This document shows, piece after piece, positions 1-57,257 of a DNA stretch of 57,257 nucleotides. Position 1 is the stretch's first letter; each line of letters begins with the position of its first letter. The stretch is from contig CADBZY010000014.1 in assembly GCA_902799245.1 (NCBI GenBank), forward strand, positions 1 through 57,257. Reading direction: 5' to 3'. Source of the DNA: an uncultured Ruminococcus sp. GTDB taxonomy: Bacteria > Bacillota > Clostridia > Oscillospirales > Acutalibacteraceae. The notes under the pieces are model-generated. The model ran no database searches and was not told where the DNA came from. It worked only from the letters and a program-made list of their open reading frames with translations. The position numbers and the translations under genes are program-made.

Positions 1-2
1 GA

Positions 3-551
3 AAAACGGTTTACATCGGCACCACCTTCAAGGACATTCATTACACTTCCGAGTCCGGTGAAGAAAAGGTTATCCGCAACCGTATTGTCTATGAAATGAT
101 AGAGCGCACATCCACACCTGACGGTCAATTGCTTTTGGTACCTGAAATTGACATAAACATGTTTTGGACTAACCTCGGTGACAGTGATGAGGATATTATT
201 GCCCTCTACCATGCACACGGCGAATGTGAACAGTTCCACAGTGAAATCAAAACCGATATGGGAGTAGAACGTCTTCCTTCCGGTAAGTTTGATACCAACG
301 AACTGGTTCTCGAACTCACTGTACTTGCCTACAATATTCTTCGCATGATCGGTCAGGAAGCAGTCCGTCAAGGCAATGCTCCAGCAAAAAGAATTGTTTC
401 AAGAAAACGGGTTCGTACTGTTATTCAAAACCTCATTCATTTTGCCGGTCATGTTACTCAGCACGCTAGACAACTACTCCTTTCCATCAGCCGCAGCAAC
501 GCTTGGGCGGACTGTTTTCTCGCTCTCACGAGACAGTTCTGCTTCGCTTGA
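3..551 (+). CDS. IS1380-family transposase, 3' part (cut by window start)
   Basis: The frame is open from the first bases of the window to the TAA at 549-551, so this is the C-terminal 182 residues of a longer protein. The DDE-transposase C-terminal region is recognisable: a segment reading HAHGECEQFHSEIKTDMG, which contains the last acidic catalytic residue, then the helical stretch around NELVLELTVLAYNILRMIG and a basic tail (SRKRVRTVIQ) as in IS1380 elements. The segment TTTCACGGATTCAGGTTATA just after the stop (about 554-573) could be the right terminal inverted repeat, but the left end needed to prove this is outside the window. The family call is good; whether the copy is intact cannot be judged. 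Confidence 0.8.
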   Translation, partial: KTVYIGTTFKDIHYTSESGEEKVIRNRIVYEMIERTSTPDGQLLLVPEIDINMFWTNLGDSDEDIIALYHAHGECEQFHSEIKTDMGVERLPSGKFDTNELVLELTVLAYNILRMIGQEAVRQGNAPAKRIVSRKRVRTVIQNLIHFAGHVTQHARQLLLSISRSNAWADCFLALTRQFCFA

Positions 552-1007
552 ATTTCACGGATTCAGGTTATATGAAATATTTTTCAATATCTGTGTAAAA
601 AACGCTTCTAAGTGAGGTAATAGTTGGAAGGCTTATTTGATAAGCGGCCAAGGGTCACAGCGGCGACCAGCTCCGCAACCTGATCAGCCTTGCAAAGGAA
701 TTGAAGTAATTTTTTAAACAACCAGCCGTCCGTGGGATGAAGTGCGATCATCATCTCACCGGCTGCGAAAAATACGGTAGTATTGATATCAAATGTCAAA
801 GGATAATAGCCGCAAAAGTCCAGTAATAGTGCGGTTTTCTGGCATCCGGCCAAACTTGGAATCGGGCTGGCAAAACGCTCTGCGGTAACTTATCCAAGGG
901 CAAATCCGATCAAAAAGTGTGAGAGTTGAGTTGCCGAGTTAGATGTTGGGTAGTTGTGGTTGTGAGATAAATGTCAGAATGGCAAATAGATATTATTTGG
1001 AGGAAGC
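552..1007. other. Gene-poor stretch after the IS element with a possible gene remnant
   Basis: I see no complete gene here. A short plus-strand frame at about 644-709 reads like a true C-terminus (KGHSGDQLRNLISLAKELK then a stop) but is closed by a stop immediately upstream, so at best it is the tail of a decayed gene. The opposite strand has an open frame of 81 codons (608-853) with no ribosome site or recognisable domain. Together with the transposase on the left and the fused pseudogene on the right, the stretch looks like insertion and deletion debris. Confidence 0.4.
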
Positions 1008-2024
1008 ATGATTAAAACTGTTGGTATTGTAAGTCGGTCGAGTGGAATTGTCGGTGAATCATTTATTCGATTTGAATCTGATATAGGTATTCGCAGACTG
1101 AAGTAATATGGTCTGAATGTAAAGTTTATGCCGCATGCTCTTATGGGGCTGGACTATATCAAAGCGCACCCAGAAAAACGAGCAGAGGATTTATTGCAGG
1201 CATTTCGTGATCCGGAGATCGATATGATTCTGTGCGCAATAGGCGGGGATGATACTTACCGCCTATTACCGTATCTATTCGATCATCATGAACTTGCGAA
1301 GGGTGTGTCTGACAAGGTTTTTCTCGGCTTTTCAGACACAACAGTCAATCATCTGATGCTTCACAAAGTTGGACTGAATACTTTTTACGGACAGGCGTTT
1401 CTTCCGGATATATGCGAACTGAGCCAAGAAATGCATGATTATACGAGGAAATATTTTGAGGAGTTGATTTCCACTGGAACTATCAAGGAAATAACACCCA
1501 GCGATGTCTGGTATGAAGAACGGAAAAGTATTACACCCGATCAGGTTGGCAAACCGCTGATCTTTATGGATTGGGTCATCTACCGTCCCACAGGCTATTT
1601 CTACGACATTGCCAAGGTCTTTGCTCCGTATGTGGAAAAGGGAGAAATGCAGCTCCTGAAAGGCTACGGCGGTGTGAAGGCGAATGTGGTGGACTGCGAG
1701 GATTTCGCTGCATTTATAGTTCAGCACATGAACGACTCCGGTGTTACCTACAACATCGGCGGCAAGGAAATATATACCTATGAGAAAATGGCGGAAATGT
1801 GCTTCCAAGCTGCCGGAAAGCCCTGCAAAATCAAGTGGGCGCCGATCTGGCTTTTTGGCATTCTCGCCAATCTCCCCAAAATCAAGAAAGCCGGTAAACA
1901 CGACATCATCCTCTTCTCCAAGTGGACGCTCAGCCATGACCTTGTCGGAGACATCATGATTGGTGACAAGAGCTTCGCCGAATATCTCAAAAACTACTTC
2001 GGAAAGGAGAGGAAACAACAATGA
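1008..2024 (+). pseudogene. Chimeric pseudogene: S66 (MccF-like) peptidase N-part fused to SDR/NAD-epimerase C-part
   Basis: An ATG at 1008 preceded by GGAGGA starts a typical MccF-like serine peptidase (MIKTVGIVSRSSGIVGES). The frame meets an in-frame TAA at 1104-1106, codon 33, and then continues open from 1107, including an ATG at 1128 and the family motif CAIGGDDTYRLLPYL. Around position 1545-1570 the sequence switches within one reading frame to the C-terminal third of an NAD(P)-dependent SDR or epimerase-like protein (DWVIYRPTGYFYDIAKVF, later YNIGGKEIYTYEKMAE). The catalytic His/Glu half of the peptidase and the Rossmann half of the SDR are both missing. A deletion between two formerly separate genes best explains this. 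Neither activity should remain. The downstream gene overlaps its stop. Confidence 0.8.
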
Positions 2025-2836
2025 TGTACTGGTCGCTGCTCGGTATCCTCTTCATTGTGTGCGCTGTACTTTGCTCCATTGGTTTTTACAAATTTGTCTA
2101 TTTTCTCTCGGTGGGCTACGAATTAGCCATCGCGGGAGGTGGAATCGCAATTCTTGTGCTGTACTTGCTGCATCCTTCCGCTACACCGCTCTGGCTTGTA
2201 GTTGCTCAGGCCGCGCTGTTTGTGGTTTACGGCGCACGGTTGTCGGGATTCCTGCTTGTGCGTGAATTCAGGAGCGCTTCCTTCAAAAAGACAAACGTTG
2301 CCAAGGATTCCCTCGCAAAGAACAACGAGAAAAAAATGCCCTTCTTTGTGCTGTTTACGATCTGGATTGCTGTCGCGGCTTTGTATGTGGCGCAGGTAAG
2401 TCCCATGCTCTTCCGTTATAAAAACCAATCCACCGACATCATTTTTCCCGCTGTTGGAATGGGAATTTCCATGTTCGGGCTGATCATTGAATCGGTTGCC
2501 GACCGTCAGAAATCCGCTCAGAAGAAGACCCTACCGGATATGGTCGCCACCCAGGGACTTTACAGAATCGTCCGCTGTCCGAACTACTTTGGAGAGATCA
2601 CATTCTGGACCGGCATATTTGTGTCAGGTATAAGCACCTACAGCGGATGGGGACAGTGGATCACCGCGATTATCGCCTTTATCTCCATTGTTTACATCAT
2701 GTTCAACGGCGCGGAGCGTATGGAGAAAAGACAGATGAAGCAATACGGTGACAAGGAGGAATACAACATATACGCCGACAAGACGCCCATTATCCTTCCC
2801 CTGCTCCCCATCTATCATCTGAACAAGAAAGAATAA
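2021..2836 (+). CDS. DUF1295 membrane protein (steroid 5-alpha-reductase / ICMT-like fold)
   Basis: This is a 271-residue integral membrane protein with about six hydrophobic segments. The C-terminal half carries the signature of DUF1295 and isoprenylcysteine methyltransferase-like proteins: TQGLYRIVRCPNYFGEITFW, a glycine-rich membrane segment, then ERMEKRQ and a terminal tyrosine-containing motif. Members of this fold reduce or methylate lipid-like substrates; the substrate here is unknown. The start overlaps the stop of the preceding SDR fragment (ATGATGA) and has its own AAGGAGAGG site, so the gene can still be translated although its upstream partner is destroyed. In related genomes I would expect an intact SDR gene before it (inference). 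A strong terminator follows at 2898. Confidence 0.8.
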   Translation: MMYWSLLGILFIVCAVLCSIGFYKFVYFLSVGYELAIAGGGIAILVLYLLHPSATPLWLVVAQAALFVVYGARLSGFLLVREFRSASFKKTNVAKDSLAKNNEKKMPFFVLFTIWIAVAALYVAQVSPMLFRYKNQSTDIIFPAVGMGISMFGLIIESVADRQKSAQKKTLPDMVATQGLYRIVRCPNYFGEITFWTGIFVSGISTYSGWGQWITAIIAFISIVYIMFNGAERMEKRQMKQYGDKEEYNIYADKTPIILPLLPIYHLNKKE

Positions 2837-2897
2837 TATGCAGAATCATACAGCATGAAACCATACTCACACAGAAAACAGATAATGATTCCTACCA

Positions 2898-2938
2898 AAA
2901 CAGCCGGAGCATTTGAGCGCTCCGGCTGTTTGATTTTT
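2898..2938 (+). terminator. Intrinsic terminator after the DUF1295 gene
   Basis: The arms 2898-2910 and 2919-2931 form a 13-bp perfect GC-rich stem with an 8-base loop. A T-rich tract (TTTGATTTTTTC) follows. It ends the rightward transcript and separates it from the leftward permease gene. Confidence 0.88.
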
Positions 2939-2989
2939 TCGATAAAAATTACAATTTCCGTCATTGACTGGCATTATTCCGACCGGAAG

Positions 2990-3904
2990 TTATCCCCTTG
3001 TATTGACAAAGCGAATACCTATCGCTACCAGCAAAACAGAGGCAAAATATTGCCACTTCAAAGGCTCCTGCAAAAGAACAGCGGCAAACATAACTCCTAA
3101 TACAGGAATCAGCGCGTTGTAGATCGCTATCTCACTGATAGGATGAAAAGAAAGCAATTCATTATAAATCACAAAGCAAACCGCCGATATTAATACCAGC
3201 ACGGTCAGAATAATTATCCCACTAAATTGAAATTCCCACGCGCTTGTGGTTCCGATGCTGGCACCCGCCAGGAATAAAAAGGCGCCTCCTATCGTCATGC
3301 TATGCCCTGTCGCGGACAGGATATTCATTTTTCTCGATACAATCCTTGTGATGATTCCGCCAAAGGCACCGCACAAAGCATTCAGCAGTATCATACCGTC
3401 GCCGAGAAAGGTAATATGATCAAAAAATCGCCCATTGGGGCTGACATTAATCAACACAATTCCAGCCACGCCCATCAGACAGCCAGCAGCTTTTCGCTTA
3501 TTCAGCCTCTCATCCTCAAAAAGTGCTGCGGATAACAAAATCAGGAAGAAGCCTCCCATGGAATCCAATATCGTTGATCGTGCGCTTGGATTGTTGCTCA
3601 GTCCGATGTACGCGAACATATAATGAAGCGCGGTATTGACCAGGGCAAGAAGTGCAAGCCACGCAAAATCTTTTTTTCTTTTTACTTCGAGAGATTGTTT
3701 TCTGCCAATACAAAAAACAGTCACCAACAATCCGGCAAACAGAAACCGCGCACCGGCAAACAACAGTTTGCCGCCCAGATCGTCCGATGATAATTTAAAC
3801 AACCCATATCCCACTTTGATCAACGGGTAAGCCATCGACCATCCGGCCGCACAAATGATGGCTAAGACGGATTTATAGCGTTTATTTTGAAATATACTAC
3901 TCAC
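2990..3904 (-). CDS. EamA/DMT-superfamily permease
   Basis: The product is a 304-residue, very hydrophobic protein with about ten membrane segments arranged as two EamA repeats, the usual size for drug/metabolite transporters of the RhaT/YdcZ kind. The N-terminal motif SMAYPLIKVG and the repeat-2 motif around YNALIPVLGVMFAAVLLQEPL, with its conserved proline and glutamate, are typical. The first codon is GTG at 3904; the GAGGTGGG upstream is rather far, so a slightly earlier start is possible. It is a single-gene unit with its own promoter at 3948-3976. The substrate, probably a small metabolite or amino acid, cannot be read from sequence. Confidence 0.85.
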   Translation of the reverse strand: MSSIFQNKRYKSVLAIICAAGWSMAYPLIKVGYGLFKLSSDDLGGKLLFAGARFLFAGLLVTVFCIGRKQSLEVKRKKDFAWLALLALVNTALHYMFAYIGLSNNPSARSTILDSMGGFFLILLSAALFEDERLNKRKAAGCLMGVAGIVLINVSPNGRFFDHITFLGDGMILLNALCGAFGGIITRIVSRKMNILSATGHSMTIGGAFLFLAGASIGTTSAWEFQFSGIIILTVLVLISAVCFVIYNELLSFHPISEIAIYNALIPVLGVMFAAVLLQEPLKWQYFASVLLVAIGIRFVNTRG

Positions 3905-3947
3905 TGTTTTAATGGATGCCCACCTCTATATGATCAGTCTGAAAGAA

Positions 3948-3976
3948 ATTCTATCACAAAATAAAACAATAATCAA
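3948..3976 (-). promoter_or_regulatory. Sigma-A-type promoter of the EamA permease
   Basis: On the minus strand a TTGATT box (3971-3976) is followed after exactly 17 bases by TAGAAT (3948-3953), about 45 bases before the start codon. Confidence 0.6.
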
Positions 3977-4216
3977 TCTTTTTCTCGCATATGAATGTAC
4001 CCTACCGGCTTATTTATCGAATCCTATTGACAAATGACTTAATTACCTGTACAAATTGAACTTGAAATTTATCATTTAGCACTTTGTCAACTCCCAGTGC
4101 AACTGGGCAAAACATATAGATCAAATGTATTGCGGAACAGGTTATTATCAATTCAAGCCAGATTATAAGCTTTTAGGATTACACAATATCACAACCGTTT
4201 TGACTCTCTTACATAA
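3977..4216. other. Non-coding gap
   Basis: No convincing gene is visible. The only structure noticed is a small perfect hairpin CCCAGTGCAACTGGG near 4096-4110 of unknown meaning. The A+T-rich composition fits an ordinary intergenic region. Confidence 0.4.
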
Positions 4217-4288
4217 AAATGCTCCCTGTTTTCCTGACAATGATTATTCCTTTTCATTGTCGCCAAAACAGGGAGCATTTTTTGATAA
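4217..4288 (-). terminator. Long-stem terminator of the lipoprotein gene (probably bidirectional)
   Basis: Long complementary arms (ATGCTCCCTGTTTT and AAAACAGGGAGCAT) enclose a second nested stem (GACAATG/CATTGTC). There are T runs on both exits, five on the minus strand and six on the plus strand. It lies directly downstream of the leftward lipoprotein gene. Confidence 0.85.
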
Positions 4289-4323
4289 CTTACTTCGGTC
4301 ATTTCGAGCGGCTTTTGTCGAAA

Positions 4324-4971
4324 CTACTTGTCAATGACAGAGATGGTTTGGATGATATAGGTAAATCTTGCCCCGAAGCCTTCCGCACTCTCGATGGTGC
4401 ATTGTGACGTGGCGACAAGACAACCGTCGGATGCAGGAATGATATAGACGGTTTCCAACGATCCGGCAGGGGCCTTTTTGTTCTTGGCTTCGGATGCGCT
4501 GATTTGCACGCAGGAACCTGCACGGTCAAGCATATACTGTTCTTCCACGATCACCTTGCCGTATTTTTGGGACAGATCCGCTTTAACGGCTTTGCTGACG
4601 GTATCGGCATCCTCCGAGCGAAATATCACTTCGATATAGTTCTCGGGTTTTTCAGGATCATCAAAGCGGGAAACGAATTGTTCGTGACTGGGTTCGCCGC
4701 GGCGTTCGAGCTGCTCATAATCGTAATCCAGTTCAAACCCGGCCGTCTCGTTCCTGACATGTTCGTATCTGACTGTTTCATCCATCCCTTCCAGCTGAAT
4801 GACCTCTTCGAAGCGCTCGCCGTCCTGCCTTCCGGCAGAAGACACCACTTCGGACGATGCGGCAGATTCGCTTGAAGTTTTCTTCCCGGTGCAGCCGCTG
4901 AGCGTCGTGAGCATCATAAATGCCGACACAAACACCGCGAATATCACTGTGATCATGATTTTTCTTTTCAT
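4324..4971 (-). CDS. Putative lipoprotein of unknown function
   Basis: The ATG at 4971 is chosen because AAAGGAGGAA lies nine bases upstream and the protein then begins with a textbook lipoprotein signal: MKRK, a hydrophobic core, and the lipobox LSGC at about residue 26. The mature protein of about 190 residues starts with a Ser/Ala/Glu-rich linker. Its globular domain has alternating hydrophobic and acidic segments (YEHVRNETAGFELDYDYEQ, later YIEVIFRSEDADTV and a C-terminal VYIIPASDGCLVATSQ). It resembles small anchored extracellular domains of Clostridia, but I recognise no family. It has its own promoter (5077-5105) and terminator, so it is monocistronic. Confidence 0.75.
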   Translation of the reverse strand: MKRKIMITVIFAVFVSAFMMLTTLSGCTGKKTSSESAASSEVVSSAGRQDGERFEEVIQLEGMDETVRYEHVRNETAGFELDYDYEQLERRGEPSHEQFVSRFDDPEKPENYIEVIFRSEDADTVSKAVKADLSQKYGKVIVEEQYMLDRAGSCVQISASEAKNKKAPAGSLETVYIIPASDGCLVATSQCTIESAEGFGARFTYIIQTISVIDK

Positions 4972-5076
4972 CCGGATGTTCCTCCTTTTCAATTGACAGA
5001 CGCGGTTACTGCTTTTTCTATCAGAACAACTGACATCCTTCCGACAGTACGCCAGAAGCCAGCTTTCCTCTTTATT

Positions 5077-5105
5077 ATTGTAACACGGGCTGCAGATGAA
5101 GTCAA
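5077..5105 (-). promoter_or_regulatory. Promoter of the lipoprotein gene
   Basis: The minus-strand boxes are TTGACT (5100-5105) and TACAAT (5077-5082) with 17-base spacing. The leader to the start codon is about 100 bases. Confidence 0.7.
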
Positions 5106-5235
5106 GAGTCATAAATCTCACGCAAACGGGTGGAAACTATGCATGAAGAATAAAGTGTTAATCTTTGCGTCATATGATTTTCTCCGTCAATTGCAAGCGC
5201 CTGCTGCACAACCTGCAATTGAAAAATAAACGTTG

Positions 5236-5261
5236 CAAAAAAGCCGCCGGAGACCGGCGGC
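5236..5261 (-). terminator. Intrinsic terminator of the YhaO/YhaN-like operon
   Basis: GCCGCCGG (5243-5250) pairs perfectly with CCGGCGGC (5254-5261) around a three-base loop and is followed on the minus strand by six T. It lies 47 bases after the stop of the ATPase gene. Confidence 0.9.
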
Positions 5262-5307
5262 GGGAATATGCTTTGGATTGCTGAGGGGAAACGGGAAACG
5301 CGCACGA

Positions 5308-7686
5308 TCACATGCTGTACACGTTCTCTGTCATGTCTAATTTTTTGGCAGCGCTTACCATGCGCTTATGGCAGGTGAAAATAATAATCTGTCCGATTTC
5401 GCCGAGCTCGTTATCATCCTTCATGAATTGCAGCGCGGCGGTCATGCGATCGTCGTCAAACCGGACGAATGAATCGTCCAGCATGACAGGCATCTTATCG
5501 TCAGTGACAACGCCGGACAGCGCTATTCGGAGGGCGAGATAAATCTGATCGTAGGTTCCGCCGCCCATCGCTTCGCTGCTTCTGGGCTGACTGTCGCCCT
5601 GCTCGGCAAACGCCGGAATGAGCTTATCCGATACAAGCACGGAACTTGAACGGCTCCCTGTCATGCCGTTCAGCACACGGGTGGCACGGTAATTGATCAT
5701 GGGGCCGAAGTCTATCTTCATCTCATGGAACGCTTCATCGAGCGTCTTCTGCGCTTCTTCAATGGCACTCAGTTCAAACTCGTAATGTTCTATTCGTCTG
5801 TTGAGCGCCTTGATCTCGTCCGTTACCTTCTGCACGCTCTGTGTATTGTACGGCTTGAGAAGCAATTCTGTTTCTTCACCGGAAATCCTCGCGTCGATTT
5901 CCTCCAGCTTGGCATTGGCGGCGGCGAGCCTGCTCCTGACGTTTTCCTTGGTAAAGCTGTCAGGCACTTCAAGCTCCACATTGCTGCGAACCTGTTCGCT
6001 GTACATCGTCAGGCTGTCAATGCTGCGTCCTCTGAGCATGAAATGATAAGTATCCCTTGCGGACTCGAGCTTCACGGAGAGCTTTTCGTGCTCGCGCTTC
6101 ATGCTGCTGAGTCTGCTGATAATATCCGTCGCTTCCTTGCTCGATTCGGTTTCATGATAGGCCGCTAAATTATCCTGGAGCTTCTTGCGAACCTCTTCCA
6201 GCTGTTCTTTCAGCTCGGCAATCTGCGCCTCGATTCTCAGCTTTTTATCTCTGCCTTCGATATATCTTTTCTGGTTCTGCTCAATCGCCTTATACAGCTT
6301 GTCGAATTCCTCCATGGTGCTCACGCCGAACTCGTCAAGAATATGCCGGTTTTCTTCATTCAGAAGGTTCATCTGTTCGCTGACGCCTGCCAATCCCAGC
6401 TCCGCGTCACTGATTTTGTCCTCTTCGTCTATGCTTTTCTTGTAGATAAACATATAGACGCCCACGCTGATGACGGCAATCAAGCCAATCAGGTAAAAAA
6501 TCCAGTGGGCAAATATTCCGAGGAACAAAGCGGCGATCATGACGGCCACACAGATTCCGCCGATCATCCGGACATCGTCCGGCTCCTGAACCGGTTCCGG
6601 CTCATTCTCCATGGCGAGCTCAAGCTCCTTGCGCTCTTTTTCAAGCGAATCATACTGCTCAAAAGCAATCTTGATCTCATTGGCGTATTTTTTGACCGTT
6701 TTGGTCATGTTCAGCTTGGGACGGTCGATTGTCACCGACTGCTTCCTGAGATCCTCCAGTTCGTCCACCTTTTCCTGTAGAGCAGCCTCACGGATTTTTT
6801 CTTCGTCAAGCAGCTTGCTGGAACTGGACATGAATTCGCTCATTCCGTCGGCCAGTTCTCCGCTGAACAGCTGGTCGAGCTTTTTGAATTTTTCTTCCAG
6901 CTCGTTGACCTCGTCACGCTTGCGAAGAACCGCGTCGATCTCGGCAAGCTCTTCCCTTTTCTCCAGCCTGTCGTACATCTCCTCCAGAAAAGCCTTTTCT
7001 TCGCGCATGGTCTTTTTTTCCCGCAGATCCACGGCAATTTTGTCTCTCAGCTTGTCCGATTCCTCCAGCACCTTGGTCATTTCCGCGCGTGCATCCATCA
7101 GCTCACGCTTCTGCTTGCGAAGCTCGGGAAGAATCGCGTCGGACTTCTTGGAATCAAGCACCGCGGCTGCGTTTTTGAGCCGCTTGTCGATCTCCCGCTT
7201 GGAGACATGCTCGTCTCCCGCCGATGTGAGATTGACCAGACGGTCGATGATTTCCCGGTTGTCGCCCTCCACTGCTATGCAGGACTGTCCGATAAAAACA
7301 GAGCTGACAAAGGTCTTTATGTTGATGCCGAACACTAACGCGCCAGGCTCCTGTCCGGGAGAAAGAGGAACGTTCTCCCCGTTTGTCTTGTCAAAGAGCG
7401 ATATTTTGTCATAGCCCTTCGACTCGCCGAAGGTGCGGTTCAGAAAATAAGTCACTCCGTCATGCTCAAACTCAATGGAACCGGCAGGCTGTCCTCCGCT
7501 CCACGGCTCGTACTGCATACGCTTCTCACCCGATTCCAGCCCGTAAAACATCGCCTTGATAAACGCCATGATAGTTGACTTGCCGGATTCGTTCTTACCG
7601 TAAACAATATTGATTCCGTCGCCCGGTTTAAGGACGAAGTCCCTGAGCCTGCCGAAACATTTGATATTGATCTCAATAATCTTCAT
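5308..7686 (-). CDS. YhaN-like AAA/SMC-type ATPase (SbcC relative) with central membrane segments
   Basis: The protein has 792 residues. The N-terminal half-ATPase has a Walker A GKNESGKST near residue 35. A long coiled coil (about 165-360) is interrupted by a hydrophobic stretch at about 375-412 that can form two membrane helices. A second coiled coil follows, and the C-terminal half-ATPase has the ABC signature region MGGGTYDQIYLALRIALSG and Walker B VMLDDSFVRFDDDR. This is the architecture of Bacillus YhaN, a relative of SbcC, which acts with a phosphoesterase partner in processing DNA ends. Its start overlaps the end of that partner gene by 14 bases, so the two are translationally coupled. 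The membrane hairpin suggests the complex works at the membrane (inference). Confidence 0.88.
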   Translation of the reverse strand: MKIIEINIKCFGRLRDFVLKPGDGINIVYGKNESGKSTIMAFIKAMFYGLESGEKRMQYEPWSGGQPAGSIEFEHDGVTYFLNRTFGESKGYDKISLFDKTNGENVPLSPGQEPGALVFGINIKTFVSSVFIGQSCIAVEGDNREIIDRLVNLTSAGDEHVSKREIDKRLKNAAAVLDSKKSDAILPELRKQKRELMDARAEMTKVLEESDKLRDKIAVDLREKKTMREEKAFLEEMYDRLEKREELAEIDAVLRKRDEVNELEEKFKKLDQLFSGELADGMSEFMSSSSKLLDEEKIREAALQEKVDELEDLRKQSVTIDRPKLNMTKTVKKYANEIKIAFEQYDSLEKERKELELAMENEPEPVQEPDDVRMIGGICVAVMIAALFLGIFAHWIFYLIGLIAVISVGVYMFIYKKSIDEEDKISDAELGLAGVSEQMNLLNEENRHILDEFGVSTMEEFDKLYKAIEQNQKRYIEGRDKKLRIEAQIAELKEQLEEVRKKLQDNLAAYHETESSKEATDIISRLSSMKREHEKLSVKLESARDTYHFMLRGRSIDSLTMYSEQVRSNVELEVPDSFTKENVRSRLAAANAKLEEIDARISGEETELLLKPYNTQSVQKVTDEIKALNRRIEHYEFELSAIEEAQKTLDEAFHEMKIDFGPMINYRATRVLNGMTGSRSSSVLVSDKLIPAFAEQGDSQPRSSEAMGGGTYDQIYLALRIALSGVVTDDKMPVMLDDSFVRFDDDRMTAALQFMKDDNELGEIGQIIIFTCHKRMVSAAKKLDMTENVYSM

Positions 7687-8803
7687 CTATATTCACGTTC
7701 CCTTCAAACGCACTGAGTCCGTAGAGCAAAGCGCGCATATATTTATCTCCCCCATGGCTGTCAGACTGCTTTTTTTCAAACAGCTTTCTGACAAAGGCGC
7801 CTTTCAACGTGCCGTCGTTCATCAGAAGCTCAAAATCCACGGTGGGAGAGGTCATATCTGTCAGCCGTGCGTAGAATAACGACGACTCCGAAAGAATCTC
7901 CTTGATCTCGGAAATCGGCGGGACAACCCCTTCAAACGGCGTTCCTATCAGACTGATGTCGTAAAGGTTGTAGGAGAAATTCTCGCCGTATCTGTCGCGC
8001 AGCACTGAAATAATGCGGTCAGTAAACTGCTCTGCCTGCGCACAGCCGCTCACGTCAATTTTCTCCTTGGAATACTTTCTTCCGTCAAGGGGTGTGAAAA
8101 CCATACGGGCAAAGCCCTTGGCGGCATATCCGCAGAGCACGCCCTTCTCCCCCGGCTCGTCAAAACCGCACGCGGACGGCATTCCCGAGTAGCAATAAAT
8201 CAGCTCATTGTTTTCGTAGTACTCATATGTATGCGACGAGCCAAGCGCAACGTAATCCGCGCCGCAGCGGTTTATTTCCTCCATATCGATGGGATTGCAG
8301 CTGCTGTCCACGCCTGTCCCGTCATAAAGCTCTCCGTACATCATCAGAATGTTGATTCTGCTGGGAATGGGATTGAATCCCTGCAGCAGGGTTTCCTCGC
8401 AGCTTGTCCGGGTAAATCCCGCGCCCCACACGCAGGTGTTTTTTTCGGGTATCTCTACCTTCTCCATTCGCCCGCGGAAGATGTGTACGTTCTGCGGCCA
8501 TTCGGTATTGTAGCAGGAGTCGGGCGTAGCAGGGTCGTGCAATCCGGGAGTAATGAATATCCGCAGGTTATAGTGACTGATCAGCCGCTTGATCTCCGCT
8601 AAGTAGGCGCTTTCCACTCTCATGCTGTCAAACATATCGCCCGCTATCAGCAGCGCGTCGGCTTTGTTGGCCGTACACATATCCAGTATCTGCTTAAGAG
8701 TATCAATCTGCTCCTGCTTTCTCTGTTCGGCAACCTCCGGTGTTGCGGAAAAGAGCGAGCCTAAGTGCAGATCGGATGTATGAACCATATTGAATGTTGT
8801 CAT
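7673..8803 (-). CDS. YhaO-like metallophosphoesterase (SbcD/Mre11-type nuclease subunit)
   Basis: The calcineurin-like phosphoesterase motifs appear in order: HTSDLHLGS, LIAGDMFDS, the modified GNHD motif as TPGLHDP, and ALGSSHTYE in place of the usual GHxH. This is the pattern of the SbcD/Mre11-like YhaO group, with a variable metal-binding end. The C-terminal part (VVPPISEIKEI, then AFVRKLFEKK) fits the capping region. Start codons are ambiguous; ATG at 8803 has a GGGGG site 11 bases upstream and is preferred over an in-frame TTG at 8821. It is the first gene of a two-gene operon with the ATPase and is expected to be its nuclease subunit. Confidence 0.85.
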   Translation of the reverse strand: MTTFNMVHTSDLHLGSLFSATPEVAEQRKQEQIDTLKQILDMCTANKADALLIAGDMFDSMRVESAYLAEIKRLISHYNLRIFITPGLHDPATPDSCYNTEWPQNVHIFRGRMEKVEIPEKNTCVWGAGFTRTSCEETLLQGFNPIPSRINILMMYGELYDGTGVDSSCNPIDMEEINRCGADYVALGSSHTYEYYENNELIYCYSGMPSACGFDEPGEKGVLCGYAAKGFARMVFTPLDGRKYSKEKIDVSGCAQAEQFTDRIISVLRDRYGENFSYNLYDISLIGTPFEGVVPPISEIKEILSESSLFYARLTDMTSPTVDFELLMNDGTLKGAFVRKLFEKKQSDSHGGDKYMRALLYGLSAFEGNVNIDEDY

Positions 8804-8840
8804 TCGATAATTCGCCCCCAAAAATAATATACAACAATTT

Positions 8841-8869
8841 ATAATATCATATTTTTGTCAAAATGCCAA
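8841..8869 (-). promoter_or_regulatory. Promoter of the YhaO/YhaN-like operon
   Basis: The minus-strand TTGGCA (8864-8869) and TATTAT (8841-8846) are 17 bases apart in an A+T-rich divergent spacer. Confidence 0.6.
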
Positions 8870-8929
8870 TAGGTTTAAAGAAATTTCTAAAAAATTTACA
8901 CCCCGAAAATAACATATTTTTATAACACA

Positions 8930-8958
8930 TTGACTTTGCAGCCGTTAGAGTGTAAAAT
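8930..8958 (+). promoter_or_regulatory. Promoter of the DUF815-mrnC-two-component operon
   Basis: TTGACT (8930-8935), a 17-base spacer and TAAAAT (8953-8958) lie 40 bases before the first start codon. No further promoter of this quality is seen inside the four-gene run. Confidence 0.7.
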
Positions 8959-8997
8959 ACTTTCAGTTATTCAGTTTTTGAAAGAAGTGAAGCAGAA

Positions 8998-10257
8998 ATG
9001 AATTCTCTTTATATGCTTAAAATCAGGCTCTCGGCGCTTTCGATCTATCACGGTCTGCTGAAAACGGAGCTTTTTTCCAGCCTGTATGACCTGATGGGGG
9101 CTATGGACGTTCCGCCGGATGAATTCGCGCTCCGATGGGGCAGATTCTTTTCCGCGCTCAGCAGCGAGGAAGGCCGCGCGGAGTCGCTGAGCGATGCCGT
9201 TTATAACAAGGTGGTCTATGACGACAACGTATTCACACGCGCCGCGGCCGGAGGCGAAGCGGTAGACTGCGACAGCTCGGAGGCGTGGTCGTCCGGCAAG
9301 ACAATGGATGCTGTACGCAAAGATCTTGCGACTCTGAGGGAGCTTTCCGCGCTGAAACCAGAGGATATTATCAACGCCTATCCGCGGAGAGCGGAATTCG
9401 GCGACGATCCGCTTGCACTGCTGCCCACGTGGGAATGCGGTACAACGGAGATCACCACAGAGGGAATCGTCCGCTTCCATATGACAAACGGATGCGGCGA
9501 ATACGCCAAATACATTGCCTTTGTCAGACGCAACGGCAAGTGCGTTCCGATCACCAATCCCGATCTGGTCAGCTTGGGTTCACTCAGCGGGTACGAAGAA
9601 ATCCGCAAGCCTGTGGTGGAAAACACCGTTGCTTTTATTGACGGGCTTCCCGCCAACAACTGCCTGCTTTTCGGCGACAGGGGAACCGGCAAGTCCTCCA
9701 CTGTCAAGGCGCTGCTGAATGAATACTGCGACAGAGGGCTTCGGCTCATCGAACTGCCGAAGATGTATCTGAACGAATACCCGGACATCCTGCAGGAAAT
9801 AGCCGGACTGCCGCTGAAATTCATCATTTTTATCGACGATCTTTCCTTCCAGTCGGGTGATGAAAACTACACGGCTCTTAAAAGCATCCTGGAAGGCGGC
9901 ATCGCTTCCCGCCCCAGCAATGCCCTGATCTACGCTACCTCCAACCGCAGACATATCCTCAGTGAGACAGTTTCTTCCAGGGAGGGAGATGATCTGCACC
10001 GTTCCGACACCATACAGGAATCTCTGTCTCTCTCAGACAGATTCGGTGTGCAGGTCTGTTTCCTTGCCCCGAGCAGGAAAATCTATTACAATATCATCCA
10101 CTCGCTCGCGAAGGAACGCGGCTTCGACATAGACGACAGGGAGCTGGAAATGGCGGCCGAGCGTTGGGCTACCAACAAGGGCGGCCGTTCGCCAAGAACA
10201 GCCGTGCAGTTCATCGATCACGCGGAGGCAAAGCTCTCGAGAGGGCTCGAACTATGA
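8998..10257 (+). CDS. DUF815-family AAA+ ATPase
   Basis: This is a 419-residue protein with an alpha-helical N-terminal region of about 200 residues and a C-terminal AAA+ core. Walker A is GDRGTGKS at residues 226-233, Walker B is FIIFIDDLSF near 278, the sensor-1 region is ALIYATSNRRH, and the C-terminal sensor-2 region is GGRSPRTAVQF. These match DUF815 ATPases, widespread in bacteria and of undefined biochemical role. The start is preceded by GAAAGAAGTGAAG. Its stop overlaps the next start (ATGA), coupling it to Mini-RNase III, which suggests an RNA-related or ribosome-related job, although that is inference from position only. Confidence 0.87.
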   Translation: MNSLYMLKIRLSALSIYHGLLKTELFSSLYDLMGAMDVPPDEFALRWGRFFSALSSEEGRAESLSDAVYNKVVYDDNVFTRAAAGGEAVDCDSSEAWSSGKTMDAVRKDLATLRELSALKPEDIINAYPRRAEFGDDPLALLPTWECGTTEITTEGIVRFHMTNGCGEYAKYIAFVRRNGKCVPITNPDLVSLGSLSGYEEIRKPVVENTVAFIDGLPANNCLLFGDRGTGKSSTVKALLNEYCDRGLRLIELPKMYLNEYPDILQEIAGLPLKFIIFIDDLSFQSGDENYTALKSILEGGIASRPSNALIYATSNRRHILSETVSSREGDDLHRSDTIQESLSLSDRFGVQVCFLAPSRKIYYNIIHSLAKERGFDIDDRELEMAAERWATNKGGRSPRTAVQFIDHAEAKLSRGLEL

Positions 10258-10679
10258 CGGACAATGAAAATATTTACAGCCTGTTGGGTGTGGAATGTGA
10301 CCTGAAGCGCTGCGGAAGCGACGTGCTCGCCTTTGTGGGCGACGGTGTCTTCGGGCTGCTTGTGCGGGAATATCTCGCTTCCCGGAGCAGCGCGCACGCT
10401 GCGCAGCAGCACAGCCGCGCGGTGGCGATGGTCCGGTGTGAGGCGCAGGCGGAATACATGCAGCGTATTCTCCCCCACCTCACCGAAGAAGAAGAAGGCG
10501 TTTTCCGCAGAGGAAGGAATTACCACACATCCCATTCGCCGAGGAAATCGACGGCGGCCTATCACACCGCGACAGGACTGGAAGCGCTTTTCGGCTTTTT
10601 GTATCTCAGCGGGAAGATTGCCAGGATAAGAGAGCTGTTTGCATACTGTATAGACGAAAACGAAACGGAATTGGAATAA
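10254..10679 (+). CDS. mrnC: Mini-ribonuclease III
   Basis: The 141-residue protein is a lone RNase III catalytic domain with no double-stranded RNA binding domain, the expected size of Mini-III, which matures 23S rRNA ends in Firmicutes. The first active-site segment AFVGDGVFGLLVREYL contains the catalytic aspartate, and the second, LEALFGFLYLSG, contains the paired acidic residue. The start at 10254 is preferred because it overlaps the previous stop as ATGA and gives the family length. In many Clostridia mrnC follows cysS; here it follows a DUF815 ATPase and precedes a two-component pair. Confidence 0.93.
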   Translation: MTDNENIYSLLGVECDLKRCGSDVLAFVGDGVFGLLVREYLASRSSAHAAQQHSRAVAMVRCEAQAEYMQRILPHLTEEEEGVFRRGRNYHTSHSPRKSTAAYHTATGLEALFGFLYLSGKIARIRELFAYCIDENETELE

Positions 10680-10695
10680 ATGAGGGATTCAGAGA

Positions 10696-11370
10696 ATGTT
10701 TAATATCATGGTCGTGGAGGACGACAAAAACACAATGCGCCTGATGGAAACCGTTCTTATCCAGAACGGATACAACGCTATTCCCGCATGTGACAGTGAG
10801 GAAGCGCTGGCTTTGATGGATAAGAAGCAGATCGATCTGATTGTGCTGGATGTAATGCTTCCGGGAATTGACGGCTTTCAGCTGACAAAAATGATGCGCG
10901 AAGGCGGCTGCGATATTCCCATTCTGATGGTAACGGCACGGGAAACGCCCGCCGACAAACGCGCCGGATTCCTGGCCGGAACCGATGATTATATGGTCAA
11001 GCCGGTGGACGAGGAGGAAATGCTGCTGCGAATTACCGCCCTTCTTCGACGGGCAAAAATCGCCAGCGAACGCTGCATTGTCGTCGGCAGCACCAAACTG
11101 AGCTACGATTCCATGACGGTGGAGCAGAACGGCGAATCCGCTGAGCTGCCGCAGAAGGAATTCCTGCTGATATTCAAGCTGCTGTCCTATCAGAATAAGG
11201 TGTTCACCCGCCGACAGCTGATGGACGAGCTGTGGGATATGGACAGTGAAACCGACGAGAGGACGGTGGACGTCCACATCAACCGTTTGCGTGAGAGATT
11301 CAAAAACAACAGTGATTTTGAAATCATCACGGTGCGCGGACTCGGCTACAAGGCGGTGGCACGGCAATGA
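10696..11370 (+). CDS. OmpR/PhoB-family response regulator
   Basis: The receiver domain (residues 1-118) has the acidic pocket EDD (8-10), phosphoacceptor Asp52 in LIVLDVMLPG, and the conserved lysine K102 in YMVKPVDEEE. The C-terminal winged helix (about 130-224) ends in the usual RERFKNNSDFEIITVRGLGY. The GAGGG ribosome site is eight bases before the ATG, and the stop overlaps the kinase start (ATGA). The domain set says transcription regulator phosphorylated by the adjacent kinase; the target genes are unknown. Confidence 0.93.
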   Translation: MFNIMVVEDDKNTMRLMETVLIQNGYNAIPACDSEEALALMDKKQIDLIVLDVMLPGIDGFQLTKMMREGGCDIPILMVTARETPADKRAGFLAGTDDYMVKPVDEEEMLLRITALLRRAKIASERCIVVGSTKLSYDSMTVEQNGESAELPQKEFLLIFKLLSYQNKVFTRRQLMDELWDMDSETDERTVDVHINRLRERFKNNSDFEIITVRGLGYKAVARQ

Positions 11371-12461
11371 ACAACCGCCTGAGAGAAAAAGCCAGAGAGA
11401 CAAACAAACGCATTCACTCCCTGCGGTCGCTGCGCACGGCTTATACGCTGCTTGTGCTGCTGATTTTAGTATCTGCCGGTCTGATAACGGCAAGTGTCTA
11501 CATCATCCTGTATACACTGGATTTTATCCCTTCCGCCGCTCTGACACCTCTCATACTGCCTGTCATCGTCATTTTCTCCTGCATGATCATCGGCACACTG
11601 CTGGCTGTATTTGTGGGCAAGCTCTTTATTAATCCGCTGCGCAGGTTGATTTCCGCCAATGAAGAAATCAGACAGGGCAATTTCAAGGTGCGGATGTCGG
11701 AGCAGACCGTCATCGGCGAATTGAACAACCTGATGCGCAGCTTCAACAGCATGGCGGACGAACTGGAGGCTACCGAGCTTTTCCGAAACGATTTTATCAA
11801 CAGCTTCTCCCACGAATTCAAAACGCCGATTGTTTCCATCCGCGGTTTTGCCCGTCAGCTGCAAAAGGACAACGAACGGCATATTCTGACCGACGAACAG
11901 CGGAAGGAATACACCGACATTATCGCCTATGAGTCCGACCGTCTGGCAAGGCTGTCCTCCAATATTCTGACCCTCACAAAGTTCGAGAACCAGCAGATTG
12001 TCACCGATAAGACGGAATTTTACCTTGACGAGCAGATCAGGAGAACCGTGCTTCTTCTGGAAAAGCAGTGGACGGCGCGGGAGATCAATATTGATCTGGA
12101 ACTGGACGAGATCAAATACAATTTCAACGAGGAAATGCTGGCCCAGATGTGGCTGAATCTGATCGGAAACGCCATCAAATTTTCGCACAGGGGCGGCACG
12201 GTGCGGATCCGGTGCCGGAAGAAACACGAAAAGATCTGCGTAGACATTTCCGACAGCGGCGAGGGTATGAGCGAGGAAATCCTTCATAAAATCTTTGATA
12301 AATTCTATCAGTGCGACACTTCCCACAAATCCGAGGGAAACGGCCTGGGACTTGCGATCGTCAAGAGAATCGCCGAGCTTGCCAACGCCGAGATAACCGT
12401 AAAGAGCGAACCCGGCAAGGGTACCACCTTCACCGTCAAGCTCCCGCAGAGCGGCGAATAA
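11367..12461 (+). CDS. Membrane sensor histidine kinase
   Basis: The 364-residue kinase has two membrane helices (about 25-50 and 60-86) separated by only about ten residues, so it has almost no extracellular sensor. A HAMP domain (about 87-140) follows, then the dimerisation helix with the phospho-accepting His149 in SFSHEFKTPIVS, and an ATPase domain with N-box NLIGNAIKFS, G1 DSGEGMS and G2 GNGLGLAIVKRI. Such short-loop kinases usually sense membrane state or an accessory protein (known for the class; inferred here). It is the last gene of the operon and a terminator-like hairpin follows. Confidence 0.93.
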   Translation: MNNRLREKARETNKRIHSLRSLRTAYTLLVLLILVSAGLITASVYIILYTLDFIPSAALTPLILPVIVIFSCMIIGTLLAVFVGKLFINPLRRLISANEEIRQGNFKVRMSEQTVIGELNNLMRSFNSMADELEATELFRNDFINSFSHEFKTPIVSIRGFARQLQKDNERHILTDEQRKEYTDIIAYESDRLARLSSNILTLTKFENQQIVTDKTEFYLDEQIRRTVLLLEKQWTAREINIDLELDEIKYNFNEEMLAQMWLNLIGNAIKFSHRGGTVRIRCRKKHEKICVDISDSGEGMSEEILHKIFDKFYQCDTSHKSEGNGLGLAIVKRIAELANAEITVKSEPGKGTTFTVKLPQSGE

Positions 12462-12480
12462 TTCTTTTTTATCATTCAAA

Positions 12481-12540
12481 AAATCCCTATGTGAGCGGCG
12501 CCATTGAAGGTGGCTGCCATCACATAGGGATTTCTGTTTA
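12481..12540. terminator. Bidirectional terminator between the kinase and the alarmone synthetase
   Basis: The arms AAATCCCTATGTGA (12481-12494) and TCACATAGGGATTT (12520-12533) pair perfectly over 14 bases. T-rich exits on both strands suit the convergent genes on either side. Confidence 0.8.
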
Positions 12541-12547
12541 AAAATAT

Positions 12548-13306
12548 TCATTCGCCGATGGTAACATCGAATTTTTTCAGCTTGTCATATATTTTATCCA
12601 GCTCGGTTTTTTCGGGCTGCTGGTCGTCGATCTGCTGGCGGATGTTCTGCATCAGAATGTCGGTGTAGGTGATGATGTCCGCGCATTTTTTGAGCTGATC
12701 GGCGATGTTCTGCGGGTCGTTGATCTGCTTTTTGTATTTGATCTGATGTTCCAGACTCGCCCAGAAGTCCATCGCGATGGTGCGGATCTGTATCTCCGCC
12801 TTGACCCTTCTGGTGGACTCCGCAAAATACACCGGCACCGACACGATCAGATGAAGGCTTCTGTAGCCGTTGGGCTTTGGATTGGAGATGTAGTCCTTCT
12901 TTTCGATCAGCTCGATGTCGCTCTGCCGGATGAGTGCTTCGGCAATGCTGTAGATGTCATCCACATAGGAGCAGATCACTCGCACGCCGGCTATGTCATT
13001 CAGATTCTTCTCAACGCTCTCTGTGCTGATCTCCAAACCCTTGCGCTGCAATTTCTCCAGAATGCTGAGTTTGCTCTTCAGGCGTGTCTGAATCGAGCTG
13101 ATGGGATTGCGCTGGTATTTCAGTTCAAATTCCGTGTCGAGGATTTCCAGTTTGGTGCGTATCTCCCGGATAGCAGATGTATAATAAAACATAAGCTCCT
13201 TGAAGTCAAGCATAGTGTCAAGCAGTTCGTTCGCGTGCGCCATGATGGTTTCTTTCATCGCGTCGTTTCCGCCGAATATGTCCAAAGCGTTGTTATTTTC
13301 TTCCAT
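12548..13306 (-). CDS. Small alarmone synthetase, RelQ/YjbM-like (RelA/SpoT synthetase domain)
   Basis: The protein has 252 residues with a single (p)ppGpp synthetase domain and no hydrolase, TGS or ACT domain. The motifs are in order: the substrate-binding basic segment around SSIQTRLKSKLSILEKL, LNDIAGVRVICSY, PKPNGYRSLHLIVSV and the catalytic AEIQIRTIAMDFWASLEHQ. It would transfer pyrophosphate from ATP to GTP or GDP under stress. A glutamate/acidic N-terminus and a charged C-terminal helix (QQPEKTELDKIYDKLKK) extend the core. AAAGGGG lies before the start. It is monocistronic between two terminators. A second, very different synthetase is encoded at 54690. Confidence 0.9.
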   Translation of the reverse strand: MEENNNALDIFGGNDAMKETIMAHANELLDTMLDFKELMFYYTSAIREIRTKLEILDTEFELKYQRNPISSIQTRLKSKLSILEKLQRKGLEISTESVEKNLNDIAGVRVICSYVDDIYSIAEALIRQSDIELIEKKDYISNPKPNGYRSLHLIVSVPVYFAESTRRVKAEIQIRTIAMDFWASLEHQIKYKKQINDPQNIADQLKKCADIITYTDILMQNIRQQIDDQQPEKTELDKIYDKLKKFDVTIGE

Positions 13307-13420
13307 TCTTTTGATTTACCCCTTTCGTGACTTGGTATGTCAATTTTACTGCATCGGTATTTCGTCATTGTTGCCTTTTTGTGGAAGAATTGTAAATTCA
13401 GACTATTTCACATAAATAAC

Positions 13421-13463
13421 AAAAATGCCCGGAGTAGAGCTTTCGTTGGCTCTGTCCGGGCAT
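13421..13463 (-). terminator. Terminator of the CAP-protein gene
   Basis: ATGCCCGGA (13425-13433) pairs with TCCGGGCAT (13455-13463), with an inner AGAGC/GCTCT stem. Five T follow on the minus strand. Confidence 0.85.
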
Positions 13464-13503
13464 GAATTATTCACTCCTTATTTACAAATTATTACGGATT
13501 TTA

Positions 13504-14352
13504 TTATTTCTTGCTTTTCATTCCAAGCATGGACAGCAGAAGGTTTTTCAGCATTGTTTTGCGGCTGCAATTGCAATCCTTTGATGAGTTTTCGGTGTTG
13601 CAAGCGTTATCCTTCCGGGATGCCGTGGTGGATGTAGTTTCTTTGGTAGCAGTGACTTTTGAAGTCGGCGATGTGGTCGATGCAGTTGTTTTGGAAGTCG
13701 GTGCTGTCGTGGATACGGTTGCTTTGGAAGTCGGTGCTGTCGTAGATGCGGTTGCTTTGGAAGTAGTGGCTTTAGAAGTCGGCGATGTGGTGGATGCGGA
13801 AGAATTTTCATCTCCCAGAGTAATCACTTTGCCGCTGAGATCGTCCGACACGGCAAAGAACTGCGACCAGTAATAAGTGCCGTTTTTGTAGGTGACGCCG
13901 ATGCCGATGTAGTCATACGCGCCTAAAATATTCGCCCTGTGTCCCGACGAATTCATCCATGAATTCATGACCTCTTCGGGCGTGCGCTGTCCGTAGGCTA
14001 TGTTCTCCCCTACTGATCGGTAATTTATTCCGGCTTCGGTGACGGCCGTGAAGCAACGGGTTCCGTTGGGTCGGGTATGGGAAAATACGCTCTGTATTTC
14101 CTCGGCACGGACAAGCGCCGCTTCGCTGAGCTTATCGGAATATTTGAGCGGCGCAAGGCCGTTCGCTGCGCGTTCGCGGTTGACGATTCCAGCCACCTGC
14201 ATGGCATATTTTTCCGTCGTGGCGTCGGAATAGCTTGCCGAAGCATAGGCGGTATATGCCGCATCGGATGTGACTCCCGGCAGAGCTGCCGCTGAAAAAG
14301 CAAGCATACTCACCATGATGGCAGCCGCTATTCTTTTCTGCATTGTCTTCAA
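13504..14352 (-). CDS. Secreted CAP/SCP-domain protein with repeat linker and Cys-rich tail
   Basis: The TTG at 14352 sits seven bases after AAGGAGG and is preferred; the ATG three codons later (14343) is 16 bases from it. A signal peptide (KRIAAAIMVSMLAFSAAALPG) leads to a CAP domain of about 130 residues with the typical NRERAANGLAPLKYS, FSHTRPNGTRCF, GENIAYG, SWMNSSGHRANIL and YYWSQFF motifs. A Ser/Thr/Pro/Lys linker follows, built from an imperfect 11-residue repeat (TTAPTSKATVS; about 33 bp in DNA, 13640-13800). The C-terminus has three cysteines (NACNTENSSKDCNCSRK), a short hydrophobic patch and KSKK. It resembles a wall-spanning or surface-retained protein. The substrate is unknown. 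There is an own promoter and terminator. Confidence 0.87.
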   Translation of the reverse strand: MKTMQKRIAAAIMVSMLAFSAAALPGVTSDAAYTAYASASYSDATTEKYAMQVAGIVNRERAANGLAPLKYSDKLSEAALVRAEEIQSVFSHTRPNGTRCFTAVTEAGINYRSVGENIAYGQRTPEEVMNSWMNSSGHRANILGAYDYIGIGVTYKNGTYYWSQFFAVSDDLSGKVITLGDENSSASTTSPTSKATTSKATASTTAPTSKATVSTTAPTSKTTASTTSPTSKVTATKETTSTTASRKDNACNTENSSKDCNCSRKTMLKNLLLSMLGMKSKK

Positions 14353-14376
14353 ATAAAGACCTCCTTGAATCAATAT

Positions 14377-14407
14377 CGGAACGGCGGGCTGATTACTTCC
14401 CGTTCCG
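14377..14407 (-). promoter_or_regulatory. Leader hairpin of the CAP-protein gene
   Basis: CGGAACGG (14377-14384) and its perfect complement CCGTTCCG (14400-14407) flank a 15-base loop inside the predicted 5' leader, ending about 13 bases before the AAGGAGG site. It could be an mRNA stabiliser or an operator; no T run follows, so it is not a terminator. Confidence 0.4.
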
Positions 14408-14414
14408 TGATTCA

Positions 14415-14444
14415 AGAATAGCATAAACAATTAAATCCTGTCAA
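14415..14444 (-). promoter_or_regulatory. Promoter of the CAP-protein gene
   Basis: The minus-strand boxes are TTGACA (14439-14444) and TATTCT (14415-14420) with an 18-base spacer. They sit just downstream of the terminator of the next minus-strand gene. Confidence 0.6.
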
Positions 14445-14448
14445 CACA

Positions 14449-14495
14449 CAAAAAATCCCATGTCAGGGATTGCCATTCGACCCTTGACATGGGAT
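14449..14495 (-). terminator. Terminator of the giant helicase gene
   Basis: A 14-base stem (ATCCCATGTCA/TGACATGGGAT with one bulge near GGG/CCC) is followed by a minus-strand T run, 16 bases after the stop codon. Confidence 0.8.
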
Positions 14496-14510
14496 ATGGA
14501 TTAAAAAGGA

Positions 14511-17500
14511 TTACGCGTTGAATTTTTCGGTGTATTCATTGCCGGATTCGGAGAGTCTGAAATTGCCGTTTTCGTCGGTGGAGAGATAGCCCTTGATGTC
14601 GGCGTAGGAAATGGCGGCGTCAAACGCCGTGCTGACGCTTGCGATGACGCGGGTGTAATTCATTACCTTGGCCGCTTCCCTGATCAGATCGTCGTGGGAC
14701 ATGCTGATCTGTTCGCGGAGCACAAGGCACACCGCGTTGGCGGCCTCCTGCAGGGGGATTTCCTTGACGTCGCGCTTGCTCTCCCCTTCCCCGTTGGTTC
14801 TGATGAGCGTGTATTCCTCCGGCACCTGGTCTTTTTGCCAGATGAATCTGTCCTCGAACTGGATTGTGCTCTGCAATCCGAGCGATTCAATCAGCTGGGA
14901 CAGGTGATTCTGAATCTTTGCCGTACTGCGGGTGATGCCGAAGCTCTGGATAACTCTGCGCGCTAGCCTCGACTCGCTGATCGGCGCTTCCCTTTCAATG
15001 ACCGCTTTGACAGCGTCCTTGATCATCTTTTTGCAGGCGGGCTGCACAAAGTCCTCGCCGGTGATAGTCAAGGATTTCAGCTCCGCCGCCTTATAGGGAA
15101 CGACATTCGCCGATACGAGCGGCGCGGGTTCTTCGGGAATGATTTCTATTTCTTCCTCGGCTTTTTCTTCGTCAGGGACTTCGGTTTTTACCTCGGATTC
15201 CGTCGTTGCGGAAGCTGCTTCTTCCGTCTGCGGCTGAGCTTCGGGCTGTTCTTCCTCTACGTCATCCTCCGGTTCTTCCGCCGCTATGCGTGACTGCTCC
15301 GCGGCGTTATTTAAAATATCAAGCAGGCGGGCAAGCTCCTTGCGGCTGTTGTCCCACCAGTCCATCGTCCACACGCGGGCGATACTCCAGCCTAAACTGC
15401 CGAGCACGCTGATCTGTGCCAGCTCTCTGTCGCGCACCGTCTTGGAATCGCGGTAGGTGCTGCCGTCGAGCAGGATACCCAGCAGGTATTTGTCGGGATT
15501 GTTCGGGTCGATCACACCGATGTCGATGCGGTACTGTGAATGACCGACGTTGCGCTCTGTTTCAAAGCCGTTATCCGCAAGGGCTGTGCAGATGGCCTTG
15601 CTGACGCCTTCGACGTCGCTGTTTGTGGCGGAGGCGTTGTATTCGTCATTGAAATGATCCTTGCCTGCGGCATATTCGAGGAAGGAACGGAGCGCTGCGA
15701 CGCCCTCGGCATGGGTGCGGTTGAGGTCAATCTGCTCCGGCTCCAGTGTGGAGAAGACAACCATTTCACACCTTGCGCGGGAAACGGCGACGTTGAGTCT
15801 GCGCCAGCCGCCTTCACGGTTGAGCGGGCCGAAATTCATAGATACATGACCGTTTTTGTCGGGGCCGTAGCCAATGGAGAAGAGAATCACATCGCGCTCG
15901 TCGCCCTGAACGTTTTCAAGATTTTTGATGAAGAGCGGCTCCTTGCCGTTGTTCACCCAGCTTTCGAGTTTGCTGTCCTCCTTGCAGGCGTCAATGAGCA
16001 GATCGTCGATGAGGTTCTGCTGGTTGATGTTGAAGGTGACGACGCCGACGCTCAGCTTGCTGTCCTGTTTGTCGTGGCAGCGGCGTTTCAGCTCGGCGAT
16101 GACAGCCTCGGCTTCGGCGCGGTTCTGGCGGCTCTTGCCGCGGTCAAAATATCCGTCGGTATGCACCAGCTTCACCTTCGCCTCGCGGTCGTTGACCGAC
16201 GGGAAGGTATACAGCTTATTCTCGTAGAAATGTCGGTTGCTGAATGCGATCAGACTTTCGTGACGGCTGCGGTAGTGCCAGAGCAGATGCGTCTGGGGCA
16301 TATTCAGCGCAAGGCAGTCGTCGAGAATACTTTCAAGGTCTTCGTCGTCAATATTGTCCTCGTCCACGGTGGAGGTCGCAAAGAAGGATGTCGGCGGCAT
16401 CTGCTTGGGGTCGCCGACAATGACCGCGTTCTTGCCCCTGGCCAGCGCTCCGACGGCTTTGGATGTGGTGATCTGGGAGGCTTCGTCGAATACCACCAGG
16501 TCGAAGAGCTCGCGGTTGGGTGCGAGGTACTGCGCCGCGGAAATCGGGCTCATGAGCATACAGGGGCAGAGCCTCGGCAGCATGTTGGGTATCTGGTCAA
16601 ACAGCTTGCGGATGCTCAGGCCCCTGCCGCCGCTGCGTATTGCCTTCTGCAGAATGCCGAGCTCGGAGCTTTGCGCCGCTTCCTTGGCGAAGTTCGGCAC
16701 TCTGGAAGCGAGACGGCAGTAGATTTCTTTCTTGGTAAGGTTGGTGAGGTCGTTGTCCATCTGCCGGAACTGCTCGATCTTCTCATTGAACACCGCGCCG
16801 GAGAAGCCGTTCAGCACAGGCTCGGAGTCGATGATCTGCATGGCAAGTGTCTTTGCCATGACCTTTTTGAAGCCGCCTGCCGCGTCCTCGTGGGAAATTC
16901 CCTGTTTGTATGCCTCGATCATGCAGTCCATCCCGCAGTTCTTGGCGTCGCGGGCAATGGCATTCCATGTGATCCATTCCTTCAACTCGTCGAAGTGCTC
17001 TGTCACGGTGTCGCAGACCTTGATCTGTTCCTCCGTCCAGTTTCCTTCGGGCGCATAGGATGTGTCTAAAATATCATCCAGCGCGCTCTTTGCGGAAAGA
17101 ACAGAGGGCATTGCGTTGATCACGCCGTCAATCTCGGCGCGGATTTCGTTCCTGCCGCAATATTTTGTGCGGAAGTCACAGCTTCCAAAGGCTTCATCCA
17201 ACTTTGCGGCGCTTTTCTTTGCCGCAGCGCAGGACATGCTGATGCTGTTCCAGTCTGTGGCGTTGCCGCTGTACAGGTTGCCGAGGGAATCGCCGTACTG
17301 TGAATACAGCGCAATGGCGGCATTCATCTCGTTGCGGTAATTGAGAAGGGTAACAAGATGCTGTTCAAGCTGTCCCTTGTTGATGACTCCCACCGAGTAC
17401 GGAAGCAGCTTTTTGCACAGCGCGTTGATTAGGAGTTTGCGGGGAATGAACCACTTGGCAGCCGCCGTGCGGTATTCGCCGAGAAGCTGCATCCCGTCTA

Positions 17501-20500
17501 AGGTGAGGAATTCCGGCCGCCAGTACTGGGAGAGAAACGCGGCATTCTGATTAGCGTTAGCGTAATGCAGGCACATTTCTTGTATCTGCGAGAGGAAGAA
17601 TCCTGGATTTTCCGCCTGTGCCCATGCCCTCGGAAGGTCGAGCCACGGCTTCATTTCTTCCGCTGTGTTTTCAAGTGATGTTATCTCGTCAAATGTTCCG
17701 GTGGGAATGTCGATCTCCGCAGTGAATTTTTCGAGCGCCTGCTGCAGGTCTTTCAGGGCGGATTGGTACGCGGCAATCTTATCCGGCAGCGTCATGCGGA
17801 GCTGCTGAGAATAATTCGCCGTTTTAACCGCTGTCAGCGGGTGATCCTTCGGATGTCCGACAGCCTTCGCCGCCGCGGTGATGCGCTGCAGCAGCAGTTC
17901 CTGTTCGTCGGCCCGCTCTCGGTCTATTGCGGCGACCGCCGCGTAATCCGGCGCGGGAATATCCGGGCAGGATTTATATGTTTCGTATTCATTGATCAGT
18001 TCATAAAGCGTCTTGCCGCATTGGCGCTCCTTGTGCAGCTCTTTGACGTATTCATTCAGTTCGGCTCTGATTCTGGCGATTTGGTTCGCCTTGTTCTCGT
18101 AGGATTGGGCGGTCTGTCCCTTTGTCACCTCAGAAGCCTTTCGCAGTTGCTCAAGGACTGACTTCTTCTTTGCCTTGTTGGAATGAAGCTCCAAGCAGAA
18201 GTCGCCGATTCCGATCTTGTCAAGTCGGCGTTCCACCACCTCGAGAGCCGCCATTTTTTCCGCGACAAAAAGCACGGATTTGCCCTGCGCAAGCGCGTTG
18301 GCGATCAGGGCGGTGATGGTCTGGGACTTGCCTGTTCCGGGAGGGCCGTGCAGCACAAAGCTCTTGCCCTCAGAGGCGGCTTTGATGGCGAAGAGCTGGG
18401 AGGCGTCGGCGGACATCGGCAGGAACACGCCGTTCTCGTCCACTTCATCGCCGATGCTCATTTCCTCGGCTTCCCATTCCAGTTTACCCTCCATCAGGCT
18501 GCTGACGATCTTGTTTTTGGCAAGGTCAGCGTACCGGCTGCGGATGTCGTTCCACATCACGAACTGCGAGAAGGAGAAGATTCCGATATACGCCGATTCC
18601 AGCACATCCCAGTTTTTCTGCTCCATGACGGCCTTGCGCACAATGGTGAACACCTTGCGTGTGTCTATGCCGTGTTCGTCCTCGGGGAGAACGTTCAGGC
18701 CCTTGATCTCTATGTTAAAATCCTGTTTCAGCTTTTCCAGAATGGTGACGTTCATCTGCGGCTCGTCGTCTCGCAGACGGACGACATATCCCTGCGCCGC
18801 CGATTTGCGCACGATTTCCACCGGCACGAGAATGATCGGCGCGTATCTCGGCTTGGTGCTTCTGGGGTTTTCGTACCAGCGCAGCAGACCTAATGCCATA
18901 TACAGGGTGTTCGCGCCGTTCTCTTCCAGTGCCGACTTGGCGGAGCGGTAGAGCTCCTTGATGGTCTTGGCAAGCTCATTTTCATTGAGCGAGGAACGCA
19001 GACGGTGATTCTTGAATTCCGACTGAATGACCGAGGCGAACGCCCCTAAATCGTGCATATTGTCAAAGGTCAGCTCCACCTGGTTCCAGTCGGTGGGACG
19101 CGGCATGATCTTGAAGTCTTCCCCTTCGGATAGGGAATCCTCCAGATCGTCCACCGACGAAGAAAGCAAAGGAATGAGCGTTTTGGAAAGCCGGAGATTG
19201 ATCAGCGAATTACGCAGACCTAAGTCAAGCAGCTTGCGCTCCCAGCGGGTCTTGCGGGTGACGGGCGTGTCGTCCTCCGGCTCGTCTGTGAGGACGGCGC
19301 CGCTTTTGTCCTTCGGCGCGGCGGTGAGTTCGTCCTCGGTGAGAAGGGGACGCTCCACCTTCCAGCCGTTTTCTGTGGGTATGCGCATGGGAATGGGCTT
19401 GACGCCGCTGAGTCTGGCGCGGTTCACGTCGATAAAACACTCGACCGCGTTTATGTCGGCAAGCTGCTTCTCGGCTGCCTTCTGCGCGTCGTCAAAGGAG
19501 ATGCTTTCTTCCTTCGCTGCGAAGGCGGTACATTCCACCACGGCAATCTCGTTGATGCCGTTGGCAAGCCGCTTGGTAATGAGAGAAGCGTCGTCCTGCA
19601 CCGTTTCGGGGAAGGACATTTCCTCCAGCCAGACACCCGCGAAAATATGTCCCTCCAAGAGAATGAGCAGCGGATGCAGTCCGATGGCTTCCAGCACCGC
19701 AGAATAAAACAGCGTGAGATCCATGCAGGTGCCGAGCTTCTGCTCCATAATCGCGTCGCAAAGGCGGATGCGCTGTCCGATTGCTTCAAAACTGGCGGGC
19801 GGTACGCAGTAGACGATATTCTGCTCTTGCAGCGCTCCGTAAACCGCAGCCGCCTGTTTCAGCACGCGGTTGGAATCATTGCTCTGATAGGCGTCGAGCG
19901 ACGGGTCCCCTGTCCATTTGCCGAGCAGCTCGGCGGCGCGTGCAGTGATCTGGGCGATGACCGGATGATTCGGCGTAATAAAGGCGCACAGCAATTCGGG
20001 ATAAAGCGAAATGCCGTGCCACTGGTCGAAGGCCAGGGCTGTAATTTCGGTCTGCTGGCTGCAAAGCGTCTTTTCTCCGCTGACAAGCGATATGGTCAGC
20101 ACGCCGGTTACTCTTTCCGACATGCTTGCGAGGTAGTTGCCGTCGGGAATGATTTTGACGTTATTCAGCGTTAGCGTCCTTCCGACGGAAAGTGTGTCGA
20201 TGTGTTCGGAATACGGCACACAGAACGCCGGTTCGGAGGTGATGCAAAGTTCGATGTCCTGTATATCATTTTCTGATTCGCTGGTGATCGAAACGGAACG
20301 GATGATTCTCAGTCCGTTCTGCAGCAGCGCGTAATTGACCACCGGCAGGAGATCCGCCTCGATATGTATTTTCTCGGTTGTTTCGTCGGCTGCTTCCGGC
20401 TCCGGTTGGTTTTCTTTTTCTGCCGAAGGTTCTTCCTCCGCTGTGGGTTTATCCTCGACGGCGGGTTCTTCCTCGGCAGCAGGTTCTTCCTCCGCTATGA

Positions 20501-21149
20501 GTTCTTCCTCAGCAGTGGTTTCTTCCTCAGCAGTGGTTTCTTCCTCAGCAGTGGTTTCTTCCTCAGAAGTGGTTTCTTCCTCAGAAGTGGTTTCTTCCTC
20601 AGAAGTGATTTCTTCCTCAGCGGCGGGTTCTTCCTCGGCAGCAGGTTCTTCCACAGCGGCGGTTTCTTCCTCGGCGGCGGGTTCTTCCTCCACTACAGAT
20701 TCTTCCTCGGCGGCAGGTTCTTCCTCGGCAGCAGGTTCTTCCTCCGCTACAGGTTCTTGCGGTTCGGACGTCTGCGCGGAATTGTCATTGTAGCCGTGGA
20801 CAAGCATAAACCAGTGACACAGCTTGTGCGCCATGCGCAGCCGATTTCCGGCTTCTTCTGTGGTGACATCAGTATCATCCGATAAATCGTTCAGTGACAG
20901 AAGAATATCCTCAATACTGACGATAATGAGCTGATGGCTGCGCAGGAAATTGATCTTTTCCGACTGTGTCGCGTCGTCGGGAAGCGTCAATCCGTTGACG
21001 GCCAGCAGTTCGTCCGCAATGCGCTCGCCGATCTGACTGAGCAGCCCAGCGCAGGCTTTGGGGTCAGATGTTTCGCACTCCTCGGCTTTTGCGCCTATCG
21101 CGGCAATATCGCGCCATTTCGGCGCCATAAATTCAAAATTAGATGCCAT
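14511..21149 (-). CDS. Giant SF1 helicase with transglutaminase-like region, Vsr-like nuclease and DUF3320 (DUF4011 family)
   Basis: The start at 21149 has AGGAGG eight bases upstream, giving 2212 residues. In order: a short N-terminal domain; an acidic repeat (about 126-240); a transglutaminase-like region at about 465-510 with LGTCMDLTLFYSAVLEAIG and EGHIFAGVW; the DUF4011 region with WERKLLDLGLRNSLINLRLS (about 630-650); a COG1112-type SF1 helicase core with Walker A HGPPGTGKSQT near 936, VFDEASQ near 1555 and motif VI RRLNVAVSRAR near 1786; a Vsr/DUF559-like endonuclease around DIGVIDP, LLGILLDG and RDRELAQ (about 1860-1930); and a C-terminal DUF3320 region (about 2020-2130). Relatives are often linked to genome defence (established for helicase-nuclease fusions, inferred here). 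It stands alone with its own promoter. Confidence 0.9.
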   Translation of the reverse strand: MASNFEFMAPKWRDIAAIGAKAEECETSDPKACAGLLSQIGERIADELLAVNGLTLPDDATQSEKINFLRSHQLIIVSIEDILLSLNDLSDDTDVTTEEAGNRLRMAHKLCHWFMLVHGYNDNSAQTSEPQEPVAEEEPAAEEEPAAEEESVVEEEPAAEEETAAVEEPAAEEEPAAEEEITSEEETTSEEETTSEEETTAEEETTAEEETTAEEELIAEEEPAAEEEPAVEDKPTAEEEPSAEKENQPEPEAADETTEKIHIEADLLPVVNYALLQNGLRIIRSVSITSESENDIQDIELCITSEPAFCVPYSEHIDTLSVGRTLTLNNVKIIPDGNYLASMSERVTGVLTISLVSGEKTLCSQQTEITALAFDQWHGISLYPELLCAFITPNHPVIAQITARAAELLGKWTGDPSLDAYQSNDSNRVLKQAAAVYGALQEQNIVYCVPPASFEAIGQRIRLCDAIMEQKLGTCMDLTLFYSAVLEAIGLHPLLILLEGHIFAGVWLEEMSFPETVQDDASLITKRLANGINEIAVVECTAFAAKEESISFDDAQKAAEKQLADINAVECFIDVNRARLSGVKPIPMRIPTENGWKVERPLLTEDELTAAPKDKSGAVLTDEPEDDTPVTRKTRWERKLLDLGLRNSLINLRLSKTLIPLLSSSVDDLEDSLSEGEDFKIMPRPTDWNQVELTFDNMHDLGAFASVIQSEFKNHRLRSSLNENELAKTIKELYRSAKSALEENGANTLYMALGLLRWYENPRSTKPRYAPIILVPVEIVRKSAAQGYVVRLRDDEPQMNVTILEKLKQDFNIEIKGLNVLPEDEHGIDTRKVFTIVRKAVMEQKNWDVLESAYIGIFSFSQFVMWNDIRSRYADLAKNKIVSSLMEGKLEWEAEEMSIGDEVDENGVFLPMSADASQLFAIKAASEGKSFVLHGPPGTGKSQTITALIANALAQGKSVLFVAEKMAALEVVERRLDKIGIGDFCLELHSNKAKKKSVLEQLRKASEVTKGQTAQSYENKANQIARIRAELNEYVKELHKERQCGKTLYELINEYETYKSCPDIPAPDYAAVAAIDRERADEQELLLQRITAAAKAVGHPKDHPLTAVKTANYSQQLRMTLPDKIAAYQSALKDLQQALEKFTAEIDIPTGTFDEITSLENTAEEMKPWLDLPRAWAQAENPGFFLSQIQEMCLHYANANQNAAFLSQYWRPEFLTLDGMQLLGEYRTAAAKWFIPRKLLINALCKKLLPYSVGVINKGQLEQHLVTLLNYRNEMNAAIALYSQYGDSLGNLYSGNATDWNSISMSCAAAKKSAAKLDEAFGSCDFRTKYCGRNEIRAEIDGVINAMPSVLSAKSALDDILDTSYAPEGNWTEEQIKVCDTVTEHFDELKEWITWNAIARDAKNCGMDCMIEAYKQGISHEDAAGGFKKVMAKTLAMQIIDSEPVLNGFSGAVFNEKIEQFRQMDNDLTNLTKKEIYCRLASRVPNFAKEAAQSSELGILQKAIRSGGRGLSIRKLFDQIPNMLPRLCPCMLMSPISAAQYLAPNRELFDLVVFDEASQITTSKAVGALARGKNAVIVGDPKQMPPTSFFATSTVDEDNIDDEDLESILDDCLALNMPQTHLLWHYRSRHESLIAFSNRHFYENKLYTFPSVNDREAKVKLVHTDGYFDRGKSRQNRAEAEAVIAELKRRCHDKQDSKLSVGVVTFNINQQNLIDDLLIDACKEDSKLESWVNNGKEPLFIKNLENVQGDERDVILFSIGYGPDKNGHVSMNFGPLNREGGWRRLNVAVSRARCEMVVFSTLEPEQIDLNRTHAEGVAALRSFLEYAAGKDHFNDEYNASATNSDVEGVSKAICTALADNGFETERNVGHSQYRIDIGVIDPNNPDKYLLGILLDGSTYRDSKTVRDRELAQISVLGSLGWSIARVWTMDWWDNSRKELARLLDILNNAAEQSRIAAEEPEDDVEEEQPEAQPQTEEAASATTESEVKTEVPDEEKAEEEIEIIPEEPAPLVSANVVPYKAAELKSLTITGEDFVQPACKKMIKDAVKAVIEREAPISESRLARRVIQSFGITRSTAKIQNHLSQLIESLGLQSTIQFEDRFIWQKDQVPEEYTLIRTNGEGESKRDVKEIPLQEAANAVCLVLREQISMSHDDLIREAAKVMNYTRVIASVSTAFDAAISYADIKGYLSTDENGNFRLSESGNEYTEKFNA
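20430..20765. repeat. In-frame tandem repeats encoding the acidic linker of the giant helicase
   Basis: Units of about 18 bp (GTTTCTTCCTCAGCAGTG and variants, read on the plus strand) are repeated many times. Five or six nearly identical copies lie at about 20515-20635. On the coding strand they give hexapeptides such as EEETTA, EEETTS and EEEPAA. All copies keep the frame, so the tract lengthens or shortens a flexible negatively charged linker. Such arrays vary in copy number by slippage. Confidence 0.85.
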
Positions 21150-21177
21150 AATATTCCTCCTGAATTTTATTAAAAGC

Positions 21178-21207
21178 ATACTAAAATAATCTTATCACGT
21201 CTGTCAA
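21178..21207 (-). promoter_or_regulatory. Promoter of the giant helicase gene
   Basis: The minus-strand boxes are TTGACA (21202-21207) and TAGTAT (21178-21183) with an 18-base spacer, about 30 bases before the start codon. Confidence 0.55.
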
Positions 21208-21258
21208 AATATTTCAATAAAATATGGAAACAAAATTGAAAATAACATGTTAATAGAC

Positions 21259-21287
21259 TTGACAAAAAAATGACAGAGTGTTACAAT
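21259..21287 (+). promoter_or_regulatory. Promoter of the ABC-2 exporter operon
   Basis: A consensus TTGACA (21259-21264), 17-base spacer and TACAAT (21282-21287) lie 52 bases before the first start codon, divergent from the helicase promoter. Confidence 0.8.
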
Positions 21288-21339
21288 AATTTTTCCGCAT
21301 TTTTTGATATTTTGAGATAAGTAACAGGGGGTAAGTCAA

Positions 21340-22125
21340 ATGATCGTTATGAAAAACATACGCAAGACCTACAGGGTCGCCAGACGGAACGCCGGTTTCG
21401 GGGAGGCTGTGAAGTCGTTCTTTCACAGGGATTACGAGACCGTCACGGCGCTGGACAACGTCAGCTTTGCCATTCAGGACGGCGAAACGGTGGGCTATAT
21501 CGGCCCAAACGGAGCCGGGAAAAGCACAACGATAAAAATACTCAGCGGCATTCTTACCCCTGACAGCGGTGAATGTCTGGTGGACGGTCGGACGCCGTGG
21601 AAAAACCGGATCGAACACGTCGCAAAAATCGGCGTCGTTTTCGGGCAGCGTTCGCAGCTCTGGTGGGATGTGCCGGTGGCGGATTCCTTTGAGCTTCTCA
21701 AAGATATTTATTCCATTCCGCCAGAAACCTACCGGCGCAACAAGGACGAGCTCACCGAACTGCTTGACCTCGGCGAGATACTCAAAACCCCGGCTCGACA
21801 GCTTTCTCTGGGGCAGCGAATGCGCTGCGAGCTTGCCGCTTCGCTGCTTCATTCGCCGGACATTCTTTTTCTCGACGAGCCTACCATTGGTCTGGACGCG
21901 GTTTCCAAAATCGCCGTGAGAGAATTCATTGTAAAGCTCAATCAGGAGAGGAAGACGACCGTCATCCTTACCACACACGACATGCAGGATATTGAAGCCA
22001 TCACCAAACGCATTATCCTGATCGGCAAGGGCAGAATCCTGCTCGACGGCGGCGTCAGCGACATCTCCGGTAACGGCAACATAGATCACACGGTAGCAGA
22101 GCTTTATCGCTCCTATGAAATATGA
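21340..22125 (+). CDS. ABC-2-type exporter, ATP-binding subunit (COG4586-like)
   Basis: The 261-residue ATPase has Walker A GPNGAGKST, Q-loop region VVFGQRSQLWWDVPV, signature LSLGQRMRCELAASLL, Walker B ILFLDEPTIGLD and switch His in TTHDMQD. The insertion between strands 1 and 2 (RRNAGFGEAVKSFFHRDYE) and the GQRSQLWWD motif mark the COG4586 branch, whose partners are two dissimilar six-helix permeases. GGGGG precedes the start. It would energise export by the next two gene products; the substrate is unknown, and related systems have been linked to drug or toxic cation efflux. Confidence 0.92.
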   Translation: MIVMKNIRKTYRVARRNAGFGEAVKSFFHRDYETVTALDNVSFAIQDGETVGYIGPNGAGKSTTIKILSGILTPDSGECLVDGRTPWKNRIEHVAKIGVVFGQRSQLWWDVPVADSFELLKDIYSIPPETYRRNKDELTELLDLGEILKTPARQLSLGQRMRCELAASLLHSPDILFLDEPTIGLDAVSKIAVREFIVKLNQERKTTVILTTHDMQDIEAITKRIILIGKGRILLDGGVSDISGNGNIDHTVAELYRSYEI

Positions 22126-22135
22126 GGTGGTTGCC

Positions 22136-22966
22136 ATGCAGGGTTATTCTGATGTCAACAAACTCAAAAAATATGTCTCCTTCTTCCGGCTGCGGTTTGT
22201 TATGGGTCTGCAATACCGCACCGCCGCCTTTGCGGGAATCGCCACGCAGTTTGCATGGGGATTTATGGAGATCACTGTATTTCATGCCTTCAACAACACC
22301 GATCCGGCTGCTTTCCCGATGGGTTTCGGACAGCTTGCCTCCTATGTCTGGATGCAGCAGGCTTTTCTCGCCCTCTTTATGACGTGGTTCATGGAGAACG
22401 AAATATTTGACAGCATTATGGACGGAAATATCTGCTACGAGCTTTGCAGACCCATCGATATTTACGACATGTGGTTTGCCCGCAGCGTCGCCAACCGCTC
22501 TTCGCGCGCTTTACTGCGATGTGTGCCGATCCTGCTGGTGGCGTTCCTTCTTCCGGAACCGTACGGAATGATGCTGCCGAAGGATTTTAACGCATTTGGT
22601 TGCTTTCTTATTTCCACGATGCTCGCCATGACCGTGACAATCTCCATGTGTATGCTGGTGTATATGCTGTCGTTCTTTACCGTTTCGCCGCAGGGACTCA
22701 GGCTGATCTTTTCCATGACTGCCGAAATCCTGCAGGGAATCGTGATACCTATTCCCTTCTTTCCCCCGCGCGTGCGGCAGATTTTGGAGCTGCTTCCCTT
22801 TGCCTCAATGGAAAATGTTCCGCTGCGTATCTACAGCGGTCACATCAGCGGCGGCGAGGCGGCAAAAGCCATGCTGTTGCAGATATTCTGGATACTTGTG
22901 CTGATCGCCATCGGCAAGCTGATCTGCCGCAGAGCCATGAAAAAAGTAACCGTACAGGGAGGTTGA
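22136..22966 (+). CDS. ABC-2-type exporter permease 1 (COG4587-like)
   Basis: The start ATG at 22136 is chosen over an earlier in-frame ATG (22115) because GAGGTGG lies five bases before it. The product has 276 residues and about six membrane segments. Conserved features of this permease family include RFVMGLQYRTAAFAG at the N-terminus and DGNICYELCRPIDIY in the first cytoplasmic loop. It begins ten bases after the ATPase stop and is followed after six bases by the second permease, so the three genes form one operon encoding a heterodimeric exporter. Confidence 0.88.
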   Translation: MQGYSDVNKLKKYVSFFRLRFVMGLQYRTAAFAGIATQFAWGFMEITVFHAFNNTDPAAFPMGFGQLASYVWMQQAFLALFMTWFMENEIFDSIMDGNICYELCRPIDIYDMWFARSVANRSSRALLRCVPILLVAFLLPEPYGMMLPKDFNAFGCFLISTMLAMTVTISMCMLVYMLSFFTVSPQGLRLIFSMTAEILQGIVIPIPFFPPRVRQILELLPFASMENVPLRIYSGHISGGEAAKAMLLQIFWILVLIAIGKLICRRAMKKVTVQGG

Positions 22967-22972
22967 GCGATA

Positions 22973-23794
22973 ATGATGAAAAGCATACCGCGTAAGAAGC
23001 CATTCAAAACACCGGCTGTCAGGCTGTATTTCCACTATATTTCAATACAGATCAGATGTATGATGCAATACAAGAAATCATTCATCTTGACGACGCTCGG
23101 ACAGTTTTTAGCCTCCTTCAACGCCTTTGTCGGAATCTATTTCATGTTCCGACGGTTTCATTCCATCGCCGGATATACCTACAGCGATGTGCTTCTCTGC
23201 TTTTCGCTGATTTCGATGGAATTCTCGCTTGCGGAATGTGCCGCGAGAGGATTCGACCGCTTCTCCCACCTTGTGCGTCAGGGAACGTTCGACAGAATCA
23301 TGACCCGTCCGCGCAATGAGATTTTGCAGGTATTGGGAAACAATTTTGAACTGACACGACTCGGCAGAACGGTGCAGGCGATCATAATTTTCTTCTACGG
23401 TATTTCACAGGCGGATATTGACTGGAGCTTTATGAAGGTGATCACCGTCGTGATAACGATACTCTGCGGCGCTGCTGTCTTCAGCGGCATCTTTCTCATC
23501 AACGCGGCGCTCTGCTTCTTCACCCTCGAAGGGCTGGAAGTGGTCAATATCTTCACCGACGGCGCGAGGCAATACGGCGAATACCCCATTGACGTGTACG
23601 GCAAGAGAATGGTAAAATTCTGCACCTTCATCATTCCCTACGCGTTGGTGCAGCTTTATCCGGTGAAATACCTCACGGGAAGGAGCGATTCTCTTCTCTA
23701 CGCGCTGATTCCTCTTGCGGCTCTGCTCTTTCTGCTGCCATGCTACGCACTTTGGCGCTACGGAGTGAGAAAGTACAAGTCCTCGGGTTCGTAA
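22973..23794 (+). CDS. ABC-2-type exporter permease 2 (COG3694-like)
   Basis: The 273-residue protein has six predicted helices and a basic N-terminus (MMKSIPRKKPFK). The loop SHLVRQGTFDRIMTRPRNE is the counterpart of the coupling motif in permease 1, and FFTLEGLEVVNIFTDGARQY is typical of the second permease type of these systems. GGGAGG precedes the start. It forms the heterodimer partner of the preceding gene. A strong terminator follows. Confidence 0.88.
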   Translation: MMKSIPRKKPFKTPAVRLYFHYISIQIRCMMQYKKSFILTTLGQFLASFNAFVGIYFMFRRFHSIAGYTYSDVLLCFSLISMEFSLAECAARGFDRFSHLVRQGTFDRIMTRPRNEILQVLGNNFELTRLGRTVQAIIIFFYGISQADIDWSFMKVITVVITILCGAAVFSGIFLINAALCFFTLEGLEVVNIFTDGARQYGEYPIDVYGKRMVKFCTFIIPYALVQLYPVKYLTGRSDSLLYALIPLAALLFLLPCYALWRYGVRKYKSSGS

Positions 23795-23817
23795 TTTTTC
23801 TTTTTTCTGAAACGCAA

Positions 23818-23874
23818 TCAGCCTGCGGGTTTGTCTCTCCGGTAAAGGAGACGCGCCCGCAGGCTGAATTTTTT
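23818..23874 (+). terminator. Terminator of the ABC-2 exporter operon
   Basis: TCAGCCTGCGGG (23818-23829) pairs with CCCGCAGGCTGA (23856-23867), an inner GTCTC/GAGAC stem extends it, and a T6 tract follows. Confidence 0.9.
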
Positions 23875-23899
23875 ATGTTTGTTCAGTATTTGAAAAATC

Positions 23900-25667
23900 C
23901 TACTTGATCGTAATCGTCGCGGCGCTGGAGGTTGCTTTATTGCCTGCGCTGTCGGTTACGACGCAGCGCACCTGCATTCCCTGCCATGTCGCGTTGGCGG
24001 TGGCGGTGGTGGAAGCGGTGGTTCTGCCGTTCCAGTTGCTCCACGCGGTGCGCCGGATTACCTGTACTGCCACTGGTATTTAAGTCCGCTTCCGGTGGCC
24101 TTGACCGTGAAGGTGGCGTTCTTTCCGGCGGCAACGGTGACGTCCTTCGGCTGGGTTGCTATGGAGAGGACGCTGACGGTCAGGGTGTCGGACTGCTCTG
24201 TAATCCCTGCGCTGTTTTTTACCACGCAGTAGAGCTGAATGCCGTCCCAAGTCGCGTTGGGTGTGCAGGTTTCGGTCGCCTGCGTGTGTCCGTTCCACGG
24301 TGAGAAGGAAGTCTGTCCGGCTTTCTTGAAATACCACTGGTAGGTGAGTCCGTTGCCCGTCGCGGCGAGCGAAAGGGTGACGGGTCTGCCGAGAACAATG
24401 CTCTGATTTGTCGGCTGCGTTGTTATTTTGACGGTCGAAGCGCTGAAATTGTAATTGATAGTGACCGAGCTGCCGAAAACATCCTTTCAGCCGGAGGCGT
24501 TCCACTCGCTCTCGGTGCCGGCGTAATTGACGGTCGCGGCGAGGCTGAAATTAAACGGGGAGCCTTCAATGCTTGGGGCTTTTGCATAAATGGTCACGCT
24601 TGTCAGCCTATTGCATCCATAAAAAGCATAATCACCGATAGAGGTCACAGTATCCGGCAGGGTCATGCTTGTCAGATCAACACAGCTATCAAAAACCTTA
24701 TTGCCGATCGACGTCACACCGTACGGCACGGTGATGTCGGTCTCATTACCCATCGTGAATTTTTCAAGCACTCCGTTTTCAATTGTAAATTCGCCCGGAT
24801 CATAGGAGAAGGTAACGGAAGGATCGGATGTAAACATACCTGCCCAGGCGGAGCTCTGCCATTGCGCCTCGGTTCCAGCATAGTGGACGGTTTTGACAGG
24901 CGTGTTCTCAAAGACAGCCAGTTCGGGAAGCGTGGGATTAAGCGCCAGAATGTTGACGGTTTCCAGCGTCTCGCAGTCTTTGAACGCATTATCACCTATT
25001 TCAGTGACATTGGCAGGAATGGTGATTTTGGTCAGATTCGGGCAGCTCTGGAATGCTTCGCCGCGGATATAAGTCAGGCTCTCAGGAAGCATCACGTTTT
25101 TTAGGCTCCGGCAATAACTAAACAAGCTATTTTCTATACCTATAAATCCGTTCGGAATGTTGACGGTTTCCAGAGCTGTGCATCCATTGAACGTCCAGTT
25201 CCACAATACAGTGACTTTGGAGGGAATGGTAACTTTTCTCAGGTTTACACATCCAGAAAAGGAACCGAGACTGATAGAAGTCAGACTTTCCGGTAGGTTT
25301 ATGCTGACAAGGCTGCTGCACTTCGCAAATGCAGCCCACTCTATCCTGAGCAAGCCCTCCGGAAAGTTAATGCTGACAAGGTTGCGGCATTCATTAAACG
25401 CATAATCATCGATAACCTGAACGCTGTCCGGAAGAGTCACCTTCTTTATGGTTATATTAGAGTTAAACGCGTTCTTACCGATGGTTGTCACACCATCCGG
25501 CACGACAACCTCTTCCGCGGTACCGCTGTACCTGGTCAGCACGCCGTCCTCAATGTTGAAATCGCCGTCGGCATAGGCTGTCGTTCCGCTGCCGCGCAGC
25601 AAGGGAACAAATGCAGCCATAAGGCAGAATACCGCGATCAGCGACAGGCTTCTGAGTATTTTTTCAT
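23900..25667 (-). pseudogene. BspA-like leucine-rich-repeat surface protein with Ig-like tail, broken at four places
   Basis: An ATG at 25667 with AAAGGAG upstream begins a secretion signal, but its run of six A (25659-25664) shifts the frame; a seventh A would give MKKILRSLSLIAVFCL joined to the main frame. That frame (25620 to 24490) encodes tandem BspA-type repeats (LPDSVQVIDDYAFNECRNL, LTSISLGSFSGC, GVTSIGNKVFDSC). An in-frame TGA at 24487-24489 and an in-frame TAA at 24058-24060 interrupt two Ig-like modules (ATGNGLTYQWYFKKAG, GLKYQWQY). A missing base near 24045-24055 then moves the last module (WSNWNGRTTASTTATANATW) to another frame ending at TAG 23900-23902. Such proteins are secreted adhesins or glycan-associated proteins; this copy cannot make a full product. 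Confidence 0.85.
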
Positions 25668-25693
25668 ACGTAAAAACTCCTTTATAACAAAAT

Positions 25694-25721
25694 GTAACCG
25701 GGCAGATAAGTGTCCGGTTAC
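25694..25721 (-). terminator. Hairpin after the pyruvyl transferase gene, probable terminator
   Basis: GTAACCGG (25694-25701) and CCGGTTAC (25714-25721) pair over eight bases, followed on the minus strand by ATTTTGTT. It also lies just upstream of the pseudogene start, so it may instead belong to that leader. Confidence 0.55.
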
Positions 25722-25810
25722 AGTATAAACGAAAAGGATTCTTATGTCAAATTATTTTAAATATTTTTCTGTTCCGATCAGACTGCCTGTGTTGTGAATA
25801 GCGCTGTGTT

Positions 25811-27169
25811 TCAGCCGAGCAGCTTTCTTTTGACGGAACGGAGTTTTTTATATACCCTGACGACAAGGAGCCTGTTCAGCTTCTGATTTTCCGCTTTCAG
25901 CTTTTTAATTTCCTTGTCCTTCTTGTCACATTCCTTTTTGAGCTGACGGAATTCCTTGTCCTGCCGCTTCATTTCCACAAATCTGGAGAGGTAATGCTTC
26001 TCGCCCTTCTGCACCTTCAGCACAAGCTCGTCGACATCCTCCTGCAGCGAAACGGGATCGTTGATCTGCTCATTCTTGACTTGCTCGTAACCGAATTTTT
26101 CAATCCGCGAAGTATCGACGCCGAGGAATCCGCCCATCAGTTCGTACAAAAAGTCGTAAAGCGTCATCATATATTCAGGATCGGGTTTATAGGACGGGTC
26201 ATTCTCTATCTTCATGAGTGTTTCGACCGCTTCCTGTGTGTTCCAGTCGTCGAATGTTACCGCCCTTTCGGGATAGCCGATATTCTCATAGAAGAAAGGT
26301 ATCTTGTCATTCCACACCAGATTGACGGACGGAACCCCTAGTGCGTACGAAATGATCGAAGAATGCATACGAATCGCGGCAACGGAAGTAAATCCGTAAA
26401 TCGTCTCCACCAGCTCCCTGGTAGACTGAGGAATGATAATGCGTTCTCTCGGGATGTCGTATTCCTTGGCAAAATACAGCAGGGAATTATTGTCAAGGAA
26501 ACTGCCGTTGGTGTAGTAGTAATATTCCACACCGCGTTCTTTCAGAAGCTGCCCGATTTCATTCATGTATTTCATTTCGTCGCCGAGCTTCCACGGCTTG
26601 CCGTTGTCGGCAAAGAGTCCGCCTCTGACCGCGTTGATTCCTACCACGCTGCCGTTCTGCGGACGGCTCTTTTTACAGAGATGCGAACGGTAGATGTAAT
26701 CAGACCATACGGCAGGATCACAGACCTGAACGATTTCATAATTGCAGCCTTTGTCATACTTGCGAAACAGAGCGGGATTCTCCCTGACCGAGACCGCCCG
26801 GAAACACTTGCGTTCGAGCATTTCGCTGAGAAGATGCTCATTATCCGGCGTCGCGCCCATGTTGTTGACGCCCATAGACGACAGCACCACCGGAACGCCG
26901 CACTCATCGGCAATGCGGGTGATTTCCTCCATATAGTCGTAATAATGCATGTAATTGATTCCGAAAAGACCGCCGCCGGCAAAGAAGAGCAGATCAGACG
27001 AGTGGATCGCTTCTTTGTCGATCACTTTAAGCGACATCTTTGCAAGCTCAACCGTCCCTAAATCGACGCCTAAATTTCTCAGCGCAGCCCGAAGAATTTT
27101 TTCAAAACAGATTCTGATAAGATTGTCCCCGAAATTGTCATCCACACATGATACCATCAGTATTTTCAA
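25811..27169 (-). CDS. Polysaccharide pyruvyl transferase family protein (CsaB-like)
   Basis: This 452-residue protein begins with a TTG codon at 27169, seven bases after AAGGAA. The first half has the family motifs NFGDNLIR near the N-terminus and LLFFAGGGLFGINYM, followed by VVLSSMGVNNMG and SVRENPALFRKY. The second half has the transferase signature IRMHSSIISYALGVPSV near residue 270. Members move pyruvate from phosphoenolpyruvate onto cell-surface glycans. The last 70 residues (about 380-440) form a lysine/glutamate coiled coil ending in a basic patch, suggesting membrane or partner binding. There is no glycan gene cluster next to it. It has its own promoter (27215-27243). Confidence 0.87.
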   Translation of the reverse strand: MKILMVSCVDDNFGDNLIRICFEKILRAALRNLGVDLGTVELAKMSLKVIDKEAIHSSDLLFFAGGGLFGINYMHYYDYMEEITRIADECGVPVVLSSMGVNNMGATPDNEHLLSEMLERKCFRAVSVRENPALFRKYDKGCNYEIVQVCDPAVWSDYIYRSHLCKKSRPQNGSVVGINAVRGGLFADNGKPWKLGDEMKYMNEIGQLLKERGVEYYYYTNGSFLDNNSLLYFAKEYDIPRERIIIPQSTRELVETIYGFTSVAAIRMHSSIISYALGVPSVNLVWNDKIPFFYENIGYPERAVTFDDWNTQEAVETLMKIENDPSYKPDPEYMMTLYDFLYELMGGFLGVDTSRIEKFGYEQVKNEQINDPVSLQEDVDELVLKVQKGEKHYLSRFVEMKRQDKEFRQLKKECDKKDKEIKKLKAENQKLNRLLVVRVYKKLRSVKRKLLG

Positions 27170-27214
27170 ATAAAATTCCTTCCTTCGTAAAAGGATATAA
27201 AACCATACCTTTAT

Positions 27215-27243
27215 ATTTTACATTTATAAATTGAATTTGTCAA
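27215..27243 (-). promoter_or_regulatory. Promoter of the pyruvyl transferase gene
   Basis: The minus-strand TTGACA (27238-27243), 17-base spacer and TAAAAT (27215-27220) lie about 45 bases before the TTG start. Confidence 0.7.
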
Positions 27244-27315
27244 TTTTTTTTGATAATTATCTTTGTTTTTATATCCTTATTTTCATTATATATAGCAAAT
27301 GTATCGCGTGGTTGT

Positions 27316-27341
27316 TCAATTTGCTCAAATGGGCAAATTGA
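27316..27341. repeat. Perfect 9-bp inverted repeat between divergent promoters
   Basis: TCAATTTGC (27316-27324) and GCAAATTGA (27333-27341) are exact complements around an 8-base centre. The site ends 28 bases before the rpoB -35 box and has the size of a dimeric regulator operator. Confidence 0.5.
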
Positions 27342-27369
27342 CGGACAAAAAAATATTTTTTTAAAGATC

Positions 27370-27398
27370 TTGACAAATATAGAAGAGTGTAGTATACT
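27370..27398 (+). promoter_or_regulatory. rpoBC promoter
   Basis: A full consensus TTGACA (27370-27375), 17-base spacer and TATACT (27393-27398). It lies 235 bases before rpoB, giving a long leader. Confidence 0.85.
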
Positions 27399-27429
27399 TA
27401 TTTAATAGCTTAAAATGGGGAAAGTGGCT

Positions 27430-27460
27430 GCGGGGATTTTTGCGCAAAAATCGCTTTTTT
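27430..27460 (+). promoter_or_regulatory. Attenuator-like hairpin in the rpoB leader
   Basis: An 18-bp perfect palindrome (GATTTTTGCGCAAAAATC, 27435-27452) is followed by GC and six T, about 30 bases after the predicted transcription start. It has the form of a weak intrinsic terminator and could cap RNA polymerase synthesis. The rest of the leader (27461-27632) holds no gene; it is A+T-rich. Confidence 0.5.
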
Positions 27461-27632
27461 GAGGGTCGAAATGCCAATGATTCTTCAAATTCGTTGATGT
27501 TTAACAAAAATCCGCTTTACAAAAGCGAAAAGTTTTCATTGTGAAGTTGCACAAACTTTTTCCACAGCAAGCTTTCCGAACTATTTTTTCAGTTTTTTTC
27601 CGAAGTATTGTGAATGGAGTGAAGCAAAGAAA

Positions 27633-31454
<3,822 letters not shown>

Positions 31455-31466
31455 GGGGGTCCGCAG

Positions 31467-35015
<3,549 letters not shown>

Positions 35016-35045
35016 TCTATCAATTTTGAAAGTGAGAGTAAACAA

Positions 35046-35477
35046 ATGAAAGACAACAATCAGACAGTTCCCGACCCCAATGTAGAAGCCGTCCCCGAGG
35101 ATGCAGCCACAGAGGAAAACGCTACTGTTGTTCAGGACGACATAGCATTGCTCAACGGTATCGCGGATAAATACGATCTGACAGTCCTTGAAAAAAAGGT
35201 GATCGGCAAGATCGTTTCCCTGCTTGAAACAAAGCAGATGCGCAATGTCCTTCCGACGCAGAACATCGGCGACACGGTATTCAAAATGTATTCCTCCGAC
35301 GAGGAGCCGACCGAGTTCCTTGTTGACAGAGTGGAGTTCGACGATTACGGCTGGAATCTCGTGAGCTATGAGAAATTCGGCACCTCTGAGATCGAATTCG
35401 TTTTCAGCGAGAGAGATTACAATCAGTTCTTCTTTGATACTGCGGAGAAGGCAAAGGAGCATTACAACAAGAAATAA
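35046..35477 (+). CDS. Small acidic protein of unknown function downstream of rpoC
   Basis: I do not recognise this 143-residue protein. It begins with an acidic low-complexity stretch (PDPNVEAVPEDAATEENATVV), then a helical segment (YDLTVLEKKVIGKIVSLLE) and a C-terminal beta-rich part: NIGDTVFKMYSSD, DRVEFDDYGWNLVSYEK, IEFVFSERDYNQFFFDT and a final helix EKAKEHYNKK. The last part has the shape of small SH3-like domains seen in phage and Clostridia hypothetical proteins that control a setting through a tyrosine-rich strand. It has no signal or membrane segment. Its place directly behind rpoC, where ribosomal protein genes often sit, suggests co-expression with RNA polymerase. Confidence 0.7.
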   Translation: MKDNNQTVPDPNVEAVPEDAATEENATVVQDDIALLNGIADKYDLTVLEKKVIGKIVSLLETKQMRNVLPTQNIGDTVFKMYSSDEEPTEFLVDRVEFDDYGWNLVSYEKFGTSEIEFVFSERDYNQFFFDTAEKAKEHYNKK

Positions 35478-35507
35478 GACCTTTTCACTTTCACAATTCA
35501 ACAATAC

Positions 35508-35797
35508 AAAAGCATAGAAGAGATGAGTACGTCTGCTTCACCCATCACAGAGAGCCCGGAGCGCTGGGAACGGGTATGCGGTGACTGGCGGAATATGGTC
35601 TCGGAGCTTCGCTGTCGAGTACGGTATGATTCCCATACCGTATAAGGCTGCGGCGTGAGCGCACGTTACAGCGCATGGGTTCTTAATGCCTGAACCCGTT
35701 GAGGCCGTTCGCCGTGAGGCGTCGGCAAATCAAAGGTGGTAACACGAAGCGTCCGCTCTCGTCCTTTTTGCAGGAAGAAAACGGGCGCTTTTGATTT
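35508..35797 (+). promoter_or_regulatory. T-box riboswitch of metG (methionine tRNA sensing)
   Basis: The leader contains the elements in order: a stem I with CAGAGAGCCCGG (35548-35559), a specifier bulge GGAATATGGTC with the Met codon ATG at 35594-35596, and the T-box AAAGGTGGTAACACGAAGCG with TGGT at 35737-35740, able to pair with the ACCA end of uncharged tRNA. A terminator follows (GCGTCCGC to GGGCGC and TTTTGATTT, about 35749-35797), sharing bases with the antiterminator. Uncharged tRNA-Met should allow read-through into metG. No clear promoter is seen just upstream, so transcription may partly come from rpoBC. Confidence 0.92.
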
Positions 35798-35827
35798 ATT
35801 ATTTTATTACGAAAGAAGCTGTTACAG

Positions 35828-37810
35828 ATGTGTCAGACGCACGATAAAGAAAAATTTTACATCACTACACCGATCTATTACCCTTCAGGTAATCCCCACA
35901 TCGGTCATTGTTACACGACAGTTGCCTGCGATACCATTGCGAGATACAAGAGAGCCAAGGGCTATGACGTGATGTTCCTCACAGGTACCGACGAGCACGG
36001 TCAGAAAATTGAGGACAAAGCCAAAGAAGCCGGACTCACCCCGAAGGAGTACGTCGACGGCATAGTCGCCAATTTCAAAAAGCTTTGGGAATTCATGGGT
36101 ATATCCTACGACAGATTCATCCGCACCACAGACGATTACCATGTGGAATCGGTGCAGAAGATTTTCAGGGAGCTTTACGACAGAGGCTACATCTACAAGG
36201 GTGAATACAAGGGCAAGTACTGCAAGCCCTGCGAGAGCTTCTGGACGGAAACACAGCTCGTGGACGGCAAATGTCCCGACTGCGGCAGAGAAGTCACCGA
36301 CGCATCGGAGGAGGCGTATTTCTTCAAGATTTCGGAATTTTCCGACCGTCTGGAAAAGCTGCTCACCGAAACCGATTTCCTGCAGCCCCAGACCCGTGTC
36401 AACGAGATGATCAATAACTTTATCAAGCCGGGTCTTGACGACCTCTGCGTTTCCAGAACCAGCTTCAAATGGGGCGTTCCTGTCGATTTTGACGAGGGAC
36501 ACGTCGTTTACGTCTGGGTGGACGCTCTCTCCAACTATATCACCGCACTCGGCTATCAGAACGGCAAATACGACGATTTTGCAAAATTCTGGCCGGCGGA
36601 TGTTCATGTGATGGCAAAGGAAATTGTCCGCTTCCACTCCCTGATCTGGCCCTCCATTCTGATGGCGCTCGACCTGCCGCTTCCCAAGAAGGTCTACGGT
36701 CACGGCTGGATCAACCTCGGCGGCAAGAAGATGGGCAAGTCAACAGGCAACGTCGTTGATCCCTTCATTTTAGGTGACCGCTACGGCGTTGACGCTGTGA
36801 GATACCACATTCTGAGAGAAATGCCCTTTGGCGGCGACTGTGATTTCAGCAACGAAATCATGATCAGGCGCATCAATTCCGATCTCGCCAACGACCTCGG
36901 CAATCTCATCAACAGAAGCATTGCCATGGTGCAGAAGTACTTCGGCGATACCATGACCCGTCAGTTTACGCCGGATCCCGTGCAGGACGACGATTTTGTG
37001 AATGCTGTCAAGGAGCTTCCCGCCATCGTGGAGAAGAATCTTGACAATCTCCAGTTCTCCGTAGCGCTCTCCGAGATATTCAGAGTCATCGCGGCCGCCA
37101 ACAAGTACATCGACGTGACGACCCCGTGGGTGCTCGCCAAGGACGAGGCGAACAAGCCGAGGCTCTCCACCGTCATGTACAACCTGCTCGAATCCATCAG
37201 AATCATCAGCATACTGCTCCATCCCTTCATGCCCACCACCATGCCCAAGGTGCAGGCGCTGCTCAATCTCACCGAGGAACAGACCGCTTGGAACAGCGTT
37301 TATCAGTTCGGCGTGCTGCCTGAGACGCTTTCTGTGCAGAAGGCTTCTCCCCTCTTCCCCAGAATCGACATTGATAAGGAGATTGCCGAGCTTGATGCGA
37401 TGACGGAAGCTGCCAAGAAGGCCGTCGAAGCGCCCGCCAAGCCGAAATTTGAGGTGGAAGGCATTGCCACACAGATCGGCATCGAGGACTTTGCCAAGGT
37501 CGATATCAGAGTCGCCAAAATCGTGGAATGCGAGCCTGTCAAACGTTCCAAGAAGCTGCTCAAGCTCACGCTCGACGACGGCACCGGCACTCCCAGAACG
37601 GTTGCCAGCGGTATTTCCCAGTGGTACACGCCCGACGATCTCAAAGGCAGAAGCGTGCTTGTCGTCGCTAACCTCAAGCCCGCCAAGCTCTGCGGCGTTG
37701 AGAGCAACGGCATGATTCTCGCCGCCGACAACGGATTTGACGCGGAAGGCAAAGAGGACGTCAAGGTGATTTTCGTTGACGGACTCAATCCCGGCGCCAA
37801 GATTCACTGA
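35828..37810 (+). CDS. metG: Methionyl-tRNA synthetase
   Basis: This class I synthetase has 660 residues. The HIGH motif appears as GNPHIGH near residue 25, the KMSKS loop as KKMGKSTGN near residue 300, and a zinc knuckle as CKPCESF and CPDCG. An anticodon-binding helical domain follows, and the last 110 residues are a tRNA-binding EMAP/Trbp111-type domain (FAKVDIRVAKIVECEPV, ending in DGLNPGAKIH), as in dimeric bacterial MetG. GAAAGAAG precedes the ATG. Expression is controlled by the T-box immediately upstream. Confidence 0.97.
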   Translation: MCQTHDKEKFYITTPIYYPSGNPHIGHCYTTVACDTIARYKRAKGYDVMFLTGTDEHGQKIEDKAKEAGLTPKEYVDGIVANFKKLWEFMGISYDRFIRTTDDYHVESVQKIFRELYDRGYIYKGEYKGKYCKPCESFWTETQLVDGKCPDCGREVTDASEEAYFFKISEFSDRLEKLLTETDFLQPQTRVNEMINNFIKPGLDDLCVSRTSFKWGVPVDFDEGHVVYVWVDALSNYITALGYQNGKYDDFAKFWPADVHVMAKEIVRFHSLIWPSILMALDLPLPKKVYGHGWINLGGKKMGKSTGNVVDPFILGDRYGVDAVRYHILREMPFGGDCDFSNEIMIRRINSDLANDLGNLINRSIAMVQKYFGDTMTRQFTPDPVQDDDFVNAVKELPAIVEKNLDNLQFSVALSEIFRVIAAANKYIDVTTPWVLAKDEANKPRLSTVMYNLLESIRIISILLHPFMPTTMPKVQALLNLTEEQTAWNSVYQFGVLPETLSVQKASPLFPRIDIDKEIAELDAMTEAAKKAVEAPAKPKFEVEGIATQIGIEDFAKVDIRVAKIVECEPVKRSKKLLKLTLDDGTGTPRTVASGISQWYTPDDLKGRSVLVVANLKPAKLCGVESNGMILAADNGFDAEGKEDVKVIFVDGLNPGAKIH

Positions 37811-37841
37811 CGTTTGATTGATTTCATATTTTGACTGATTC

Positions 37842-37886
37842 CCGATACCATGTCCCTATTCTAATGAGACATGGTATCGGCTTTAC
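37842..37886 (+). terminator. Hairpin after metG, probable terminator
   Basis: CCGATACCATGTC (37842-37854) and GACATGGTATCGG (37868-37880) are perfect 13-base complements. The tail is only CTTTACTA, so termination may be partial and the downstream phosphoesterase may be fed by read-through. Confidence 0.65.
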
Positions 37887-37900
37887 TAAGGAGGTATCCT

Positions 37901-39034
37901 ATGGCTTTGATTTATGCCCTGCTGATCGTTTTTCTGCTCATTGCGATCGCCGAGCAGATTTATTTCTACCGCAAGATCTCCGGTGCGGTCAGGTACTTCG
38001 GAAGTAACCTTTCCAATGGGAAGAAAATTCTATTGACGGTGGGGATTTTTCTTCTGACATTTGTCCCGGTTCCCTTTGCGTTTGTGGAATGGTTCATCTT
38101 AGAAATGCACATTGCCGTATTTCTTCTTTGCAGCGATCTTGCCGCTTTTGTTGCGAAAAAGGCCGGCAGAAAGAAGAATATAAAATATCCCGGCTGGCTG
38201 AAAATCGCCTACAAAACCGGCGCTGTCGCATTACTTCTGACGGTTGCCGTGCTCTGTTACGGGAAGTACAACATGTATCACGTCATCCGCACCGATTACA
38301 ACGTGACGGTTAACAAGAGCCTTTCCCACGAATACAAAGTGGCACTGGTAGCCGACCTGCATTACGGCATTTCCATTGACGGGAAGCAGTTGCAAGCAGT
38401 GGCCGATGCCATCGAAAAAGAATCGCCCGACTTCGTGATTCTCTGCGGCGATATTGTGGACGAAAGCACGACGCTGGACGGGCTGAATGAAGCGTTCTCT
38501 ATTTTAGGCAATATAGACAGCAAGTTCGGCGTCTTTTATGTCTACGGCAACCACGACAAGAGCAGATTAGGACTCAACGGAAGATTTACCGACATGCAGC
38601 TGGCCGACGCGATCAGAAGCAACCGTGTGGACATTTTAGAAGATAATGTGGTACTATTCAACGATGATATGCTTCTCGTGGGACGCATGGACAAAATGGA
38701 GAGAGCTCAAGGCGGCAAGAGCATTGATGAATTGCTTGTCGGCGTGGACAAGTCAAAGGTGATTGTCGTCGCCGACCACCAGCCCAACGATTACGAAGCG
38801 CTGAGCAAAGCCGGATGCGATCTCGTCGTATCGGGACATACCCACGGCGGACAGCTCTTCCCCTTTGGCGAATTCAGCCAGTTGATCAGGGCCAACGACA
38901 TGACCTACGGCTATAAAAAAGTCGGAAATCTGAACGCTATCGTCACCTCCGGCATTGCCGGCTGGGGATTTGATATGCGCACCGAGAGACATTCCGAATT
39001 TGTCATGATTCATTTGAAGGGAAGGCAATCATAA
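37901..39034 (+). CDS. Membrane-anchored metallophosphoesterase (YkuE/YaeI-like)
   Basis: The start at 37901 lies six bases after AAGGAGG. The first 130 residues hold four membrane helices, and the rest is a calcineurin-like phosphoesterase. Motifs are in order: VADLHYGIS, LCGDIVDES, VYGNHDKS, VVADHQPN and SGHTHGGQLFPF, so all metal ligands are present. Relatives act on phospholipid-like or UDP-linked substrates or unidentified phosphoesters at the membrane surface (known for the class). The last residues after the domain are short (MIHLKGRQS). It stands between metG and a lipoprotein with no obvious operon partners. Confidence 0.87.
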   Translation: MALIYALLIVFLLIAIAEQIYFYRKISGAVRYFGSNLSNGKKILLTVGIFLLTFVPVPFAFVEWFILEMHIAVFLLCSDLAAFVAKKAGRKKNIKYPGWLKIAYKTGAVALLLTVAVLCYGKYNMYHVIRTDYNVTVNKSLSHEYKVALVADLHYGISIDGKQLQAVADAIEKESPDFVILCGDIVDESTTLDGLNEAFSILGNIDSKFGVFYVYGNHDKSRLGLNGRFTDMQLADAIRSNRVDILEDNVVLFNDDMLLVGRMDKMERAQGGKSIDELLVGVDKSKVIVVADHQPNDYEALSKAGCDLVVSGHTHGGQLFPFGEFSQLIRANDMTYGYKKVGNLNAIVTSGIAGWGFDMRTERHSEFVMIHLKGRQS

Positions 39035-39171
39035 ACCCTTTTTTGTCAAAATAAACCGATTGTGAACGACCTTGTAATACATCAGATGTGTGTTACACTA
39101 TTCATGGGAACGGTGTTCCTGTTTCCGTACACATGCTTCGGAATCATTTTTTCAGAAAGGATTTGATCAAC

Positions 39172-39951
39172 ATGATAAAGAAAGCAATCTTATACAGTCT
39201 GTGCTGTTTGACATTGCTGATAGCGGCAATTTCCTTGGCCGGATGCCGCAGTAAAGTGATAGACACAGCGTCGTCGGAATCAGATACTACGGACAAATCT
39301 CCCCTGGCAAGCATCGCCGGCACATGGCGAGAGGACAGTGAAAACGGCATAAAGGTACTGATTGTCAGCCAGGACGGAAACTACCTTGTTCTCAACGAAG
39401 TCGGAGCCACGTTAAAAGGCTCTGTCAAGAGAGAACAGGCAGACGGCGGTAAGCAGTCCCGATACCTGTTCTATGACGAAACTTCTGATTTGTGGGCGGA
39501 ATCGCTCCCTGTTTCTAACACGGGAGACAAACCCGAAGAGATCACGCTCACGAGTGACGGCAAGAAGATGAAATTTGCAGGCATTGACGAGAATCAGAAA
39601 ACTCCTGCCGGTGATTATCTCGGAACCTGGCAGAGCGGACGCTGCTCCATCACGATCAGCAAAAAGGGCGACAGCTATCCGGTCGACATTATTTGGGGAG
39701 GCAGCGCATCGGAAAGTCTGGAATGGAATTATCTCTGCCGGTATGATGAAGAAACCGCCACACTTATATGCGACCGCGGCGCCAAAAAGGCGGATGTTGT
39801 TTACGACGAGAACGGTAAGAGAACTGAGAAGGTTCTCTACAGCGACGGCAGCGGTTCATTCAAAGCGAGAGGCGATGTTTTAATCTGGAAAGACAATCAG
39901 GAGGATACAGGCAAGGACTTGATTTTCGTCCACTTACCCGTTGAAAATTAA
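39172..39951 (+). CDS. Putative lipoprotein of unknown function
   Basis: The ATG at 39172 follows AGAAAGGA and opens with a lipoprotein signal MIKKAILYSLCCLTLLI ending in the lipobox SLAGC. The mature part (about 235 residues) appears to contain two similar beta-rich modules: one begins at SIAGTWREDSENGIKVLIVS, the other at YLGTWQSGRCSITISKKGD, each with a G-T-W start as in lipocalin-like or META-like small domains. I do not recognise a named family. A possible promoter (TTGTAA 39072-39077, TACACT 39094-39099) lies upstream and two strong hairpins follow. Confidence 0.72.
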   Translation: MIKKAILYSLCCLTLLIAAISLAGCRSKVIDTASSESDTTDKSPLASIAGTWREDSENGIKVLIVSQDGNYLVLNEVGATLKGSVKREQADGGKQSRYLFYDETSDLWAESLPVSNTGDKPEEITLTSDGKKMKFAGIDENQKTPAGDYLGTWQSGRCSITISKKGDSYPVDIIWGGSASESLEWNYLCRYDEETATLICDRGAKKADVVYDENGKRTEKVLYSDGSGSFKARGDVLIWKDNQEDTGKDLIFVHLPVEN

Positions 39952-39970
39952 ACCTGACAAGTGAACAATT

Positions 39971-40018
39971 AAAAAAGTGTGCCGATGATGTGTAAATAAT
40001 CACCGACACACTTTTTAT
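39971..40018 (+). terminator. Terminator of the lipoprotein gene
   Basis: AAAAAGTGTGCCGATGAT pairs, with G-U matches, to ATCACCGACACACTTTTT and is followed by ATTTTTTG. It would end the rightward lipoprotein transcript. Confidence 0.85.
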
Positions 40019-40102
40019 TTTTTGTTTGATTGAAAAATCCTGAAAAAGATAGCTTCCCATAAGGATACCAACTAAACACCCACACATACAACCGATTGAG
40101 AG

Positions 40103-40158
40103 AAAAAAGTCTGTGTCTTGCAAAGGTAAATCACACTTTACAAGGCACAGACTTTTTT
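40103..40158. terminator. Second strong hairpin with A/T flanks (bidirectional terminator)
   Basis: AAAAAAGTCTGTGTCTTG (40103-40120) and CAAGGCACAGACTTTTTT (40141-40158) pair over 18 bases with one G-U or mismatch. Both exits carry six T. No gene lies between this and the previous terminator, so it may be the end of a lost gene or a safeguard for the YitT promoter. Confidence 0.75.
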
Positions 40159-40247
40159 CTTTATCTTATAGTTCTATTAACCTGAAAGGACAGTCAGCAC
40201 TTCTGGTCGATAGGATTGAAAAATTTCAATTACGAGGCAGTTGCACA

Positions 40248-40276
40248 TTGACTCAATCAGAAGCATTTGATATAAT
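40248..40276 (+). promoter_or_regulatory. Promoter of the YitT-family gene
   Basis: TTGACT (40248-40253), a 17-base spacer and a perfect TATAAT (40271-40276). The predicted transcript starts near 40283, only 20-40 bases before the start codon. Confidence 0.85.
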
Positions 40277-40322
40277 TTATTACATCAATCTATTTCATTT
40301 CATGAGGAGCATTGTTGAAGTT

Positions 40323-41237
40323 ATGAAGAGAAAAGCGCAAGTCCCGGCAGAGAAGAACCGACCGAAAATGTTTGACGAGTTTCGTATTTCGACATTTATT
40401 ATTCTGACAATAGCCGGCATCATCAATGCCTTTGGCGTAACGATATTCCTTTTTCCCGTAAAGCTCTATGACAGCGGCATTTCCGGTTTGTCAATGCTCC
40501 TTGACCAGATCACTCCGCCCCAATTTACCTTATCACTGTTTCTGCTGCTTCTGAACATTCCGATATTTGCCTTTGGATACAAGAAACAAGGTGCGTCATT
40601 TACGATCTACTCTGTTTTTACCGTTGGCGTTTATTCTGTGATGTCTTTTTTGATCATGAATGTTTTGCCGATTGACGTTTCGTTTATCTCACCTCTCGCC
40701 GGCTCTGATCTTTTACTATGTGCCATTTTCGGCGGGGTCATATCGGGAATCGGCAGCGGTCTGACAATACGGTTCGGCGGGGCAATAGACGGTATAGACG
40801 TGCTTTCGGTTGTATTTGCCAAGAAAATAGGCATATCTATAGGTACATTTGTCATGATTTCTAATACGATACTATATACTGTGTGCGGAATTACCATCAA
40901 AAGCTGGATTCTTCCACTGTATTCCATTGTTACCTATTACATTGGTTCAAAGACGGTCGATTTTGTAGTAGAAGGTATTGATAAAACCAAATGTGCCATG
41001 ATAGTAACCACCAAAGCAAATAACATTTCTGATACCCTTGCGGAACAATTTGAAGCAAGCGGAACGATAGTCAAAGCGATAGGCGGATATTCAAAGGAAC
41101 AGAAAGAAATCATATATTTTATCGTCAATCATTTTCAGATCAATAAGCTCAAAAAAATTGTACACGACATTGATCCGTCCGCATTTATTTCATTGCAGGA
41201 CGTATCTGATATCATTCAAAAAAATCATGAAACTTAA
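40323..41237 (+). CDS. YitT-family membrane protein (DUF161 + DUF2179)
   Basis: The 304-residue protein has five or six membrane helices forming the YitT/DUF161 region, with the glycine-rich GLTIRFGGAIDGIDVLSVVF motif. The C-terminal soluble DUF2179 domain (VDFVVEGIDKTKCAMIVTT to the end) is related to small ligand-binding domains. Function is unproven; some homologues are described as putative transporters. The ATG at 40323 is preferred (AGGAG 13 bases upstream); an ATG at 40302 is possible. The gene ends inside the last codons of the convergent FUSC-HAD gene, overlapping it by 26 bases with no terminator between. Confidence 0.87.
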   Translation: MKRKAQVPAEKNRPKMFDEFRISTFIILTIAGIINAFGVTIFLFPVKLYDSGISGLSMLLDQITPPQFTLSLFLLLLNIPIFAFGYKKQGASFTIYSVFTVGVYSVMSFLIMNVLPIDVSFISPLAGSDLLLCAIFGGVISGIGSGLTIRFGGAIDGIDVLSVVFAKKIGISIGTFVMISNTILYTVCGITIKSWILPLYSIVTYYIGSKTVDFVVEGIDKTKCAMIVTTKANNISDTLAEQFEASGTIVKAIGGYSKEQKEIIYFIVNHFQINKLKKIVHDIDPSAFISLQDVSDIIQKNHET

Positions 41238-42510
41238 AGTGAATCTTTTTTAATTTCTTTACCGTTACATTTCCTCCACCATCACCAATATAAACATCAT
41301 ATTCGTCTTCAATACTTCCAAAGGTGATGATCTTTTCTGCACTGGTATATTCTTTGAGCTTTTTCATCATCTCACGCTTTGACGCGAGAGGAGAAAACAC
41401 TTTAAGATATTGATAGCCTTCATATTCGGAGTTTGTAACTGTGATACGGATTGTTTTTTCAAGACTGTCATTCAGTTTTTTAAATAGAGTCGCGATTCTG
41501 TCGTCAGTATCGAGAACAGTCAGATACAGCACACGCTCGGAAGCATCATGCCGCCGGAATCTCTCTCTGACATAATTTCGATAGGGGGAATGCTTGTGTG
41601 TTTCGAATAAATCCTTCTCGGCAGAATTTGTCAATTCTCCGTAAAATATCAAAAGAGTTGTATCATACAACACATTGACAAAGCAGCGCATACCGCTATC
41701 CGATATAATTTTTTCGGCAGATTCACATACATCTAACGGAAGTGATTCTGCTTCGAGATATTCCTTTTCGTTTACATCATACAGTGCAGCTCCGTCCATA
41801 ACAATAACGGGCAATTTCAGGTTTACCCCTTGCATTAAAGATTGAACTTCGGCAGGCGTATGTATGGTAGAAATGGTAAATTTGACGCCTGATTCTATTA
41901 ACCTGTTTAATTCCACCTTACTGTACTGCATAGTGGAATGGTCGTCGGGGATCAAAACCGAGTCAATTCCGCTGACATAAAGAGTCTTACTGTCGTGTCT
42001 GACAGGCAGATGAAAATGATTGACTGCAAGGCCAATGCCTATTCCTATAAAGGTATCCAATACCCGATTGAAAACAAAAATATAGGGATTAACATCAAAT
42101 GAATGTGTGAGAGCAATGCTTAAAAATACAACACAAGAAAAGAACGACGCATTACGCTTATTCCAAATAACTGTCAAATAAATGACAGGAATAATCATTA
42201 GTGATGCAAGAAGGTAGACAAGAACGGGCTGTGTCAGTCCTGCAATACGGAGCAATATGATAAACACAAGTCCGAATCCTGCGCCGATGAAAGTGCCAGT
42301 CGATCTTTGCCACGCATTATTTTTAGTAGAATCCGCATAAGGCTGCAAACACCACAGAGCGGCAAGCGCGCCGTAAAAAGGTAATCCGTTTCCGACAGGC
42401 GTTAGCGTGCGGATATAGTAAATGACCATACATAGTCCGACCGCCACCGACGATTTTATGATTCTTGCTCCGATGGGAGGAAGTTTTTTAGGGAGTATCA
42501 TGGGCTTCAC
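41212..42510 (-). CDS. FUSC/ArAE-type membrane protein fused to a degenerate HAD (Cof-like) domain
   Basis: Residues 1-170 form about six membrane helices of the aromatic-acid-exporter/FUSC type (PFYGALAALWCLQPYADSTK, then STGTFIGAGFGLV and RVLDTFIGIGIGLAVNHFHLP). Residues 175-432 resemble a Cof-type HAD phosphatase, but the nucleophile motif DxDGT reads GIDSVLIPDD (residues 181-190) and the metal motif GDxxND reads GDGGGNV (409-415). The first acceptor aspartate may remain; the second Asp and the last metal Asp are lost. A regulatory, non-catalytic role is likely (inference). It follows the PPDK-like gene by 11 bases, so both belong to one leftward operon. Confidence 0.8.
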   Translation of the reverse strand: MKPMILPKKLPPIGARIIKSSVAVGLCMVIYYIRTLTPVGNGLPFYGALAALWCLQPYADSTKNNAWQRSTGTFIGAGFGLVFIILLRIAGLTQPVLVYLLASLMIIPVIYLTVIWNKRNASFFSCVVFLSIALTHSFDVNPYIFVFNRVLDTFIGIGIGLAVNHFHLPVRHDSKTLYVSGIDSVLIPDDHSTMQYSKVELNRLIESGVKFTISTIHTPAEVQSLMQGVNLKLPVIVMDGAALYDVNEKEYLEAESLPLDVCESAEKIISDSGMRCFVNVLYDTTLLIFYGELTNSAEKDLFETHKHSPYRNYVRERFRRHDASERVLYLTVLDTDDRIATLFKKLNDSLEKTIRITVTNSEYEGYQYLKVFSPLASKREMMKKLKEYTSAEKIITFGSIEDEYDVYIGDGGGNVTVKKLKKIHFKFHDFFE

Positions 42511-42521
42511 CTCAGAATCAT

Positions 42522-45110
42522 CTATTCATTCCATAGTATCATAAGCCGTTCTTCGCCCATGTCATAATACAGTTTCATGCCGGCTTTTGACGCATCAAAG
42601 GCACCGATAATGCCCTTTAAATCCTCCGGAAGATTCGTGAGTGTCTCTGTCAGTTCCGGCAGACCTTTCAGAAGCCGGGGGTTCCATACAACCGTGCTTT
42701 TTCCCTCAAAAACGGCCGTGTAAAGTATGCCGGATTCAACAAGATCCTGAAAAATGTGGCTGCCATAGCTGAGTTCCGGAATGTAGCCTATACTGGACTC
42801 CGATACCTCCGCAATCACCGAAAATTCGCTGATATCCGAAAATCCGGACGGAACGCCCAATTCCGGCGAAGACGTGCAGATTCTGCCGGGCGTGAGCAGG
42901 ATCAAGCGCTTTCCCTTTCCTCTGAATTGCCAGTTGACGTCGGAGAGAACCTTCTTCACGTCATACTTTCTCTTGTAAGGCAGTCTGTAATATCTCACAG
43001 GATCGATATACACAATGCAGTCCACATCGAATTCTCTTGAAAATCCCATGGAGACGCCCTTTGTTTCAAGCAATATTCTGTCGGAAGGAATGTCTTCCGG
43101 AAATGCCACCCTGTCGCCGTCGGCGGTAAGCTGCAAAGGACGGCATTGCAGAAGGTCTATGACGTATTTCCCGTCAGGGGCAAAATTAATGGTATATTCC
43201 GTGTCTACCGGGTATTCGTAATGCTGCTGAATCAGTCCGAGGATTTCCCGCATATCATTCATTAGCGACTGATTGCCGGTCAGACCATCGCAAGTGACGA
43301 AAAGAATATCCCTGTCAATGCCCATGTCTCTGAACCGCGCTTCGGTTTCATAATTATGCGCAAGCAGCAGCCGATTAAGGTAAGTCGGGAGCTTCAGGGA
43401 TAATTTCATTGGGTCGAAACCCTCGACTTCTCCCTTTTCCAGACTGACCGCGTCCACAAGCCGCTGTGAATACTGCTGTCTGTCGGAAACAGAGGTATTG
43501 ATCACCCGCTTGGGATCATCGAGAGATACCATTCGCGGATAAGAGCCGGTTCTCCGGTCTACGGCGGCAGTGCCAAGTCCCATCACGAGTCTGAGCATTC
43601 CCGACTCCGGACGCACCGAATCCATTCTGTACGGACTGGTCGAATAACCCACTCCTGCCGCGCAGGGCATGAAGAAACCCTCATACCTTGAACCCGATAC
43701 TCTCTGCACCAGAATTGCCATCTGTTCATCGCGTTTGTCAAGTCCCCGGCGTTTTCTGTAGTCAAGCGCCGAAAGGCTCATCGTGCTGGCGTAGACGGTG
43801 CGCACCGCGTCCTCAAACTGTTTCAGACGTTCCTCCGGAGAACCGATGCTGCCGCAGAATACCGATTCATACTTCCCGGCAAAGGCGTTTCCGAAGCCGT
43901 CTTCCAATATCGAGCTGGAACGGACAATCACCGGATCACTGCCGTAATAATCGAGTATTCTGCGAAATTCGGCTTCTATCGCAGCAGGGAATTTTCCCTC
44001 CATGATCTTTTCTCTGAACTGATCCGCCAGCGTAAAGAATCCTTCCTCCGTCCTCTGTTTTATCCTCAAATCCCAGAAACCGTTGTCCACGATATAGGCG
44101 TAAAACACGTCGGACCCGATGTAATAGGAATCGTGCGGCTCAAAGCGTTCAAAAATATCGGGGCGGTGATTCTCCACGATCTTCCTCGCAAGGAGCATTC
44201 CGCAAGCCTTGCCGCCGATCATTCCCGTACCGACCATGCGGGAATGCACCTCAAAGTAATCCTCCGGTCTGAAATTCTGCTTGATAAGACTGCGCATACG
44301 CTCGTCTCGGGTGAGCATGATGTTGCACATTCTCGCACATTCATTGGTTACGTCCACGCCGTTTTCATAGAGCATCTTGGTTCTTACAAAAAAGCGTTCC
44401 CAGCTGTCGAGATTCTGATCGAGCGCTTTTCCGGCTTCTTTATTCATGAGTCCGTAAAAATGGCTGATCTCGGTTCCCTCGGAAAGAACAGTAAAGCTGT
44501 TGTCCTCCCTTCTCATGCGATAAGGTTGGAACATCGTCTGGGAATAACGGTTCCACACCTTCATCGGACGCACATAGAATGACTGCCCGTCATTGTCGTT
44601 TTCTTTATACACGTCAAGGAAAAGCTGCGTTGTATCCCTGATGGTCGCAATCGCGTCAAAGGAATGTCTGCCTCGGATAATAGGGAAATAGGCGACTGTA
44701 TCGAGAATAAACAGAAACGGACAGGTCAGGTGAAAGAAGTTGCCCATCATCAGATCGGTCGCCCACGCTTCTTCCAACTCTGACAGGCAGTCAAAGACAT
44801 AAAAAGCGTCGTAGCCCTCCCGTTCAATCAGATTGTGTATATTGACCGTGAAATTTTCAAAGCGGTGCGAAAGCTCTACGTGTTCGATTTTTAACCCTTG
44901 CCGTGGCGTGAGAATCGGCTCGTGTTCCGCAAAACGGATATAGATGAGATTTCTGCGGTCCGCTATTGCCTGCTGTGCGAACCGTTCCGCCACATATCGG
45001 AATTCATTGAGGGAGGGAACCTGCCAGACAACATTGTCCCCCAGCCGTATGTATTGCAAAGCCTCGTCCATCATCGGTATTCCGGAGCGTGTTTTCTCAA
45101 AAGCTGCCAT
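42522..45110 (-). CDS. PEP/pyruvate-binding (PPDK N-terminal, ATP-binding) protein with KaiC-like N-terminus
   Basis: The protein has 862 residues. The first 200 resemble the start of KaiC/RecA-like ATPases (SGIPMMDEALQYIRLGDNVV) but carry no GxxxxGK[ST] loop. Residues of about 300-660 form the ATP-grasp-like nucleotide-binding domain of pyruvate phosphate dikinase and PEP synthase: GGKACGMLLARKI, VIVRSSSILEDGFGNAFAGK, ILVQRVSGSRYEGFF, VMGLGTAAVDRRTGSYPR and, later, IDLLQCRPLQ. The central phosphohistidine domain and the PEP/pyruvate barrel are missing, so it cannot be a complete dikinase. GGAGG lies seven bases before the ATG. It heads the leftward operon with FUSC-HAD. Confidence 0.82.
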   Translation of the reverse strand: MAAFEKTRSGIPMMDEALQYIRLGDNVVWQVPSLNEFRYVAERFAQQAIADRRNLIYIRFAEHEPILTPRQGLKIEHVELSHRFENFTVNIHNLIEREGYDAFYVFDCLSELEEAWATDLMMGNFFHLTCPFLFILDTVAYFPIIRGRHSFDAIATIRDTTQLFLDVYKENDNDGQSFYVRPMKVWNRYSQTMFQPYRMRREDNSFTVLSEGTEISHFYGLMNKEAGKALDQNLDSWERFFVRTKMLYENGVDVTNECARMCNIMLTRDERMRSLIKQNFRPEDYFEVHSRMVGTGMIGGKACGMLLARKIVENHRPDIFERFEPHDSYYIGSDVFYAYIVDNGFWDLRIKQRTEEGFFTLADQFREKIMEGKFPAAIEAEFRRILDYYGSDPVIVRSSSILEDGFGNAFAGKYESVFCGSIGSPEERLKQFEDAVRTVYASTMSLSALDYRKRRGLDKRDEQMAILVQRVSGSRYEGFFMPCAAGVGYSTSPYRMDSVRPESGMLRLVMGLGTAAVDRRTGSYPRMVSLDDPKRVINTSVSDRQQYSQRLVDAVSLEKGEVEGFDPMKLSLKLPTYLNRLLLAHNYETEARFRDMGIDRDILFVTCDGLTGNQSLMNDMREILGLIQQHYEYPVDTEYTINFAPDGKYVIDLLQCRPLQLTADGDRVAFPEDIPSDRILLETKGVSMGFSREFDVDCIVYIDPVRYYRLPYKRKYDVKKVLSDVNWQFRGKGKRLILLTPGRICTSSPELGVPSGFSDISEFSVIAEVSESSIGYIPELSYGSHIFQDLVESGILYTAVFEGKSTVVWNPRLLKGLPELTETLTNLPEDLKGIIGAFDASKAGMKLYYDMGEERLMILWNE

Positions 45111-45143
45111 TGCGCATCCTCCATTCTTTATCTTTTCAAGTGC

Positions 45144-45178
45144 AAAAAGGCGCTCCCGTAAAATACGAGAACGCCTTT
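45144..45178 (-). promoter_or_regulatory. Attenuator-like terminator in the PPDK-like gene leader
   Basis: On the minus strand AAAGGCG-type arms (45146-45152 with 45172-45178) and an inner CGTA/TACG stem form a hairpin followed by five T. It lies between the predicted transcription start (about 45185) and the start codon at 45110, where a simple end-of-gene terminator has no purpose for this gene. Confidence 0.6.
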
Positions 45179-45191
45179 GTTCTTCCCCTTT

Positions 45192-45220
45192 ATTGTATAT
45201 CTTTTGTTTTCATTTGTCAA
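45192..45220 (-). promoter_or_regulatory. Promoter of the PPDK-like/FUSC-HAD operon
   Basis: The minus-strand consensus TTGACA (45215-45220), 17-base spacer and TACAAT (45192-45197). Confidence 0.8.
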
Positions 45221-45333
45221 TAATATTTGCAGGGGATTAATGAAATAATTTCAAAAATAATTTATAATAAGACAATTTATTTTGGATATTTCTCCAAAAT
45301 GAATTTATCAAAAACAAATCTTGCAAAAATTCG

Positions 45334-45362
45334 TTGACATACGATAAGATTTGTGATATGAT
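45334..45362 (+). promoter_or_regulatory. Promoter of the ATP-grasp/TCA-branch operon
   Basis: TTGACA (45334-45339), 17-base spacer and TATGAT (45357-45362), 72 bases before the ATP-grasp start. Confidence 0.82.
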
Positions 45363-45374
45363 ACTGACAAGAAA

Positions 45375-45411
45375 CAAGGGCGTTTTTGCATCAGGTGCAA
45401 AAGCGCCCTTG
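45375..45411 (+). promoter_or_regulatory. Leader hairpin of the ATP-grasp operon
   Basis: AAGGGCG (45376-45382) pairs with CGCCCTT (45404-45410) and TTTTGCA with TGCAAAA above it, giving a 14-bp stem with a small bulge and a 5-base loop. It starts a few bases after the predicted transcript start and ends seven bases before the GGAGG site. There is no T run, so translation or mRNA stability is more likely affected than termination. Confidence 0.6.
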
Positions 45412-45433
45412 ACTTGTTAAGGAGGTAATGAGT

Positions 45434-46750
45434 ATGGATTCATTGATTAAAAATGCGGAAACCATCAACGGATTGCTGGCAAGATACGGCGTAAAATTCG
45501 GCATTTACAAAAACGGGGAATTCAAAGAGCAGCTTTTTCCGTTTGATCCGATTCCGAGAGTGATCGGCAGTAAGGAATTTTACTACCTTGCATCGGGGCT
45601 GCGTCAGCGGGTTGACGCCTTGAATTGCTTTTTGCAGGACATTTACGGCAAAAAGCAGATCGTCAGGGACGGCATTATTCCTGAGGAGCTTGTCTTTTCT
45701 GCCAAGGGATTTCTTGCCCCGTGTGACGGCGTATGTCCTCCCAAGGGCATATACAGCCATATTTCAGGCATTGATCTCGTTCAGTCAAAGGACAACAACT
45801 GGTACATTCTGGAAGACAACCTGCGTGTGCCGTCCGGTGCGTCCTATCCTATGATTGCCAGAGAATTGCAAAGACGGGGAGCACCCGAGGTATTTGCCAA
45901 TGCCGGAGTGGTGGACAACCGGAATTATGCCGATCTGCTGAAGGAAGTCATGGATCACGTCAACACAGGCGGCATTAACGTCATTCTTTCGCCCGGGCGG
46001 TACAACGCCGCTTTCTTTGAACATTCTTATCTGGCGGAAAAGACAGGCGCGGTACTCACAACAGGAAAGGATATTGTGTGTGAAAACGACTCGCTTTATT
46101 ACATAGACTACAACGGTAAAAAGCAAAGAGTCGGCGCTGTCTATCGACGTATTTCCGACGAATATCTCGATCCGATGACATTTTACGAGGACTCTGTCAT
46201 TGGCATTCCTCATATCTTTGAAGCGTACAAAAAAGGCAATGTCGCGCTGCTCAACGCGCCGGGAAACGGCGTGGCGGACGACAAGGGCATATATTATTTT
46301 GTGCCGAAGATGATCAAGTATTATCTCGGTGAAGATGCCGCGCTAATGAATGCGCCGACCTATCTTCCTTTCTATGAGGAGGATATGAAGTATGTGCTGG
46401 ACAACTTTGACAGTCTGGTCATCAAAGACGTGGCGGAAGCAGGCGGCTATGGCGTTGTGTTCGGCAGTTCGCTGACAACGGAAAAAAAGGCGGAGTTTAT
46501 CGCACTGCTGAAAAGTCAGCCGAGACGGTTCATTGCGCAGGAGGTCATTGACTTCTATGATCTCGATATTCTCGACGAAACCGGAGAGAGGGTTCCGCGA
46601 AAAGCCGATCTTCGCGCGTTTGTCCTGACCGGCAGCACAACAAAGGTATGGCCGAGCGGCCTTACGAGGTTTTCCAGAAATCCCGATTCATTTATTGTCA
46701 ATTCATCACAAGGCGGAGGTTTTAAAGATACATGGGTATTATCACGGTAG
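45434..46750 (+). CDS. Circularly permuted ATP-grasp ligase (COG2308)
   Basis: The ATG at 45434 is eight bases after AAGGAGG; an ATG two codons earlier is too close. The 438-residue product has the family segments KEFYYLASGLRQRVDALNCF, FSAKGFLAPCDGV, WYILEDNLRVPSGASYPM, FYEDSVIGIPHIFEAYKKGN and VIKDVAEAGGYGVVFG, the permuted ATP-grasp glycine loop. Proteins of this type occur with alpha-E and transglutaminase-like partners and are predicted, from comparative genomics, to join amino acids or peptides through amide bonds at the cost of ATP; no substrate is established. The stop overlaps the alpha-E start by 19 bases. Confidence 0.9.
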   Translation: MDSLIKNAETINGLLARYGVKFGIYKNGEFKEQLFPFDPIPRVIGSKEFYYLASGLRQRVDALNCFLQDIYGKKQIVRDGIIPEELVFSAKGFLAPCDGVCPPKGIYSHISGIDLVQSKDNNWYILEDNLRVPSGASYPMIARELQRRGAPEVFANAGVVDNRNYADLLKEVMDHVNTGGINVILSPGRYNAAFFEHSYLAEKTGAVLTTGKDIVCENDSLYYIDYNGKKQRVGAVYRRISDEYLDPMTFYEDSVIGIPHIFEAYKKGNVALLNAPGNGVADDKGIYYFVPKMIKYYLGEDAALMNAPTYLPFYEEDMKYVLDNFDSLVIKDVAEAGGYGVVFGSSLTTEKKAEFIALLKSQPRRFIAQEVIDFYDLDILDETGERVPRKADLRAFVLTGSTTKVWPSGLTRFSRNPDSFIVNSSQGGGFKDTWVLSR

Positions 46751-47400
46751 ACAAAAGCGATCATTTGTTCTGGCTTGGCAGGTACACCGAAAGGGTACAG
46801 ACCACACTCAGATACTATCTGAAAACAGCGGATTTGATGCTGGATCACGGCACAGACGATTACGCAGCTCTGTGCAGGAAAATCGGTATTCCGGATATTT
46901 ACGGATCAGGCGAAGCTTTCCGGAAAAAATATCCCTTTGATGCAAAAGACAGCAATTCCATCATCAGCAGTCTCAACAGAGCGTATGACAACGCCATTGT
47001 CATGCGCGACTATATCGGCACTGAAACAATGGCATACATTCAGTTGGCGATAGATGACGTCAAACACGCGGAGCAAAGCACCGCACAGATTGCCGATCTT
47101 ATGCTGGTGATCGATCATATTTACGCGTTCTGGGGCTGCGCCAACGACCTGATTGACGATGAAAAAATCCGCAACATCATGAAACTCGGCAAGGGAATGG
47201 AACGGCTTGATCTGTATCTCAGTCTTGGCGTTGCAAAGCACGAAATCAAGCGCGAATATAGCCGGACAAAGGGCTTTTTGAAAAAATCCTGTCTCCGATA
47301 TGACGAGCATATTCTCTACACGGTTGACAGTCTGCTTTCCGAACCGAAATTTGACCATGACAACGTGAAAAAGCTGCTGAGAAATCTGATTTCCAAGTGA
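46732..47400 (+). CDS. Alpha-E domain protein (COG2307), short form
   Basis: This all-helical protein begins with the diagnostic SDHLFWLGRYTERVQTTLRYY. It has 222 residues, whereas typical members have about 310, so roughly one helical segment is absent. Other conserved segments are NRAYDNAIVMRDYIGTETM and LMLVIDHIYAFWGCANDLID. Alpha-E proteins nearly always accompany COG2308 ATP-grasp ligases and are thought to be their partner, but have no proven activity. GGAGG lies 12 bases before the ATG. Its stop overlaps the next start (GTGA), showing tight translational coupling. Confidence 0.87.
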   Translation: MGIITVDKSDHLFWLGRYTERVQTTLRYYLKTADLMLDHGTDDYAALCRKIGIPDIYGSGEAFRKKYPFDAKDSNSIISSLNRAYDNAIVMRDYIGTETMAYIQLAIDDVKHAEQSTAQIADLMLVIDHIYAFWGCANDLIDDEKIRNIMKLGKGMERLDLYLSLGVAKHEIKREYSRTKGFLKKSCLRYDEHILYTVDSLLSEPKFDHDNVKKLLRNLISK

Positions 47401-48203
47401 ACGGAGTGGTTACGATCAAGCAATTACAATTTGAGTACAGGCTGACAGCCTCTTACAGTGCTGAAATAAGCAACCACAGCTTTACGGTAATGTTTGTGCC
47501 AAAGGATAGCAACCGTCAAAAAATCACTTCCCTTGCCATTGCCGTGAAGGAATGCCACCGGTATTATATGACAGTTGACAGCTTCGGCAACGAAAAAATC
47601 TATGGAAAAATCACCGTGCCGCATCGGACTTTTGACGTCAGCATCAGCGGTGTGGCACAGACCGGACTGGATATCTATGAAGAATACACCGAAGATTCCT
47701 TCAATGCGGTTTTGCTGAGGTCACAGACCGCGCTGACACAGCCCGGCGCAAAACTTAAGGAATATCACCGCTGTCTTCCTCTGGAAAAATGCGACAGCGA
47801 TTACGAAAAAGCCCTTTTTGTGATGAGGTCGCTGCCGCAATCCTTCCACTACCGAAAAGGCGTTACATCGGTACATGAAAAAGCCGAGGACGCGTTTGCG
47901 CTTGGCGCAGGTGTTTGTCAGGATTACGCTCACATCATGGCGTCACTGCTTCGCATGGAGGGGATTCCCGTCCGGTATGTAGTGGGAATGATTCCGGGAG
48001 AAGGTGCGTCTCATGCGTGGGTGGAGGCGCTCTGCCGGGGATATTGGTACGGATTTGATCCTGCCAACAACAAACTGGTAGACGAGGATTACATCAAGGT
48101 TTCATGCGGCAGGGATTCGGCGGATTGCTCCGTGATCCGAGGCAGCTTTTACGGCTGTGCCGGGCAGGAGCAATCCGAGCGGATCACCGTCAATGAAATA
48201 TGA
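47397..48203 (+). CDS. Transglutaminase-like cysteine peptidase (COG1305)
   Basis: The start is GTG at 47397, overlapping the previous stop by four bases. The first 140 residues form the beta-rich N-terminal domain of bacterial transglutaminase-like proteins. The catalytic domain follows with Cys in LGAGVCQDYAHIMASLLR, His in GEGASHAWVEAL and Asp in WYGFDPANNKLVDEDY, so the triad is complete. No signal peptide is visible, hence a cytoplasmic enzyme. With ATP-grasp and alpha-E genes this makes the recurrent three-gene module, in which the peptidase is expected to cleave or transfer an amide bond of the ligase product (inference). Confidence 0.9.
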   Translation: MNGVVTIKQLQFEYRLTASYSAEISNHSFTVMFVPKDSNRQKITSLAIAVKECHRYYMTVDSFGNEKIYGKITVPHRTFDVSISGVAQTGLDIYEEYTEDSFNAVLLRSQTALTQPGAKLKEYHRCLPLEKCDSDYEKALFVMRSLPQSFHYRKGVTSVHEKAEDAFALGAGVCQDYAHIMASLLRMEGIPVRYVVGMIPGEGASHAWVEALCRGYWYGFDPANNKLVDEDYIKVSCGRDSADCSVIRGSFYGCAGQEQSERITVNEI

Positions 48204-48224
48204 CGACAGAAGGAATGATACACA

Positions 48225-49154
48225 ATGGTTCAGACGATAGCGTCGGTCGGTCTTCCGATTGACGAAACGCTTAAAATACAAAAAAATCGCATTATACCCA
48301 AAAACGGGCTGAAAGGCGGCGAGAATCGCCTCAGCATTGTCACCGGTACGCACGGTGATGAGCTGGAGGGACAGTATGTCTGCTATGAGCTGCAAAGAAG
48401 AATCAGGGAAAGCTATGACTGTCTGACAGGCATCGTCGATATCTATCCGGCGCTCAATCCCCTCGGTGTGGATTCCATCACAAGGGGCATTCCCGGCTTT
48501 GATCTGGACATGAACCGTCTGTTTCCCGGATTGGAAAACGGTTCTATGCCGGAATATATCGCTTCGAGAATCATTCGTGATCTCAGCGGAAGTGCGGCGG
48601 TCATTGACATACACGCCAGCAATATTTTTCTCGAAGAAATACCGCAGGTGCGCATCAACGAGCTTTCACAGAAGGAACTGCTGCCGCTTGCCAGACTGCT
48701 GAATGTGGATTATATCTGGATTCATTCCTCCGCCACGGTGCTGGAATCCACACTCGCCTACTCCCTGAATGTGATCGGCACGCCAACCCTTGTGGTGGAA
48801 ATGGGCGTCGGCATGAGAATTACAAAGAAATACGGCGATCAATTGACAGACGGTATTTTCGTACTGATGAAAGAGCTTGGCATCTGGAACGGAGAGGTCA
48901 TTGAGCCTAAGAAACCCATCATCTCCGATGACGGTGAGGTGTCGTTTATCAATGCCGGAAAATCAGGAGTATTCGTACCCAATGTCGGACACTGGAAGGA
49001 CGTAAAAAAGGGCGATCACATCGGCGATATCCTGAACCCCCTGACAGGTGAGATCAGCGAAGAGATCAACGCGGAAACAGACGGCATTGTGTTTACGCTC
49101 AGGGAATATCCGATCGTGTCCGAAGGCTCGCTGATTGCGAGAATTTTGTCGTAG
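48225..49154 (+). CDS. AstE/AspA-type zinc deacylase (M14 family), catalytic residues intact
   Basis: The 309-residue protein belongs to the succinylglutamate desuccinylase/aspartoacylase group of M14 carboxypeptidases. Zinc ligands are His43 and Glu46 in GTHGDELEG and His130 in VIDIHAS, the substrate-binding arginine is in DMNRLFPG, and the general-base glutamate is Glu192 in VVEMG. The C-terminal beta barrel (VPNVGHWKDVKKGDHIGDI) is present. Such enzymes release an acyl group from an N-acyl amino acid such as succinylglutamate or acetylaspartate. It starts 21 bases after the peptidase gene. Confidence 0.9.
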   Translation: MVQTIASVGLPIDETLKIQKNRIIPKNGLKGGENRLSIVTGTHGDELEGQYVCYELQRRIRESYDCLTGIVDIYPALNPLGVDSITRGIPGFDLDMNRLFPGLENGSMPEYIASRIIRDLSGSAAVIDIHASNIFLEEIPQVRINELSQKELLPLARLLNVDYIWIHSSATVLESTLAYSLNVIGTPTLVVEMGVGMRITKKYGDQLTDGIFVLMKELGIWNGEVIEPKKPIISDDGEVSFINAGKSGVFVPNVGHWKDVKKGDHIGDILNPLTGEISEEINAETDGIVFTLREYPIVSEGSLIARILS

Positions 49155-49165
49155 GGAGGTGCAAC

Positions 49166-50104
49166 ATGGAAGAAAAAATACTGTTTGAGCTTGGCTCGGT
49201 TTACCGTGAAGCCATGCGCATTAAAGGATACACATTCGGCAGCGGAGAACATTCCGCCTGCATTGTCGGAGCGACACGCGGCAACGAGGTGCAGCAGGTC
49301 TATCTCTGCTCCCGGCTTGTCGATATTCTGGAACGGCTTGAGAAAAGGGGAAAGATCACCTGCGGCAAATCCATTCTGGTCGTTCCAAGCGTCAATTCCC
49401 ATTCCATGAATATCGGCAAACGCTTCTGGTCAACCGACAACACCGATATCAACAGAATGTTTCCGGGATACAGTCTGGGTGAAACGACACAGCGCATTGC
49501 CGACGGACTTTTCAAAAATGTAAACGATTATCAATTCGGCATACAGTTTGCCAGTTTCTATATGCAGGGGAGCTTTATTCCGCATGTGCGCATGATGAAA
49601 ACAGGCTTTGAGGACGTGGAACTCGCTAAGGATTTCGGCTTGCCGTATGTATTCCGGCGGAACGCCAGACCGTATGATACCACGACGCTCAATTACAATT
49701 GGCAGATATGGGAAACCAAGTCCTTTTCGGTTTATACCGACGCCACCGACACCATTAACACAGAGACGGCAGCCGAAGCGGTCAACGCAGTACTTTGCTT
49801 CCTTCACAAACAGGGCATTATCGAGTACAACTGTCACGAAGGGTACATTTCCCGCTTCATTGAAGGAAGTCAGCTTGTCAACGTAAAGACGGTAACGGCG
49901 GGATTCTTTGTACGTCATGCCAGAGTCAGTCAAAGGGTGAAACAAGGGGATATTCTGGCGGAAATCCTTGATCCGTATAACGGAAGGGTAATTGACCGTA
50001 TATTGTCGCCCGTGAACGGCATTGTTTTTTTCCATGCCGTTCAGCCGGTGATCTATGCGCATACCACCCTCTATCGGATCATTCCGTCAGACGATCTGAT
50101 ATGA
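49166..50104 (+). CDS. AstE/AspA-like paralogue that has lost its zinc and catalytic residues
   Basis: This 312-residue protein aligns along its whole length with the preceding deacylase, including DINRMFPGYSLGE and the C-terminal barrel (GFFVRHARVSQRVKQGDILA). The zinc His43 becomes Arg38 (GATRGNEVQ, codon CGC at 49277-49279), the zinc His130 becomes Phe128 (FGIQFAS), and the general-base Glu192 becomes Tyr190 (SFSVYTDAT). Only the Glu of the HxxE pair and the substrate arginine remain. The frame is intact with a good GGGAGG site, so this is a conserved pseudoenzyme and not a decaying gene. It may be a regulatory or scaffold partner of the active copy (inference). Confidence 0.85.
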   Translation: MEEKILFELGSVYREAMRIKGYTFGSGEHSACIVGATRGNEVQQVYLCSRLVDILERLEKRGKITCGKSILVVPSVNSHSMNIGKRFWSTDNTDINRMFPGYSLGETTQRIADGLFKNVNDYQFGIQFASFYMQGSFIPHVRMMKTGFEDVELAKDFGLPYVFRRNARPYDTTTLNYNWQIWETKSFSVYTDATDTINTETAAEAVNAVLCFLHKQGIIEYNCHEGYISRFIEGSQLVNVKTVTAGFFVRHARVSQRVKQGDILAEILDPYNGRVIDRILSPVNGIVFFHAVQPVIYAHTTLYRIIPSDDLI

Positions 50105-50120
50105 GGGAGGAAAAGTCTGT

Positions 50121-51461
50121 ATGAGCAGCTTCAAAGAAACCATGTATGCGGCATTTACCGAGAATAATATCATTTCACCCGAATACTTCGACAAGTACAG
50201 TGTGAAACGGGGACTGCGCAATCCGGACGGAACGGGCGTGATGGCAGGCGTTACCAATATCTGCAATGTTCACGGTTACGTGATTGACGACGGCGAAAAG
50301 AAGCCGGCTGAGGGCAAGCTGATATTCAGAGGGTATAATATCCGTGACATCATCCGTCATGTGGAAGAGGAAGACCGCTTTGGCTTTGAGGAGATCGTAT
50401 ATCTTCTGCTGACGGGCAAACTTCCGACATTGGATGAGCTTACGGAGTTTACACAGCTTTTGTCCGATCATCGTGCTTTGCCTGATAATTTTTTCGAGGA
50501 TATGATCCTGAAAGCACCGTCACGGGATATTATGAATAAAATGGCAAGATCGACGCTCGCGTTATATTCCTATGACAGCAATCCGGAAACTTTATCGCCG
50601 GAGCATGAAATAGACACCGCCATATCGCTTATCGCAAGAATGCCGGTGATTATGATCTGTGCCTATGAAACACAAAGACGGTATTTCAGTGAGGACTCTA
50701 TGATCATGCACCCTTTAATAAAGGGGCAGTCAACAGCGGAAAACATTTTGTCAACGCTGCGACCAGACAGAAATTTTACCCATGAAGAGGCCAGACTCCT
50801 TGACCTGATGCTGATGCTTCACGCGGAACACGGCGGCGGTAATAACTCGACCTTTTCCTGCCGTGTGCTCACTTCATCGGGTACAGAGCCCTATTCCACC
50901 TATGCGGCAGCCATCGGTTCGCTGAAAGGCGCAAGGCACGGCGGCGCCAACCGTAAGGTGACAGAAATGCACGAATATATCAAGGCAAATGTGGCTGATT
51001 GGGAAAATGAAGAGGAGCTTGCGGCGTATCTGCGAAAAATTCTGCGAAAGGAAGCAGGCGACGGAAGCGGTCTGATCTACGGAATGGGGCATGCGGTCTA
51101 TACGTTGTCCGATCCCCGTGCAGTGATTCTGAAAGAGTATGCCGGCGCTATGGCGGAGGGAACCGACTTTGAAAAGGAGTTTCATCTGCTGGAATCCATC
51201 GAACGGCTGACGCCGAAAATTTTTGAAGAAGTAAAACATTCAGGAAAAGCCATGTGCGCCAATATTGATATGTACAGCGGATTTGTGTACAGAATGCTCG
51301 GTATTCCACAGGAACTCTTTACGCCGCTGTTTGCTGTTTCAAGAATGGCGGGGTGGTGCGCACACCGATTTGAAGAGATGAATAGCGGCAGGAGGATTAT
51401 TCGCCCCGCCTACAAATCCATCTCCCATGAAAAGGAATATGTGGATTTGAAAAACAGATGA
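50121..51461 (+). CDS. gltA: Citrate synthase
   Basis: The 446-residue enzyme condenses acetyl-CoA and oxaloacetate to citrate. The active-site segments are AEHGGGNNSTF (first His), GARHGGANRKV, YGMGHAVYTLSDPRA (second His) and the aspartate loop NIDMYSGFVYRMLGIPQ. Its length and the N-terminal extension resemble Clostridia citrate synthases. GGGAGG precedes the ATG at 50121. It follows the deacylase pair by 16 bases and the next gene starts 42 bases later, all in one strand. Confidence 0.95.
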   Translation: MSSFKETMYAAFTENNIISPEYFDKYSVKRGLRNPDGTGVMAGVTNICNVHGYVIDDGEKKPAEGKLIFRGYNIRDIIRHVEEEDRFGFEEIVYLLLTGKLPTLDELTEFTQLLSDHRALPDNFFEDMILKAPSRDIMNKMARSTLALYSYDSNPETLSPEHEIDTAISLIARMPVIMICAYETQRRYFSEDSMIMHPLIKGQSTAENILSTLRPDRNFTHEEARLLDLMLMLHAEHGGGNNSTFSCRVLTSSGTEPYSTYAAAIGSLKGARHGGANRKVTEMHEYIKANVADWENEEELAAYLRKILRKEAGDGSGLIYGMGHAVYTLSDPRAVILKEYAGAMAEGTDFEKEFHLLESIERLTPKIFEEVKHSGKAMCANIDMYSGFVYRMLGIPQELFTPLFAVSRMAGWCAHRFEEMNSGRRIIRPAYKSISHEKEYVDLKNR

Positions 51462-51503
51462 GCTATGGGAACGATAAAAAGACATAAAGAAAGGCTGATT
51501 ACG

Positions 51504-52721
51504 ATGGAAAAAATCAAAATGACTACCCCCTTGGTTGAAATGGACGGGGACGAAATGACAAGGATCATCTGGCAGATGATAAAGGAAAAACTCCTTCTTC
51601 CCTTCATTGACCTGAAAACCGAGTATTACGATCTCGGTCTTGCGCACAGAAACGAAACAGACGATAAAGTAACCGTCGAATCGGCGGAAGCAACCAAGAA
51701 GTACGGTGTGGCGGTCAAGTGTGCCACCATCACGCCCAATGCGGCAAGAATGACGGAATATGACCTCAAAGAGATGTGGAAATCACCCAACGGCACCATC
51801 AGAGCCATTCTGGACGGTACGGTGTTCCGTGCGCCGATCATTGTGGAGGGTATCACCCCTTATATTCCCACATGGACAAAGCCTATCACGATTGCCCGTC
51901 ACGCTTACGGCGATGTGTATAAGAACACCGAACTACGTGTCAGTCAGGGCAGCAAGGCAGAACTGAAAGTGACCGATCAAGACGGACATGAAACATCGGC
52001 GCTTATCTACGATTTTGAGGACAGCGCGGGAATCATTCAGGGACTTCATAATAAAGACAAGTCTATCGAGGGATTTGCCCGTTCCTGTTTTAATTATGCG
52101 CTTGATACGAAACAGGATATATGGTTTGCCTCCAAAGACACCATCTCGAAACAATATGACCACAGATTCAAGGATATCTTTGCGGAGGTCTTTGAAAATG
52201 ACTATCGGGCAAAATTTGAGGAAGCCGGAATAGAGTATTTTTATACGCTGATTGATGACGCGGTTGCGAGAGTGATTCGTTCCGAAGGCGGATATATATG
52301 GGCCTGTAAAAACTATGACGGCGATGTGATGTCAGACATGGTAGCCACCGCATACGGCAGTCTTGCGATGATGACTTCCGTACTGGTTTCTCCTGACGGC
52401 ATTTATGAATATGAAGCGGCGCACGGAACGGTACAGCGCCATTATTACAAATATTGCAAGGGTGAAAAGACCTCCACGAATCCTGTTGCCACGATTTATG
52501 CGTGGACAGGCGCATTGCGAAAAAGGGGAGAACTGGACAGTCTGCCTGCACTTTGCGGCTTTGCCGACAAACTGGAAAAAGCGGTTCTTGCCACAATCAG
52601 TGACGGAATCATGACCGGAGATCTTGCGGCCATCTCTACACTGTCAAACAAGCAGACCGCTGACACGGAAACATTTCTTGATGAGATAGGCATTCGTTTA
52701 GAGCGTTTATTGCATCAATGA
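51504..52721 (+). CDS. icd: NADP-type isocitrate dehydrogenase (homodimeric, eukaryote-like)
   Basis: The start at 51504 follows AGAAAGG by eight bases; an earlier in-frame ATG at 51465 has no site. The 405-residue enzyme belongs to the group II type shared with mitochondrial [15 protein letters not shown] at the N-terminus, [23 protein letters not shown], the metal-binding aspartates in YTLIDDAVA and [12 protein letters not shown], and [14 protein letters not shown] near the end. It converts isocitrate to 2-oxoglutarate, the glutamate precursor, making NADPH. Confidence 0.95.
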
Positions 52722-52737
52722 TGGAGGGAAATATCAT

Positions 52738-54693
52738 ATGGGACTGACATTGACCGAAAAAATACTCAAAAACCATCTGGTTGACGGTGAGTTCATCAAA
52801 GGCAGCGAGATCGGAATAAAAATCGATCAGACGCTCACGCAGGACGCCACAGGTACAATGGCTTATCTGGAATTTGAAGCGATAGGCATACCAAGGGTAA
52901 AGACAGAACGCTCGGTTGCCTACATTGACCACAACACACTGCAAAACGGTTTTGAAAATGCGGACGACCATCGTTTTATCGGTTCTGTCGCAAAAAAGCA
53001 TGGTATCTGTTTTTCCCGACCCGGCAACGGTATCTGTCATCAGGTGCATCTGGAACGCTTCGGTATTCCGGGAAAAACGCTGATCGGCTCGGACAGTCAT
53101 ACGCCGACCGGCGGCGGTATCGGAATGATTGCCATCGGTGCGGGCGGTCTTGACGTTGCGGTCGCAATGGGCGGCGGCGCTTACTACATCACATACCCGA
53201 AAATCGTCAGGGTCACTCTTACCGGCAAGCTCTCTCCGTGGGTGGCTGCGAAAGACGTGATCTTGGAGGTACTCAAACGAATGACCGTAAAAGGCAGCGT
53301 GGGTAAAGTCATTGAATACGGCGGCGAGGGTGTGAAAACGCTTACGGTTCCCGAAAGAGCCACTATCACCAATATGGGGGCAGAGCTTGGCGCCACTACA
53401 TCTATTTTCCCCTCTGACGACGTAACGCTTGCCTTTCTCAAAGCGCAGAACAGGGCAGAGGTATGGACGGAATTGAAAGCAGACGACGACGCGGTTTATG
53501 ATGAAGAAATCCATATTGATCTTTCCTCTGTCGTGCCTATGGCGGCTTGTCCTCATTCTCCGGATAACGTGAAGACCGTTGCGGAGATAGGCAGACTCAA
53601 AATAGATCAGGTATGTATCGGCTCCTGTACCAACTCCAGCTTTATTGATATGATGAAGGTTGCCACTATCCTCAGAGGCAGGACGGTTCATCCGAGCGTT
53701 TCACTCAGCATAGCTCCCGGCTCTAAGCAAGTGCTCAATATGCTGGCGTCCAACGGCGCACTGGCTGATATGATAGACGCAGGTGCAAGAATACTGGAAT
53801 CTGCCTGCGGCCCGTGTATCGGTATGGGACAATCGCCCAACTCCGGCGGAGTATCATTGCGTACTTTTAACCGTAACTTTGAAGGAAGATCAGGAACAAA
53901 GGACGGACAGATCTATCTCGTTTCTCCCGAAATGGCAGCCATTTCCGCCATAAAAGGGTACCTCACCGATCCAAGAGAATTGGGAAATATGCCGGAATTC
54001 CATCTGCCTCATCAGTTTAAGATAAATGACAACATGGTGGAACCGCCTGCCGATGAAAAGGATATGGACGGAATAGAGATTCTCAGAGGGCCGAACATTC
54101 AACCGTATCCTGTAACCTCACCGCTGCTTGATAACATAGCGTGCAAAGTATCTTTGAAGGTTGGCGATAATATCACCACAGACCACATCATGCCCGCCGG
54201 GGCCAAAATCCTTCCGCTCCGTTCCAATATCCCTGCTATCTCCATGCATTGTTTTACCGTATGTGATGAAGATTTTCCAAAAAGAGCAAAGCAGCTTGGT
54301 ATTTCCATTATCGTTGGCGGTTCCAATTACGGACAAGGTTCATCAAGAGAACACGCCGCACTCGCACCGCTGTATTTAGGGATAAAGGCGGTTGTTGTCA
54401 AGAGCTTTGCACGCATCCACAGAGCCAATCTGATCAATGCCGGTATTCTGCCTCTTACCTTCGTCAACGAGGCGGATTATGACAGAATCGGGCAGGGTGA
54501 CGACGTTGTTCTTGAAAATCTCCGCGCAGATATCGAATCAGGCAAGTCAGAACTTACGCTTATCAACAGAAGCAATGGCGAAGAAATACCTGTCTTTTGC
54601 GAACTGACAGGCAGAACAAGGAATATTATCCTTGCAGGCGGTCTGCTTGACTATACAAGATTGAGTCTCATTTCTGATGCGGGTAAGAATTGA
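52738..54693 (+). CDS. acn: Aconitate hydratase
   Basis: The 651-residue protein is of the short aconitase type shared by many anaerobes. Catalytic and cluster residues are visible: GSDSHTPTGGG (about 120), the iron-sulfur cysteines in IGSCTNSS and SACGPCIGMGQS, and the swivel domain with GSNYGQGSSREHAAL. It interconverts citrate and isocitrate, so it supplies the dehydrogenase encoded just before it. GGAGGG precedes the ATG, and its stop overlaps the next start (ATGATGA). This completes the oxidative branch to 2-oxoglutarate within three consecutive genes. Confidence 0.95.
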   Translation: MGLTLTEKILKNHLVDGEFIKGSEIGIKIDQTLTQDATGTMAYLEFEAIGIPRVKTERSVAYIDHNTLQNGFENADDHRFIGSVAKKHGICFSRPGNGICHQVHLERFGIPGKTLIGSDSHTPTGGGIGMIAIGAGGLDVAVAMGGGAYYITYPKIVRVTLTGKLSPWVAAKDVILEVLKRMTVKGSVGKVIEYGGEGVKTLTVPERATITNMGAELGATTSIFPSDDVTLAFLKAQNRAEVWTELKADDDAVYDEEIHIDLSSVVPMAACPHSPDNVKTVAEIGRLKIDQVCIGSCTNSSFIDMMKVATILRGRTVHPSVSLSIAPGSKQVLNMLASNGALADMIDAGARILESACGPCIGMGQSPNSGGVSLRTFNRNFEGRSGTKDGQIYLVSPEMAAISAIKGYLTDPRELGNMPEFHLPHQFKINDNMVEPPADEKDMDGIEILRGPNIQPYPVTSPLLDNIACKVSLKVGDNITTDHIMPAGAKILPLRSNIPAISMHCFTVCDEDFPKRAKQLGISIIVGGSNYGQGSSREHAALAPLYLGIKAVVVKSFARIHRANLINAGILPLTFVNEADYDRIGQGDDVVLENLRADIESGKSELTLINRSNGEEIPVFCELTGRTRNIILAGGLLDYTRLSLISDAGKN

Positions 54694-55679
54694 TGATTTC
54701 GCTCAATCAATATTTATTCTCCGGAGATACCGTGCTGAAAATTCTTCATCAGTATTCCGCCGATCTGAAAAAGTCAGCCATCCATGCGCATCATCCGATT
54801 GATCTGGCGCACAGTAATTTTCTGATACAGATCATAGAACTGCTGGAGCATAACGATTTTCTGTCCTTACAATCGCAGCGGATCAAGGAATTTTACAAGT
54901 ACATGACACATGAATACCCGTTTCTTGCGTTTACCTTCAAGGGAAGAATCAAATCTCTGATTCGCGCGGAGGAAAAATTCAACGGATATGTCTTAGAATA
55001 TATTTACGAGTATTACAAGACAAACGGAAGATTCCCAAGTGAAGCGGAAATCAAAAGCAATCTGATTTTCAGAGATTTGATTGCGTACCGCATTGTGATT
55101 TCACTGCCGCGATGTCATATTGCAGTGGGAGAAAGCGGTCACGAACAGGAATTGATTTATCTATATGAGATTGCCGATACGCTTCCCGAATTTCTCGAAG
55201 AAAGAGGATTTACAGCGGAATTGTCAGGCTTTCCCGATAAAACCGTATCAGAGCGGCTTTCTGAAAACAATCGTGGCTATTACAGAGATTATGTCGCGGA
55301 ACCCAGACCTTCCGGCTACCAGTCTCTTCATATCACTTTTTATGACAATCATGCAAGGTGCTTTACAGAGGTTCAGCTCCGGACAAAAGAAATGGACGAT
55401 CTTGCCGAGATCGGTGAAGCAAATCACTTCGGCTATGAAAAGCAACAGGAGGAAAGCCGTTCCAAACGGGATATTATCCCGAAAGGGCAATGTCTGTATT
55501 TTGATGAAGCGTATGAACGCCTGACCATGCTGCAGGGACTTGATCTCTCTACCGTAGATGTGAATATGTTCAAAGCATACAACAATCAGCTGATCAATGA
55601 CGGCTGCGGATTATTCAGAGGACGCCAGATACTCCCCTTCGAGCATTTGTCAAGATTTCAGAACGATCTCATTGATTGA
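54690..55679 (+). CDS. RelA/SpoT-type synthetase-domain protein coupled to aconitase
   Basis: The start overlaps the aconitase stop by four bases. The 329-residue protein has a helical N-terminal region of about 90 residues and a RelA/SpoT nucleotidyltransferase core: TFKGRIKSLIRAEEKFNGYV, RDLIAYRIVIS, EPRPSGYQSLHITFYD and the acidic catalytic segment FTEVQLRTKEMDDLAE. The usual Gly of the DxxGxR motif is Ala and the aromatic residue after the catalytic strand is missing, so substrate or activity may differ from classical (p)ppGpp synthetases. No hydrolase domain is present. It could make an alarmone in response to the state of the 2-oxoglutarate pathway (inference). Confidence 0.8.
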   Translation: MMISLNQYLFSGDTVLKILHQYSADLKKSAIHAHHPIDLAHSNFLIQIIELLEHNDFLSLQSQRIKEFYKYMTHEYPFLAFTFKGRIKSLIRAEEKFNGYVLEYIYEYYKTNGRFPSEAEIKSNLIFRDLIAYRIVISLPRCHIAVGESGHEQELIYLYEIADTLPEFLEERGFTAELSGFPDKTVSERLSENNRGYYRDYVAEPRPSGYQSLHITFYDNHARCFTEVQLRTKEMDDLAEIGEANHFGYEKQQEESRSKRDIIPKGQCLYFDEAYERLTMLQGLDLSTVDVNMFKAYNNQLINDGCGLFRGRQILPFEHLSRFQNDLID

Positions 55680-55713
55680 CTGTTTCCGAAATACAATATA
55701 AGGAGAAGCTGAA

Positions 55714-56421
55714 ATGAAACCATTAGTCGGATTAATGCCACTCTGGGATGATGAAAAGGAAAGCCTTTGGATGCTTCCCGGATATATGGATGGAATTGCA
55801 ACTGCCGGTGGGATTCCATTTATGCTGCCGCTGACCGACAGCGAGGAAGATATTAAGCAGCTTGTGGGAATCTGCAACGGATTTCTGTTCACAGGCGGTC
55901 ATGATGTATCGCCTGAGTTATATGCGGAAAAACCGATCGGCAATCTGGTTTCCTGTTGCAGAAAGCGGGACATTATGGAAAATATCGTGCTGAGAATCGC
56001 CATTGAGAAAGATAAACCGGTTTTGGGCATTTGTCGGGGGATTCAGTTCATCAACGCCGCACTTGGAGGTACGCTGTATCAGGACCTTCCGACACAACAT
56101 CCTACTGAAATAGAACATCATCAAAAACCGCCCTATGATCAACCGGTACACAAGGTTGATATTGTTCCGGGCAGTCCACTGTATTCTTTGATCGGAGAAT
56201 CAAGGATTGCAGTGAACAGCTATCATCACCAAGCAATCAAGCAGCTTGCTCCCTCTCTTGTTGCAATGGCATATTCAGAAGACGGTTTGGTAGAAGCTGT
56301 GCATAAACGGGATCAGTCTTTTATGTGGGCGGTGCAGTGGCATCCGGAATTCATGTGGATGACAGATGTAAACAGCAGAAAGATATTCAAAGCCTTTATT
56401 TCTATTTCAGCTATAGGATGA
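55714..56421 (+). CDS. C26-family gamma-glutamyl hydrolase (PuuD-like class I glutamine amidotransferase fold)
   Basis: The 235-residue protein has the C26 signature: GGHDVSPELY, the nucleophile Cys in LGICRGIQFINAALGG, and the His-Glu pair in VQWHPEFMW. Homologues hydrolyse gamma-glutamyl amide bonds, as in gamma-glutamyl-GABA. AAGGAG precedes the ATG. It is 34 bases after the alarmone-type gene and ends the operon. Its presence in a run that makes 2-oxoglutarate and contains an amide ligase suggests the product has gamma-glutamyl bonds (inference). Confidence 0.9.
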   Translation: MKPLVGLMPLWDDEKESLWMLPGYMDGIATAGGIPFMLPLTDSEEDIKQLVGICNGFLFTGGHDVSPELYAEKPIGNLVSCCRKRDIMENIVLRIAIEKDKPVLGICRGIQFINAALGGTLYQDLPTQHPTEIEHHQKPPYDQPVHKVDIVPGSPLYSLIGESRIAVNSYHHQAIKQLAPSLVAMAYSEDGLVEAVHKRDQSFMWAVQWHPEFMWMTDVNSRKIFKAFISISAIG

Positions 56422-56536
56422 TATAACCGACAGGTGATAAAATTAGCAGTGGGTAGCATTACACACTTTCTGTCTCTCTGTTAATCGGCAAAACAGCAAA
56501 CTAAATACTATTTTGCTCCGATTGTCTCTATTTGTC

Positions 56537-56565
56537 TTGACTTATGCGCTCTTCTGTGATATTTG
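56537..56565 (+). promoter_or_regulatory. Possible promoter of the DUF6809 gene
   Basis: TTGACT (56537-56542), a 17-base spacer and TATTTG (56560-56565) lie about 30 bases before the start codon. The -10 box is weak. Confidence 0.4.
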
Positions 56566-56596
56566 TTGTTGCGAAAGGTCAGGTGAGCTAAGCAAC

Positions 56597-56863
56597 ATGA
56601 AAATCATAGAAGATCTGTACTACGGGCGGATAGCACCCTACGAAATGAACATATCAGCCACGACAGAATACCAGAAGCTGAAAGCTCTTGCAGACAGGAA
56701 CGAGGATTTGTTGAGACAAACACTCTCCGATGAGCAAAAGGAACTGTTGGAGAAGCTCATAGAGTTCGTGACGGATATATCCTCGATCTCAGAGCGGGAT
56801 ATGTTCATCGCCGGATTCAGGCTTGGAGTAAAGCTGATGATGGATGTGATGAAAGACGAGTAA
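56597..56863 (+). CDS. DUF6809-family small protein
   Basis: The start at 56597 gives an 88-residue protein beginning MKIIEDLYYGRIAPYEMN, the typical opening of DUF6809 proteins of Clostridia, with FIAGFRLGVKLMMDVMKD at the end. These small helical proteins are common near conjugative or other integrated elements; their function is unknown. AGGTGAG lies about ten bases before the ATG. An upstream in-frame ATG would add a hydrophobic cysteine-rich stretch without a ribosome site and is not favoured. Confidence 0.75.
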   Translation: MKIIEDLYYGRIAPYEMNISATTEYQKLKALADRNEDLLRQTLSDEQKELLEKLIEFVTDISSISERDMFIAGFRLGVKLMMDVMKDE

Positions 56864-56934
56864 CCGCCCCTATTGCCCCCTGTGTGCCGATGTGAGCGAT
56901 TGAATCCGCTCAGTCGGAAAGTAGTTCCAACCTT

Positions 56935-56969
56935 AAAAACGGCTTAAATCTGGCAATTTGAGCCGTTTT
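56935..56969. terminator. Terminator between DUF6809 and the truncated right-edge gene
   Basis: Arms 56936-56949 and 56956-56969 form a 14-bp stem (AAAACGGCT/AGCCGTTTT plus AAAT/ATTT). On the minus strand five T follow; on the plus strand GGGGG follows, so it serves mainly the leftward gene. Confidence 0.7.
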
Positions 56970-56991
56970 GGGGGTTCGATTGACAGGAAAT

Positions 56992-57257
56992 CTACTTTTC
57001 GTTTGCTGCCTTTATTGTGTCTTGAAGCGAATACCGACACACCCCGTAGCACTGCTTCTGCTTCACGATAATGCTGTCGGGAACCCTGTTCCACCATTTT
57101 CGGCTGAAGTTGGTGTTTCCGAAGTAGGCGTCGAAGTTGGTGACGGGCAGGACAACCCACTCGTTGCCGTCCTGTTTGTTGGCGTAATAGTATTTGACGA
57201 GCAATTCCACCACCTCCGTTCGAACGTCCTCCGGCGTTTCTGCGGAGATGATTTGTT
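56992..57257 (-). CDS. Hypothetical protein, C-terminal part (cut by window end)
   Basis: The frame is open from the window edge to a TAG, giving at least 87 residues: EDVRTEVVELLVKYYYANK, WVVLPVTNFDAYFGNTNFS, RKWWNRVPDSIIVKQKQ and a short end in KAANEK. I do not recognise a family; the tryptophan/tyrosine-rich text is not typical of the shadow frames in this window. The N-terminus lies outside. It is separated from the DUF6809 gene by the shared terminator and may be part of the same mobile-element edge. Confidence 0.5.
   Translation of the reverse strand, partial: QIISAETPEDVRTEVVELLVKYYYANKQDGNEWVVLPVTNFDAYFGNTNFSRKWWNRVPDSIIVKQKQCYGVCRYSLQDTIKAANEK

What the first reader, a model, noticed from the sequence alone, without database searches (positions are those of the whole stretch)
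45434..56421. Ten-gene operon joining a peptide-ligase module, two deacylases, a complete 2-oxoglutarate branch, a RelA/SpoT enzyme and a gamma-glutamyl hydrolase
Seen: ten genes on one strand with gaps of 42 bases or less, four overlaps, and one promoter at 45334. Known: COG2308 ATP-grasp, alpha-E and transglutaminase-like genes recur together and are predicted to make an unknown amide-bonded product; citrate synthase, aconitase and ICDH supply 2-oxoglutarate for glutamate; AstE/AspA and C26 enzymes cleave acyl-amino acid or gamma-glutamyl amide bonds. Inference: the operon makes and recycles a glutamate-based peptide or acyl-amino acid, with the TCA genes as dedicated precursor supply and the RelA/SpoT protein as a sensor or signal. 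I know of no described system with this full set.
Basis: partly seen in the sequence, partly recalled or inferred. Interest (0 to 1): 0.92.

Follow-up and report, generated by a model that had tools for sequence, protein, structure and literature searches.

The report
Nitrogen-controlled amide-ligase operon, gut Clostridia
A five-gene enzyme set of unknown product, found in many gut and rumen bacteria, appears to be switched on together with the genes that capture ammonium, and in this rumen Ruminococcus it has been joined to extra enzymes that make the carbon skeleton for glutamate.

Summary
The ten-gene run is real: a conserved five-gene core plus additions. The core is CP-ATP-grasp, alpha-E, transglutaminase-like, an AstE-like deacylase and a second AstE-like protein that lost its zinc ligands. 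All five stand in this order in 63 of 67 loci with enough sequence upstream. The second 'deacylase' is a fixed pseudoenzyme (Arg for a zinc His in 83 of 83, Tyr/Phe for the catalytic Glu in 84 of 84). Citrate synthase, ICDH and aconitase are an added cassette (CS in 5 of 80 loci).

The divergent PPDK_N gene P0011 has it too. A covariance model found it genome-wide before glutamine synthetases, AmtB and amino-acid ABC operons. Its base can also form an ANTAR-P2-like mini-hairpin. So the module most likely belongs to a nitrogen-assimilation regulon, as its Anbu-containing cousins do in Pseudomonas and Burkholderia, by a different switch. The CS/ICDH genes then read as extra 2-oxoglutarate supply under nitrogen control. 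The product is unknown; a dedicated peptide pathway with a RelA/SpoT sensor is not shown, though RelA/SpoT-domain genes do recur beside the core.

The parts
45334..45362 (+). sigma-70-type promoter of the core operon (TTGACA-17-TATGAT)
45374..45417 (+). leader hairpin of the core operon, 12 nt after the -10; model R1 match; its 5' base (45374-45383) can alternatively form an ANTAR-P2-like mini-hairpin AC[AAGGGC]GT
   Evidence: (z -7.1)
45428..46750 (+). P0001 circularly permuted ATP-grasp (CP_ATPgrasp_1/2; solved relative 3n6x)
46732..47400 (+). P0002 alpha-E protein; confident all-helical model without a PDB fold match at E<=0.001
47397..48203 (+). P0003 transglutaminase-like protein, GTG start, Cys-His-Asp triad kept
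48225..49154 (+). P0004 AstE/AspA-type zinc amidohydrolase, zinc and catalytic residues intact
49166..50104 (+). P0005 AstE-fold paralogue without zinc His ligands (conserved Arg and Tyr at the key places)
50121..51461 (+). P0006 citrate synthase (PRK14032 type), one of three copies in this genome
51465..52721 (+). P0007 NADP isocitrate dehydrogenase (PRK08299 type), one of two full copies in this genome
52738..54693 (+). P0008 aconitate hydratase (PRK07229 type)
54690..55679 (+). P0009 RelA_SpoT synthetase-domain protein, no HD domain found
55714..56421 (+). P0010 Peptidase_C26 (PuuD-like gamma-glutamyl hydrolase family)
42522..45110 (-). P0011 divergent PPDK_N-domain protein (862 aa), predicted same regulon
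45139..45180 (-). leader hairpin of P0011, same family as that of the core
45192..45220 (-). promoter of P0011 (TTGACA-17-TACAAT)
41212..42510 (-). FUSC_2/ArAE_1 membrane domain fused to a HAD hydrolase; homologues within 10 kb of P0005 in 8 of 80 loci
   Evidence: Pfam read on the near-identical copy in L025

Best explanation
The operon is a nitrogen-limitation amide-metabolism module of gut Clostridia. Shown by sequence: a five-gene core (ATP-grasp amide-ligase family, alpha-E, Cys-His-Asp transglutaminase-like enzyme, AstE-like zinc amidohydrolase, AstE-like pseudoenzyme) whose leader begins with a hairpin of the same family as leaders of glutamine synthetases, AmtB and amino-acid ABC operons. 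Inferred: (1) when nitrogen is ample, transcription stops at the hairpin; when it is short, a nitrogen-signalled antiterminator, probably an ANTAR protein using the alternative mini-hairpin at the hairpin base, lets RNA polymerase through. (2) The ATP-grasp enzyme joins a carboxylate to an amine, and the transglutaminase-like enzyme and P0004 open amide bonds again. P0005 is a partner subunit or ligand sensor of P0004. Together they make and recycle an amide-linked nitrogen compound, perhaps glutamyl or aspartyl. (3) In this Ruminococcus lineage an extra citrate synthase-ICDH-aconitase set was placed behind the same leader, supplying 2-oxoglutarate as ammonium acceptor.
For: Core order: 63 of 67 loci. 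Catalytic residues kept in P0004 orthologues and lost in one fixed way in P0005 orthologues. Leader: 52 of 68 have a hairpin of 11 bp or more in 350 nt, 44 with a promoter-like site 0-45 nt before it; the same sequences hold 112 such pairs in all in 2.70 Mb (both strands), so about 0.6 expected. Fairer control, intergenic upstream regions of other genes in the same loci: 5 of 210, against 41 of 63 for P0001 in that test; three of the five are again this element (one P0011 piece, two reverse strands of core leaders). Model R1 on 60 sources (1.06 Mb): 75 matches at E<=1 fall on 50 places: 41 before P0001, 1 before P0002 (L091), 2 before P0011, 1 before CS, 1 before C26, 4 at amino-acid ABC operons, none elsewhere (the L076 ABC place by eye). 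24 of the 60 sources had supplied training hairpins; of 29 held-out sources with a P0001 start, 20 have a match. Genome-wide in 19 genomes, 44 matches = 38 places: 6 core, 4 P0011, 3 ABC, 5 GSIII, 2 GlnA, 1 AmtB, and 17 terminator-like without a promoter match. In G000 the hit on C3 precedes GSIII and AmtB/PII, divergent from glutamate synthase. An ANTAR gene follows the GlnA that carries the leader in G134; another lies 5.7 kb upstream of the core in L096. Independent published support: CP-ATP-grasp and proteasome-type (Anbu) genes up log2 3.99 and 4.44 on nitrate versus ammonium in P. putida (PMC8050072, passages); DUF404/407, DUF403 and transglutaminase genes NtrC-dependent in B. cenocepacia (PMC5491218, passages).
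Against: No expression data for this organism. No product or activity is shown. The known ANTAR target has two hairpins (PMC3369931, passages); no upstream P1 was found here, and only 9 of 44 leaders have even 17 nt between -10 and hairpin. No ANTAR gene was located in G000, where only about 35 kb beyond the window were searched for it. In this window the hairpin has a weak U-tract. 16 of 68 leaders lack a hairpin by the strict criterion, and 9 of 29 held-out sources have no model match. Of 13 P0005-bearing genomes searched, the core leader itself matched at E<=0.01 in only 6; G224 and G256 had no match at all, and in G009, G198, G299, G335 and G423 the matches lie elsewhere (in G423 before the ABC operon directly upstream of P0001). 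The model was built from hairpins chosen for long stems, so its stem pairing is partly circular. For the mini-hairpin, a version slid by -2 columns has as many cells changed on both sides (8 against 7), though it pairs and covaries less. In G440 the core hairpin has no promoter match before it and follows a P0009-like gene. P0010-like genes also occur in G042 and G043, a P0011-like gene in G043 and end pieces of it in G004 and G011, none of which has a P0001 match.
Confidence: 0.68

Rival explanations
1. One reading: one dedicated pathway of ten genes that makes and recycles a glutamate-based peptide or acyl-amino acid, with TCA genes as precursor supply and the RelA/SpoT protein as sensor.
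For: Ten genes in one run, kept in G003 and G013 and, up to a contig end, in G005. CS or CS-ICDH near the core also in L032, L033 and L092; C26 near the core in 8 of 80 loci. RelA_SpoT-domain genes beside the core recur: P0009-like in L058 and G440, another kind in L064 and L074.
Against: CS in 5 of 80, aconitase in 2 of 80, P0009 in 3 of 80 loci. Core without the other five in G009 and G044. G012 has only the ends of CS and aconitase left.
Confidence: 0.15
2. Protein tagging/turnover as proposed for the Anbu operon: the ATP-grasp enzyme attaches an amino acid or peptide to proteins, and the transglutaminase-like and AstE-like enzymes remove it, AstE taking the place of Anbu.
For: Same three partner genes as the Anbu operon (PMC5666114, PMC6376114, passages). 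No PF00227 match over the cut-off in 19 of 20 P0004/P0005-bearing genomes.
Against: Solved relatives of P0004 with a named substrate are DoeB (N-acetyl-diaminobutyrate) and CphZ (cyanophycin dipeptide), both small molecules. No tag peptide was seen among the ten genes; none was searched for elsewhere.
Confidence: 0.15
3. The leader hairpin is only a generic terminator or 5' stabiliser found at many strong promoters, and the TCA cassette a neutral neighbour.
For: 17 of 38 genome-wide model places are terminator-like sites without a promoter match and without a recognised nitrogen gene. P1 of ANTAR targets is missing.
Against: In 1.06 Mb no model match at E<=1 falls before an unrelated gene; other genes have the promoter-hairpin pair in 5 of 210, three of these being the same element. 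The 12 best genome-wide places (E<=2.2e-5) are all leaders of core, P0011 or ABC operons; the other promoter-bearing places inspected are GSIII, GlnA, AmtB and ABC.
Confidence: 0.12

Closest known systems
Anbu operon (CP-ATP-grasp, alpha-E, transglutaminase-like, Anbu) of Proteobacteria and others
   Same: First three gene families in close order; nitrogen-limitation induction reported in P. putida and NtrC dependence of these families in B. cenocepacia (passages).
   Different: PF00227 (Anbu/HslV) over the cut-off in 1 of 20 P0004/P0005-bearing genomes. An AstE-like enzyme plus a fixed AstE pseudoenzyme follow instead. Control by a leader hairpin rather than by NtrC.
AstE/AspA family (DoeB/EutE, CphZ)
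   Same: P0004 and P0005 belong to it by sequence, P0005 also by predicted fold; zinc and catalytic residues kept in P0004.
   Different: P0005 has Arg for one zinc His, Ala/Thr/Ser/Pro for the other, and Tyr/Phe for the catalytic Glu in every orthologue that could be read; the pair is encoded together.
ANTAR antitermination leaders (eut, nas, ami)
   Same: Nitrogen genes and a terminator-like hairpin whose base can form a mini-hairpin with a six-base loop, A in 30 of 37 at loop position 1 and G in 37 of 37 at position 4.
   Different: Only one mini-hairpin; the transcript seems to start a few bases before it, so P1 has no room in most leaders. Binding by an ANTAR protein untested.
Puu pathway (PuuD) and glutathionylspermidine synthase
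   Same: Ligase related to a chain named 'putative glutathionylspermidine synthase' (3n6x) and a C26 hydrolase related to PuuD: a ligate-then-hydrolyse logic.
   Different: C26 near the core in only 8 of 80 loci; no PuuA-, PuuB- or PuuC-like gene among the ten.

Membership tests
Anbu operon | CP-ATP-grasp, alpha-E and transglutaminase-like genes adjacent in this order | tested here: met
   63 of 67 loci with room
Anbu operon | Anbu (Ntn-hydrolase) gene present | tested here: not met
   PF00227 over cut-off in 1 of 20 P0004/P0005-bearing genomes, none in G000
AstE/AspA zinc amidohydrolases (P0004) | His-Glu-His zinc ligands and catalytic Glu | tested here: met
   80 of 80, 80 of 80, 81 of 81, 81 of 81 (one orthologue not readable at two positions; a few rows near-identical)
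AstE/AspA zinc amidohydrolases (P0005) | His-Glu-His zinc ligands and catalytic Glu | tested here: not met
   Arg in 83 of 83; Ala/Thr/Ser/Pro in 84 of 84; Tyr/Phe in 84 of 84; the ligand Glu alone is kept (83 of 83)
AstE/AspA zinc amidohydrolases (P0005) | overall fold | tested here: met
   pLDDT 88.7; DoeB 6twm E 2.7e-21
ANTAR target RNA | mini-hairpin with hexaloop A1/G4 overlapping a terminator base (P2) | tested here: inconclusive
   outer pair A-U 27, G-C 7, G-U 3 of 37; inner pair 36 of 37; A1 30 of 37, G4 37 of 37; but a slid control has 8 doubly changed cells against 7, and function is untested
ANTAR target RNA | second, upstream mini-hairpin P1 | tested here: not met
   only 9 of 44 promoter-hairpin leaders have 17 nt or more for it; none was identified
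ANTAR target RNA | ANTAR protein in the genome | tested here: inconclusive
   found in G134 and L096; not found in about 35 kb of G000 outside the window
Nitrogen-assimilation regulon | same cis element at glutamine synthetase and AmtB | tested here: met
   GSIII 5, GlnA 2, AmtB 1 of 38 places in 19 genomes
Nitrogen-assimilation regulon | induction on nitrogen limitation | not testable with these tools
   needs expression data
RelA/SpoT alarmone enzymes (P0009) | (p)ppGpp synthesis | tested here: inconclusive
   only residues 193-253 match Pfam and 195-252 match 1vj7; GYQSLH and EVQLRT stretches kept; activity unknown

The most novel reading that the evidence does not exclude
Gut Clostridia control nitrogen assimilation by a compact, single-hairpin, ANTAR-type antitermination leader. 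Its regulon includes a widespread amide-nitrogen storage or salvage pathway not described in the papers searched, run by an obligate pair of one active and one inactive AstE protein in place of Anbu. In rumen Ruminococcus the regulon has captured its own 2-oxoglutarate branch.
Probability: 0.4. Interest if true: 0.85.

Novelty: new variant of a known kind. Interest (0 to 1): 0.73.

Why it matters
The ATP-grasp/alpha-E/transglutaminase set is widespread, and the papers whose passages I read report no established function or product. The shared leader with glutamine synthetase and AmtB places the clostridial form in nitrogen control, matching induction data from Proteobacteria, although the switch differs. 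That tells where to look: nitrogen-limited cells, amide-linked nitrogen compounds. It also proposes a compact antitermination element for nitrogen genes in gut and rumen Clostridia, and names a conserved active/inactive enzyme pair that can be purified and tested at once.

Tried and rejected
Anbu elsewhere in the genome: no PF00227 match in G000. A known RNA family at the leader: nothing at gathering score in the window; relaxed hits at the leader are unrelated families, each far below its gathering score. tRNA in the window: none. Fold relatives of alpha-E: none at E<=0.001. A plain DNA operator instead of an RNA hairpin: the distance between the arms varies between species, so a fixed operator is less likely. 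A family fixed beside the core: none in more than 4 of 43 immediate downstream or 3 of 54 immediate upstream neighbours scanned. Literature: searches (and 76 for cyanophycin/CphZ) in the open-licence PMC library listed no paper that I recognised as treating an AstE-containing clostridial form or this leader. I read passages of eight papers, none in full. Iyer et al. 2009 (PMC3268129) is not held, so the claim covers only that library and those terms.

Rows dropped before counts: L009, L010 and L016 (same contigs as L025/L026 or near-identical to the window), and loci with under 150 nt upstream; window, L025 and L027 are near-identical yet counted apart. In one search the 67-locus denominator leaves out 13 of 80 loci with under 4200 nt upstream. 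In some searches, L025, L026, L027 and L033 were left out. One search covered 60 sources, not all loci held. The ORFs after the 17 terminator-like places were judged from their first residues, not scanned.


Full report
1. What is there. Its closest named relative in the scan is a rumen Ruminococcus MAG contig (L025, RUG10784, 99% over P0005). A strong promoter-like site lies at 45334. The promoter scan as a whole is only somewhat above its shuffles (26 against 19.5, sd 3.9), so the site rests on its quality and position.

2. A core and additions. Neighbouring genomes G003 and G013 keep all ten genes at 98-100% identity, and G005 does so up to a contig end. G012 keeps genes 1-5 and 9, with only the two ends of CS and aconitase left; its contig ends before gene 10. 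G009 (same genus) and G044 (another family) keep genes 1-5 without the other five beside them. P0001 and P0005 occur in the same 7 of 60 genomes, the own genome included. In the class, 14 of 390 other genomes have P0005 at E<1e-100, and all 14 have a P0004-like match next to it; 7 further matches are weak. Among the best 80 of 541 confirmed loci in named genomes, 67 of 80 show all five genes in order, including 63 of the 67 that have at least 4200 nt upstream. The four exceptions with room are L070, L073 and the two Treponema loci L086 and L091, where the core is broken up. Many of the 80 records are named Lachnospiraceae, Ruminococcus or Clostridia from gut and rumen samples.

3. The additions. 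In the flanks of up to 10 kb of the 80 loci: CS 5, ICDH 4, aconitase 2, P0009 3, C26 8 (one on the other strand at 36%), P0011 6, FUSC-HAD 8. L025 and L027 are close kin of the window, and L032 and L033 of each other, so these are fewer independent cases. L032 and L033 carry the same partners as the window (FUSC-HAD, CS, ICDH, C26, P0011) in a different arrangement, which speaks for a functional bond. Apart from the window's own lineage, CS genes beside the core resemble the window's at 66-78%; unlinked CS genes in the 60 relatives reach at most 61%. The own genome has three CS and two full ICDH copies, with a CS-ICDH pair on C16; that pair gave no leader-model match at E<=0.01. Aconitase copies were not counted. 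A P0009-like gene (62-64% over the part held) also precedes P0001 in G440, and an unrelated RelA_SpoT-domain gene precedes it in L064 and L074, so an alarmone link recurs but is rare.

4. The enzyme pair. P0004 orthologues keep both zinc His, the zinc Glu and the catalytic Glu in all that could be read. P0005 orthologues have Arg in place of the first His in 83 of 83, Ala/Thr/Ser/Pro in place of the second in 84 of 84, and Tyr or Phe in place of the catalytic Glu in 84 of 84, while other residues (Asn176, Asn178, Trp179) are invariant. The AlphaFold model of P0005 (pLDDT 88.7) has the AstE/AspA fold, nearest DoeB, with CphZ among the best. It is thus a maintained pseudoenzyme or an enzyme with a new site. 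Alpha-E gives a confident helical model (pLDDT 91.5) without a PDB match at E<=0.001. The transglutaminase-like triad is kept.

5. The leader. Directly after the core promoter lies a 17-pair hairpin (fold z -7.1; pairs). The divergent gene P0011 has one of the same type (z -3.2). The pattern AARGGCGTT-N5..25-AGCGCCYTT occurs exactly twice in the 3.03 Mb genome, at these two leaders, and twice in G003, likewise; once each in G013 and G012 (the P0011 leader); not in G009 and G044. Of 68 P0001 leaders, 52 have a hairpin of 11 bp or more within 350 nt and 44 have a promoter-like site 0-45 nt before it. All such pairs in the same sequences number 112 in 2.70 Mb (both strands), so about 0.6 would be expected in 68 leaders. 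In a fairer control, intergenic regions before 210 other genes of these loci have the pair in 5, against 41 of 63 for P0001 by the same script; three of the five are this element again. A covariance model from 37 hairpins gave 75 matches at E<=1 in 60 sources, which fall on 50 places: 41 before P0001, 1 before P0002 in L091, 2 before P0011, 1 before CS (L032), 1 before C26 (L094), and 4 at amino-acid ABC operons (L062, L067, L076, L097); none elsewhere (classified; L076 by eye). 24 of the 60 sources supplied training hairpins; of 29 held-out sources with a P0001 start, 20 have a match and 9 do not.

6. The regulon. In 19 genomes (13 with P0005, 6 without) the model gave 44 matches, or 38 places after removing reverse-strand repeats. 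I inspected the downstream genes of the places not already known as core or P0011 leaders. Result: core 6 (G000, G003, G012, G013, G134, G440), P0011 4, ABC operon 3, glutamine synthetase III 5, GlnA 2, AmtB 1; 17 places had no promoter match and no such gene recognised and look like ordinary terminators. Pfam confirms GSIII, GlnA, AmtB-PII and ANTAR for the proteins tested, and glutamate synthase beside GSIII in G000; the other GSIII and ABC genes rest on similarity to these. Of the 13 genomes with P0005, 7 gave no match at the core leader itself: G224 and G256 none at all; G009, G198, G299, G335 and G423 elsewhere. In G423 the match precedes the ABC operon that lies directly upstream of P0001. 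G008, without the core, also has the leader at GSIII, so the element belongs to nitrogen assimilation and the core joined it (inference). The promoter pattern failed for two leader-type sites (G134:C214 GSIII and G440:C12 core).

7. Mechanism. The hairpin is followed by a U-rich tail in many species, weakly so in this window. Its 5' base can also form a two-pair mini-hairpin with a six-base loop. The outer pair is A-U in 27, G-C in 7 and G-U in 3 of 37; the inner pair holds in 36 of 37. Loop position 1 is A in 30 of 37 (G in 7), and position 4 is G in 37 of 37. Its covariation exceeds all 500 shuffles, but one slid control has 8 doubly changed cells against 7. The 5' columns were not part of the choice of hairpins; their 3' partners and loop partly were. 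This is the feature ANTAR proteins read in P2 of their targets (PMC3369931, passages). The second hairpin P1 of those targets is missing here. I therefore propose, but have not shown, a one-hairpin ANTAR-type antitermination.

8. Fit with what is known. The CP-ATP-grasp, alpha-E and transglutaminase genes form the Anbu operon with a proteasome-like protein elsewhere (PMC5666114, PMC6376114, passages); those passages report no established substrate or confirmed role. In P. putida the ATP-grasp and proteasome genes rise with urtA and glnK on nitrate (PMC8050072, passages); in B. cenocepacia the three families depend on NtrC (PMC5491218, passages); in marine metagenomes they go with urea metabolism domains (PMC3597751, passages). 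The clostridial module lacks Anbu in 19 of 20 genomes tested, has the AstE pair instead, and is under a different, leader-based control. Nitrogen control of this module thus seems older than its local switch (inference).

9. What remains open. The product, the roles of alpha-E, P0005 and P0011, whether P0009 makes an alarmone, and any expression datum for this organism. The TCA genes as 2-oxoglutarate supply for ammonium capture are an inference from gene identity, extra copies and shared leader control. A peptide product is possible but not shown.

Noticed in passing
L026:10201-10534 (G012:C54): Only the first ~77 residues of CS and the last ~54 of aconitase remain between P0005 and P0009: a deletion relic (or assembly collapse) of the TCA cassette.
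   Followed up: partly
G012:C54:5539-6815: The ATP-grasp gene reads as two frames in this MAG (frameshift or error).
   Followed up: no
L086 and L091 (Treponema): The core also occurs in Treponema MAGs, broken up by 2-8 kb; in L091 alpha-E has its own leader hairpin match.
   Followed up: partly
L064:1444-2157, L074:5188-5901 and L205 (G440:C12): RelA_SpoT-domain genes sit directly upstream of the core: a different, short kind in L064 and L074, a P0009-like one (62-64%) in G440. An alarmone link may recur.
   Followed up: partly
L094:474, 3341, 4151: One locus carries the leader hairpin three times: before P0011, before C26 and before the ATP-grasp gene.
   Followed up: yes
window 41212-42510: FUSC/ArAE membrane domain fused to a HAD hydrolase, with homologues near the core in 8 of 80 loci; function not clear.
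   Followed up: partly
L206 (G000:C3:3392-13825): Nitrogen island: AmtB-PII fusion and GSIII divergent from glutamate synthase, with the leader hairpin before GSIII. Small ORFs beside it (846-3202) look by eye like ArsR/ArsD/ArsA (recalled, not scanned).
   Followed up: partly
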